A stretch of 64,000 bases of DNA from NCBI GenBank assembly GCA_947568835.1, contig OX387606.1:5704001-5768000 (forward strand), written 5' to 3'. The translations under genes were made by a program, and so were the position numbers. The notes beneath the pieces are model-generated. The model saw nothing but the letters and a program-made list of their open reading frames with translations. It ran no database searches and was not told where the DNA came from. The stretch's first letter is position 1. Each line of letters starts with the position of its first letter. Below, piece by piece: positions 1 through 64,000 of the stretch. This DNA comes from Protonemura montana (taxonomy: Eukaryota > Arthropoda > Insecta > Plecoptera > Nemouridae).

Positions 1-1560
1 GACTTCAATTCGCTGGTTGTCGATTGTCTGTACACTCTTCGCGCAATATAGCAGTCATCCTGTCGCTAAACGAGGCACAGGTACGCTCGGCTGAAGGCTC
101 CACAGCAACCACAGCAACCACAGCGATCGAACCGGCTATAGCACATCCCGTGCAGAGATATTGCGAAACCACCAAGCGAAGGACACTAGCTGGCTCGCAT
201 GCCTTGCCACGCTCGCTGAAATACTTAATTGCTTCGGTGGAATAAATACAGAATCGAACGAACAATGGCCGAGTGTTACTTGTTCCATCGTACACGGCTG
301 GCTCTTCGTACAGCGCCGATATATTAACGGCATTGCTGACATTTTTGTCGTGCATATTTTTTAATTATTTTCGCCTTCGGTCGTTTTCATAATTTTTCCC
401 CGTAAATTTGATACTCAAATGTAGGCGAATTCGCGCGCGCGAATTAGATTTTAATAATTTATTGATATAATAAATACTTAAATAATATTTTCATTTTGGT
501 GTCCGGCGGGACCGTCGTTCTTGAAGCAAGGTCATCGCAGAGCAATGTTTGACCGTCTCGGAGGGGTACCCACTCAAAAAGCATCAAGCCACCGAAGAAA
601 ATGTGGGAAAACAGACTACCGAGTCCTTTACACACAGCTCGCGAGGCGTCGTTGCCAACGCTCGGTTGTATTACATGCCGTTGTATAATGTTGCGGGCAC
701 GCGATTGAACAGCGCTCTCTGCTGATAGCATCTTATCTGTCTCTACAACGCCGCTTTTAAGTCGAGTGTGGACACCCGACACCCACAAATACACTGGCCT
801 ACATTCGATGCAACGGGGAACGCTGCTTTAGACCGCGAATTGCTAACCGAACCCGAAGGCGACACAGACATATGTTGGTTCTGGACAGAATCTTTTATTG
901 TTAACATCGCGTTACAAATCGCTGACTTTTCGATTGTCATTATTTATAGGCCTTGTTGCTTTCATCCATGCAATTTTCGAGTAGGCGTGTGGAAAAGAGA
1001 GCGAGATGGGTGGAGGGGATAATGGATCCGTCACAAAAACCCCCTAATTAGCGTTAATGAACAGAATTGCAAATGATTGACAATGTTCCGTGCTTTTATT
1101 ATGATCGAATTCGTTGCAGCAAATTGGTGCCCACACAGCGTTGGCTGTGATTGGACCAGCTCTTAAATCGTACCTGACGATATACAATTACTAAATGTGT
1201 AACTGAAAAACCGTTGGTCAGTCCCAGGTTTTCGGTGTTTCGTTGTTAGGTTTTTGTTTGGTAACGGCCTGTTTTTTTACTTAACGGGCCACTAAAAACA
1301 ATCAAAACGTTGTTTTCATTGAAAACCTGTCCAGCTCAGAGGGACGTGGACAGAAAGAGGCCGGCATTGGGGGGGCTCACTTCGAATCGGGGCCTTCTGG
1401 GGCATGCTGCGTTTGTCTCACGGCTTCCCATGGCGAATAGCGCACATGGGGAATGCAGCACGGCGAACGCATGCGTGTCGTTGCAACGCGGTCGTGTCGG
1501 TTGCAGCTCGCGGCAAACAGATTTTGAGTGCCGGTGGCTTAGACCATTTCGAGACGTTGT

Positions 1561-1590
1561 GGTCGGTCGGTCGGTCGGTCGGTCGGTCGG
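1561..1590. repeat. (GGTC)n microsatellite
   Basis: Seven and a half perfect GGTC units in a row. Confidence 0.95.
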
Positions 1591-3330
1591 TTTTTACTGA
1601 CGAGTGGCTGGACGAATGATCGAATGCGGCGTTTGTTTTGAAAGAAACAGTGTGGCAAGACGCTACTTTGAGGAAATTGAAATTAAAATCAAGGTAGCTT
1701 TGTAATCGTGCTTAATCTGACCCTTCAATATAATTTTTGATTTTTATCATAGATCTTGATTTAAAATATCATTCTGTTCTGTTGACCGTTGACAGAAAAT
1801 TTGAAATGTGTAGCACTTCCAAATGCTCCTTCGAGCGCAAGCTTGTGTTCTATATTCATGTTGCATTGACGGCGTAGCACAATTGCATGAACGAGTTAGT
1901 ACTGCATTGGGTGCTGATAATAATTACGCTCATATATTCATGTCGCTGATTGGGATGACCGCATAAATCATCATTAATGAGGCCTCTAGTTAGCCATCGC
2001 GCAGGCGTCTCAAAAGTAGGTCAGTAGACAGTTTCCCTATCGCTTTTCAGGGATAATAGTTATACATATAGTTTGGGCCAGGGAGCTACTGACTCTTTTT
2101 TTTCGGGCTCGGTGATGGCCGACTCACGAGCTCGTAAGTTTCGATTTCAAATGTATCCTCGCCATCGACATGCTAACAAAAAAGTAAACAGACGATGTTT
2201 CGCGATACCAAAAGCGAAACTTCACTAAGCTTGTATGTATATGGGCGAGTGAATCATTCTTGACATTATTTTCTCTTCCCTTTTTTTCTATTTCTCGTCG
2301 TGGAATAAAGTGGGCATAATTCTTTCTCGGCGACAAGTCGACTGGGTTCGTGCCACGACCGTTTGGTTCGAGTCCCGAACAAGGGAGGACTGCTCAACTC
2401 CCCCCACCCTCTCAGCCCTTTTAATCATTTGCTCGCCGCTTGACCTCGACGCCGATCCAAGGTCACCGATTATTGCGTCTTCCGGACTACCGACACATGC
2501 AACCGGAAGAACAACAATTACCTATCTACGTGTTAAAAATAGACGACTAAGTACAATGGGACTGATTGTCCTAAAAAAAAGCGCCGATGTGTGCCAATCG
2601 AGAGACGGGATCGAGAGGTTCTAACGTAACCCATCGACAGTATCTCGTTCGGCAATCGAACGAGTGGAGAATAAAACTGGTCGCACGGGTCTTGACTTGA
2701 TCGGTCAGGTGGAGGCGCCTCTGTCTCTAGTGGAAAACTTTCCGAGAAGGCCGAGAGAGCCCGAGAAAAGCCGAATGCTACCAGGAGACCAAAAGACTGT
2801 CCAACATAAAAAATCCAGCCTTTTTTTCTCCGCTTCTTCCAATTTCGCTCAGCGTCTGCGTGATCTTGCAAACTAGTGTGAAACTTATACCGAAACTATC
2901 GGAACGGAATTATCAAAAGTAAAATTCTTTTAATTTCAAACCGAAAGTCCTGCTTTTGAGAAAACCGCAAAGAAAATCGGTCCAATTCGATGAAACTGAT
3001 CGTTTACTTAGCACAACAAGACAAGCAGCAGCAACACTTGATAAACGTGTCGTCGAACGACGCCGCCTCCCCGCTGACCTACGACGGCGTCACCGTGTTG
3101 AGAGGGTCGGGGCCCCTAGACCCCGAAGGCCGGCCCTAGTCATGCGTTGTCGGCGCAGTGTGTGCCGGCCGGCTGCCAGGCCCAGAAGGTCACCGGGGAT
3201 GCTACGCTCAGAGGCGGCCAAAGGGTCGCGGACCTCGGAAGGTCGTCGCACATGTCGGCGATCTGACAGCCGGTCTGGGGGTGTTGCCCCCGCCGTCTGC
3301 GACCTTGCCAGGGTGCCCGTCGTGGTGAGA

Positions 3331-3348
3331 GGGGGGGGGGGGGGGGGG
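3331..3348. repeat. Poly-G tract (18 G)
   Basis: An uninterrupted run of 18 G in otherwise mixed sequence. Tracts of this length recur in the window (10653-10669, 45019-45043), so the true length may be uncertain. Confidence 0.9.
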
Positions 3349-5806
3349 ATGTGATGACGATGTTCGCCAGGGCAACTAGCGGATTGAACTTGGCGGAGAT
3401 AAGCGGAGATGGACCATGGCGGGCAGGTGGCTTGTTAGTCGTCACTATACGCATCTAATAACGGGTAACAGATTGGTCAATGCAAATACGTAGCATTCGT
3501 ATGCGTTCGGATCGGGTCATGTCATTTAGATTCGTTTCTGGAATATTTGAAACGGTGCCAGTGAGCTGTGGTTCTGGTGGATCTGAACGAGTATCTCACT
3601 GGCGATCGATTTTTTTCGTTATTTCCGTATGTCGTGGATCCAATGTCCACAAACAAACTAAAGCGAAATCATTGTGCACAACATTAGCTAATTATCATAA
3701 GCAAATAACTGTGCTTGCTGTTTAAAGTTTTAACCTATACCCGATAATGCACTGTGTGGGAGTTGTACAAACTCAATAAAAGATCACGAATTGGCATTAT
3801 GGTAGTGGGCGATCCCTGCTACCAGCAGACCAAGCTATCGTTGCTGCCGCCCCTTTGGAAAATAGCGGAGGGCACGCAAAGCGCACACGATACTCGTGCT
3901 CTTTTGATGCACCCACACGCCCCGCGAAGCCTACTTGGAAGCCCGCATGAGGTGCCACTGGGGCGGTCCCATGTGGAAGAAGTACAAAACGAGGAAATTG
4001 AGGTTTATGTGAACAACACTTTTTTTTTTAATTAATTTTAAAGATAAGAGGATGTTTAAAAGATTTGGGGAATTGGGAGATTTAAACTTTTCGATACAAT
4101 TTTCGGAACATCGCACAACACTTTTGCCTACAAATTTGGCAATATCACCGGTGTTAAAAAAATGCATGTGCAACGCTAGTTGATTGATGGCTTCAGTGTC
4201 TTTCTACCAAGAACTCTGGTCAAGGCAACTTCTTCCTTCGTCTGATTTTTTGCGCGATAATCGTGAAAATTGTAACATTTCTGGTGCGAATTTTCGGTTT
4301 AGAAACATGTTTGAAATTTCCCAGAGGGCCACGACTTTTCCTGGCACCGGTGGACTGACGATGCACTAGCTTCGTGCACAGCACGGACTCGTTGATTCTA
4401 TGCATAGCCGATGAGCCGAGACGTGGCCGGGGCAAGACAACGCCGTCATGTAAATAAAGGAAGGCAGGGGCGTGTCGGCACATCCCTTTAGGTCACGGCC
4501 GGGGCACGAAACCGGCCCCGCGATCCGTCGCGTCTATCGATTCTCGCCGCCTGTGTCGCAAACTCGCTGGGTTCGGTTTTATCGCGTGCTGCAGGATAGG
4601 TGTAACCCGATGGACTTTGCATTAGTTTGACCACCGATGAAATAGTAAATAGTTGCGGATGAATGCATAAATCATCGCTGCTGGCTTGCTGCTGGCTTGC
4701 TGCTGGAATTTGGGGCATTTCTGCTGATAGGCGTTTGATTCTGCTGATATGCCAGCTCATCGTCAGATCCATGGGCTGTAAGTTTTGTAAATTCACTTGC
4801 GCCTACAGCAACAGGGAGGCAGCTTTCTGGATCTTCCAAAACGACGTTAATCTTTAAAATAACTGCTAATGTGCTGTAATTATTCGTTACGGAGTTAAAA
4901 AATTACTAGAAAATGTTTTTAAGAAGATGATAATATTAGAAGATACAAATATGGTGTAGACTGAAGGGTCTCAAAAAAAATTATACCGACAATTATACCG
5001 AGTACACTTAAAATAAATCGGAGACTAATCATTTTCACTGTGCAATGTGTGTTGATCTCTAAAAAACTCCATTTGGTTTCTTGACAGTCCATTCAACATC
5101 GTTCGTAACAAGCGCATGTGTGTATTTTTATCTGCAGTTTTAATACCTGTAATAGGTATTCTAATTAGCAATTATGGATAGACTATGAAGCTCTTTGCGC
5201 TCGCCTGACGAGATAACAATGGTTGTTTTGCACCAGCCATGTACACACATGTCAAATGTAAATACATCGCTCGGCGTTGCATAAATAGAAAGTACAGTCA
5301 ACACGGCGCTTGCTCAACGCGCAGACGATTATGCCCTACGTGTTAATTGGTAGTTTTCGAGTGGGCAGCGAGAGTGCGCCGCGTCCAAGAACGGTTCGGT
5401 ATACGCAGGCGCGCGATGCTGCAGAGAGAAAACTTTGGTGGAGTTTTCAAGGGTTGTGGTGAGATAGACGAGCTGACGACGCCAATAGGGGATTACTCCC
5501 ATGGTATGTGGAGGAATGAGGTTGAGCTTTGACTGCATTTCGGCACTCGGGGTATCTCATTGTTATACATTGTTAGATTTGGGTGGATTAATCTGGGTTT
5601 CACCTATTTTTTGCCAATGGACTGGCGCTTTGGGGGTGGTAGTGTTACGATGGTGCTACATGCCTATGCTATGAAACTTGCAATGTAGTGTACTTTGGCT
5701 GTCCTGGCACCACGTCGATAATTGCTTTTGGTTGACACTCATCCAACACCCAAAAAAACGTACTATCACGACTTTGTCGCTAATCCTCTCTCGTCTTTCC
5801 TTTCAG

Positions 5807-6546
5807 CTGTTCGCGCAGACCGGATGCGAGGCGGACGCAACAAGTTCGGACCGATGTACAAACGCGACCGCGCGCGCAAACTACAGATGATGCGCCAGCG
5901 ACAAATCGCCGTGCAGACCCTCCGCGGACACAACGGCGCCATCGGCGACAACATCACGCTCAGCTACGGCCCTCCCAGCAACCAGTCGGGCTCACCGTTC
6001 GCCAGCCTTCACATCAAGCAAGAGATCCAGATACCCCAAGTGTCGTCTCTGACCTCGTCCCCCGACTCGTCGCCTAGTCCCATCGCCCTAGCGCTCAGCC
6101 AGGGTTCGGGAGTGGTGATCACGTCGGCAGCATCCAGTAGCAGTCAACAGTCCTTGCAAATCGTGACCAACGCGTCTTCAGGCGCCGCCGGTCTTCTAGC
6201 CGACCAGAAGATCTGGGGCAACGCGAATTCTACGACCCCATCCCCGCACTCGCTATCCCCGAAGGCGTTCCAGTTCGACGGCATCATACCGAACGGCACC
6301 GGCGCCGGCGCAAACGCGTCCTCTGGTGGCAGTGGTACGACGGCGAAGATGTCGCCGATGATTAGGGACTTTGTGCAGTCGGTCGACGACAGGGAGTGGC
6401 AGAATTCGCTGTTCAGTCTGCTGCAGAACCAGACGTATAACCAGTGCGAGGTGGACCTTTTTGAACTGATGTGCAAAGTGCTGGATCAGAATCTGTTCTC
6501 GCAGGTGGACTGGGCGAGGAACTCAGTGTTCTTCAAAGACCTCAAG
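5807..6546 (+). CDS. Hr39: Hr39-like exon: FTZ-F1 box, hinge, start of LBD
   Basis: The exon begins after a strong acceptor (pyrimidine tract then CAG at 5804-5806) and ends before GTAAGT at 6547. It is 740 nt, with 2 nt completing a codon from the previous exon, so the upstream junction is phase 1 and the downstream one phase 0. It encodes the basic FTZ-F1 box, then about 130 residues rich in Ser, Gly, Ala and Pro, then the first LBD helices (FVQSVDDREWQNSLFSLLQN; CKVLDQNLFSQVDWARNS). The low-complexity hinge is GC-rich, unlike the flanking introns. Confidence 0.9.
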
Positions 6547-9500
6547 GTAAGTCCGCCGTCACGGCGACGACTTCTCTACCTCCTTCGCTTAGTCTCGCGC
6601 TTGTCCATCATCTAGCTAAACATTCGCAAAACCATCGAGCACATGTTTGCTTCTTCGCGATACCATATGCGCGTTCCGAGAGTTTCGATTCCAAAGCGCC
6701 GCTTGTGTCTTGGCGTGCATATTTACCCACTTCTTTCTTATAAAGCTCGACCAAGCTCCGACATCAAATACTTTTCGTCGTCGACCTTGGCTCAGCACAC
6801 ACGAGTATTCTGCGACTGAAATGCCGGTGAAATAATTCTGCCATATATTTACCGCCTGCGCCGAGATTTAACTTCGTTATCACCGAAGTAACATAGAATG
6901 GACGCCGTCCGTTGCTGGTCGTCTGCCTTTAAGCCTGGGGTTTTTGCGAGAACTTCTCACGGCTAGTTCTTCAATTCCTCCCGCGTTCACAGCTTTCCTC
7001 GCGCCCAAAAGTAGCTTACACGATTCACCGTCAGCGTCGCTGACAACTCGTCACATCCCGCGTAAGGCAGCAGGCAGCGCGGCGCGTTTTTCAAGCGAGG
7101 TTTCCTCGCCGCCCCCGGCCCGCCCCCGCCTCGGCTGCGCGATTGACTATTTACGCTTAGTCATCGCAAGAACTGCGCAAATCCGCGGCTTGTTGGTCGC
7201 CGATCTCTGTTCTGGCAACGCTGGCAATGCCGAGCGAACGCTGCGGCGGCGACCAGTGCAAACCATGTGCAGTTTAAGATTACCGAGGAAGAAAAACAAC
7301 GCACGGTACAATAAAGCCCCTTATTTTCCTTGTGCGAGCATGGAGAGGGTGTCTGGCCCTTACAGGACGCTATTGAGAACGGTTCACTCTTTCGCTATGA
7401 TCGGCAAATCCTAAGAATCCATCGCGCAGCACGATTGTTCGGTAACACAACGGTAGTCCGACTATAGTCAAGCTTCTCGTTGCGCAATTTAGTACCGTGT
7501 TGCCAGGCGTCCAGTCGGAGGATGTGAATTGCGCCGCGGAATGGCAGGTTGATTGCCGGCTTGTGTCGCTAGCTGTCAGGATCAACGTCAAACCAAATTC
7601 CTCAAGTCTCGTTGCCGTCGTGTATTCGCTGTTCTCGCGGTAGCTCGGCATAACCCTTTGGATGTCTCCTTATCTAAACCACCGAAAACAATGGGGGCAT
7701 TTATAGGAGATAAGTCCCTCCGGTCTCCATGTCCAGAAAGAATCTTTGATCTGCTAGATATGACTGCTAGCCCTCGCGGTAGCTTCGGCAACTGTGCTGC
7801 GCGTCTCTTAGCCAGAGTGTCGTCGGAGATGTGCTATCGCAGTTGCTATGGTGCGGATAGTTTTAGCGGGAACGACAGAAAAAAAATCCCAGGCGTAAAT
7901 TTCATGAATGGTCGATATAATGCCGATGATTACGTCATGTTGGTATCAGTTGGGAGCGAGGGAAGGGGAGATGAGTATCGCGGGAGGAGAGAAGCGATAG
8001 TTTTTAATTCGGTACATAAAAGTCCCCTCCCGAGGATGGAATTAGCGTTAACTCTTGGCTTAACCTTGACACACTGACACAATAATAATAAGCACACTGA
8101 TTAATACATTTGCAAAATGGCGGTGTGACTTGGCTAGCTTACTCGCAGCTTGCTCTCAATGTTTCACGCCATCTTCGCCTCGGGGGGTCGTTGGGTGCCC
8201 CACTGGGTGCAGACCACCCTCCGCGATATTCGCGATCGCGTGGGCGTTGGGACGAGGGAAGCTGCGTCGGATCGCTCGGCCGAAGTTGCGCGATGACGTC
8301 TGATGGCTATGACGACTGACCGGCTAACTAGGTCATTGTTAGTGTGTCAAGAATGCCGTGCGGGGCTCGTTGCGCAATCAGCGCCACACGCCGATGCAAG
8401 AAACGGCGGCAAACGGCTGCGGCAAAACATGCGAGTGTCAAATAATAAATATGTTGCGCCATTCTGGCCGCGCGAGCTTTCCCCGTGCGCCGCCGAAAGC
8501 TAGCGCGCGCTGCGTGCACGAACGGTTGAATTCGATTAGCGTTTGTTTGCCGAGCTCCCAGATCTTCTCTCCGCTGTCGCGATTTGATCCGAAGATTTGC
8601 TAACTTTGCGTCATTTTCGCGAAACAGTTGCGCGTGACGATTGTGTCGTTCACGAAATCCGTAATACGGATGGCGCACGAGCAGCGACTACCGGAAAATA
8701 GTACGCGTTTATCAAATCTTCTAAATCTTTTTTGTTGCTAATATCAACATGTTTTGACACATAATTTTACTGGCAATATCCTGCAGGATGGAGGAATTCA
8801 AATTCGCTCAGCGCAAACCTTTTATTTGTTTTCTTTTTATTAACATTACCCTGTTCGGATCTCGCTATTCGTGGTCGTGAAGAGCTGCAGCATGCAGTTC
8901 CGCTGCAGTTTAACAGCATGCAAGCGCGCAGGCGTCGGCAGGATGCTCGTTATCTTTGCTAAATGGCAACGGGTCAGCTTTCTGCAATCTGATTCAATGC
9001 GCGGTGCAACATTCGGACATTGTAACGACGTCCGTTGGCACATTCAAACCAAATAAGATGTCGAAACTTTCGGTGTGACTCAATAATGGTTTTGTTCGAA
9101 AAATATTCTGTTTTGTGGATGCGTGAGGGGGGAGGCGTAGAGAGGGGTGACAGTGGGAACTGCATCACTGGTGGGTGCTCTTTAATGTGACGAAATATAA
9201 ATGCTAATGCCGAATTCTGCTGATCTTTTTAATAATGGGTCACAGCAGATCTGAATTGATTCGCTTGAGAAGAATGTATTTCTATCGCAATTCGGTTTAA
9301 AAAAAACAGGCGTGGTAACCAGTTTGATACTAAGATGTTGCAAAGTATAAGTATTTGAAGTGTCGTACACTCTCGCACGTCCCGATCGCACATTGATACA
9401 GCCACCTACTGCAGCCATCCGCGGTAAAACCTAAAAACGGCACCTCGAGAGAATGCACTTCTTCGATGCCGATGCATCATCGCCTAACAGTGGCCCGTAT

Positions 9501-12500
9501 CAGAGTCCCGATAAATTGGTCATCAACTATTGTGCAGGTCCAGCCTTGACGCATTATATGGGCTCTCATAATTTCCAGCACCTACACGCATTGCGCGTAA
9601 TCCGCCAACCGCTTGCAATTAAAATCAATTCACAACGCATTCGATGTTGTGTCTGTCGTTTCTTTTATCGCGCGTCAAATCGAGTTTAAAATGATCGCGT
9701 CTATCTCTGTTTTAAAATGGGAAAGCGATTAAGTAATCTCTATCTGTCACTCTCTTTCTCTTGCTGTTTTGCCTGCTTTGTTTTGTTCTACTTAAAAGTG
9801 GAATAAAAGCGCAAGTGTGAATCCTGAAAGCGAAACCGACGGCGGATTGCGACCGATCGGGGCTGGCGGGGTACGCGGCGGCGGGGGGGAACGCGTTGAG
9901 TCACACCAAACCGCGGCGATCTAGGCCAAGTTCGTGGCATTGCTTCACCGGGCAGCCGCAGCGGAGCGCTAGCTGCAATACGCGCAGAGAGCGGTCGAGC
10001 GCAGCGCTCGCTTACGTACAGCGCTTATCGGCAATGGGCTTGATTGCAGATTGACAACGAAAATTAGCGGTTGATGGAATTGCTTTGTGCGTTCCATTCC
10101 TTGCGCGCGGGTTTGTGCACCCTCCCTGGAACGTGAAGTCCATGCGGATACAATTACACGATGTGCGATTCGGATCTCGTCTAAACCTGGCCCTATTCCA
10201 ACAGCTCGTCTCAGAGAATTGTCACAAGAGAACTCTCGATTTCGACTTGTCTCTCCCGCAAATTGTTTGGTCGTGGGAAAGTTCGGAAAACCGCACCTTC
10301 TTACGATGTGTCTCGGTTTGAGAAGGGAGGGGGGGGAGGGTGGCATGCTCCCCGTCGCTCTGTTGGCACTATGTCGGGGCCAATTGGGGCAAACATTGCG
10401 TCGTAAAACTATACGACCGACGTCTCAACGAGCTCTCAATCGACTTGAATGACTTTTGAAAATGGAAAGGACCGCGATTTCGTTTCGGTTATGGGGTTCC
10501 CTTTTTCTTACACGTTTGACCCACTTTTTCGGAATCGGTCTTATATACCGGCTCGCGATGTTGTCCGTGTCCGATTGAGCCGTAACGTGGCCTTTCGAAG
10601 ATGCGTCCTCCGCGCTCAGGCCCTGGGCACATAGAGGTGTAACTCTAGGTACGGGGGGGGGGGGGGGGGCGCGCCACCACCACACAAACCGCTCCGAGTC
10701 TCTTTTATAAACAAGTGAAAGTCTCCGTCCGGGGGCCCCAAATTGTTCAGCGCGGTCTCGCGCGATGACATTTTCGTGGTCGTAAATCGATATCGGGACC
10801 TGTACACGCGTTTTTGTGTTGAAGTGCGTGAGACGCGACAGGTAATGCAGAGAGCGTTTGGATTGTGTGGACAGGTGGACCGTTGTTCCGTCGGTCTATG
10901 GGCATGCTACAATGTCGGTCACTGTGCTTGGTTGCACCGGACAAATCCATGCGCGGCATCATTTCCGATTCAAGGACGCGTCGAAAAATTTACCATTGTT
11001 TGAGTTTACCTGAAAATTCGTGTCTTTTTTCCACGTCTTTCCCACCCCTCCCGCGCCCGATCTAATCACTTCGAGCGTCTTTGATGAGCTGCGTATACCG
11101 ATGCTATCGTGGGAGTCGAGAGTATTGTAAATAATTTTAAATAGCAGAGATACGGCTTTAGACGAAGAAATGAACGGACAAGCCGGCTTTATTATGATGG
11201 TGCGCTGCCTGTACGTCAAGGCTAGAAGACTTTCACCCAGCTAGCTTGTTGTAATATCTGGCCGAGGAATCCAGCGAACCATTGAGATCTCTCATGCTGA
11301 TGCACACCGATCCAAGAAGTAATAAAAGAATCTAGCACCGTCCGGTTAGCGCTGGGGTACAGTAATGCACGTGTTTGCCAGCTAGCTAACGAATAGATCT
11401 ACGGTAATTAGTTGACAATTGCTCACGCCTTTGTTGCCCGTTAAAGGTATGATGGGTAATGCGCGTAAAATGGAGTCATTCTGCTACTAGTGCTACTTGC
11501 TTGCTACTTACTTACTTGCTGGAGGAACTTTGGTATTTCGAGGCGTATTCTTATGATCTCATGATACGGTGTTGATGCCGGTGGAAAGTTCAGCAAAACG
11601 TGCGGTATTGGGTAAAGTCTCCGCTCGGAGTCAGTTAAATGTCATGCGAGTTGTACGATTTCTTGGGCTGGCTGGCTAGCTACGAGTAACGCCCCGAAAG
11701 CTAGATCGCGCAGCGCACGGGGCGTTTTCGGACGTGTGTGTGTCGGGAAAAATATGATTGGAAAAGTTTTGCGCCCAAGTATTCGTGTTCGGCGTGCGAT
11801 GTATCGGCGGGGGTGGTTTTGATTTGATCGTCTCGCCCGATCGTAGTTTAGGGAACTTGGTATCGTGTAGCGGCGACTGGTGGCTAGAAGTGGATCGTTA
11901 AACGCACCCAAGCCAGCCAATCTTGGGGGACACGAGTGTTTCGAAGCACCGTGCATCTCGAGTCGGACTGTGCCGGATTACGCGCAGAAAATTCGTGCCC
12001 AAGTATCCACACGCACCGAACGGTAGATAATGACTACCAAATACCTGTACGCACTTCGCACCGTATCACGTGATGGAATCACGCATGATTACGCGCTATT
12101 TCGACGCGCACGCAGGTATATAAAACCAGTCGCTGTGCTGTGCAATTTGCATTCGTGTTCGTGTCGGAGCAAACAACAATGTATACATAAATAATTCATC
12201 CAGCCGTTCGACAATAGTAATCAACTTAATGATGCGGCGGCGTCAGGCCTGGATGTTCGTGAAATCGAAAAGTCCAGCGACATTTTTCTGCGGCGTTCTT
12301 TCGCGGTGATTGCGTCATTGTAGAGTGGCCAAGGTCACTGCGCCTTTTTTTATAGTGTTTATTCACTGCGAAAATGTTAGGCACAGTTTCGAATAGTTCT
12401 GGGAAAGATATTCGCTAATTGTTTTGTTAAACACCTTTCGTGAGCGCCATTTTGCCGCGAAACGTATACATTGTTTTGCTAATTAATACCTGTCAACGAT

Positions 12501-15500
12501 ATGGTACGTGGACAGTTAACATTTACTATACTGGGACGTTGTTGGCGTTCCTATCTTTAGCAAGACGTTTCAACCTTTCGTGGTGAATGCTTTTCACAAG
12601 AAACCTTTTCAAGTTGTGAACAGTTCCTTTAACACTCGACACGACTGCGTCAATGTCTTGCTTTTCAGCAGTATACCACTGATTTACACTTGCCACTATC
12701 GCTGGTTGATTTGTGGTGTTTAGCGACGCACTGTTTTGACAACTGGCCCTGCGGCACTAGTCTAATGGCGTCGGTGAATGAGTGGATGATGAACCTAACC
12801 TAGTCTAGAAGGGAGGAGGGGAAACCCGATGTCGGCACGTGGCCTACTCCTGTCGAAGAGCACCAAAGGGACCACCGGCTTAACGTCCCTTCCGAAGGAC
12901 GGTACAGCTCAAACACCAGGATTCCTCCATAAATCCATGCTGTCGAGAGGTTGATAAGTAAGGCGCATGAAGTTGGTGTACTAACTTTCATCCCTCCAAC
13001 CTCTCTCCCGAACAGAACTGGTAATTTGTATGATAGTCACACCTGACTCAGCGCAGTGTTGCTTAACTTCGGTGATCTCATGAGAACCGGTGTTTCCAAC
13101 ACGCCAAACCTTTCGATCATCAATCTCTGTGCCAGTGTGAAAATAAAAGTTAGACGCATTCGAACCGAAAGTAGCGAAAACCAGCTGAAGTATTTTTTCA
13201 ATTGACCGTAGCCAAGCACTCTGCGTACATTCGAAGGGAAGTCACGGATGTGTAGAAACCCTCGGTATCCCCAATTGCATTCTCAAAGATAAGAAATTGC
13301 AGATCCTGCCGCTTGACCAGCAAATAATCCTCTAGCCGGCCGGCCTCACCTTATCGCATTCGCATTTCCCGGCGACGCGGTAATGGCAAGAAGGGGTTGG
13401 AAGGGTGGGGGGGGGAGGTGTGGTGCGTGAATTGGGCCAAGCTGCACAAGTGGGTCACTGGGCTGATGGGGGGGGGCCTAGCCCGAGCTGGGACAAGGGC
13501 CGGCGCTGGGCCAACGGAATCGTGATTGCCCGACGCCGACGCCGACACCGAGGTGTTGCTGCGAACGTCGTTGAGCCAGGCGGCGGCAGCAGCCATTGCC
13601 AGGGTCGACCCCTTCAAGCGTCATCGATTTGTGCGCAATATGTCTGCGTAATTGCGAGTGCGTACTTTACTTGACGCACTTGCGTTTTGCACGCGGCTTT
13701 TGCTTCGCGTCCCGGGCGAAGTGCGTGCCGCTTGGGCTGGCCCGGGGGTTGGGAGGGGGCTGACTTTTCACGGGACGCAGCGTAAACGGGACTTTTTGGG
13801 GGAGGATCGATATCGCGTGATAGTTATGTATGTCACGCGTAGCACTGTATTTGACGGCCTCTTCTGTACCTCGAGAATGTGTCAGGGGTATATGGCCACT
13901 TGGACGGAATGCTTTTGGAGTCCGTGCAGGAGCTGTCAGCTGGTGGCTATTGCAAAAAGTCGTTTCAAAACTCGCGGCAGCGATTGCTTGTTGCTGAAAC
14001 GTCGAATGCCGAAAGAAAATGCAACACATACGAAACGTTTTTCCGTTTCTCTGGCCCAGTGACTGCGAGTTTTTCACCGGTCGGTTCGGCTCGACCGGTG
14101 ACTGCAATCACGTGCTCCTCCGGTGCGGTTTTTCGGCTGCGCTCGACCGCCCGGTTTCCCTCCGGCGGCCTTGACGAGTCCGCCCGCGAAGTGTGCCAAA
14201 GCCAGACGCTATCCGACGCTTGAGGGCGTCGTTGTGCACAACAGGGTGCCTAGGCGATCTATCTTTAGCTGAAGGACTCTACAGAAAATGTCCAGCCGAA
14301 AATCTCGAAGGAGCGTGAGAAGGAAAAGATGTTAAACCAAACGCATGTGTCATCGGTATTACAATAAAATGGTGAGGTTTACGTGCCGCCAACTGTCTCA
14401 AGTATTCCGCATTGGTTCAATTCCTTTGCGCCTCGTCGTTGCATTCGCAATGCCCTTGCCGACTGGGGCGGCGCTGGTGCGATGCCAGACGGTGACAAGA
14501 CGACAGCGACGAGAGGTTGCTGTTATGACGTAACCCCTGCGACACCCACGGCAGTCCTTTAGCGCATCGCAGCGGAGTGCGGCGTTGCAACGCGAGGCGT
14601 TTCGGCGGCTACGGCCGAAAGGGGACAGAGGTGGAAACCGCGCATTAATCGCTGGAGTTTTCCATGCCAATTACAGACGCTTGATGGCGGCAAAGTGTGA
14701 GAACAAGAAACAAGCGGAGTGCGCGGATTGGTTGATGGCATGTAGAAAAATAGCCGGCTTGAATCTCGCGAATTTTTCCCCCGCGTCTTCGCGCAGGTCA
14801 CGTGTCACTCGGCGTTTTCTTGCTGGAGGCGCTGCCTCGGGCGTCCCTCGGGTAACCTAATTGCCATGTTTCGCTAGCACCTATTTACGCTCCCCGATAT
14901 ACTGGGTTATTAGGTCGCCGGCAAACAGCAAAGAAACCACGCGCTCTACGCCGTATTGCAAAACTTGATCGAGCTGCGAGATTTGTTCGTCTTGTTTTGC
15001 AAATAAATCATGTCTCCCCCTTTGCACTTTGACGTCGTTCAACGTGAAAGGAATAAATACAAGCGACGCGAGTCACCTAGAATCTAATTCGACGCTTAAT
15101 TGTTTTTGTAAAAGCTTTTACTGGGAACGAGCGAGTCACTTTATTTTGCGGGAATACTGCAAATGCAATTTTCCTTGTGGTGCAGCACACCGCGCGCGCG
15201 ATTCTCTCCTTGCCAAGTTTCCACACTCCGTGTCCGTGCGTGGCCCGGCCTGGTAATGCACATCGCAGATAAAAGTGCCGCTATTGGCACACGTTGCACT
15301 CACATCCCGGTTTCGCAAGCGTTCGGCGGCAGCTCCCGCATGTCCGGTGTTGCTCTTTGAGGTGTCAGCGGCTATCCAGAACGGCCGTGCATTGCGACCC
15401 GCCCCATCGGCGACAGTGTTGTGCCTGCTGGCCGAAAGTACGTATTTGCCAAAGTACAGCTAGTGTGCTCCTAACTTACAGCCAGATCGACATGCCAAGT

Positions 15501-18500
15501 ACGCCAGAGCCGCTCCCAAAAAGGCAAATACACGTTATTTAATTACGAATATGTTAAAAATTAGGCTGCGTCGTATATTTCATCATCTCAAATTAAATTT
15601 AGAGCTTTTGAGAGCTTCTTTCAGGATGTACCGAGCCATAGGCGCGGGGATTAATTCGTCAATGGCCATAAGAATTGTAATCGCCAAATCGGACACTAAC
15701 GATATGAAAGCCCAGGAGGGTAAAAAAGCTTCGTCAATTCGCGAATCGCATCTGCGAATTAGGTACAGCTAAGTACATCTTGCAAAGCAGCCATGGGTGA
15801 GATACGTCGTGTATCGCTAGATCGGTCTCAGCGGCGCGCCAGCCAAGTCCCACCCTAGCCTTGAAACCAAGGCTCTTCCTGGTCGCAGACAGCGACGCTG
15901 CCCCGGCCTGCCCGAGCTCACGCGACGCCGACGTCGACGCCGCTAGGAATGCGAAAGGTCGTGCGCTGCGAATGAATCCGCGCGCTGTTTATATACCTAG
16001 TGCATTGCGCCGCACCGCGCCACGTTGTTGCAATTGCTTTGATTTCCGTCGTAAACCCGGAACCAGACGCTGTTTGTCACTGGCATCCTTCGACGTTCGT
16101 CTTGTTTATCCTCGACTATTTTTTTCTTTTCATTTCGATTATATTAATATGATGATTTGCGCCCATGCTTTGTTTACAAACAACACGATGATTTATCTAC
16201 CTATTTTACATCGCCGATGAATTTGTTTGTAACCTTAGGTACCGTACCTTAACATAATGCCGGACAAACAAACATTGAAAACACTCGATCAACAACATAT
16301 GTTGTTTTGATCCTGAATATAATTCGAGGTTGATCGAATAAGAACGACATCCTGCATGGCATGAATCACGGCATCGGTTTTTCGTTGCATTCCATTAGTA
16401 GGCCAGCTGGTTCGATCCCTGGTGCTGACATCCTGTTCGGTGTGATTTGTGCGCTCGCTTTGAATCTTTGCTAGCGTCGTTGCTCATCGCGTACTCGGGC
16501 ACGGCAAGAAGTCCCGTAGCTCAATTCATTCTCGTTTTGGTGTTTTCACCCATTATTTAACCGAAGACTAGAGGCGCGGGTAATTACTCTGTCTCTGCTT
16601 ATCAACCGGACAGCATGAACGGGCTGAATAAACCGACCGTTCGAGTTTTACGGTCCTTCGGATTCGTTAGGTCTTGGAGTTTGTATGCAGTCAAAAGCAA
16701 ATCACACATACATATTTGGGTCTCATTAACCTCCCGCCCTCCTGAACGATGCTAACTTGTATCATCTTTTACGCCACTAGGTTTAGTTTGAACAGCGAAT
16801 TTTAAACCCCTCGTCTAACCTGCCTGTTCTCTTTTGCCCGACCAGGTTGACGACCAAATGAAACTGCTCCAGCATTCGTGGTCAGACATGCTGGTGCTGG
16901 ACCACATTCACCAACGCATGCACAACAACCTCCCCGACGAGACGACGCTGCCGAACGGGCAAAAGTTCGACCTGCTCTGTCTGGGACTGCTCGGGGTGCC
17001 CACCCTAGCCGACCACTTCAACGAGCTCATGGTCAAGCTGCAGGAACTCAAGTTCGACCTCAGCGACTATATCTGCGTCAAGTTCCTGTTGTTGCTCAAC
17101 CCCGGCAAGAGTACGTATCGCGATACATTTGTACATGTGATATCCAAAGAAACTCTTTGCATGCTCTTTCGAATTGAATGCTTAGTTAGCGTTTGATCAT
17201 TTGCTGGAAGAACTGAAAATTTAGTTCCAGGTTGAGAATGAATTGTTGCAAAATTATATATATTTTACGGAGTCCGTGTGGTGCTCAATTGTCATCGTGG
17301 TCACTTTGGAATTCACAGAGTTTCCACAATGCAGTGACTCCGAGTGACATAAGCGGCAAATTCAAATAAAATAAATGGGGGTACTGTATGGTATTGCATG
17401 GTACTTTTGGTTGTGGTCCCATTAGAGGCTTTACATTTAAACCAAAATGCCCACTCCCTCAAAATCTTAAGCGGCCGTGAGGCAGCGGGTACTGCTAGTA
17501 CTTTTATCAACGTTTTCTGATGTCCAAACAATAGGCTATATTTACTTGGTGTGCACTCGACAGGCGTAAGATTTTTACTCAATAAAAGTGCCTACTTTGT
17601 CCGTAATTCTTCGTGTGTAAGAAATGAAGACAAACGTTCTATTTGTCAGCTCGTTTTCCTCTAGTACCGATTATCTTTGGGTGATTTCTCTCTAGACGCA
17701 TGATTATTTATCGATTTCTTAAATATTCATCGGCGTGTATTAAAAAAAAAGTGATAAGGATGTAAGTTCAAGGTCAGATATCTTTCAGATTGGTCTCGTA
17801 AAGTTAAAAATTATTCTGTATTCCCATCGCTGTTAGATAATTACGTAACTTTCTATCTAGTATCCGCTACTGACACAGACCAGAACGAATTTAACCCGAT
17901 GAAAGAGAGACATCTAATTTGGGTCAACTACGAAGAGAGTATAATGAGATTCCCCAACCCGTAACTAGGCCCCGTAGATGGAATATTTACATCAGAGCGA
18001 GCACAAGAAAGAGCATAAGAAAGAAGAGACGACTTTCCTTTTCCACCACTCGGTATTACACGTTGATTACGAAGTAGACTGACCGACCGGTGCGATCGAG
18101 CCAGTGATGAAAGCAACCAGTGAAGCAGATCCCAGAGGCTAGAGCTTACAGAGTAATAATAATACGACGACGACGACGCCGGCCGGTCGGCGAAGGGCCC
18201 TCGGGGCGTCATGCCCCGGCCGGTTGGCCTTGACAGAAGCCCCACATACTTGGCTGGCTAGCTCCGACTCATTTCCTCGCACAGCACGCAACATCTCACT
18301 CGCTCACCTAGCGCGATCGGGCGGCTCAGATATCGCCATCCTCGTCCGACCATTGCTTGCTACCGGACCTTTTTCTAATCCAGCTTCTTTTCATTTTCAT
18401 CGAGTCAGCATTTTCTTTCGTGTTATTTTTTTTATCGTTTTCTATTTTATTACACCGTCATTTCTCTTGATTAAAGCTTTGCTTTGCCGGACTTATTTCT

Positions 18501-19651
18501 CTTCATGGGCACGTGGGATCAGTGAAGTTTGGTAACTTTTATTCTGTCTGCATCTGAAATTATTGCGTGGTTTTAAGCTCAACTATACCAAAAAACCACA
18601 AAGATGCTGGTGGAGGTTATAACAATGAATTCCCCCATCTCACCTCATTAAAATTAAGATTAAAATGCTAACAAAACATGTGTTGAGGTGGGAAACAAAG
18701 CTGTAAAATTAACCATACCAGAAACTGACTTCATGTCAGGTGCACAAATAACGTAACTTAAGTTTTCCTGATTGCCGGAAAAGTAGAAAAGTGACAGAAT
18801 TTTTTACAAGCCATGATTGTAAATTACGGGCACGGATGAAAACTAAACTGCTAAAATTTACGTGGCAATATTTCCCTGCCAAATGCGACTGCAGAGTTTA
18901 TTCTTCACGATTTCAGGCTTTACCTTGACTTCGGCTTGTCATGTTGCCTTATGAGTGTGTTTGTCTTGTTGCAGCCGACGTCAGGGGCATCGCCAACCGC
19001 AAGTGCGTGCAAGAAGGCTTCGAGCAAGTCCAGCAAGCCCTGCTCGACTACACCATCACCTGTTACCCGCAGATTCAAGTACGTCACCATCTAGGAACGA
19101 AACCAGTACTGGAACCTGTCTCGCCGGAACATGTCACCGGTTTCATTAGCAATTGTCATGTTCAGACTCTTTTGAGACGATATTTTTATCAAGCCTAAGC
19201 TTGATTAGCTAGGATTGAAAAATCAGTACCTATGTAACAATGGGATATAAATTTAAGAATTTCTTAAATTGCAAGTATTATGATGTTTTCAATTCAAAGA
19301 GCCAAAAAGTCCTTACGATATGCTGAGAAATTAACCACCAAAAAGTGGGAAATTACCCTTGGAACTTGAAATTTATAATGTGTGAGCTCCAGTTCCGGAT
19401 TGCTGCTCCATTACGTATGCTTAAAAATTATCCCATTGCAAGCAAGAATCGTGCCAGTACACTCTATTCTCTTCCGATTCTAACCCTGCCTGTTTTTTTT
19501 TCAGGACAAATTCTCGAAGCTGCTAAACATCATGCCCGAGATCCACCAGATGGCTAGCCGCGGCGAGGACCACCTTTATCACAAGCACTGCACGGGCGGC
19601 GCGCCCACGCAGACCCTGCTCATGGAGATGCTGCACGCCAAGCGGAAATAG
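5807..19651 (+). CDS. Hr39: Nuclear receptor, NR5 family, Hr39-like (3' part: FTZ-F1 box, hinge, ligand-binding domain)
   Basis: Four + strand exons join in frame: 5807-6546, 16846 to 17104 or 17110, 18975-19078 and 19505-19651 (TAG). NR5 receptors are nuclear transcription factors that usually bind extended half-sites (YCAAGGYCR) as monomers. The first exon opens with the NR5 C-terminal extension or FTZ-F1 box ([20 protein letters not shown]), which directly follows the second zinc finger. A Ser/Gly/Pro-rich hinge follows, then a helical ligand-binding domain (LVLDHIHQRMHNNLPDETT; CVKFLLLLNP; EGFEQVQQALLDYT) ending in an AF-2 helix (LLMEMLHAKRK) just before the stop. The LPDETT and PTQTLLMEMLHAKRK stretches fit the Hr39/NR5B branch better than FTZ-F1/NR5A; this subtype call is from memory of the families. 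Exons encoding the N terminus and zinc fingers are outside the window. No frameshift or stop is seen, and the exon phases agree. Confidence 0.88.
10653..10669. repeat. Poly-G tract (17 G)
   Basis: An uninterrupted G run followed by GCGCGCC. Its length may be unreliable. Confidence 0.9.
12067..12155 (+). promoter_or_regulatory. Candidate intronic core promoter with E-box and TATA box
   Basis: A palindromic TCACGTGA (E-box CACGTG at 12067-12072) lies about 45 bp upstream of TATATAAAA (12117-12125). About 25-30 bp downstream is a plausible start region (TTTGCATTCG). No start site can be proved from sequence. It could serve a shorter isoform of the receptor or be fortuitous. Confidence 0.3.
12329..12337 (+). 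promoter_or_regulatory. NR5-type half-site CCAAGGTCA
   Basis: Matches the extended half-site YCAAGGYCR bound by FTZ-F1/Hr39-type receptors. Similar exact matches are at 2457-2465 and 17768-17776, all within this gene's own introns. The function is inferred only. Confidence 0.3.
16846..17110 (+). CDS. Hr39: Hr39-like exon: core of the LBD
   Basis: It starts after the ACCAG acceptor and reads VDDQMKLLQHSWSDMLVLDH onward to FLLLLNP, the helix 3 to helix 8 region typical of the NR5 fold. The end is ambiguous: a GC donor (GCAAGA) at 17105, giving NP-A-DVRG, or a GT donor (GTACGT) at 17111, giving NP-GKT-DVRG. Both keep phase 1 with the next exon at 18975. Confidence 0.88.
17111..18974. other. Intron of the Hr39-like gene
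   Basis: Nothing coding was recognised. It contains TCAAGGTCA at 17768-17776, a perfect NR5-type half-site, and a GC-rich block near 18,165-18,230. The acceptor is TTGCAG at 18969-18974. Confidence 0.7.
17768..17776 (+). promoter_or_regulatory. NR5-type half-site TCAAGGTCA
   Basis: A perfect match to the YCAAGGTCA element in an intron of the Hr39-like gene. A regulatory role is not shown. Confidence 0.3.
18975..19078 (+). CDS. Hr39: Hr39-like exon: LBD helices 9-10
   Basis: Between TTGCAG and GTACGT. After 2 nt completing the previous codon it reads DVRGIANRKCVQEGFEQVQQ and on to a conserved LLDYT stretch and CYPQIQ. It is 104 nt and ends in phase 0. NR5 proteins carry an EGxEQVQxALLDYT segment at this point. 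Confidence 0.9.
19505..19651 (+). CDS. Hr39: Hr39-like terminal exon with AF-2 helix and stop
   Basis: Begins after TTTTTTTTCAG and runs 49 codons to TAG (19649-19651). It encodes DKFSKLLNIMPEIHQMASRG, then a LYHKHC segment and the AF-2 activation helix LLMEMLHAKRK at the very C terminus, as expected for NR5 receptors, whose AF-2 binds coactivators. It is GC-rich compared with the flanking intron. Confidence 0.92.
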   Translation, partial: DKFSKLLNIMPEIHQMASRGEDHLYHKHCTGGAPTQTLLMEMLHAKRK

Positions 19652-22600
19652 CGCCGCGGCGCCGGCACGCGCGCCTGCCGCCGTCGCCGCCCCTCGGTGG
19701 AAGCGTGAGCGCCGCATGCCTCCACACACGACAGTAAGTGCTTAGTCGGGTTGAGAGCGCCAGGAACGTTTGACGCAGCGTTAGTTGGCTCCTGTGGCGG
19801 CTGATACTTAGCCGTTTTAACTCAGTTTTATTACGAGGCTTTGAAATAACTTGAGACATTTTTTATTCGAATAAGTTCTCTGTCATTAAATGTTACACAA
19901 GCATTTGCTATTGTTGAAATTTTCATGACCTTAAGACTTACTCACCAAGGAAGCTGTAAAATCTTAGCAACAAAAATACAAGTATTTATTTGAATACTTT
20001 CAATCATTACTCCGTATATCTTTGATTCCAGCCCACTTTAATACCTCTGATTATTGGTTTAGTTTATCTGTCCTAGAGCCGTTCGCGCGTTCCCCCGCCG
20101 CCCTCTAAGGACGACCGCTGAACGACGACCGACGAGGCTGTGAAATCGTGTCGAAAACAGACGCTTGTGAAAGTGCGACAAAGTTGGCCGACGCCGAAAC
20201 AAAAAATACATTTCCGCTGACGGTGCCGACGTCAATGCGTCGAGACTCGGTGTTAGCGTAGTGCGTTAGCGTAGTTCCAGACGTGCAAGACACTATTCAA
20301 TAGCGTACGCTACATGTGCAATAACCTAACTAATATTTGGTCATCGAACAAGTTATCGCAGGTATGAAATTAACTTTGCAGAAAGAAATTATTGGCGAAA
20401 TAAGCTTCTATCTCTAATTTTCTACTATACGAGCGCTGGGCAGTGTGACGACCGATCCTGCTCTGCCGTGATCATCGAATAACTTGATGCCTATAAATGA
20501 ATATTTTAATAAAAATAGAAATAAACTGCTTGTTGACTTTTGTGAGAAAAAAAAAACGCCTTTTTAAAAAGTACAAAGTCAAAAAAGTCAGCACTTTGTT
20601 ATGGAGCTACTCACTCAGGATTTGCATCGTTCCCGCAGCGATTGACGGGTGGGGCCGGTCCCCTCCGAGCCGGCCTGGTTTTCCGACCGGGCGCTCCGTT
20701 TCGGGTCAGACCACACTATCCTTGCTCACACCGTCGGTACTACTTTTATTTGAAAGCGCTCGTAAGTCTCTAAGTTTCTTACCAATGTGCGTTCACACAT
20801 TCCAGTGCCCATCGGTGGCCTCGTCTGGAAGGGATACAAGGGCATCGAAAGATAAACAAAAGAAAAGTTTCTTTCTTTTTAACTAACGTATTGAGCGATT
20901 CGCAGTCACGATTCTCATCTTATCTTGTTGGAGAGCCCTAACATTATTTTGCCTTCCGCCACGCAGTCGCCTGGCGCAGCAACGCGCTAAGTGCGGCCAC
21001 ATTCCAAGGCGGACGTTTCGCGCGCCGCACCGCTTTCCGTCGAACCGGGAACCGGGCGGCGGCAGTCGAGACATCATTCAACTTCTTTCTTCACTAACGT
21101 TGCTAGCAAATTATTTTATGTGATCTGTTTTGTTATTTAATTAACAATTCTTCAGCGAAGAAGGGTGTCGGTGGTGGACTAATATAAATCTATATAATTA
21201 TTATATAACTATATATAATATTATGATATGTATAATATTATTGTCTAAGTTTAATAGCATGAAGCATTATTTCTGAACCTTAGAGCGAGGCTGCTGTGGT
21301 CAAAATGTTTATTTGTAAGTGTGTTAAGAGAACGTATTGATATATAAATATATATATATATATAAAATATAGTAATTAGATGTTGCGATTGTTAACTCTG
21401 CACTGGCCGGCGCTGGTATTTGCGGGGCCGGCCGCTCCTTGCAAGGGATGCTTATTCTTTCTGTCCTTCCCCACCTGAAGATTTACCTAATGGCGGCGTC
21501 GTTATCAAGTGCCGTTTGTTCGTGGCATTATATTCATCGACTACAGTGCTCATAGCCGTGCGTCCTTTCACTTTCTGTGTTCACTGACGAAAGATAAAAG
21601 CAAAAAGTAAATAAAGCAAGGATCTGGTCTACATTTACCACTGCAGGCATCCCATGCATTGTTCACTCTCTTTTATTTAAAAGTATTCACAACGGAAACT
21701 GTTGTTATTGTATACTGTATGGAAACATGAATTTACATTATCTTTGATTTTTTAGACAAAACATCTATGTACAGGGGCCGCCCGTAGCCCGAATTGTGGG
21801 CGAGCTGTTTTGCGATGAAGATTATTTTATTTTATAAATATTGAATATTGAGCCCTGAGAGTTGCCGGGTTTTTCGGGGTTACGGGTGGCCATGTTGAAG
21901 TGCTTTAAGGTAGATTGTAACCTTAGACCGATTTCATTTTGTTGTTACATTTTTTTACTGGTAAGGTAATTACCTACATTAAATTTTGACATATCGTTAC
22001 CGCGATACGGCACACTGTTGAATTTTTCCACTCTTTCCTCATGGTTTGGGGTTCGACAGATAGTTATGTTACCTCATCTTTTGCCTCTGTTGCAAAGTCA
22101 CCATGCCTGATGTAAATATAGAAATATGGAACCGTCTGTAACTAGAAGTACTGTAATGTCGCTATTGATTGTAAAAAGGGTTTGCTCTGTCCGTTGTACG
22201 GACATATACATTTATAGGGAATCACACTGGTGAAATGGCTCGTTGCAAAGCAGGTTCTCTATAACGTTTTATAAAAATATAATTTGTTCTTTCGTTTCAG
22301 AATTTATTCTTGTACACACTTAATGTTTGACACTTACGTTTTGGTGACTTTGGAGCCCTACATATAAACCATCGTAATGTTCCGCTTTGGAGCGAGCCAT
22401 TTTCTCATGTGAATCTCATGTCATAAAGTAGGCAACAAGCTGTAGAATAAACCCCCTCACATTTTCAATGGATCTTATTGTGTTTGATACCTACCAACTT
22501 CCACACCACATAATCCAATTGTTTACATTCTAAACTGACTAAAATGAAAAGAAAGTGCAGTAGTTATCTGATCATGTTTCTCTGTGTGTTATTATTAGCA

Positions 22601-23045
22601 CACCATGTTTGCACCTTCTATTGATTTAAAAGTATTATTCCTTTGTTTCTAAGTGTCTCAAATGTAACCCTTTGATCTCTCCTCATTCCTCCCTGCTCTA
22701 AAAAGTGTCACCTTACGCTGAGATGATAAGAGAACTCCATTGAGACATTCTCTTTTTATGCAGTCTAGCCAGTAGCCACCCTACAATTAGTTCAACAGAA
22801 AGGTTCAAATGTCTTTCAGATTACAATCCCTGTCTTTTGAATTTTGACCTTTTGACTTTCTGATTTTATGAAAATATTGAGATGCACTTCTCACCCTTCA
22901 TAGAGCAGTTGTATTTTTAGATAGTGCTGGATGGTAGTGCATAGAAATTTAAGAGTTCGGTGGTGTTTATAAAGAAAGAACCAAACTTATTTTCCTGACT
23001 TGCTTGGTGACTGTTGTTTAGGGCACATCTGATTTAAAAGGTGCT
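19652..23045. other. 3' region of the Hr39-like gene and intergenic spacer
   Basis: No further coding sequence was recognised. Possible poly(A) signals (AATAAA-type) occur near 20,510, 21,610 and 22,445; which is used cannot be told. AT-rich simple sequence lies at about 21,180-21,370. The Hr39-like 3'UTR is probably within the first part and the promoter of the P450 at 23,046 at the end. Confidence 0.6.
21340..21372. repeat. (TA)n simple repeat
   Basis: An imperfect TATATA tract in the putative 3'UTR or intergenic spacer. Confidence 0.8.
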
Positions 23046-26000
23046 ATGCTGATTGCAGTATTGCTTGGGTTTATTTCGATCGTATGTGTTTTGCTGTACA
23101 GTGACGTGCGGAAACCTGCTGGCTTTCCTCCAGGTAAGCATAAGTTACGTCAATCAATATCACATCAAATTCTTGTGTGTGGGGCATCATGGATAGACAA
23201 TTCATCAAGCAGCTTCACTATCATAATCTGCTTGGTAGGGCCAGCCTGGCTTCCGGTCCTGGGCAACTACGTGTTGGTCCGGCAACTTCGTTCATCGCTG
23301 GGCTTCTACCATCTGGTGTGGTCAGCGCTGGCCAGATGCTACGGCCCGGTCGTTGGGCTGCGGCTAGGCCTGGATCGTATTGTGCTGGTCACTGGCCGGC
23401 AAGCTGTGCAGGACGTGCTGGGCAGGGATGAGTTTGATGGCCGACCAGACGGCTTCTTTTTCCGTCTGCGTACGTTCGGTGAAAGACTTGGTAAGGAAAC
23501 AAGGTTTTCTGACTCTGTTCCTTCATGGCTCATTAATTTCAGTGTGAAAATTTTTGCTGTCTAATTTTTGGCTTGAAGTTCTTGATTTGCTAAAGGATAT
23601 TTGTTTTGTATTTAAAAATCAGATATAAATGATGAATGGGCTCTTAGTTAGGGAAACCTTTAAAGTATATAAGTACCTAGTTCATATCATGATATATTAC
23701 AACAGTTCCTAACAATATTTCCATAAATTGGTCCATGTGCAACTTATTTTTGAGTGCTTATCTCGTTTCTTTTACCAATTCCACAAATCTTGTCTTTAAG
23801 GCATCGTGTTCACCGACGGCCCACTCTGGCAAGAACAACGTCGCTTCTGTTTGCGCCACCTGCGCAAGTATGGCTTTGGCCAACGTTGCATGGACGAGCA
23901 GATCGAAACCGAGGCAGCCGCATTGGTCGCATGCCTGCAAGAACGCTGCCACAAGCCCATTCAGATGAACGACGCTTTCGACATTTGTGTCCTCAACAGC
24001 TTGTGGTCAATGATCGCTGGTGAACGTTTTGCTCTTGACGACGCTCGGCTGGCACAGTTACTGGAAATCGTACACGAGAGCTTTAGGATGCTCGATATGT
24101 CGGGCGGCTTGCTCAACCAGATGCCGTTTGTGCGGCATTTTGCGCCAGAAGGGTCTGGATACACTCAGCTCATAAGCATATTGAATCGCATGTGGTGGTT
24201 CCTTGAGGTATGGTTCCTTAGGTACATATGCTCAACTACATGGTGACAAAAAATCGACTTCCTTTCTTTTAAACTAGACAAAGCATTCTTGTTCTTTCCT
24301 TCACAGTAGCAACTGGATCCATTAAAATGCCAAGATATTTATTGTCATTTAGATACAATTTTTCCATACATTGCGATACAATTTTCACAATTTCAATGTG
24401 CGCTTTCAGGATGACTTAAATACTTTTCAAGTAAATTCAGGGTTTTCCTGCAAAGTTATAGGGATAAATTAGAAAAAATGTACGATGTTTATAGATCAAT
24501 TTAATAAGAATTATCAATAAGATTCATCATGATCGGGGCTACTAAGGTTTTATTTTACTTTACAGAATACCATCGCTGAGCACCGCAAAGCTTACACCCC
24601 TGAAGTCTCACGAGATCTCATCGATTCGTTTCTTTTGGAAATGAACAATGATAAAACCAGTGGAACTTCATTTACACGTTGGTTTCTTCAAATATCTGTT
24701 AAAAATAGTTTTTACAAAATTGCAGCATGTTGCATGTTTTTTTTTTACAAAAAATAAAATAACCTAAAAATTAGAATAAGGGTGCAAGGGTAAAGAATCC
24801 TTAAGTGGGCAATGCTTGGGGCTTTCATAAATGATTGAAAATAAAACCGAAGATATAACGTGATATAACCATATATGAGATGCAAGAAGAGATAAAAAAA
24901 CTTCCTCTTGCAGACAGTCAGCTTATGTCCTTGTGCCTGGACCTGTTCATGGCGGGCTCGGAAACTACGAGCAACACACTGGGATTTGCAGTGCTATACG
25001 TCATGCTCCACCCAGCAGCGCAATCGCGGGCACAGGCCGAGCTAGACTCTGCGGTGGGTCGCGACCGCCAACCGACATTCCGCGATCGCTTGCACACTCC
25101 GTACGTGGAGGCGCTGCTCATGGAAGTACAACGCATCGCAAGCATTGCGCCTGTTGCAGTCCCTCATCGAGCCGTCAGGGACACTGTCTTGTGTGGACAC
25201 ATCATTCCCGAGGTATACTTGCGCTGGAAGTAATCGGGCTCGAAATTGTTCTTGTGCAGGTGACATCCATTTTATTGATATTATTTCAACTTCAATTTGC
25301 TTGTAATTGAAATTAGAAAAAAATAAAAAACATATCATCTAATTGAAATCTCAGTTGTAAAATTCAACTTGTTAAAACAATTTCTTTTCTCGTTTTGACA
25401 CTTTTTTTGACACAGTTTTCGAGGTCTTGAGAAGCCAACAATGCAATAAGCAAATTTCAGTTCAATAAGTTTTCTGTAGAATATAAATGTAATTTTTTAG
25501 TTTTTATTAGAATAGTAAATCTCATTAATTTTTAACTAATTTAGTGTCCTTTTTTGTTGTCCTCACAGGGTTGTACCCTGCTGGTGAGCATCTGGAGTGT
25601 GCACATGGACAGCGACCACTGGGGCGACCCACATGCGTTCCGGCCCGAACGCTTCCTTGACACCAATGGGAAACTCCTGCAGGACGACTGGTTCATTCCG
25701 TTCGGAATAGGTATGTTCTTATGGGGCTCTCATCTTTCACGTCCCTGTTTTTTTTTCTACTTGCCATTTTCAAAACCATTTTCTAAAGAGAACTTTAATG
25801 TACTTTTGACTCTAAATCTTTAGTTTGTCGTCATGTTCCACTGTGGTTCCACATGTTGTGCAGTGATATCTGCATGATATTTACAGTTGACACTAATGTT
25901 TTATCGCAGGGAAGCGTCGGTGTTTGGGCGAAACGCTGGCCAAGTCCAGCCTGTTTGTCTTCTTTGCATCGATCCTCCACAATTTCACGATCGCGCTGCC

Positions 26001-26091
26001 TCCAGGCTTCGCGGCTCCCACAACCGATGGCTTTGATGGCGTCACGCTATCTCCAAAGCCGTTTCTGGCACAACTCACTCCCAGGATCTAA
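23046..26091 (+). CDS. Cytochrome P450, CYP2 clan (P450-1), complete, 493 aa
   Basis: Seven exons join in frame: 23046-23133, 23239-23490, 23801-24207, 24566-24677, 24914-25212, 25569-25710 and 25910-26091 (TAA), 1482 nt in all. P450s of this clan are ER-anchored haem monooxygenases that oxidise endogenous or foreign lipophilic compounds with electrons from P450 reductase. Visible marks, in order: an N-terminal hydrophobic anchor ([16 protein letters not shown]), the PPGP hinge split by intron 1, WxxxR of helix C (WQEQR), the I-helix AGSETTSN, ExxR as EVQR, FRPERF, and the haem loop PFGIGKRRCLG with the Cys ligand. All intron phases agree with P450-2, but two introns present there (between its exons 3/4 and 6/7) are absent. 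The exon 4 donor (GTTGGT) is weak. The sequence recalls the insect CYP303/304/305/15 group, but the family and substrate are not assigned. It is tail to tail with P450-2. Confidence 0.93.
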
Positions 26092-26863
26092 GCTGCCACT
26101 GCTGTTTCTCAGGTCTAAGTACTGTTGGTTTAAGGTACCATTTAACAAGCGTTGCAGATGACTAATATATAAAGCTAGTGTTGCCAATCTAAGCATTGGA
26201 TTATTTGTAATGCCAATTTGTGAAATGAAGGGTCTGTCCCCAATTTCTGCACAATTTGAATTGTATGTAGTTATGGACTTGTTAATTTTTTAGATTAACC
26301 TATGTTTAAAGTAACAAATATCTGCATTTATTATTTATTGTCATATCTATATTAAACATTTCATAACACCAGTTTAAGGCCTGTCTAAGCCTGTTGAATA
26401 TAATAATGCAATCACTAATAATTATAACACTAAAATATCCACTAAACCATGGTAATATTGTGAAACGATGCTATAAGTCCTACGGCGCAGTCAAAAGAAC
26501 GGACAGAACAACCTACAGAATAAAATTAAAAATAAATGTTTACTGCTTACATATAAAATACATTTTAAATATGTTCACTTAATATTTTAAACATAAGAAA
26601 TGAACAAGATTTTAACTGGACTGCCTGGATCACTCTCGCTCAGAAATTACCTCCTACTAAAAAAAGCCTGTCCAAGGTGTTTTTTTGTGTGTGTGTTTCC
26701 AACTTGATTAAACAGTTTATACCAACCCAAATATATAATTAAAGATAGTATTTTGTTCCCTGGTGCCCCAGGGAAAACAATGTGAAGCCACTACAACCCT
26801 CTTAATCATCCATGAGTGCTATTGAGTTGAGAATACTGCTAACGAGAGAGAGCACCCAATCAT
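26092..26863. other. Tail-to-tail spacer between P450-1 and P450-2
   Basis: AT-rich, 772 bp, holding both 3'UTRs. The part from about 26,235 onward resembles the 3' flank of P450-3 (about 40,630-41,040), so the duplication that made P450-3 included it. Confidence 0.7.
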
Positions 26864-29800
26864 TCATGCAGGAAAAGTCCTTGGAGTGAGGATTGCTTTG
26901 TACGGTTTTGGTGAAAGCGTGATACCCGCATTTGGAATGACAGAAGGGAGGTCTTGACCTGGCACAGCCGATATCTTGAACTGTTGCACAAGACCAGCAA
27001 AGAACACGAAGATACAGTTTTTGGCCAAAGCATCTCCGAGGCACCTTCGTCGTCCTAGAAGGATTGGAAAAAGTTATGAATACGCTTATGTTTCTGAAAC
27101 TAGAGCGATGTTTTTAGATTTTGGATGAAATGTGAAAGCTCACCTAAGCCTAATGGCAAGAGCCAGTCGTTCCCAACCAGTTTGCCATCAGCGTCTAGAA
27201 ACCGTTCAGGCCGGAAGTTTTCTGGATCGCCCCAATGCTCTTGGTCCATGTGGACGGACCACAAGTTCATCAGAACAGTTGAATTCTGAGGAATTTGATA
27301 AGAAATTATAAGAATTGGCATTTTGAATCATTGGAATCAAAGTGACTGTGAATATTCACAGCTTTGTCATTCTCCTGCTTGAAGATCTGCCATTCTTATC
27401 TATTCACTGAAATACTCTCAAATACGCCATGTCCAATCAGTTCAACATGTTCAAAAGAATTCAAGGTAGGTTGGAGTTCTCTCCTAATTTCCTCTGCAAA
27501 CTATCAATGTACCTTAGGGATCCTATAGCCCAACAGCATAGTGTCTCGTAGCGTTCTGCGCGGGCCCAAAACAGGTGTCATTTGATACAACCGCTGGACC
27601 TCCATCAGTACTGCTGCCGTGTACGGCAAACTAGAATTGTGAGAAAAACTTGGATGTCAAGAGTAGAGTGGTTCAGAATCATGACTTGAGTTGGTGATGC
27701 CGGCAGATGGTTTAAATCTTTTGTGAAAGACAAAATATGAAAGTAAATACTTGCCAAAATGTTGCCCTGTATTACAATATTTACTAACTATAAATTAACT
27801 TATACATAAATTAACTTAACACATATATATATAAATAACTATTCTATAATTTAACAATTATAACTCATAGTAGTCATAGTTAAGCTCCTAACTTACAGAA
27901 ACAGCTGACTTTACTGTATGTAATTGGTTGTTGCCATAGCAATTAATTTAACTTCCACTTTGTCTAGGAGTTCAGAAAATTGTAACACTAGGCGCGTTAT
28001 TTCAACAACAGCCGTTTCCTGTCGTACCTTCCCTGCTGACTGAGTGTGGGAATGCATTGGCTACCAATAACAGAGTCAATCTCCCGGTGTACTCGTTGCT
28101 GGATTTCAGGATGCCGCAGCATCATCAGGAACGCAAAGTCTATCGTGTTGCTCGTCGTCTGTGATCCAGCGATGAACATATCCAAGCAAATCATCACCAG
28201 CTGGGCCTCTGAAACAATTTGCAGCAGGCGTTGGGGTGGAACTTTTCATTGTAAGCACTTTAAATAACGCTCAAGATTGTTCAAAAACTTTTCTTACCAG
28301 TGAAGTTTGTATCTTTTCCTTTCGCTGCATACATTTCGTGAAGAAATGCATCAATCAGGTCGTTGGTGACATTAGGGTCATAGTTTTCTTTGTGCTCTGA
28401 TATGCTTTTCTAAACAGAAAACATTAAATTTTGCTGCGATCATTTTATCATTTTATCAAAGAATCAATGGTTCTTCTTCTATCCTATATGAAAGATTAAG
28501 TTAATAATTCTAAAAAATCACCACACAAAAGAATATTGTTTCACAATTATCTTCAAAGCCAAAGTGAATGGACGGTTTAATGCCGGCTGTGTAAATTGCA
28601 TATGAGCAACTGTGTTTTTTTTTAGGTTTTGTAGGCATATAAATCCGCGTGAAAATCTTACCATAAAGAGTTGTCGCAAATCGTGGTTGATCCTGAGCAG
28701 TAGAGAGTAGCCTGTTCGTTCAGGGGCTATGAATCGTAGCCACGGCATCTGACTCAGCAACCCCCCCGCTACGTCAAAAGTCCTGCCGCGCTCCGTCAAC
28801 AGTCCCAACAGTTGTTTCAGACCCTGTAACCGGTTATTTTATTACTTGCGTTCAGTAGTGAGAGATGAGTTAGCTTAAAACAAAGTATTTTTGTAAAAGG
28901 CAGCCCCAACCCCAAAAAAAATAAGTAAAATGAGGCAGAGATTTGGGAGGGGGGTTGGGAGAATACTGTACAGACACTGAAAAATGTGTGATATGAAGAG
29001 GCTTGATGATAATGATGATCGATTGATGATGGTGGCTATATGTGCAGTCGGCACTTAGCATTTTAGTTGTTTTGTTTCCATCAGATATCTGTCATGGGTA
29101 GACCATAGCTCTGTGGATCTGCGATTGCATTGTCCGCTAATCGTTTGGGTACGAAAAATTAAAAAATATATATATAATTTTAAGTGTGAAATCAAAAAAC
29201 TTGGAAATACAAATGCCGTTATGCTCGAGACATGAGTTAAGCAGGAAATAAAACCAAATTCTTACCATCGGATCTTGCGCCCAAGTACCAAGGTAATATT
29301 TCCCTGCTTTCTCGTCGTAGATGTGGTTGTAAATCAGCAATTTATGCATTCCAAAAAACAACGTCGCTACTAACCACAGGCGCCCTCATGATTTGAATCT
29401 CGTCCGGGAGAATTATAGCGTCCTCGGAGCTTAGCTCCAAGTTTCCTAACAGGTGTCGCTTTCCTTCAGTATCCAACAAGTGCCCCCAAAGGCAACGTTG
29501 TTAGAGCATGGAGTTGGATAGTGATCTATGGTTACCTATGAATGGTAGACCCAACCTTAGTGATCCATGGTTACGTTAGGTCTTTCACTATTTGCCACGA
29601 TCTAACGCGAAAATGCAGGCCCGATTGGAGGAACGCCGATCGAACCCCGTTGCCCGAACACGGGTCGCCAGGGTCTTTTATTTTACTGATATAAACAAAC
29701 ACTCGGTCGAGTTAAGACGCACCTTTGCTTGTACTACCATCATTAGCCTAAAACCTGGCGTGAAGTATGGCTGGCAGACTTGGCAGCAATATTTTATTTT

Positions 29801-32800
29801 TGTACGTTTATATTTAAAATGTAGCTCTAGGCTTCACCTCTATGCTATGCCTGACAGCTGCAAGGCTACACCAATTAAACCAATTACGCGCATAATTACA
29901 TAAGGGCGTGCAGTCGGTCCTGAGATTCGTAGCAAAATGAAGGCCTAAAAAATGGTTTGTTGTCAAGTCCTAGACCTTGCTACCAAGCTCTCAAGTTCTA
30001 GAGCTAGCCGCCACAAACAAGTTGTGAACTGTAATTGTGATTGACAGCACATTTTAGATGTCCGCAACTTTAAAAAAAAATATCAGGTTTAAAATTACTG
30101 TAGACGCACTAATTGAATGGTCAAGCTGAAATTGCTTTAACTATCACGAAAAAAAAATAGTTGAGTCGTTCGCACCAAGGGCACTTGAAATCCCCAAACA
30201 AAACTTGGCTTTTTCGAGCATTTGCGATTATTTTGGGTGGCAACCGGCAATGGGACGGAAGGAAGGGGACGGTACTATAACTTCATATTATTTAGTGTAA
30301 CATGGTGGCCTCCCATCAAATTCTGATCAAGACTTAGCTATGTTGCATCCATGATCGTCAATCAGTGCTCAAATAAGATTGCTTGTTTAGATTCAAATTC
30401 AGGCTAGACCGTGGCACACGGCAAACGTGATAACAAAAACAATTAACAGTACAAACAGACATAATAAAAAATAATAGTACACATTTTTTGCAAAAAGACA
30501 GCTCGGCATTATGTTGCATTCCGTCGGCGACTTAATGGGCAGTAGCAATGCTTCGACGACCTGCAGTTAAAAGGATTAGCGTGTAGCACCGGGGGATCTG
30601 ATCCCGGCTCGGCCGTAATTAACGTGAGAGTAAAAAGGAGTTTCAAGTTTCACTGTAAGCTTATAAACTAATTGTTTTTTAATGGACACTTTTGATGAAC
30701 GTTGGCAAGTAAAGCGCATTGGCAGTAAAAAGTACCGAGATTATGGAAACCACTCACTTGATCTAGTAGCCCGAACCGATAGCCGGCCGTCATCGCCCAG
30801 ATGACGTTAATCACACTTGGTGCTAGATAGTCCCGAAGACTGACCCCCGCCGGGCCGTCTGCATGCAGCAGCGCCGTCATCTCACCCAGCTCCACCTCCA
30901 CCTTGTGCTCCATCGACAGCTTGCCAAAGCCTAGCTGTCGCAGATGGCGCACGACAAAGCTGCGCTGCTCGCGCCAGAACGGCCCGTCCGTGAACGAAAC
31001 GCCTACAACCATTCGCCAACGATGTTTGTGGGCATACTATTGAAGTTGGAACAGTTCTCGGGTACAGCTTCACCTGCACAGTCTTGTTGGTGCATTTTAT
31101 TTATTTATTTATTTATTTTTACCCATGAATAAGAGGCGAAGTCAACCGACTACAGCACCAAAAACGCGTGCTTCGTCGTCGTCCGTGTTTCTCCACAGGT
31201 ACTTCTTCTTTCAGAGTAAAGCATTGCCTCTTTTCCTACCTATCTTTCAAAGAAAATAAGCGTGGGATGGCGGCCACCCATCTCAATACTAAAACTTAAA
31301 CTCTGCAAGGGTGGTACCTTAGAGAAAATAATACGGGTAGGGTAGAGCCGTACAGTCTGTGTTAAAGTTTCTGTCAACTTTGTGGACCTTCTGTGGCATC
31401 ACACCATGATCGCAGCAGTCGTTTGGGGTGCCAGCAGCTAGCGATTGCGGGATTTTTGTGGCACTGCCTAGGAACTACATGACTACCTTACCGACTCGGC
31501 TCAGGCTATGTCAGAAAATTCGATATTTGTGAGCCTGTCGGCGGGATCGCAATTGCCAGGTAGCGAAAAGGGTGTGCTATTTTTAGAAGCGGGTAGCGAC
31601 CATTCTGTTCACCAGTCCCGAGTATCGTCGTGAGACGATACCAAATCAACTCTAATGTTTACATGGACTCTGTGACTTGAAACAAGGAAATCCATTTCAT
31701 CCTTGTCGATGGTTACTTTTAATCTTAAGAGATTTTGAACATCAGGCTCATTCAGGTTCTTTACTTGTAAGTGTAAAGTGGAATTTAATCTTTGACAGCG
31801 GTATTTTCTTTCTGCAACTAATTGTTTAAAAACAATCTAAATCTGAAACATTTTCGTAGGTTTCTGGATGACGTTTTATTTTTAAGTTTTATGCTATAAA
31901 ATTGCGACTTATGAAATATACAATCAACAGAAATAATCCGATCCCTTCAGTTGCTGTCACAAATTATTGCGAATTAGTTTTTCTATGTGCAGGAAACATA
32001 AAGTATGCCCGAGGCAAAGGTGAAAAAAGAATTCCTTTTGTTTCTTCCGAGCAGGTATTCGACGCGAACCAGTGTTGTTTATCCAACTGACTTGTCGAAG
32101 CGACAGGACAGGGTAAATGTGTTCGATTTGTGTTCAATTTGTGTTCGATGACTTCGACACTCTTATAAACTGCATTGCAATGATGGCTACCAAAAGCGAA
32201 TCAACTGCCGAGTCGTTGGATTGCGATCGAATCCACCACGAGCTCGAATCATCGAAAACAAACACTCAATGGGATCTTGGTTCAAGCGAGCAGTGAGGAG
32301 GAAATAATAACCCTCTGCTTCCAAATCATTCAACAATTCAAGGATGGCGCGGATGGTATTTCTGAGCCCTACGAAGCAAGGGGGATAAAGCCTGTCCCGC
32401 GATGTCCGCTTACACACCACCCAAGTATTAATGAATTCAGGAGCATTTTCTAAAGTGTTCCGAGCAATCCGATTTTTCTTAGATATAGCACAATTATAAT
32501 GGTTCGAAACCAAGATAATTGAGCTGTTCAGTGCGTCAAAGAGATTATTGAGGATGCCTATGAATTTAGCAGTGGACGATGCAGTTCTCGATTTTAACTC
32601 TCCGGTCCCAATCAACGTGTTTATCAACGCCGCCGTTGACCCCGAGAGCGCTTGGACAGCCAGTTTCACAGACATTCTGTTAAATTTATTAGGTGCAATG
32701 TGTCGAGTGCTTAACTTAACATTGCCTCTAGCCAAGTTTGATCCCTGGTCTATGACATAAGCATCTCGCACATCGCGCCAAGACACTTGCTAGACAACAC

Positions 32801-35782
32801 CGTCTAGCGCAACAAAGAAATCTTTGCTGCTCAAATTGTTTCTGATGCTTTTGAACAAATGTGGCACGTCGTAAAGAGCATATATTTTACGACCATTTGG
32901 GTGTTTGAAAAATTGTTCGCCAAGCTCCAGATTCAACTTCTTCATTAGAGATTGGTTGTTCGGCCCCTGGTCACATGTGCAAGCACGAACGACCGCACCC
33001 GCTTCAAATAGGGCCGTGATATTTTGTTTCACTAATTTCAACATATCATCCCCAGACACATTTGTGCCAGCCACAGAAAATGCCAAGGGCATCTTGTAAC
33101 TAAGATTAAGGCCACGAATCATAAATACAAGAATATATGATCCAGAGGTCGCCTTCCTACCTAATTCACCCAAATCTTCGAAACCTTCAATCAAGTCCTA
33201 TCGAGGGGAATATTGCAGATCTCTCTTAATCGACATTTCGTCGAAAACAAGAACGCACTCGCGCTAACAGGGGACATTTGGGCCATCTTTTCGCGCAGCT
33301 TTGACATCAGCGATGCGCATAGACCTGGCTGCAAGTCCAACTCACTGAGCCATCTCTCAATTGTAGACTTGCCCGGCAGATTGAAATCAAACCTCTCCCT
33401 TAAATCTGAATACAAGCCAGGGCTCTTGTAATGCATGGCCAGTGCGAGCTGTTTTTCAGCAGAAGTCCATTTCTGCGTTTTCTTATGCAGCAATTGCATT
33501 TTGAAAAACGTGTGCACGTCAGGAGGCAAAAACGAAGCGGAAGCTAATGCTGCATCCTCTCTTGACAAATCAAGAATCATTGAATGTTTATTCTTCCAAT
33601 ATACCGCCTGGCTTTTGCTACGCTTTACCGCTAATTTAGCGGCTCCCAAATTCTTCATCAGCTTACGCTTTCGAGGTGTAACTGGTGATTTAATATGGTT
33701 CCAATAAAAAAATCTTATCATCTTAACAAATCGCATATTCAGTTAACAAAATGCATCAAATGTTGGGAATAAGATTGACTCCACAAATAATTAAATATAT
33801 CTGTTTTATGAACAGGAGTACGTTTTGACGCATTGTGAGTAAAGGTCGCTTTTACCGAAACCACTCTCAGCTAGTATTTGAAAACGCAGGTAAAACGGGG
33901 CCTAATATTTCGCTAGCCTGCTAAGCAAAAAGATTACACATGTTTGTGATTCTGAGTTTCTAAAAATAGTAAACCTTTCGAGCCCACCAGATGTACCTGG
34001 CTCGACCCAAAGAATTTATTTCTTAGTTAGCCTCAGGCACGTCGATAAAGTAGTCAAAAAGTTACTAGCAATCACCGTTTGGCGCTACCGTCGAATACTA
34101 CGCCCTAGCGTCATACCAGAACACTAGCATCAATCGGTCAGAAACTCGCCCTATCCTTATACAGCTCTACCCTACCGTATTATTTTCTCTAAGGTGGTAC
34201 TGTCACCCCTGGAGCGCGCTCTAGGCAGGTTCGTGTTGGTGTCGGGCCGATGTGGGACGTGCACTGGAATGTATACTTTGGTCCGGCGGAGCCCATGACG
34301 ACAGGAAATGACATTTGTTGAAAGGTTGAATAGATGTTGGTTGGGTTAGCATTTGACCGAGTGTACCATATATCTCATTCCCAACCCCTCACGTTGCAGT
34401 AGCATATAAAATAAATTAGGTCTTACGAGTACCCATGTTCTTTGGTGTGATCGTTCTCACCATGTCTGGAGCCCATCGAGCGCAGACGGATGAAAAATGT
34501 GTCCGGCCGTCCCTCGAACTCCTCACGCGTCAGCACCTCCTTGACGACGGGAAAAGTCGAGGCGACCACAACCTGCTCCCCGCCAAGCTTTAACCCCAGA
34601 AGCGGCGTTGCGAAGTCTTTGGCCAGCTGAGTTAGCGCCAGATGCTGAGCGCCGAGTTTGCGCGACAGATTCCTCAGAAGGCGCACATGTCCCACCAAAG
34701 GCGTCCATCGGGGACCTAGGGGCAAGTATAAGGTGAGAGGCGAAACAGACAGGAAATTATAGGTGGTTGACATGTCATGCAATTTTCTGCAGATATATGA
34801 TATTAGATTTTCCTTTTAGTAACATGAAAGAAACAGCTTCTAGTACCCCTCAACCATTCAAAAAAAGTTCCATTGAGCCTCGGTCTGCTTGTATCTATGG
34901 TGCACTGCTAAGATAGCGCAAGCTTGATGTTTTCATGAGCTCCCAAACATGAAAAATTCATGTGCGATCATCATTACTCTCTCTTTGGTGCGCCCTCTCT
35001 TGAGCTCTCTTGGTTCCCAGTGGTCAGCGAACTATTTTTGTTCAGATAAGGACACCGTTTCTAATCCAATTCAGTGAATGTCTCCCTGCCTCATGCCTAC
35101 TAATTTGCTGCCAAAGTGTAGATGTACGCTAAGCAGATTTCTGAATTTGGCCTCAAATTATTATTATTTTAGAGCAGCTGTCAGACGCTTGTTTTACTGT
35201 TGTGCAGCATCAATAACACAACTTTTTACATGTTTATGGTGTATTTTAGACAAAGATTAGAACCAAAATGTTTTTCACAAAACGGTGGATCTCAAAAATT
35301 AGGGAAAAGTGCGCCAATTGAGTGCCACTTTTCTAGAGAATTTAACTTAATCGACCTCAAAGACGATTTCTGCCCGAGTCATGGGACCAAAAGATCATGC
35401 AATCAAAGATCCCAAAACATCGCTACGCTCATTTTACAACGAAACTCAAATTGCGATTGCGACGCTCTAGTGGGATTAGATTCTAGAAACCTAGCAAGGG
35501 AAAGATTTCCCTTCATCAATCCTCCACCATACAGGAAAATCGTTCGAAACATAGAATAAACATTGTTTCTGCGCAATACACACACGTTTGCTTAAAGTAA
35601 TAGGAAAATGCCCATATGTATTGGTACAAATTATCCACAGTTCCCAAAATGTTGCCCCTGAGGCACCACAACCCACTAGTTTGACACTAACCTGGCGGAA
35701 ATTTGTGCGGTCTGGCAGCTTTCTTGAGCGCGAAGACCAGCGCTACCATCGAGGCCAGCAGCAGCAAGATCGTGGTCAACAT
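26864..35782 (-). CDS. Cytochrome P450, CYP2 clan (P450-2), complete, 498 aa
   Basis: Nine exons on the minus strand (5' to 3' on that strand): 35782-35692, 34715-34461, 31002-30758, 28823-28662, 28409-28298, 28208-28028, 27630-27513, 27285-27144 and 27054-26864 (TGA). They total 1497 nt without stop or frameshift, and every junction has GT/AG and matching phase. Motifs: membrane anchor (LTTILLLLASMVALVFAL), PPGP, WREQR in helix C, AGSQTTSN in helix I, EVQR (ExxR), FRPERF and haem Cys in RRRCLG. The usual Phe at the start of the haem loop is Leu (PLGLGRRRCLG, codon TTA at 27154-27152); the sister copy P450-3 keeps TTT. Intron 2 is lengthened by a P-like transposon (31,318-34,192), so the gene spans 8.9 kb. 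It should be an ER monooxygenase, substrate unknown. The Leu change may lower activity. Confidence 0.92.
29592..29700 (+). repeat. Dispersed repeat fragment (copy A), intron of P450-2
   Basis: Shares blocks with 37112-37260 on the opposite strand (TTTGCCACGATC and CGAACCCCGTTGCCCG). The similarity is also visible in one translated frame (RxQLExxxxNPVARxxVxR). It is probably a fragment of an interspersed element; the family is unknown. Confidence 0.5.
31318..34192 (-). mobile_element. P-element-type DNA transposon (degenerate), about 2.9 kb
   Basis: The ends form inverted repeats: CTTAGAGAAAATAATACGG plus TAGGGTAGAGC at the left (from 31318), and the reverse complement at the right (about 34160-34192), with a 1-nt indel. 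The element is flanked by GGTGGTAC on both sides (31310-31317 and 34193-34200), an 8-bp target duplication as expected for the P superfamily. It encodes a broken P/THAP9-like transposase on the minus strand. It sits in intron 2 of P450-2. The same intron in the sister gene P450-3 lacks it and is only about 0.44 kb long, so insertion followed the duplication, or the element was lost from the other copy. Confidence 0.85.
32187..33736 (-). pseudogene. P-element-type transposase, inactivated
   Basis: Three adjoining minus-strand reading frames, 33736-33191, 33194-32790 and 32786-32187, match successive parts of P-element/THAP9-like transposases: a leucine-rich or coiled N-terminal part with a helix-turn-helix-like stretch, the RNase H-like core with the GTP-binding insertion (CDQGPNNQ; YALYDVPHLFKSIRNNL), and the C-terminal region (LNQDPIECLFSMIRARGGFD) ending at a natural stop. 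The first and second frames are offset by a frameshift near 33,192. The second and third share a frame but are divided by an in-frame TAG at 32790-32792. A THAP zinc-finger domain, usual at the N terminus, was not recognised upstream. The enzyme would cut and paste DNA in the nucleus; this copy should be dead. Confidence 0.82.
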
Positions 35783-36926
35783 CGCAGAGTGATGTCCGTG
35801 AGACACTGCGCCGTTCATCCTACCAGAGGCGGCACAATGTGCTAACCCTGGATTTCCCAACCTTTTTTTGCTCCATTCCTTCTTTTTTCAATGTTTGGAT
35901 TAAAATTCCCCCTACCTAGAATAGTTTCGCTCAAGAGGTAAATTCGAAACAATGCAATTTGAGTTGCTATGAGTGATGTAAGCTGGTTTGCTTGATGCAA
36001 GCTGATTTCAGTGTTTACTGCGCCAGGAAAAAAGCCCAACGCTAAGGTAAAAAAAAAAAAAAATTTTGTTATGTCCACGATAAATCTGCACAACCCATCC
36101 ATAGACTTAAGTGTGCTCACGACGAACAGTTTTGAGCTTGCGTTAATATTATCTTTAGTAAGCGAGAATGTTTTGAAACTTTTATACCGAAATACCGCGT
36201 CAATTTTTGATTGAAGACAGAATCAGGAGTGTGAAATTGTTTACTCTTGTTTACCCATTGTTACATTTGTTGACACCCCTTGCGGGTCAAAATTCGTCAC
36301 CCGGATTCCCTCTTAAATTATTCCTGATTTTTCCTGATTTTTTTTAAGGTTTGCACCCCTACCACGGTGGGCTATTTGGAATTTGCGTGAACATAATATA
36401 TTTTTGGCCAACATAAAGAGTATACGCATTAAAACGGAAATAACTCCCTCAATTTTTATCTTGAACAAAACAGGGATGTGAATTATACTCTCATTCAAAG
36501 TATATATTCAATATTCAAATATAACATTACATCGTTGAGTGTGACTATTACACATTTGATGTGGGAATCCGATTGACGAATTTTTATCCGCGACGAGTGT
36601 CAACAGCGGTAGAACTTCAAGAAGTGTTGAATGCACATCCCTGTGGTTTTTTTTTACCTGCGGTTCTTGATTTTCTTCAGATGAGAGTGATCACCTCAGA
36701 TGAGTTGACCAATCCTAAGATATAGGTGAAGCATACTTTTGGCGTATGATTATTTAGGATAGCAATTTTTCCGCAAGAGAAAACGTCGAGGAGCCATGAT
36801 TAAATGTAAATATACTAATCGAAAAATATCGTCCATGTTTCTGATTCGGATTTCACGGCGGATGTAAGTAATGAAATGTTATTCTAATTCACCTTTCTGC
36901 AAATTCGTACAACATTGTCTCTCTCG

Positions 36927-36984
36927 TGGTCGAGCGGTTAAGCTGTCCGATCGACGAAATAGGTAAAGGGTCCACGATCGATCC
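36927..36984 (+). repeat. tRNA-derived SINE or tRNA relic
   Basis: Contains a good A box (TGGTCGAGCGG, 36927-36937) and a perfect B box (GATCGATCC, 36976-36984) spaced as in tRNA genes. No acceptor stem closes around it, so it is not a functional tRNA; a tRNA-derived SINE head is likely. Confidence 0.55.
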
Positions 36985-37111
36985 CTGTCCAAGAACTGTT
37001 CCCATACATTTTTGTTACATCCGGGCTCAATATTAATTTATCAAGTATAGTTGATTTCCAACAGAGTGCGCTAAAGACGTGCTTCTTAACACGACTGCGT
37101 GTTCGTCCATA

Positions 37112-37260
37112 TCAGTTAGGTAAAACGAACCTGGAGACCTTTGACCGGGCAACGGGGTTCGGCTGGTGATCTTCCAGTTGGGCTCTGATGCTTGCTTTTT
37201 GCGAAGGATCGTGGCAAATGGTTAAAGCCCATGTTTTGGATTGACCAAGAGCCCGTGCAC
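37112..37260 (-). repeat. Dispersed repeat fragment (copy B)
   Basis: The counterpart of 29592-29700 in opposite orientation, sharing the TTTGCCACGATC and CGAACCCCGTTGCCCG blocks and a related peptide (QLExxxxNPVARxxVxRF) in one frame. Confidence 0.5.
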
Positions 37261-37371
37261 TACTTGGTGTGGGAGCTCTTGCGTGCGGGAAAGAATAATA
37301 CTCGACCATATTATAAAAATTAAAGGTTACATCCCAGACTGCAACCAGATGATTTTAACAGTCGCGACCAC

Positions 37372-37503
37372 CTTTTTTGCGGGCCAAACCCATGACCCCA
37401 AACCCCACCAATATCTCGTGTGCAGCTCCTACGTCTGGCATCAAGAGTATAAGAATGGAACTGAGTGTTAGCTTCAATCAGCGCTACCTGTTGGCAGAAT
37501 CGG
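37372..37503 (-). repeat. Extra copy of a foldback-element arm
   Basis: Closely resembles the right arm at 38160-38305 in the same orientation (CCCCAAACCCCACC, GCAGCTCCTACGTCTGG, CTGAGTGTTAGC). Confidence 0.7.
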
Positions 37504-37576
37504 GAACAACTACAAGTCTCTAATGTATTTAACTATCAAACGAAAGAACCAGCTCACAAACAATCAAAAATGTTAT

Positions 37577-38319
37577 AAGTCCAGAGTGTAGTAGCAGAAC
37601 CTGTCAACAGGTGGCGCTGGTTGACGCTAACACTCAGTCCCGTTCCTATGTACTTGGTGCTAGAAGTAGGAGCTGCACACGCGATGTAGGTGGGGTTTGG
37701 GGCCGTAGGAACGGCCCGCTAAATTTGGGGGCGCGACTGGCGCGAAGTACCAGGAGCGCCCGTCAAATTTGCCACTGCCCTAACCATACGCCCGAAACAA
37801 AATTATGGAAGTGCAAGACTTCGTCTTGGTGAAAGGTAAAACGTTGAATGTATCCACTATCTGTATCAAAACAGCTCGATGGAGGAAGCTTTTTACTGTT
37901 GGAATGCAATTTCCACCCGTGCTACCTGGAGTCAGGAGACTTTTATATCTCAAAAATGCAGAAGGAAATTTACGTCTGCTTGGTCTTGTGGTTAAAGGCA
38001 TCGAATTCATCAACCACCTGGACAATTGAGGTTAGAAATTCTAGGTTCGAATCACGTTCGGTCCTAGACGTAGTTTCAAACTATGAATAAAATTTTTTTT
38101 TGGACGTATTATTTAGACAGTAGCAAAATTGCCGGGCGCTCCTGGCGCTTCGCGCCAGTCGCGCCCGCCAATTTTGCGGGCCGTTCCCACGACCCCAAAC
38201 CCCACCTATACCCCGTGTGCAGCTCCTACGTCTAGCACCAAGTATATATGAACGAGACTGAGTGTTAGCGTCAACCAGCGCCACCTGTTGACAGAGTCTG
38301 GTACCACACTCTGGACTTG
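37577..38319. mobile_element. Foldback (long inverted repeat) element, about 740 bp
   Basis: The outer about 200 bp on each side are inverted copies: the left arm runs 37577-37782 (AAGTCCAGAGTG, CTGTCAACAGGTGGCGCTGG) and the right arm 38115-38319, its reverse complement with some differences. The about 330-bp centre carries a tRNA-like A box (37989-37999) and B box (GTTCGAATC, 38045-38053). No transposase is encoded, so it is non-autonomous. The family is unknown and a target duplication was not resolved. Confidence 0.75.
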
Positions 38320-38405
38320 TAAAATTTCTGATATTTGTTCTATTGTTGTCTCATTTGGTTCCTCAGATACTTGTGGACAAAGCTAACAAAAAGCTACGTG
38401 GCCGG

Positions 38406-38459
38406 GAATCGAACGCTTTACCTCCATCACGCGAAGCAAGCACGCTCACCACATAGCTA
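38406..38459 (-). repeat. tRNA-like sequence (SINE head)
   Basis: On the minus strand, TAGCTATGTGGTGAGCG resembles a tRNA A box and GTTCGATTC is a B box. Spacing is tRNA-like, but the acceptor stem is not convincing. Confidence 0.45.
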
Positions 38460-41065
38460 TCCTCGACTTATAATTTGGACGGGATATAAAACAACTAAAG
38501 ACTTACGCTCGGGTTTTCTATACTTAATCTCATTGTAGTTTAGCAATGACAGCTCCTACATTAAAATTGTCTAGTTGTTTCATGGTTGAGTTGTTAGACC
38601 AATCGGCTATGATGCGTGAGGTCCCGCGTGTGGTTCCCGCCAATATAATGTTAAAAAATTCAAAATAACAATAAAAAAATGGATATAATATTTGCAATAA
38701 TAATAATAATAATGATGCAATAATATTTATCTCATGTTCAATCAAATTTCTTCTAACTTCTGAAACTCGTCTCATACCATCTCTCAATTTTAATTTTGAT
38801 TTTACTTACTTATTTTGATTTTGATTTATTAGTAGTATTGTTATTTTGTATGTATTAGGTAAAACATCTTGAAACAGCGACAACAACAAAAAAAAAAAAA
38901 AAAAAATATCTGTATAATTTCCTCTCCGACACACAAGCGGAGCTTATGTGGGTATTTGTTTATTCTCTTTATTCTTTTATTTTTATATGTAGTCTTGTAT
39001 TGACACTGAGAATTAATAAATAGATGTCAAAATTAAAAATTAATTAATTAAACATGGTTGAAAGTCTACGTTTTGCAATGCCGTGTTCGAATCGGAAACT
39101 TCACTTTTGCACTTTCTTAGAGCATCAACACGTTCTGCAATCGTCCTATAAGCCAAGCAAGGAAAATAGTTCATATTTTGAAAACTATCTTGTTTCTGAT
39201 ATTTTAGTTTACAGTTTTTGGCCCACATGTCCACTGAGCTCGTTGTCAAAACACGGCGTTGTTAAAAGCCACATATCAAATAAAAGCATCTGCAGCAACG
39301 TGCTGTGCACAGTTGTACCTGCTGCTGGGCTACCTACCTACCAACTCAAAGAGATGGAGGCCATGACATGACTGACACCGAAAAGTGTCTTTTGGTACCA
39401 GGCGCTCAGCCGACGAAAGAGTATCGCTGCATCACACTCCGCGTGACCGCGTGACTAATCAAATTAACACAAATTTTTCAGATTTTGTTTATAAAATCTA
39501 GACACATTGTTGGGTTTCAATTAATGTCATTTTATATTCAATGAATATAATAAAGAACTGGGAGTGTTTCCTCTGTCTATTTATATTCTATTCACTCATT
39601 TCCGACTTATTTTTGTACATTTTCTCTTTTGCTATGCTAAGAAAACCTGTGCGGTGCTTGAAAAAGTTTAATATCGCTGCGATCATCTTACAATGCAACT
39701 CAAAATGCATTCGAGAAGTCCTTGTTAACGATATAACCACAGATTGATATAACATTCTAGAATTGTTATGTTTCTCTGCCCAACCCTCCTCTCCCCCTAC
39801 TTTCCACCAAACACACCAGAGGTTAGAAGCAAACAGTAATACAAAAAAATCAAAACAAAATTAAAACAAAAACCTTACAAAATCCCTTAAAACCAAAATT
39901 CTTAATCAGTAGCATGGCTGCTATATGCAAAAGCGTTCGAAAACATTAGAAAACAGAGAAAAAAACATAAGTAGTAGAGCTATTTACTGATTTAATTTTT
40001 CGGTTTTCCCAAACATTATTTATTTCTTGTTTTAACCAATTTCTTCTCTGAAAACGTATATTTTTCTCGTGTTGTAAGTACGTTTAATAACAAGTTTAAA
40101 AGCTGTCTCGTGTTAGTTACTACCATCACAAGGGCAGAATAATAACTGCAATTATTATTTTTTCGCTTTTATTATGGGAGTCCTATTATGCACGAATCGC
40201 ATGCATGTCTTAAAAAAAATTTTTGCCCATCAGCTAATCTAACCTGTCTAATTATCTTGCAGTTCGATAATTCTTGCCTAAGGGGCTCTAAATTCCATCG
40301 CATCAAGTTCGCATTGAAGACCAACTCTTTAAGAGTCTTAACAGCAGTTAATCCTCTTAACTTAATGTTGATAAGCTTATTATCATTACATGGTTTTAAT
40401 GACCTGCCTATCGATGACAAATATCGACTTGCGAATGCTGAGTCATCTATTACTTTTATTAAACCCGTGATTTTAAGATTTTTGGAAATTAACTTGTATA
40501 ATTGGATTCGATTCTGATAACAGATAAACGCCGATGTTTAATCAAAGTTTTTAGATGTCAGATAGCCAAGCTATTGGACTTTAAAGTTGAATCCGAAGGG
40601 TTTGCTGGTGTACTTGCTTCGTGTACCATATGATTTTTGTAGGTACATCCTTGTTCATTTTTTTAAATAGCTTGTCTAAAGTAAAGAACATCTTAATGAA
40701 TTATTTATTGTCAAATCCATAATAAACATTTCTTAACACTGTAAGCCTGTTTGTTTTAATATAATATTGCTACACAATCAAAAACGACACAATAACACAA
40801 AAATCTCTTCTAAATAATGTCAAGATTCTTGGACGATGCTATGAGTCCTACGGCAGTGGTCAAAATAACCAGGTAGAACAAGGTAGTACAGAATCAACAT
40901 ATAAATTAAAAATGAAATGTGCAATGCTTAAATTAAATAAACGTGGAAGATGTTCACCTAATAGTTTAACATAATAACTGGACGTGAGTGGCATAATTTT
41001 ATATCAAAACTTATTAAGTACCATCGTGTTGAGAATACTGCCAACGAGTGAGAGCGCCGACTCAC

Positions 41066-44000
41066 TCAGTCTGTCGACGGAAAAGTCCTCAGAGTGAGGA
41101 TTGCTTCGTACGGTTTCGCCGAAAGCGTGATACCCGCATTAGGAATGTCGGAGGGAAGGTTTCGACCTGGCACAGCCGATATCTTAAACTGTTGCAGAAG
41201 ACCAGCAAACAACACGAAGATACAGTTTCTAGCCAAAGCCTCTCCAAGGCACCTACGTCGACCTGGAAGTATTGGGACAGTTTTAGATACGGTTATGTAT
41301 CAGAAACTAGGCAAGTTTCATGGGGGTTCAAATTTTGAATGAAATGTGAAAGCTCACCTAAGCCAAATGGCAAGAGCCAGTCGTTTCCAATCAGTTTGCC
41401 ATCTGCGTCAAGAAACCGTTCAGGCCGGAAAATTTCTGGATCGCCCCAATGCTCTTGGTCCATGTGGATGGACCACAGGTTAATCAGAATGGTTGAATTC
41501 TGAGGAATTGGACAAGAAATTATAAGAATCGGGCTACAGCATCACTGGAATCAGAATGACTGTGATTATTCACAGACTCGTGGTTCGACTCCTAATATAG
41601 ATCTGCCATTCTTATAAAATGCAATAAGATCTTCTCAACACAGCCAATAAGCTCAATCGATTGGAGCAGCACTCGCTAACGGTGGAGATTAGGGTTTGAG
41701 TTCCCGGGTTTGCATCAATTTTTGAGTGGTTACTAGTGTTCCTAATAACAAAATACTCTGTCCATTGCAAGCATTTGCACTTTCAGTAAGATTTCAATGT
41801 AGGTAGCGGTTTGCTCCTAATTTCCTCTGCAAACTATCAATGTACCTTCGGAATCCGGTAGCCCCGCAGCATGGTGTCTCGTAGCGTTCTGCGCGGGCCC
41901 GCAATAGGTGTCACTTGGTACAGCCGCTGCACTTCCATCAGCACTGCTTCCGTGTACGGCAAACTGGAATTGTAAGAAAAAATTGGATGTCAAGCAAAGA
42001 GCGACACGGAATCATGACATGGGTTAGTGATGCCAACGAATGGCTTAAATCTTTTGTGAAAGAAACAATATGAACGTAAATACTTGACAAAATGTTAAAC
42101 TAATTACGGATGGCATTATTTCAACAAATATGTTTCCTGCCGTACCTTCCCTGCTGACTGAGTGTGGGAATGCATTGGCTACCAATAACAGAGTCAATCT
42201 CCCGGTGTACTCGTTGCTGGATTTCAGGATGCCGCAGCATCATCAGGAACGCAAAGTCTATCGTGTTGCTCGTCGTCTGTGATCCCGCGAGGAACAAGTC
42301 CAAGCATACCATCACCAGCTGGGCCTCTGAAACAATTTGCAGCAGACGTTGATGTTGGAACTTTTTAGTGTAAGAACTCTAAATAACGCGCAAGATTTTT
42401 CGGAAACATTTCTTACCAGTAAAGGTTGTATCTTTTCCTTTCGCTGCGTACATTTCGTGAAGAAATGCGTCAATCAGGTCGTTGGTGACATTAGGGTCAT
42501 AATTTTCCTTGTGTTCTGATATGCTTTTCTAAACAGAAAACATTATATTTTTATGTGATTTCTTTGTTATTTACCTAGATCAGTTTTACTCAATATGGAA
42601 AAAAACTTCTGCAAAATCATCACACAAATGAGTATTGATTCGCGATTTGTTTCAGAGCCTACGTCGATGAACAGTTTCCAGCAGACCAAAAACATATCTG
42701 AACTTAGATTTTCAACGTTTTTGTTAACAATTAGCCTGATAGTTTCTTTTCATTGGATTAAAAATAATATTGTATTCCTATCAAATTTTGAAAATTGAAT
42801 GAATGCCAAAACACTTGACAAAACGTAATAAATCTGGCAAATTTATTGATAGCATTGAGATGTATAATGCCTAACAATAAGAGATCGGCAAGTTTTTGCA
42901 TTCCATGTACTTAATCGCTTTTTTCAGGCGTTTTTTGGAATTTTTGACAGTTTTTACGCCTCATTTAACCAGTAATCTCTTCTAAAAAAATGTATTTACC
43001 ACATTTCCAACAAGAATTAATTTATTTTTGTCACGCTCTTAACAAAGAGTTTTAATTATACTTAACGCTCGTCCCCCAAAGCGATACAGAGCGTTCGCAA
43101 AGCCCTAGTTATCTATTTGTTACCATTTAATTCCACCTGAAAATCTTACCACAAAGAGTTGTCGCAGGTCGTGGTTGACCCTGAGCAGTAGAGAGTACCC
43201 TGTTCGTTCAGGTGCTATGAATCTCAGCCACGGCATCTGGTTCAGCATCCCCCCGGCCATGTCAAAAGCCTTACCACGCTCCGCTAACAATCCCAACAGT
43301 CGCGACAGGCCCTGCAAACGGTTTTTATTACTTGCATTCAGTAGTGAGCGATGGGTTAGCTTTTAAGTGCAGCATATTTTAAAGTTTTTAACAGTTTTGC
43401 AGAGTTTTTTGGTGGAGGTGAGTAGGTTGGGGGGAGGGGGGTGTACCTTACAGGCACTGGAAAATGTATGGCATGGAGAGACTTGATGACAATGGACAGT
43501 ATTTTAATGAGTTGTAAAATTAATTCGACATAAGTCCAAGGAAATGGCGGTGAAAGGTAAAGATTTTGCACGGAAGCGTGTCTTAACTCAATTTATATCT
43601 CGCTGTACTACATAGGAATTCCAGTGGTTTAACAAGCCCATGCGAGATCCACCGAGATGATGGAAACCACTCACTTGATCTTGTCGCGCGAACCGATAGC
43701 CGGCCGTCATCGCCCAGATGACGTTGATCACGCTTGGTGCTAGGTAGTCCCGAAGACTGACCCCCGCCGGGCCGTCTGCACGCAGCAGCGCCGTCATCTC
43801 ACCCAGCTCCACCTCTACCTTGTGCTCCATCGACAGCTTGCCAAAGCCTAGCTGTCGCAGATGGCGCACGACAAAGCTGCGCTGCTCGCGCCAGAACGGC
43901 CCGTCCGTGCACGTAACACCTACAACCATTCGCCAACGATGTTTGTGGACATACTATTCAAGTTGGAACAGTTCTCGGGTACAGCTTCACTTGGAAAATC

Positions 44001-44610
44001 TTATTTCCAAGCTTACCAATAAACTTCAGGTGAAACGTGTCCTTTTTCACTGTGCTTATTTCTGATGGATTGATTATTGGGGTTTAGCGGCACACTGTTG
44101 CTTATTTCTAAACAGTTCAGTCTTCTTTCGTAGCATAGCATTTTCACTTCTCCTACATATCTGTTAAAGCAACTATCGTTTTAAGCAACCGTGTCGGGGT
44201 GTTTTTTGGTCAGGCGCAGGCCCATGGTGACAGGAAATTAAACTAGTTGGAAGGATACCAATGGGTGCGCATTTAATTGGGTGCACTTCTATCCCATTCT
44301 CAACCACTCATGTTGCAGAACGAGTGCTCATGTTCTTTGGTGTGATCGTCCTCACCATGTCTGGAGCCCATCGAGCGCAGTCGGATGAAAAATGTGTCCG
44401 GCCGTCCCTCGAACTCCTCACGCGTCAGCACCTCCTTGACGACAGGAAAAGTCGAGGCGACCACAACCTGCTCCCCGCCGAGCTTTAACCCCAGCAGCGG
44501 CGTCGCGAAGTCTTTGGCCAGCTGAGTTAGCGCCAGATGCTGAGCGCCGAGTTTGCGCGACAGATTCCTCAGAAGACGCACATGTCCCACTAAAGGCGTC
44601 CATCGGGGAC
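41066..44610 (-). CDS. Cytochrome P450, CYP2 clan (P450-3), exon 1 missing
   Basis: Exons 2-9 on the minus strand (5' to 3' on that strand): 44610-44356, 43919-43675, 43311-43150, 42528-42417, 42326-42146, 41963-41846, 41499-41358 and 41262-41066 (TGA). Lengths and phases equal those of P450-2 exon by exon, except a last exon 6 nt longer. No stop or frameshift was found. It shows PRW after the missing PPG, WREQR, AGSQTTSN, EVQR, FRPERF and a normal haem loop PFGLGRRRCLG. Exon 1, coding for about 30 residues of membrane anchor, should lie about 1 kb upstream, but homology with P450-2 stops at about 44,945 and mtDNA begins at 45,121. The gene is therefore cut off by the junction rather than mutated. 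High similarity to P450-2, introns included, shows recent tandem duplication. Substrate unknown. Confidence 0.9.
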
Positions 44611-44945
44611 CTAGGGGCAAGGCTAAGGTGAGAGGCGAAACGGGCGGGAAAGTATAGGTGCATGGTATGCAAACGAATTTTCCTCAGGGATATGTTACTG
44701 AATTTTCATAAATATAAAAGAGACAGCTCCTCTCACCCCTCAACATTTCAAAAAAAGTTCCCTTAAGCGGTAAGCTTCAGTCTGCTTATTTCTGAGGTGC
44801 ACAGCTAATTATGTAAGATTTATCTCAACGCAAGCTTGATGTTGTCATGCGCACCCAAATATGAAAAAAAACATGTGCGATCATCAATACTCCCTCTTCG
44901 GTGCGGCCTCTCTTCAGCTCTCTTGGTTCCCAGTGGTCAGCGCAC

Positions 44946-45100
44946 TCATGGGCGTCCGCAGGATTTTGTCCAGGGGGGTGCAAATGCTTCCAAGGATATC
45001 GTCAAAAGGGCTTCAACTGGGGGGGCGGGGGGGGGGGGGGGGGAAGGGACGAAGGATCGCACGTTTTAAATATGTTGAATGAAAACTAGTCAACATACAC
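44946..45100. repeat. Unique or repeat-like segment with G-rich tract, abutting mtDNA
   Basis: Follows the end of homology to the P450-2 intron. It contains GCGTCCGCAGGATTTTGTCC and a G-rich run (45019-45043, interrupted by one C). It reads like an interspersed repeat but cannot be classified. Confidence 0.4.
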
Positions 45101-45121
45101 TCGCCTACCGAGTGTAGGCGA
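45101..45121. repeat. Short hairpin at the nuclear/mtDNA junction
   Basis: TCGCCTAC (45101-45108), a 5-nt spacer, then GTAGGCGA (45114-45121): a perfect 8-bp inverted repeat whose last base is the first base of the mtDNA match. Confidence 0.8.
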
Positions 45122-45680
45122 TATGTTAGGATTTTAAAATTAATATTAAATTTGTTAAGTGAAATTTTAAATTTAAATAATTTTATAAATAATGTAGAAG
45201 CTGAGAAATTTAAATTATAAACTAGGATTAGATACCCTATTATTTTAAACGTAAATTATGTAAACTTGAGTAGTAGTAGTTATGTTCTTGAAACTCAAAG
45301 AATTTGGCGGTGTTTTAGTCTGTTCAGAGGAACCTGTCCCGTAATCGATATTCCACGTTAAACCTTACTTATTTTTGTTATCAGCTTGTATACCGCCGTC
45401 GTCAGAATGTCCTAAGAAGGGTTTAATTTTCTTAAATTTTTATTAAAAATGATGTCAGGTCAAGGTGTAGCTTACGAATAAGTGGTGATGGGTTACAATA
45501 AATTTATTTATAACGGATAAAGTTTTGAAATAAACTTTTGAAGGTGGATTTGACGGTAATTAACTTAATTAAATTAATTTGATTTTAGCTCTAAAACATG
45601 CACACATCGCCCGTCGCTCTCGTTAATTAAGGCGAGATAAGTCGTAACATAGTAGGTGTACCGGAAGGTGCACCTGGAAA
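45121..45680 (+). rRNA. rrnS: 12S ribosomal RNA, 5'-truncated copy
   Basis: Holds the 3' two thirds: GGATTAGATACCCTATTAT near 45,220 and the 3'-terminal ACACATCGCCCGTCGCTC near 45,600, followed by tRNA-Val. The 530-loop region present in the second copy (GTGCCAGCCGCCGCGG, about 60,950) is cut off by the junction at 45121. Confidence 0.93.
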
Positions 45681-45682
45681 GT

Positions 45683-45752
45683 CAGAATAGAGCTTGATTA
45701 GTTAAGCATTTCATTTACACTGAAAATACACTGTGCAATTCAGTTTATTCTG
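45683..45752 (+). tRNA. trnV: tRNA-Val (UAC)
   Basis: Acceptor CAGAATA pairs with TATTCTG; anticodon loop TTTACAC. It lies between 12S and 16S as usual. Confidence 0.92.
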
Positions 45753-47083
45753 ATAAATTTTAACTTACTTTGTTTGTTAGTTGTTAAAGGTTTTTTTAAT
45801 TAAATTATTTTTAATCGGTTAAGTTTTTGTATAGAATATAGATAAAATTTTTTGAGTGGTAGGTTAATTGTATCGTGAGAGGTTGTTTGAAATAGTTTGA
45901 AAATATATTTTTATAAAAGTAGATTTTTGATCGTACCTTGTGTATCAGGGTTTATTAAAAAAATGGCAATTATTTGTTTTTTCCCGATTTGAAGAGAGCT
46001 AAATAAATGTGTTAGTTAATGTAGAATAATTATTAATAACATTTATTTAGTAATGAAACGTTATCCGTTCTTTAAGATATCTGGTTTTCCGAGAAATGAA
46101 TTTAATTCAGGCTTTAAAAAAGTGTAATTTAATTTATTAAATAAAATCATTTTTTTAAGCTAATACCTTGGGGGATAAGCTTTAGGGTAGGTTTTATAAT
46201 TAATAAAGCTTTAAAAGATTTCGTAGGCTTAGAATTAGCCACCTATTAAAGGATGTTATAATTTAATTTTTTGTGAGTTTAATTTTCTTAAAATTTAAGT
46301 TTTATATCGGAACAATGTAATAAATTTTTAGTTACTTGAGATAATGATAAAATTAGTATAAAAATTGTTTGATTTATTAAAAAAATGTGAGGTTACATTA
46401 AGGAATTAGGCAAATTAGTACTCGCCTGTTTAACAAAAACATGTCTTCTTGATTATAATTTGAAGTCTGACCTGCCCACTGAATTTTATATTTGAAGGGC
46501 CGCGGTATTTTGACCGTGCAAAGGTAGCATAATCATTAGTCTTTTAATTGAAGGCTAGAATGAATGGTTGGACGAGGTACTGACTGTCTCGGTGTGATTG
46601 ATATTAGAATTTAACTTTTAAGTTAAAAGGCTTAAATGTATTTAAAGGACGAGAAGACCCTATAGAGCTTTATATTTTTATATTATTGTTTGTTTAGGGA
46701 AATTATTACAATATTAAAAGAAATATTTTGTTGGGGTGACAAGAAGATAAGAAAAACTCTTTTTAGTTTAAAAACATTGATGTATGAATTGTTGATCCAT
46801 TATTATTGATTATAAGACTAAGTTACCTTAGGGATAACAGCGTAATCTTTTTCGAGAGTTCTTATCGACAAAAAGGGTTGCGACCTCGATGTTGGATTAA
46901 GGGTAATTTTGGGTGTAGATGTTCAAAGTTTAGGTCTGTTCGACCTTTAAATCCTTACATGATCTGAGTTCAGACCGGTGTAAGCCAGGTCGGTTTCTAT
47001 CCTTAAATTGATAATGATACTTTAGTACGAAAGGACCAAGTATTGGGAAAATTTTTTTCTAATTTGTTGATTAATATTAACTT
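45753..47083 (+). rRNA. rrnL: 16S ribosomal RNA
   Basis: Fills the interval between tRNA-Val and tRNA-Leu(UAG). Conserved blocks include GACGAGAAGACCCTATAGAG (about 46,650), TTACCTTAGGGATAACAGCG (about 46,825) and the sarcin-loop region TAGTACGAAAGGACC (about 47,025). Ends are set by the flanking tRNAs and are approximate. The length of about 1.33 kb is normal for crustacean or hexapod mtDNA. Confidence 0.93.
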
Positions 47084-47150
47084 TTCTATTTTGGCAGATA
47101 AGTGTAATGAATTTAGAATTCATTTATGTAAATAAATTTTACAGATAGAA
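47084..47150 (+). tRNA. trnL1: tRNA-Leu (UAG)
   Basis: Acceptor TTCTATT pairs with GATAGAA; anticodon stem ATGAA/TTCAT around TTTAGAA. Confidence 0.92.
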
Positions 47151-47151
47151 C

Positions 47152-48102
47152 TTGTTTATATATGATTCTTTACTTCCGTTAGTAAGTAGATTAATTTTGG
47201 TTATTTGTGTCTTGGTGGGAGTGGCTTTTTTGACTCTTTTAGAGCGTAAAGTTTTAGGGTATATCCAAATTCGTAAGGGTCCCAATAAGGTTGGGTTTGC
47301 TGGGATTCCTCAGCCTTTTTGTGATGCGATTAAGTTGTTTACAAAGGAGCAAACTTATCCTGTTTTATCTAATTATTTGCCTTATTATTTTTCTCCTGTG
47401 TTTAGTTTATTTTTATCTTTATTAGTGTGGATAATTATGCCATATAGAACGGGTTTATACACATTTAATTTAGGTTTAATTTTTTTTTTAGCTTGTACGA
47501 GACTGGGGGTTTATACTGTTATAATTGCTGGTTGATCTTCAAATTCAAATTACGCTTTATTGGGGGGATTACGTGCTGTGGCACAAACTATTTCTTATGA
47601 AGTAAGTTTAGCGTTGATTTTATTATCTTTTGTGTTTTTAATTGGTGGGTATTCTCTAAATATGTTTAGATGTTACCAAGAAATAGTTTGATTTGTGTTT
47701 TTGACTTTTCCCCTAGCATTGAGCTGGTTTGCCTCATGTTTGGCTGAAACGAATCGTACTCCTTTTGATTTTGCGGAAGGGGAATCTGAGCTAGTTTCCG
47801 GGTTTAACGTTGAATACAGAAGAGGTGGTTTTGCTTTAATTTTTTTAGCAGAATATGCTAGTATTTTATTTATAAGTATATTATTTTGTGTAATTTTTTT
47901 GGGCTGTGATGTGTATAGTCTGTTTTTTTATTTTAAGTTGAGATTTGTGGCTTTTATATTTATTTGAGCCCGAGGGACATTGCCTCGTTTTCGGTATGAT
48001 AAGTTAATGTATCTGGCGTGAAAAAGTTTTCTTCCCTTGTCTCTAAATTATTTGTTTTTATTTGGGGGTTTAAATTTATTTTTTGCGTCAATTTTAATTT
48101 AG
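47152..48102 (+). CDS. ND1: NADH dehydrogenase subunit 1, 316 aa
   Basis: Membrane-arm subunit of respiratory complex I, next to the quinone site. The frame opens with TTG, an accepted invertebrate mitochondrial start, one base after tRNA-Leu, and ends at TAG (48100-48102), 317 codons. In-frame TGA codons read as Trp. Conserved stretches include [18 protein letters not shown] and the loop [20 protein letters not shown], plus several hydrophobic helices. The strong T and G bias fits the minority-strand genes. An identical copy lies at 63038-63988. Confidence 0.97.
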
Positions 48103-48126
48103 TGCATAGTTTTAAGTACTATTACA

Positions 48127-48195
48127 AGTTAATAGAAGAATCAAACTTCTGTCTTATGTTTTCAAAACATATGCTTAACTTTAAGCTTTTTAACT
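48127..48195 (-). tRNA. trnS2: tRNA-Ser (UGA)
   Basis: Anticodon loop TTTGAAA with anticodon TGA; stem ATGTT/AACAT. It lies between ND1 and CYTB and overlaps the CYTB stop by 2 nt. Confidence 0.88.
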
Positions 48196-49330
48196 AATTA
48201 AGAAGTTTATCTCAAATCTTAAACATTAGTGGATTTAAAATATAGTATAAAAAGTATAAAACAGTTAGAACTTGGCCCACTAAGACATAAGGATCTTCTA
48301 CAGGTCGTGCTCCAATTCATGTTAAAAGAATTACAATTACTAAAAGGGATCAAAATATGATTTGATTGATTGGGTAGAATTGCGTTCCTCGGAAATTTCT
48401 CTTATTTGTGAAGGGTAAAATTATTAGGATCGCGATGGATAAAACAAGAGCAATAACTCCTCCTAATTTATTTGGAATTGATCGTAGGATGGCGTAGGCG
48501 AATAAAAAGTATCATTCTGGCTGAATATGTACAGGGGTGACTAGAGGGTTTGCTGGAGTGAAATTATCTGGATCTCCCAATAAATAAGGGTCTAGTAGGG
48601 TCAGTACAGTTAAAATTATTACTAAGACTAGGAAACCTACAATATCCTTAAAAGTAAAATAAGGGTGAAAAGGGATCTTATCTGTGTCACTATTAACACC
48701 TAACGGGTTATTAGAGCCTGTTTGATGTAAGAATAATAAGTGAATTATCGTTGCTGCAGCTACTATAAAAGGTAAAAGAAAATGAAATGTGAAAAAACGC
48801 GTGAGAGTTGCATTATCAACTGCAAATCCCCCTCAGACTCACTGTACAAGGTCTACCCCCAGGTAAGGGACGGCAGAAAGTAAATTGGTAATTACTGTTG
48901 CTCCTCAAAAAGATATTTGTCCTCAAGGTAGAACGTATCCTATAAAAGCAGTTCCTATGACTAAAAATAAAATAATGACTCCCACCATTCACGTATGTAA
49001 ATATATGTAAGAGCCATAGTATATGCCTCGTCCGATATGTAGATAAATGCAAATGAAGAAAAATGAAGCCCCGTTTGCGTGGAGAGTTCGTAAAAATCAT
49101 CCGTAATTTACATCTCGGCAAATGTGGGCTACTCTATTAAAGGCTAGGTCAATGTGGGCTGTGTAATGTATAGCTAAAAATAGACCGGTAGCAATTTGGA
49201 GCACTAAACATAATCCTAGTAGGGATCCGAAATTTCATCAAGTTGAAATATTTGATGGTGTGGGTAAATCTACCACGGCTCTATTGGCAATTTTAAATAA
49301 TGGGTGTCTTGTTCGTAATGGTTTATTCAT
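48194..49330 (-). CDS. CYTB: Cytochrome b, 378 aa
   Basis: Haem-b subunit of complex III in the inner membrane. It starts with ATG (49330-49328; [20 protein letters not shown]) and ends with TAG (48196-48194) after PLMFKIWDKLLN. Its 379 codons are the usual length. The ATG overlaps the ND6 stop by one base (TAATG). TGA codes for Trp throughout (for example NFGSLLG preceded by a TGA-coded Trp). No frameshift was noticed. Confidence 0.96.
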
Positions 49331-49836
49331 TAGTTTCTTTGACGTAGGGGTCCTTGATTAATTTTAGTGATTTTAACAACTGCAATTAATGTTAAAAATA
49401 AATAGAGTACAAGAGTCAAGGTAATTAATCTAGTAGGTCCATTGTAAAGTTTTCTAAGTGAGGCTGTAGCTTCCTCTTGGTATAAAGAAGTGTTTATGAT
49501 TGATAGACCTTCACAGTTTATAGTTCTTGATGTTAAGAAAGAAGAGTCTAAAATTAGGAGGCCGCAGAATAAAATAGAAGAGCCGATTATAAAGGGGATT
49601 AATGTTTTTATAGATATAGAAAATATCTCATTTGAAGCTAATCTTGTAACATAGATAAATAAGACTAGCAATCCTCCTAAAAATACTAGAAATAACACAT
49701 ATGAGAATCAAAATCTTTGGGCTATAAGACCAGTTAGAATACTAATTAAAACAGTTTGGACTAAGAGTATCAGGCCTATGGCCAAGGGGTGTGTTATTTG
49801 CGTAAATACGATTATGGTGGAAATGCTGTAGAACAT
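49330..49836 (-). CDS. ND6: NADH dehydrogenase subunit 6, 168 aa
   Basis: Hydrophobic membrane subunit of complex I. ATG at 49836-49834 (MFYSISTMIVFTQMTHPLAM), stop TAA at 49332-49330 overlapping the CYTB start by 1 nt. The stretch [20 protein letters not shown] is the conserved ND6 core helix. A TGA-coded Trp interrupts the standard-code frame early, so only the later part shows as open under the nuclear code. The start is chosen by length and because it is the only ATG near tRNA-Pro. Confidence 0.93.
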
Positions 49837-49855
49837 AAAAATTAATTGATAAATA

Positions 49856-49919
49856 CAGAGAATAGTTTAATTAAAATATTAGTTTTGGGGATTAATGATA
49901 GGGGTATTCCTTTTCTCTG
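49856..49919 (+). tRNA. trnP: tRNA-Pro (UGG)
   Basis: Acceptor CAGAGAA pairs perfectly with TTCTCTG; anticodon loop TTTGGGG. Confidence 0.92.
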
Positions 49920-49986
49920 AGTTTTAAAAGGTTAAACCTTAATTTTGATTTACAAGACCAATGTTTTATTTTAAACTATTAAAACT
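49920..49986 (-). tRNA. trnT: tRNA-Thr (UGU)
   Basis: Minus strand; acceptor AGTTTTA with TAAAACT; anticodon loop CTTGTAA. It abuts tRNA-Pro without a gap. Confidence 0.91.
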
Positions 49987-49987
49987 A

Positions 49988-50284
49988 ATGTTAACATCTT
50001 TATATTGGGGATTACCTATTTTGATATTTATGTGCGGGGCTTGGGTATTTGTTTCTAAGCGGAAGCATTTATTGTTGACTTTGTTGAGTTTGGAGTTTAT
50101 AGTGTTGAGTTTGTTTTTAATGTTGTTTATTTATTTGAACTTGATTAATTACGAATTATTTTTTGCTATGGTTTTTCTTACATTTTCAGTTTGTGAGGGG
50201 GCTTTAGGGTTGTCAATTTTAGTATCTATAATTCGAACACATGGAAATGATTATTTTCAATCTTTTGGGGTTTTACAATGTTAA
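49988..50284 (+). CDS. ND4L: NADH dehydrogenase subunit 4L, 98 aa
   Basis: Small membrane subunit of complex I with three hydrophobic segments. ATG at 49988, TAA at 50282-50284, 99 codons. The last 7 nt (ATGTTAA) overlap the start of ND4, the arrangement seen across arthropods, so both are probably translated from one bicistronic mRNA. An upstream in-frame ATG at 49961 lies within tRNA-Thr and is not used. Confidence 0.95.
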
Positions 50285-51618
50285 AATTATTGATTTCTTT
50301 GATTTTTGTGATACCCCTGTGTTTTATACAAAATACTTGATGAATGGTTCAAAGTATTTTATTTTTGTTAACTCTCTTGTTTATAGGATCTGCGGCTTTT
50401 AGAAGTTTTTTTGGAAGAATGTCATATTTTATAGGGTGTGATGTCATTTCATTTGGCTTGATTTTGTTGAGTTTTTGGATTTGTGTCTTGATAATTACAG
50501 CTAGAGAATCTGTTCTTCGAGTAAATAATTATTCAGGGTTTTTTTTACTGATAGTTTTATCTTTATTAATTCTTTTATATTGCACATTTAGAACAACTAA
50601 TTTATTTATATTTTATTTATTTTTTGAAAGAAGTCTAATCCCTACTTTATTTTTAATTTTAGGCTGGGGATACCAGCCCGAGCGTTTACAGGCGGGGGTT
50701 TATTTATTATTTTATACTCTTTTAGCTTCTTTACCGTTGTTAGTGGGTATTTTTTATATTTACAAATTTAATGATTCCTTATATATTCCTTTGCTTTATT
50801 CTTTGAATATTTCTTATTTTTGGTTTTATTTATGTTTAATTTTTGCTTTTTTAGTAAAAATGCCTATATTTTTAGTTCACCTATGGCTTCCTAAGGCTCA
50901 TGTGGAAGCTCCCGTTTCTGGTTCTATAATTTTGGCTGGGGTTTTATTAAAGCTAGGGGGGTACGGACTATTGCGTGTTTTTAAAATTTTATCTTTATCT
51001 GGTTTAACTTTTAATTTTATTTGAATCGGTATTAGTTTAGTCGGGGGCGTTTTAGTAAGTTTGATATGTTTACGACAGACAGATTTGAAGGCTTTGATTG
51101 CTTATTCTTCAGTTGCTCATATGGGAATCGTTTTAGGGGGTCTTATAACAATGACTTATTGAGGATTTTGTGGTTCTTTTACTTTAATAATTGCTCATGG
51201 TCTTTGTTCCTCTGGTTTATTTTGTTTAGCAAATATTTCTTATGAACGTTTGGGAAGACGAAGCTTATTAATTAATAAGGGTTTAATGAATTTTATGCCA
51301 AGCATAACATTGTGGTGATTTTTACTTAGATCTTGTAATATGGCTGCACCTCCTTCTTTAAATCTATTAAGTGAGATTAGATTATTAAATAGTATAGTGG
51401 CCTGATCTTGGGTAACTATAGTGATGTTGAGTTTTCTCTCTTTCTTTAGCGCGGCCTATACCTTGTATATCTATTCTTATAGTCAACACGGTAAAATCTA
51501 TTCAGGTGTTTACTCTTGTTCAATGGGCTATTCTCGTGAGTATCTCCTTTTATTTTTACACTGATTTCCTTTGAATTTATTAATTTTAAAGAGTGAGCCT
51601 TGTATGTTATGACTTTAG
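50278..51618 (+). CDS. ND4: NADH dehydrogenase subunit 4, 446 aa
   Basis: Proton-pumping membrane subunit of complex I. ATG at 50278 within the ATGTTAA overlap, TAG at 51616-51618, 447 codons. Recognisable segments include [20 protein letters not shown] and [20 protein letters not shown], a highly conserved antiporter-like motif with key Lys and His residues. Internal TGA codons read as Trp. Confidence 0.96.
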
Positions 51619-51686
51619 GATTTAAGTAGTTTAATTAAAAATACTGATTTGTGGTGTCGGTGATACAAATTTATTTGTTTTAGATC
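51619..51686 (+). tRNA. trnH: tRNA-His (GUG)
   Basis: Acceptor GATTTAA with TTAGATC; anticodon loop TTGTGGT. It lies between ND4 and ND5. This is the ancestral position, unlike true crabs, where tRNA-His is moved. Confidence 0.9.
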
Positions 51687-53421
51687 ATGTTACAATCTTT
51701 GTCAATTTGTTTAATCAGATTTGTGGTTTTATTTATTCTAGCTCTTAGCTTGGTTGGGGTTGGATTTTATTTTTTAATATTTGATCAAGTTTATTTTATC
51801 GAGTGAGAAGTTCTGTCTTTGAATTCAGGCAATATTGTTATAACCTTTTTGTTTGATTGAATATCTTTAATTTTTATAGGATTTGTTTTATTTATTTCCT
51901 CTTTAGTAATTTTTTATAGTCAAGAGTATATGGCTGGGGATTTAAATTTAAACCGTTTTATTTTATTAGTTTTAATATTTGTCTTATCAATGATGTTTTT
52001 AATTATTAGCCCTAATTTAATTAGTATTTTGTTAGGCTGGGATGGGCTAGGACTTGTTTCTTACCTATTGGTGATTTATTATCAAAATGTGAAATCGTAT
52101 AATGCTGGTATACTGACGGCCTTGTCTAATCGGATTGGAGATGTAGCTTTATTGTTAGCAATTGCTTGAATATTGAATTTTGGTAGTTGAAATTATATTT
52201 TTTATTTAGATTGTAGTGCTTCTAGAATAGAGATGCAAATTATTGGTGCTTTGGTCCTTTTAGCTGCTATAACTAAGAGAGCTCAGATTCCTTTTTCTTC
52301 TTGACTTCCAGCAGCTATGGCCGCCCCAACTCCTGTGTCTGCTTTAGTTCATTCTTCAACCCTAGTAACCGCGGGTATTTATTTATTAATTCGGTTTAAT
52401 GTTTTGCTGGCAGGGTCGGGTCTGGGCACTTTTTTGTTATTATTTGCGGGGCTTACCATGTTTATAGCTGGCTTAGGGGCTAATTTTGAGTTTGATTTAA
52501 AAAAAATTATTGCTTTGTCGACTTTGAGACAGTTAGGGCTAATAATAAGAATTTTAGCAATAGGATTTCCTAAGTTAGCATTTTTTCATTTATTGACACA
52601 TGCGTTATTTAAGGCTTTATTGTTTATATGTGCTGGAGCCATTATTCATAATATAAAGGATAGCCAGGATATTCGTTTTATAGGGGGGTTAGTGATGCAC
52701 ATACCTTTAACGTCATCTTGTTTTAATTTATCAAATCTTGCTTTGTGTGGGACCCCCTTTTTGGCAGGATTTTATTCTAAGGATTTAATTTTGGAAATTG
52801 CTTCATTGAGTTATATAAATGCCTTTAGATTTATTTTATACTTTTTTTCTACTGGCCTAACAGTTTGCTATTCTTTACGTTTGGTTTATTATTCAATAAG
52901 TGGTGATTTTAATACTTTTAGTCTTCATCCTTTAAGAGATGAGGGGTGAGTGATATTACGTGGGATAATGACTTTGTCTTTTATAGCAGTATTGGGGGGT
53001 AGTTTATTAAGTTGGGCCTTATTTCCAACTCCTTCTATAATTTGCTTGCCTTTTGCTTTAAAGACTTTAGCTCTTAGCGTAAGAGTTTTAGGTGGATGAC
53101 TAGGGTATGAATTGGCTAAGTTTTCGTTAACATATAGATTACAAACCTTGCGTTGGCACTTTTTAACAAGCTTTGTTGGTTCCATGTGATTCTTGCCTTT
53201 TATTAGCACGTATGGTGTCAGAAAACAACCATTAGAATTAGGGGGTTTAGTTAGTAAATCTTTTGATTACGGTTGAAGAGAGTATTTTGGAGCACAAGGG
53301 ATTTACAGAACAATTACTAAGTGGGCTAAGTTTAATCAGGGTTGGCAGAATAACGATTTAAAAACTTATTTGGTGAGTTTTATTCTTTGAGTAGTGATTT
53401 TATTATTTTTGTTGAATTTGT
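51687..53421 (+). CDS. ND5: NADH dehydrogenase subunit 5, 578 aa, incomplete stop
   Basis: Largest proton-pumping membrane subunit of complex I. ATG at 51687 directly after tRNA-His. The frame stays open to 53420 and then has only T (or TA) before tRNA-Phe, so the stop is completed by polyadenylation. Conserved blocks: LLGWDGLGLVSYLLVIYYQN and AAMAAPTPVSALVHSSTLVT, with the conserved HALFKALLFICAG. TGA is Trp at many sites. The length is typical for pancrustaceans. Confidence 0.95.
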
Positions 53422-53486
53422 ACTTAAATAGCTTATATAGAGCGTGACACTGAAGATGTTAAAGAGACTATTATAGTCTTTAGGTA
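53421..53486 (+). tRNA. trnF: tRNA-Phe (GAA)
   Basis: Acceptor TACTTAA with TTAGGTA; anticodon stem TGACA/TGTTA around CTGAAGA. Confidence 0.91.
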
Positions 53487-53551
53487 TTTATAAAAAAATA
53501 AATTTTTATTTTTACAGTGAAAATGTAATGTTTTATTTAAACTATATAAAT
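53486..53551 (-). tRNA. trnE: tRNA-Glu (UUC)
   Basis: Minus strand; acceptor ATTTATA/TATAAAT; anticodon stem TTACA/TGTAA around TTTTCAC. Shares one base with tRNA-Phe. Confidence 0.91.
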
Positions 53552-53552
53552 A

Positions 53553-53618
53553 GAAATGTAAACGGAGTTTAACCGTTAAAGAAAGAAGTTAGCAGCTTCT
53601 TCTTGAACCACTCATTTC
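53553..53618 (-). tRNA. trnS1: tRNA-Ser (GCU)
   Basis: Minus strand; anticodon stem AGAAG/CTTCT around CTGCTAA. The D arm is reduced, as usual for this tRNA. Confidence 0.85.
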
Positions 53619-53619
53619 C

Positions 53620-53684
53620 TTAATTGGAAATAAAATTTCAATTATATCATTAACAGTGATACGCCTCTTTTTGGCTTCAATTAA
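53620..53684 (-). tRNA. trnN: tRNA-Asn (GUU)
   Basis: Minus strand; acceptor TTAATTG/CAATTAA; anticodon loop CTGTTAA within ATCA...TGAT. Confidence 0.91.
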
Positions 53685-53702
53685 CCTGTAAAGGTTAAAC
53701 TA

Positions 53703-53767
53703 AGAATAAGGGTAATTGGTACCTAAGGCCAGGTCGAAACTGACTGCGATATATCGCTTCTTATTCT
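53703..53767 (-). tRNA. trnR: tRNA-Arg (UCG)
   Basis: Minus strand; acceptor AGAATAA/TTATTCT; anticodon loop TTTCGAC. Confidence 0.9.
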
Positions 53768-53830
53768 AAGACAGATTGAACTTCAATACTTTTTGGATGC
53801 AAACCAAATGTTATACTTAACTACAGTCCT
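53768..53830 (-). tRNA. trnA: tRNA-Ala (UGC)
   Basis: Minus strand; anticodon stem TTTGG/CCAAA around TTTGCAT. Overlaps the ND3 stop by 2 nt. Confidence 0.9.
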
Positions 53831-54182
53831 AGTTGGCTCAATCTAAGGCCCCCTGATTTCACTCGTGATAGAGGCCGATAATTAAAATTATTAAAAAAAA
53901 GAATCTAACGGTTCTTCAAGTAGTTAGGTTAGAGACTGGTAAGATGATGATTATAGGCAATAAAAGAGCAATTTCGACATCGAAGATTAAAAAAATTACA
54001 GCAATTAGGAAAAATCGTAGGGAGAAGGGCAGTCGAGAAGAGCTTTTAGGATCAAACCCGCACTCAAAGGGAGAGCTTTTTTCTCGATCAATGATAGTTT
54101 TTTTTGATAGAATAGATGCTAAAATTATTACAATTACAACGATTGTAGCTAAAATTAAGGCAATGATTGAAATGATTATAAT
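53829..54182 (-). CDS. ND3: NADH dehydrogenase subunit 3, 117 aa
   Basis: Membrane subunit of complex I. The frame, 118 codons, starts with ATT (54182-54180), an allowed invertebrate mitochondrial start just after tRNA-Gly. It ends with TAG (53831-53829), after a C terminus reading GLYHEWNQGALDWAN with TGA as Trp. It holds the ECGF-type loop region (reverse complement around 54,045-54,065). Confidence 0.93.
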
Positions 54183-54183
54183 T

Positions 54184-54248
54184 ACTTATTCTAAACTAAG
54201 TTTAGTCCTTCTGATTGGAAGTCAAATATACTATTATACTAAATAAGT
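54184..54248 (-). tRNA. trnG: tRNA-Gly (UCC)
   Basis: Minus strand; acceptor ACTTATT/AATAAGT; anticodon loop CTTCCAA. Confidence 0.91.
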
Positions 54249-55036
54249 TAACTACCTCATCAATAAATTGAAATATATAAAAATAATCATACTACATCGA
54301 CAAAATGTCAGTATCATGCAGCAGCTTCAAATCCAAAGTGGTGTCCTACTGAAAAATGCGCTAATGCATGTCGGATTAAACAAACTAATAAAAAAGTTGT
54401 TCCGATAATTACATGTAATCCGTGGAATCCTGTGGCGACATAAAAAGTAGCCCCGTAAACAGCGTCTGAAATAGTGAATGGGGCCTCTACGTATTCGTAT
54501 GCTTGGAGAATTGAGAAATAAACCCCTAGGACTACTGTAAATAAAAGCCCTTGTAATGTTTGGGAGTGGTTGCCTTCCATCAATCCATGGTGGGCTCAAG
54601 TGACAGTTACCCCTGAGGCCAGTAGAATGGCTGTATTTAAAAGAGGAATTTGTAAGGGGTTAAAGGGGGTAATTCCTGCCGGGGGCCACATAGCTCCTAA
54701 TTCTGTTGTAGGCGATAGACTTCTGTGGAAAAAAGCTCAAAAAAAAGACAAGAAAAAGAAAATTTCTGAAACAATGAAAAGAATTATACCTCATCGTAAT
54801 CCTAGAGTTACAGGAAAAGTGTGTAGTCCTTGGAAAGTACCCTCTCGTGTAACGTCTCGTCATCATTGGAATATGGTAAGACTCGTGATTGTTAGTCCTA
54901 AGAATAGAAGGTTTGTTCTGTATTGGTGAAATCATCTTAATAAACCTGAAACGGTAACTAGGGCCCCAATGGCTCCGGTTAATGGTCATGGGCTTTGATC
55001 GACTAAATGATAGGGGTGATTAGCATGTGTTGACAT
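54248..55036 (-). CDS. COX3: Cytochrome c oxidase subunit III, 262 aa
   Basis: Core subunit of complex IV. ATG at 55036-55034 ([20 protein letters not shown]), TAA at 54250-54248, 263 codons. The C-terminal part contains [20 protein letters not shown] and ends YWHFVDVVW then YWWGS, all family hallmarks. TGA is Trp. The ATG overlaps the ATP6 stop (TAATG). Confidence 0.97.
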
Positions 55037-55713
55037 TAGTTTACTTCTCTAGAATAAAGAGTTCTTAAAACAGCGAACACATAAGATTGAATAATAGCTA
55101 CTGCTGATTCGAGAACTAATAAGGCAATTTGAGCTACAATTAATAAAGATAGGATAGAGTATGTTAGGGAAGGACCGGTATTTCCTAATAAAGTTAGTAA
55201 TAAATGGCCGGCAATTATATTAGCTGCTAATCGTACTGCTAAAGTTCCTGGGCGAATTACATTACTGATAGTTTCAATGCAGACTATAAAAGGTATTAGA
55301 ACAGCAGGTGTACCTTGGGGTACTAAGTGGGCAAATATGTGTTGGGTGTGATTGATTCACCCATAAATTATAAATCTTAATCAAAGAGGTAGAGCTAATG
55401 CTAGGGTTAAAGTTAAATGGCTTGAACTTGTAAAGACATATGGGAATAGGCCAAGAAAATTATTAAATAAAATTAATGAGAAGAGCGAAATAAATATAAA
55501 AGATCTTCCGGCGTGGCCTGTCGGTCCTAATAGTGTTTTGAATTCATTATGTAGGGTTAATAAAATTTTATTCCAAAGTAGTGTGTATCGAGATGGTATA
55601 AATCAAAATGCGGTGGGAATTAGTGTAAGTCCTAAGACCGTGCTAATTCAGTTAAGAGATAAATTTATTACACTAGTAGTGGGGTCGAAAACTGAGAATA
55701 GGTTAGTTATCAT
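55036..55713 (-). CDS. ATP6: ATP synthase F0 subunit a (ATP6), 225 aa
   Basis: Proton-channel subunit of ATP synthase. ATG at 55713-55711 ([13 protein letters not shown]), TAA at 55038-55036, 226 codons. It shares ATGATAA with the end of ATP8 (7-nt overlap) and one base with COX3, so ATP8-ATP6-COX3 form one transcript segment. The C terminus includes EIAVAMIQSYVF-like residues (IQSYVFAVL), typical of the family. Confidence 0.95.
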
Positions 55714-55865
55714 TTTCAATTCATTGAATTGCTAGAGATTGTTTTTTCGGAAATTTCGGGGGACTTAGGGAGAAAGGAATAATAATTTACAAAATTAAAA
55801 ATTAATAAAATTAAAGAAAAGGCAACAAATAAGGTTAATCATCTAATAGGGGCTATTTGAGGAAT
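55707..55865 (-). CDS. ATP8: ATP synthase F0 subunit 8, 52 aa
   Basis: Small stator-associated subunit of ATP synthase with a single N-terminal membrane helix. The start is ATT at 55865-55863 and the frame reads (M)PQMAPISWLTLFVAFS, the usual arthropod MPQM start. Stop TAA at 55709-55707 overlaps ATP6 by 7 nt. It is too short to appear as an ORF under the standard code because of a TGA-coded Trp. Confidence 0.93.
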
Positions 55866-55866
55866 C

Positions 55867-55933
55867 AAAGAATACTAGACTGATACTAGTAATTTTAGCA
55901 TGACATACTAAGGTTAAATTTAACTAATTCTTT
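55867..55933 (-). tRNA. trnD: tRNA-Asp (GUC)
   Basis: Minus strand; acceptor AAAGAAT/ATTCTTT; anticodon loop ATGTCAT. Confidence 0.91.
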
Positions 55934-56003
55934 CACCAGAAGTAAGTGCGATTTTACTATAAAATGGTTTAAGAGACCATTACTTGCTTTCAGTCATCTG
56001 ATG
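55934..56003 (-). tRNA. trnK: tRNA-Lys (CUU)
   Basis: Minus strand; acceptor CATCAGA/TCTGGTG; anticodon stem ATGGT/ACCAT around CTCTTAA. Abuts COX2. Confidence 0.91.
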
Positions 56004-56691
56004 ATGCGTCTCTTAGGGATGTAATTCAATTAATAAAAATGTTTGTAGGTACACTTTCAATTACGATAGGTATAAAACTATGATTAGCCCCACAAATTTC
56101 TGAACATTGTCCAAAAAATAATCCTGGTCGATTTATAAGGAAACTAGTTTGATTTAATCGGCCTGGGGTAGCATCAATTTTTACCCCAAGAGCTGGTACA
56201 GTTCAAGAATGTAAGACATCTGCGGCTGTCACTAATATCCGAATTTGAGTGTTTATGGGTAAAACAGCTCGATTATCTACATCTAATAATCGGAACCCGT
56301 CTGAGTTTATTTCGTTGTAAGGGATTATATATGAATCAAATTCTACTTGTGTAAAATCTGAGTATTCGTAACTTCAGTATCACTGGTGCCCAATAGTTTT
56401 TAAGGTAATAGCGGGACTACTTACTTCGTCTAATAGGTAAAGAAGTCGTAAAGAGGGGAGAGCAATGAAAATCAAAGTTACGGCGGGTAAAATTGTTCAA
56501 ATTACTTCAATAGTTTGGCCTTCTAAAAGGTACCGATTAATATTTAAATTAAAGAATAATGTAGCAAGTAGATAGCTTACTAAAGCTGTAATTATAATTA
56601 AAATTAATATTGCGTGATCATGGAAAAACGTTAATTGTTCTATAAGAGGAGATGCTCTATCTTGGAGTCTTAAATTTGCTCATGTTGCCAT
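56004..56691 (-). CDS. COX2: Cytochrome c oxidase subunit II, 229 aa, incomplete stop
   Basis: Complex IV subunit that takes electrons from cytochrome c through the binuclear CuA centre. ATG at 56691-56689 (MATWANLSLQDSASPLMEQL); 229 codons, then a single T before tRNA-Lys, completed by polyadenylation. The CuA ligand motif [15 protein letters not shown] (two Cys, His, Met) lies near 56,075-56,115. The length of 688 nt is standard. Confidence 0.96.
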
Positions 56692-56695
56692 TCTT

Positions 56696-56756
56696 TCTAA
56701 CAAAAGGAATAAACCTTTATATATGGAGCTTAAATCCATTGCACTTATCTGCCATA

Positions 56757-56761
<5 letters not shown>
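56696..56761 (-). tRNA. trnL2: tRNA-Leu (UAA)
   Basis: Minus strand; acceptor TCTAATA/TGTTAGA; anticodon loop ATTTAAG. Its place between COX1 and COX2 is the hallmark of Pancrustacea (other arthropods have it beside trnL1). Confidence 0.93.
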
Positions 56762-58292
<1,531 letters not shown>

Positions 58293-58293
58293 C

Positions 58294-58359
58294 GGTAGAA
58301 TGGCTGAGATATTAGGCAATAGATTGTAAATTTATTTAGGAGGGTAAGCCTCTTCTACC
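58294..58359 (+). tRNA. trnY: tRNA-Tyr (GUA)
   Basis: Acceptor GGTAGAA/TTCTACC; anticodon loop TTGTAAA. Confidence 0.92.
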
Positions 58360-58365
58360 AGTATA

Positions 58366-58429
58366 GGGCTTTATAGTCATTAATGATATTAGACTGCAAT
58401 TCTAAAGGAGTAGAATTCTACTAAGGCTT
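58366..58429 (+). tRNA. trnC: tRNA-Cys (GCA)
   Basis: Acceptor GGGCTTT/AAGGCTT with G-U pairs; anticodon stem TTAGA/TCTAA around CTGCAAT. Overlaps tRNA-Trp on the other strand by 7 nt. Confidence 0.88.
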
Positions 58430-58490
58430 AAAGAATTTTTACCTTTATTTACAGCTTTGAAGGCTATTAGTTTGATTAACTTAAAGCCTT
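58423..58490 (-). tRNA. trnW: tRNA-Trp (UCA)
   Basis: Minus strand; acceptor AAGGCTT/AAGCCTT; anticodon TCA in loop CTTCAAA, which reads both TGA and TGG as needed by the mitochondrial code. Confidence 0.9.
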
Positions 58491-58493
58491 TTT

Positions 58494-59528
58494 TTAAAAA
58501 ATACTGTGAATTAGAGAAATAATTAGAAGCCCCAATGTGGACAGAATTGATAAAAATAAGGATATGCTGTATAGATTGCTATTAGCAGGGATTGGTGAAT
58601 TTCAGAGATTTTCAGAGTAAGTCAGTATAAAGGCTCCGAAAGCGGTACGTAAATAATAAAACAAAGTCATAAGGGTAGTGATTACTATAAGAGTTACAGT
58701 GAAAAGATTACCCAGATTAACCATACTTTGGATGACAATTCATTTAGGCATAAATCCCAAGAAAGGTGGCAATCCCCCCAAAGATAGGAGTGTCACGAAA
58801 AAAGCAAATTTGTTAATTGGATTAATCGAATTTAGGGAGAAAATCTGGTTGACATGCATTAGTTGAAAGGTTCTTATTATGAAAATGATAGCAAAAGATA
58901 AAAAAGTGTAAACTAAAAAGTAAACACCCCACACGCTCTCTCCAGCTGCTATCGCGGCTAATAGCCAACCTAAGTGGTTAATAGATGAATAGGCTAAGAT
59001 TTTTCGCAGGGACGTTTGATTTAATCCTCCCAAAGATCCAATGACTACGGAAAGTACAATAATAATTGAAAAGAAAACATCTAACTGAAATGTGTAAGAA
59101 ATAAGTATAAGGGGGGCGATTTTTTGTCACGTTAATAGTATGAGTCTATTTATTCAGTTAAGGCCTTCTATAACTCCTGGGAATCAAAAATGAAAAGGAG
59201 CGGCTCCTATCTTTAATAAAAGGGAGCTTCTGATTAGTGTATTTATAATAGTTAAGTTCGGGGAATTAGGGACAGACGGGTTAAATAATAAAGATCCCAA
59301 AATTACTGAGAGTAATAAGGTGGCAGAAGCAAGAGCTTGCACTAAAAAGTACTTTAATGATGCTTCAGTTGAAAATAAATTTTTTGAATTAGTTATTAAA
59401 GGAATAAAAGAAAGTAAGTTAATTTCTAAGCCTATTCATGCGCCAAATCATGAGTTAGCAGAAGTAGAAATTAAAGTACCCCCTATTAATGTTAATAAAA
59501 ATAAAAATTTAGTGGGATTGTTAATCAT
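58494..59528 (-). CDS. ND2: NADH dehydrogenase subunit 2, 344 aa
   Basis: Antiporter-like membrane subunit of complex I. ATG at 59528-59526 (MINNPTKFLFLLTLMGGTLI), next to tRNA-Met; TAA at 58496-58494. The central segment GGLNQTSLRKILAYSSINHL and LSLGGLPPFLGFMPK are strongly conserved ND2 motifs. TGA is Trp. At 345 codons it is within the family range. Confidence 0.95.
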
Positions 59529-59530
59529 TA

Positions 59531-59596
59531 GAGAGAAGGGGGTTAAACCCCTATAAATGGGGTATGAACCCAGTAGCTTAATTAGCTTATCTTTCT
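59531..59596 (-). tRNA. trnM: tRNA-Met (CAU)
   Basis: Minus strand; anticodon stem TGGG/CCCA around TTCATAC. Acceptor ends are approximate by a base or two. Confidence 0.88.
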
Positions 59597-59606
59597 AGTG
59601 GAATTA

Positions 59607-59674
59607 TATAATTTAGTGTATGGAGCACAAAAGTTTTTGAAATTTTTAGAGATAGTTCAATTCTATTAATTATA
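59607..59674 (+). tRNA. trnQ: tRNA-Gln (UUG)
   Basis: Acceptor TATAATT/AATTATA; anticodon loop TTTTGAA. Confidence 0.91.
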
Positions 59675-59738
59675 ATGAAGGTAACCAAAGCTACTTGATT
59701 TACCCTATCAAGGTAATCCTTTAATCAGGCACTTCATT
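59674..59738 (-). tRNA. trnI: tRNA-Ile (GAU)
   Basis: Minus strand; acceptor AATGAAG/CTTCATT; anticodon loop TTGATAG. Borders the control region. Confidence 0.92.
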
Positions 59739-60087
59739 TTTCTTGCATTTAATATAATTCAAAATGGAAATGGGATGGAAAATGCTAAAAATGGTATAAA
59801 AGCTTTTTAATTAAAAATGTAGCAATTTTTTTTAACAAGTATCACTATTTCCTCCCAAAACCCCCAAAATTTTCAATTTTTTTGAAGAATTTAGAAATTG
59901 AAAATTTTTTTGAAATAATAATTAATGGAAAAAGGTCTTATTAAATTTTTCCCCTAAAAATATATGTCTGTATTATAAGTATTTAATTTAAATCTAGTAT
60001 ATCTATATAAATATTATGTTTATTTAAAGAAATAAGAAAAATATAAATTTATTAAAATTTAATTGGAAATTAATTAAATTACTTAAT

Positions 60088-60189
60088 TATAATAAATTAT
60101 TTATTAATTAATATTATATCTATTTATATATATATATATGTGTGTATATATATATAAGTATAATATTAATTAATAAATAATTTATTATA
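60088..60189. repeat. Control-region stem-loop, 31-bp perfect stem
   Basis: 60088-60118 is the exact reverse complement of 60159-60189. The 40-nt loop contains TATATATATATATGTGTGTATATATATATA, itself nearly self-complementary, so one long hairpin can form. A replication-origin role is inferred from position. Confidence 0.9.
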
Positions 60190-60239
60190 TTGTTTTTTAC
60201 TAGTAATTAATAAATATATATTATTAAAAGATTCTTTTT

Positions 60240-60613
60240 AAAATAAAAAAAAAAGAATCTTTTTGTCCTGGGTTGAGTACTATATTAGTGTTATTGATAA
60301 TAAATAAATAGTTGAATATGTTGTGTTATTATATCTATGTAAAGTAAGTAAAATTAATGAGATTTTTAGTTAGCCAAATAATTTAAAAGTACTTTATTAA
60401 TTTTAGGGTTAGCCAAATAGCCCAAAAAAATAAAAAAAAAAGAATCTTTTTGTCCTGGGTTGAGTACTATATTAGTGTTATTGATAATAAATAAATAGTT
60501 GAATATGTTGTGTTATTATATCTATGTAAAGTAAGTAAAATTAATGAGATTTTTAGTTAGCCAAATAATTTAAAAGTACTTTATTAATTTTAGGGTTAGC
60601 CAAATAGCCCAAA
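60240..60613. repeat. Two tandem 187-bp repeats in the control region
   Basis: The block starting AAAAAGAATCTTTTTGTCCTGG at 60250 recurs at 60437, and each copy continues identically through GTTAGCCAAATAGCCCAAAA. The period is 187 bp. Confidence 0.92.
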
Positions 60614-60689
60614 AAAATAAAAAAAAACAGGAAAGAAGTTATTTATTGCTCCTGTTTTTGAGTAAACCTTTTTTTATGTTCGTCGGGGG

Positions 60690-61566
60690 TTAGGCTTTGT
60701 TACGTTTTACTTTTTTTATTTCTAACAATGTTGTTTACAAATTTATTGGTTAATTCAAGATATCAGTAATTTCATATTTGAAAGTTTTATTCTTGCTTAA
60801 TAATTTACTTAATTTTTGGTTCACATGTAGGTTTTTGCGTGATTATGTAAAAATCTTAAAGGTTTTTGTATTTAATTTAATTCGCAGTGTTTAATATTAT
60901 TAATTAAAGAAATTTAGAAATAGCAATATTTTTTAGTTCCGGCAAAAGTCGTGCCAGCCGCCGCGGTTACACGGAGGGAGCAAGTAAATCTTATTAGTTT
61001 GTAGTTATATGTTAGGATTTTAAAATTAATATTAAATTTGTTAAGTGAAATTTTAAATTTAAATAATTTTATAAATAATGTAGAAGCTGAGAAATTTAAA
61101 TTATAAACTAGGATTAGATACCCTATTATTTTAAACGTAAATTATGTAAACTTGAGTAGTAGTAGTTATGTTCTTGAAACTCAAAGAATTTGGCGGTGTT
61201 TTAGTCTGTTCAGAGGAACCTGTCCCGTAATCGATATTCCACGTTAAACCTTACTTATTTTTGTTATCAGCTTGTATACCGCCGTCGTCAGAATGTCCTA
61301 AGAAGGGTTTAATTTTCTTAAATTTTTATTAAAAATGATGTCAGGTCAAGGTGTAGCTTACGAATAAGTGGTGATGGGTTACAATAAATTTATTTATAAC
61401 GGATAAAGTTTTGAAATAAACTTTTGAAGGTGGATTTGACGGTAATTAACTTAATTAAATTAATTTGATTTTAGCTCTAAAACATGCACACATCGCCCGT
61501 CGCTCTCGTTAATTAAGGCGAGATAAGTCGTAACATAGTAGGTGTACCGGAAGGTGCACCTGGAAA
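60690..61566 (+). rRNA. rrnS: 12S ribosomal RNA, full-length copy
   Basis: Includes the 530-loop block GTGCCAGCCGCCGCGGTTAC (about 60,951), GGATTAGATACCC and the 3' end next to tRNA-Val. The 5' end is estimated from usual length and may be off by about 50 nt. From 61007 on it duplicates 45121-45680. Confidence 0.88.
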
Positions 61567-61568
61567 GT

Positions 61569-61638
61569 CAGAATAGAGCTTGATTAGTTAAGCATTTCAT
61601 TTACACTGAAAATACACTGTGCAATTCAGTTTATTCTG
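61569..61638 (+). tRNA. trnV: tRNA-Val (UAC), second pass
   Basis: Duplicate of 45683-45752 at the 15,886-bp offset. Confidence 0.92.
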
Positions 61639-62969
61639 ATAAATTTTAACTTACTTTGTTTGTTAGTTGTTAAAGGTTTTTTTAATTAAATTATTTTTAA
61701 TCGGTTAAGTTTTTGTATAGAATATAGATAAAATTTTTTGAGTGGTAGGTTAATTGTATCGTGAGAGGTTGTTTGAAATAGTTTGAAAATATATTTTTAT
61801 AAAAGTAGATTTTTGATCGTACCTTGTGTATCAGGGTTTATTAAAAAAATGGCAATTATTTGTTTTTTCCCGATTTGAAGAGAGCTAAATAAATGTGTTA
61901 GTTAATGTAGAATAATTATTAATAACATTTATTTAGTAATGAAACGTTATCCGTTCTTTAAGATATCTGGTTTTCCGAGAAATGAATTTAATTCAGGCTT
62001 TAAAAAAGTGTAATTTAATTTATTAAATAAAATCATTTTTTTAAGCTAATACCTTGGGGGATAAGCTTTAGGGTAGGTTTTATAATTAATAAAGCTTTAA
62101 AAGATTTCGTAGGCTTAGAATTAGCCACCTATTAAAGGATGTTATAATTTAATTTTTTGTGAGTTTAATTTTCTTAAAATTTAAGTTTTATATCGGAACA
62201 ATGTAATAAATTTTTAGTTACTTGAGATAATGATAAAATTAGTATAAAAATTGTTTGATTTATTAAAAAAATGTGAGGTTACATTAAGGAATTAGGCAAA
62301 TTAGTACTCGCCTGTTTAACAAAAACATGTCTTCTTGATTATAATTTGAAGTCTGACCTGCCCACTGAATTTTATATTTGAAGGGCCGCGGTATTTTGAC
62401 CGTGCAAAGGTAGCATAATCATTAGTCTTTTAATTGAAGGCTAGAATGAATGGTTGGACGAGGTACTGACTGTCTCGGTGTGATTGATATTAGAATTTAA
62501 CTTTTAAGTTAAAAGGCTTAAATGTATTTAAAGGACGAGAAGACCCTATAGAGCTTTATATTTTTATATTATTGTTTGTTTAGGGAAATTATTACAATAT
62601 TAAAAGAAATATTTTGTTGGGGTGACAAGAAGATAAGAAAAACTCTTTTTAGTTTAAAAACATTGATGTATGAATTGTTGATCCATTATTATTGATTATA
62701 AGACTAAGTTACCTTAGGGATAACAGCGTAATCTTTTTCGAGAGTTCTTATCGACAAAAAGGGTTGCGACCTCGATGTTGGATTAAGGGTAATTTTGGGT
62801 GTAGATGTTCAAAGTTTAGGTCTGTTCGACCTTTAAATCCTTACATGATCTGAGTTCAGACCGGTGTAAGCCAGGTCGGTTTCTATCCTTAAATTGATAA
62901 TGATACTTTAGTACGAAAGGACCAAGTATTGGGAAAATTTTTTTCTAATTTGTTGATTAATATTAACTT
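61639..62969 (+). rRNA. rrnL: 16S ribosomal RNA, second pass
   Basis: Duplicate of 45753-47083 with the same conserved blocks; no difference noticed. Confidence 0.93.
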
Positions 62970-63036
62970 TTCTATTTTGGCAGATAAGTGTAATGAATTT
63001 AGAATTCATTTATGTAAATAAATTTTACAGATAGAA
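62970..63036 (+). tRNA. trnL1: tRNA-Leu (UAG), second pass
   Basis: Duplicate of 47084-47150. Confidence 0.92.
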
Positions 63037-63037
63037 C

Positions 63038-63988
63038 TTGTTTATATATGATTCTTTACTTCCGTTAGTAAGTAGATTAATTTTGGTTATTTGTGTCTTG
63101 GTGGGAGTGGCTTTTTTGACTCTTTTAGAGCGTAAAGTTTTAGGGTATATCCAAATTCGTAAGGGTCCCAATAAGGTTGGGTTTGCTGGGATTCCTCAGC
63201 CTTTTTGTGATGCGATTAAGTTGTTTACAAAGGAGCAAACTTATCCTGTTTTATCTAATTATTTGCCTTATTATTTTTCTCCTGTGTTTAGTTTATTTTT
63301 ATCTTTATTAGTGTGGATAATTATGCCATATAGAACGGGTTTATACACATTTAATTTAGGTTTAATTTTTTTTTTAGCTTGTACGAGACTGGGGGTTTAT
63401 ACTGTTATAATTGCTGGTTGATCTTCAAATTCAAATTACGCTTTATTGGGGGGATTACGTGCTGTGGCACAAACTATTTCTTATGAAGTAAGTTTAGCGT
63501 TGATTTTATTATCTTTTGTGTTTTTAATTGGTGGGTATTCTCTAAATATGTTTAGATGTTACCAAGAAATAGTTTGATTTGTGTTTTTGACTTTTCCCCT
63601 AGCATTGAGCTGGTTTGCCTCATGTTTGGCTGAAACGAATCGTACTCCTTTTGATTTTGCGGAAGGGGAATCTGAGCTAGTTTCCGGGTTTAACGTTGAA
63701 TACAGAAGAGGTGGTTTTGCTTTAATTTTTTTAGCAGAATATGCTAGTATTTTATTTATAAGTATATTATTTTGTGTAATTTTTTTGGGCTGTGATGTGT
63801 ATAGTCTGTTTTTTTATTTTAAGTTGAGATTTGTGGCTTTTATATTTATTTGAGCCCGAGGGACATTGCCTCGTTTTCGGTATGATAAGTTAATGTATCT
63901 GGCGTGAAAAAGTTTTCTTCCCTTGTCTCTAAATTATTTGTTTTTATTTGGGGGTTTAAATTTATTTTTTGCGTCAATTTTAATTTAG
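63038..63988 (+). CDS. ND1: NADH dehydrogenase subunit 1, second pass, 316 aa
   Basis: Same TTG start, TAG stop and protein as 47152-48102, 15,886 bp away. The copy is complete; the window ends 12 nt after the stop, in the spacer before tRNA-Ser(UGA). No mutation separates the two copies as far as I could compare, which argues for re-reading of one circular molecule or a very recent event rather than an old duplication. Confidence 0.97.
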
Positions 63989-64000
63989 TGCATAGTTTTA

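Follow-up and report, generated by a model that had tools for sequence, protein, structure and literature searches.

Homology between two P450 genes of Protonemura montana, P450-2 and P450-3, stops within intron 1 of the latter, and mitochondrial DNA (mtDNA) begins a short distance beyond, which raises the question of what placed it there and whether the gene survived. The first-pass annotation was confined to the window, which is the whole 64,000-nucleotide stretch of DNA that was analysed (C4:5,704,001-5,768,000; the genome has 34 contigs and 258,480,905 bases). It placed the end of homology at about 44,945 and the start of mtDNA at 45,121, considered exon 1 of P450-3 missing, and proposed either a nuclear/mitochondrial chimera or a very recent insertion that split the gene. 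We use extended coordinates that add 80 kb rightward on C4, a 25.9-Mb contig; base 1 is C4:5,704,001, and numbers above 64,000 lie beyond the window. The 144 kb examined contain zero N. The 15,885-bp mtDNA contig C34 is the reference for all comparisons with the array described below, and its positions carry the prefix mt.

A BLAST comparison of C34 with the extended sequence found mtDNA from exactly 45,121, as annotated, through 73,744. This 28,624-bp region represents 1.80 turns of C34, arranged head to tail on one strand, seamless, and 99.9% identical to C34. The window itself holds 18,880 bp at 99.9% identity, for which chance is no issue. The last base of the array is C4:5,777,744, and nuclear sequence resumes beyond it. 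The BLAST matches, together with one feature located by comparison with C34, are as follows.

45,121-64,000, plus strand: part of the array inside the window (mt 7585-15885, then mt 1 onward)
45,121-53,421, same strand as the next two: array segment mt 7585-15885
53,422-69,307: array segment mt 1-15885
69,308-73,744: array segment mt 1-4437
60,007-60,638, limits approximate: AT-rich stretch in the non-coding region of the mtDNA, including direct repeats, each about 200 bp

The twice-covered part amounts to 12,738 bp, over which the copies show no difference from each other; their period is 15,886, with a scar at no internal point. As far as the assembly goes, this array is a NUMT, derived from mtDNA, flanked by nuclear sequence within C4, and distinct from the resident mtDNA of C34. 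It is a concatemeric one, with more than one mitogenome present head to tail and in phase. Mega-NUMTs in the human sense have very many copies (tens to hundreds); because this array has only 1.80 turns, it is filed as a tandem NUMT instead. Under the invertebrate code, all twelve mitochondrial protein frames examined within the window (the full set but for ATP8) match their Pfam families, the ND6 frame with a score of 29.9 bits, slightly below the curated cut-off of 33.2. The array therefore contains COX1 and eleven other mitochondrial protein genes with open frames, but because these use the mitochondrial code, a mitochondrial role in the nucleus is improbable. In the non-coding region, a direct repeat of two units, each about 200 bp long, shows up as off-diagonal matches when C34 is compared with the array (window positions 60,240-60,627, mt 6821-7205).

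Past the array, homology to P450-2 resumes at 77,977-78,308 and again at 79,245-79,564, and the exon that had been thought missing, for which a search elsewhere in the assembly had been proposed, is found on C4 across the array. The two exons that border intron 1 are as follows.

44,356-44,610, minus strand: P450-3 exon 2, a homologue of exon 2 in P450-2, open between an AG acceptor and a GT donor; intron 1 has its acceptor side at 44,610
79,407-79,497 (C4:5,783,407-5,783,497), beyond the window: P450-3 exon 1, open, with a methionine at 79,497, a GT donor at 79,407, and an FPPG end as in P450-2

Exons 2-9, annotated as intact, are indeed present as open segments. Spliced to exon 1, they match Pfam model PF00067 with E = 4e-96 over model positions 1-460 of 462, so that P450-3 has the p450 domain over its complete length; its best solved relatives are CYP2D6 and CYP2R1. 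In P450-2, exon 1 starts 977 positions past exon 2, as the annotation had it, leaving an intron of 976 bp, whereas intron 1 of P450-3 spans 34,796 bp. The gene is split, then, only in the sense of a lengthened first intron: it is not truncated, and its exon 1 lies on the far side. The main effect of the array is a 34.8-kb first intron in a P450 gene that retains an open coding sequence. A search with the left flank for a second site that has this flank but no insert returned two candidates, which were this locus and P450-2. Twelve residues before the methionine given above, P450-2 has another methionine and P450-3 a leucine (LNGAVSHRQHSAM vs MNGAVSHGHHSAM; extended 79,407-79,540 vs window 35,692-35,815). 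Because of this leucine, the second methionine is the likely start, as judged from the two sequences.

The sequence between the end of P450-2 homology and the mtDNA belongs to a repeat element, which resumes after the array and a short filler.

44,939-44,946: 8-bp target-site duplication on the left side of the repeat element, AGCGCACT
44,947-45,091: left part of the repeat element, beginning CATGGGCGTCCG, matched in other copies
45,092-45,120: 29-bp left filler, between the element and the mtDNA start
73,763-77,885: right part of the repeat element
77,874-77,885: inverted terminal CGGACGCCCATG, the right end of the element
77,886-77,893: right 8-bp target-site duplication, AGCGTACT, which brackets the element
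35,026-35,033: corresponding site in P450-2, AGCGAACT, for comparison with the P450-3 duplication

The left and right duplications agree at 7 of 8 bases. Together with the 12-bp ends CATGGGCGTCCG and CGGACGCCCATG, this is the structure of a DNA transposon with terminal inverted repeats. Pfam searches with two of the 11 listed element reading frames of at least 70 amino acids gave no matches, to a transposase or otherwise. The two sides of the insertion site each have at least 40 matches in the genome, self included; these are lower bounds, from scoring 40 of 111 candidates for the left side (query 44,940-45,120) and 40 of 119 for the right. Among 28 non-self element loci (L040 being the same place as L037), 27 could be aligned across the site, and mtDNA is absent there from all 27. 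The common form of the element at the site is AACTAGTCTGGGCGAAACACTCGCCTACCGCCACTG, with TAGGCG instead of TGGGCG in three of the 27. The right half of the element is matched contiguously in other copies for only about 1.8 kb, where the fetched loci end. Homology to P450-2 stops at 44,946, by our measurement, because the repeat element starts there. The mtDNA is thereby ruled out as the cause of the break, and there are two different events: the break is the end of the element, and the mtDNA is a separate insertion within it.

The element to the left of the insert stops after AACTAGTC, and the joined flanks read AACTAGTC followed directly by TAGGCAAAACAC. On the best alignment this makes the element whole again without loss of a base; the joined flanks differ by one base from element copy L046 and by two from copies L025 and L041. 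Neither junction is a direct joint. In the 29-bp left filler, AACATA is the TATGTT of the mtDNA end in inverted form, a 14-bp stretch repeats the flank on the right, and further bases copy that flank in inverted orientation. All 29 bases are covered by 6-mers found, direct or inverted, within 60 bp of the four ends. Out of 2000 mononucleotide shuffles, none did as well for 6-mers, none for 7-mers, and nine for 8-mers. The right filler consists of 18 bp between the mtDNA end and the resumed element, before TAGGCAAAACACTCG. Tested as 20 bp, it has an 11-bp piece that repeats the adjacent mtDNA end, covering 11 of the 20 bases; shuffles equalled it in nine of 2000 cases for 8-mers, 64 for 7-mers, and 535 for 6-mers, and the signal is weak at the two shorter lengths. 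Insertions copied from nearby flanks, the hallmark of templated end joining, are thus evident on the left at all three word lengths, and on the right at 8-mers but not clearly at 6-mers or 7-mers. Both fillers look like products of templated end joining. The 14-bp repeat (ACACTCGCCTACCG, at 45,097-45,110 and 73,771-73,784) could instead be a target-site duplication of the insert. We rank that reading second: just before the left copy stands AACAT, which occurs there in none of the 27 element copies, while the right copy sits in normal element context.

The array differs from C34 by 13 substitutions, 11 of them transitions, and three indels (five bases). The seven substitutions in the twice-covered part, at mt 1508, 3150, 3351, 4104, 11665, 13275, and 15683, are all present in both copies, with none private to either. 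The once-covered 3,147 bp, which include non-coding sequence, have six substitutions and the three indels, and are denser in substitutions (6/3,147 vs 7/12,738, Fisher p = 0.029). The indels lie outside protein genes, in the AT-rich non-coding region. Ten substitutions fall in protein genes, where none creates a stop codon. Eight of these ten are synonymous, whereas random transitions would be synonymous in 38% of cases (p = 0.009, an approximate value, since the expectation considers transitions only and uses stop-to-stop frames). The substitution at mt 3351 was assigned to COX1, the COX2 frame at this point being upstream of the Pfam COX2 match, and the one at mt 4491 lies within a G run and is possibly a base-calling error. 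These sequence differences would seem to have arisen while array and C34 lineages were both working mtDNA. Twelve loci with older NUMTs served to polarise the substitutions, covering seven of the 13 positions and leaving six without an outgroup. The older NUMTs carry the array state at mt 3351, 4104, and 13275, and the C34 state at mt 4937 and 7128. They are mixed at mt 3150 (four loci with the C34 state, two of these being copies of one repeated NUMT, and one with the array state), and match neither at mt 4491. Because the polarised positions split between the two states, changes seem to have occurred in both lineages. Array and C34 share no exact stretch longer than 4,459 bp, so that an accurate longer read inside the array can be distinguished from C34 mtDNA.

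From these results, we conclude that the locus probably represents a recent patch of a chromosome break, made within the element in P450-3 intron 1 by a head-to-tail mtDNA concatemer of a sister haplotype. The assembly gives the basis for this directly in the extent and phase of the array, its nuclear flanks, the element and intron that bridge it, the fillers, and the identical copies. A double-strand break would have occurred in a repeat element already residing in the intron, and a linear head-to-tail concatemer, about 1.8 times the length of the mitochondrial genome and derived from a sister of the haplotype in C34, would have sealed it. The donor would already have been a concatemer, as a rolling-circle or recombination product, and would have entered as one molecule, with joining by a templated, polymerase-theta-like process. 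The excess density of differences in the once-covered part counts against a single source, and a mixture of sources is possible.

That same excess bears on the best artefact rival, in which a real but shorter NUMT, running once from mt 7585 through 4437 (12,738 bp), gained one extra turn when the assembler circled the mtDNA graph. The identity and perfect phase of the internal copies are likewise what an extra turn would give. However, the once-covered 3,147 bp, with six substitutions and three indels, would have to come from mtDNA other than C34, and this requires a second mtDNA haplotype in the sample, through pooled animals or heteroplasmy. The repeat to be bridged, moreover, is 12.7 kb, a length within reach of ordinary long reads. 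We regard the extra turn as unlikely. A nuclear/mitochondrial chimera, created by the assembler or by chimeric molecules, in an intron that actually lacks mtDNA, is the reading the first-pass annotation set beside a recent insertion, and of the two it is the insertion that the evidence supports. Identity of 99.9% to mtDNA is what a chimera would show, and an entire mitogenome in a little brown bat scaffold is a suspected artefact of this sort, as cited in PMC7699184. Here, however, the sequences on either side of the insert belong to a single repeat element and a single P450 intron, exon 1 is where it should be, and the two junctions are independent and carry filler, with zero N across 144 kb. 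With one element and one intron bridging the insert, and filler at both joints, a misjoin of unrelated contigs is hard to maintain. The inserted haplotype, moreover, is not that of C34: because the copies share all seven twice-covered substitutions, and the once-covered part differs as well, a chimeric misjoin is very improbable.

The insert might also have been enlarged later, in the nucleus, by unequal exchange, and tandem amplification after transfer is on record for the cat Numt, cited in PMC7897518 and PMC6563850. Against this, the turns meet in exact phase and are free of scars internally. A linear insert of less than one turn could not have supplied mt 4438-7584, and in-phase exchange would need an insert already longer than one turn. 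We give this reading almost no credence.

For the break patched by a concatemer, which remains our preferred explanation, the layering of the locus suggests an order of events: P450 duplication, then insertion of the element in P450-3 intron 1, then insertion of mtDNA in the element. Zero private differences in 2 x 12,738 bp place a 95% bound of about 1.2e-4 per site on divergence between the copies. With a mutation rate near 3e-9 per site per generation, the insertion would therefore be less than about 40,000 generations old, unless gene conversion between the copies erased differences.

Other NUMTs occur in this genome. Searches with C34 in two pieces, in which 38 of 208 and 40 of 55 candidates were scored, gave at least 40 and at least 41 matches. 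Leaving aside C34 and the array, the longest individual match among those listed, at C16:21,544,421-21,546,424, measures 2,004 bp with 93% identity, which makes the array an outlier among the NUMTs listed. The match at C16 falls in a composite NUMT (C16:21,543,748-21,550,769) whose pieces, 93-99% identical, add up to about 5 kb of mtDNA; roughly 2 kb interrupt them, and mt 6339-7120 is absent. One NUMT piece, mt 2903-3286, is present in five copies on C14 (at 244,175, 459,532, 2,343,962, 2,403,903, and 2,467,656), all on one strand with 82-83% identity, as if an old NUMT had spread along the contig. Three short NUMTs of 112-168 bp (C12:11,759,149-11,759,316, C15:2,520,410-2,520,562, and C13:3,423,932-3,424,043) are 100% identical to C34, which suggests that transfer of mtDNA continues in the lineage.

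Several described systems resemble this one in part. The Mega-NUMT of human chromosome 14q13, as described in PMC7897518, likewise has whole mitogenomes head to tail in the nucleus, with a haplotype unlike the resident mtDNA, and can mimic mtDNA mixtures. It is estimated at 45-56 copies and 700-900 kb with its sequence unresolved, while the array here has 1.8 turns in 28.6 kb, with both junctions and the gene context assembled. The nearest arthropod parallel among the literature compared is a recent, nearly whole-mtDNA NUMT in Drosophila, for which the authors could not exclude tandem copies (PMC9222939); that NUMT was inferred by genetics and PCR, whereas the assembly here contains over one turn and both ends. 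The 641-kb NUMT of Arabidopsis chromosome 2 is also a nuclear insertion larger than a whole mitochondrial genome, but involves plant mtDNA at a far larger scale (PMC9071559). In the primate NUMTs surveyed in PMC2567098, breaks were sealed with little or no chromosomal loss (54% of 90 cases without deletion), as here, where none is seen on the best alignment. The 152 primate fusion points comprise 53 with microhomology, 73 blunt, and 26 blunt with insertion, whereas both junctions here have 18-29 bp of filler. Mixed templated insertions like these are described for polymerase-theta end joining (PMC4912351), which at this locus is recognised by its sequence signature only. PMC6563850 also mentions mtDNA concatemers, presumed products of rolling-circle amplification.

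The process at work is a known one, and this locus is a large, clean example of it. A single locus displays the structure of the donor (an in-phase concatemer), the mechanism of joining (filler, with no loss), and layered timing (gene duplication, element, mtDNA). To our knowledge, animal NUMTs longer than one mitogenome have rarely been resolved with both junctions. On balance, we lean toward the view that templated end joining captured a single linear mtDNA concatemer here, in an animal germline and with both junctions resolved. The event would be so recent that neither copy has acquired differences of its own, and the insert may still be segregating. In that case the locus would be a direct fossil of a concatemeric donor molecule, and would serve as a natural marker that mimics heteroplasmy in the species. 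Because the array carries COX1 and eleven other open mitochondrial frames of a sister haplotype, it could be a source of contamination in barcoding, in heteroplasmy calls, and in mitogenome assembly for P. montana, and the 34.8-kb intron that it created may alter expression of the P450 gene.
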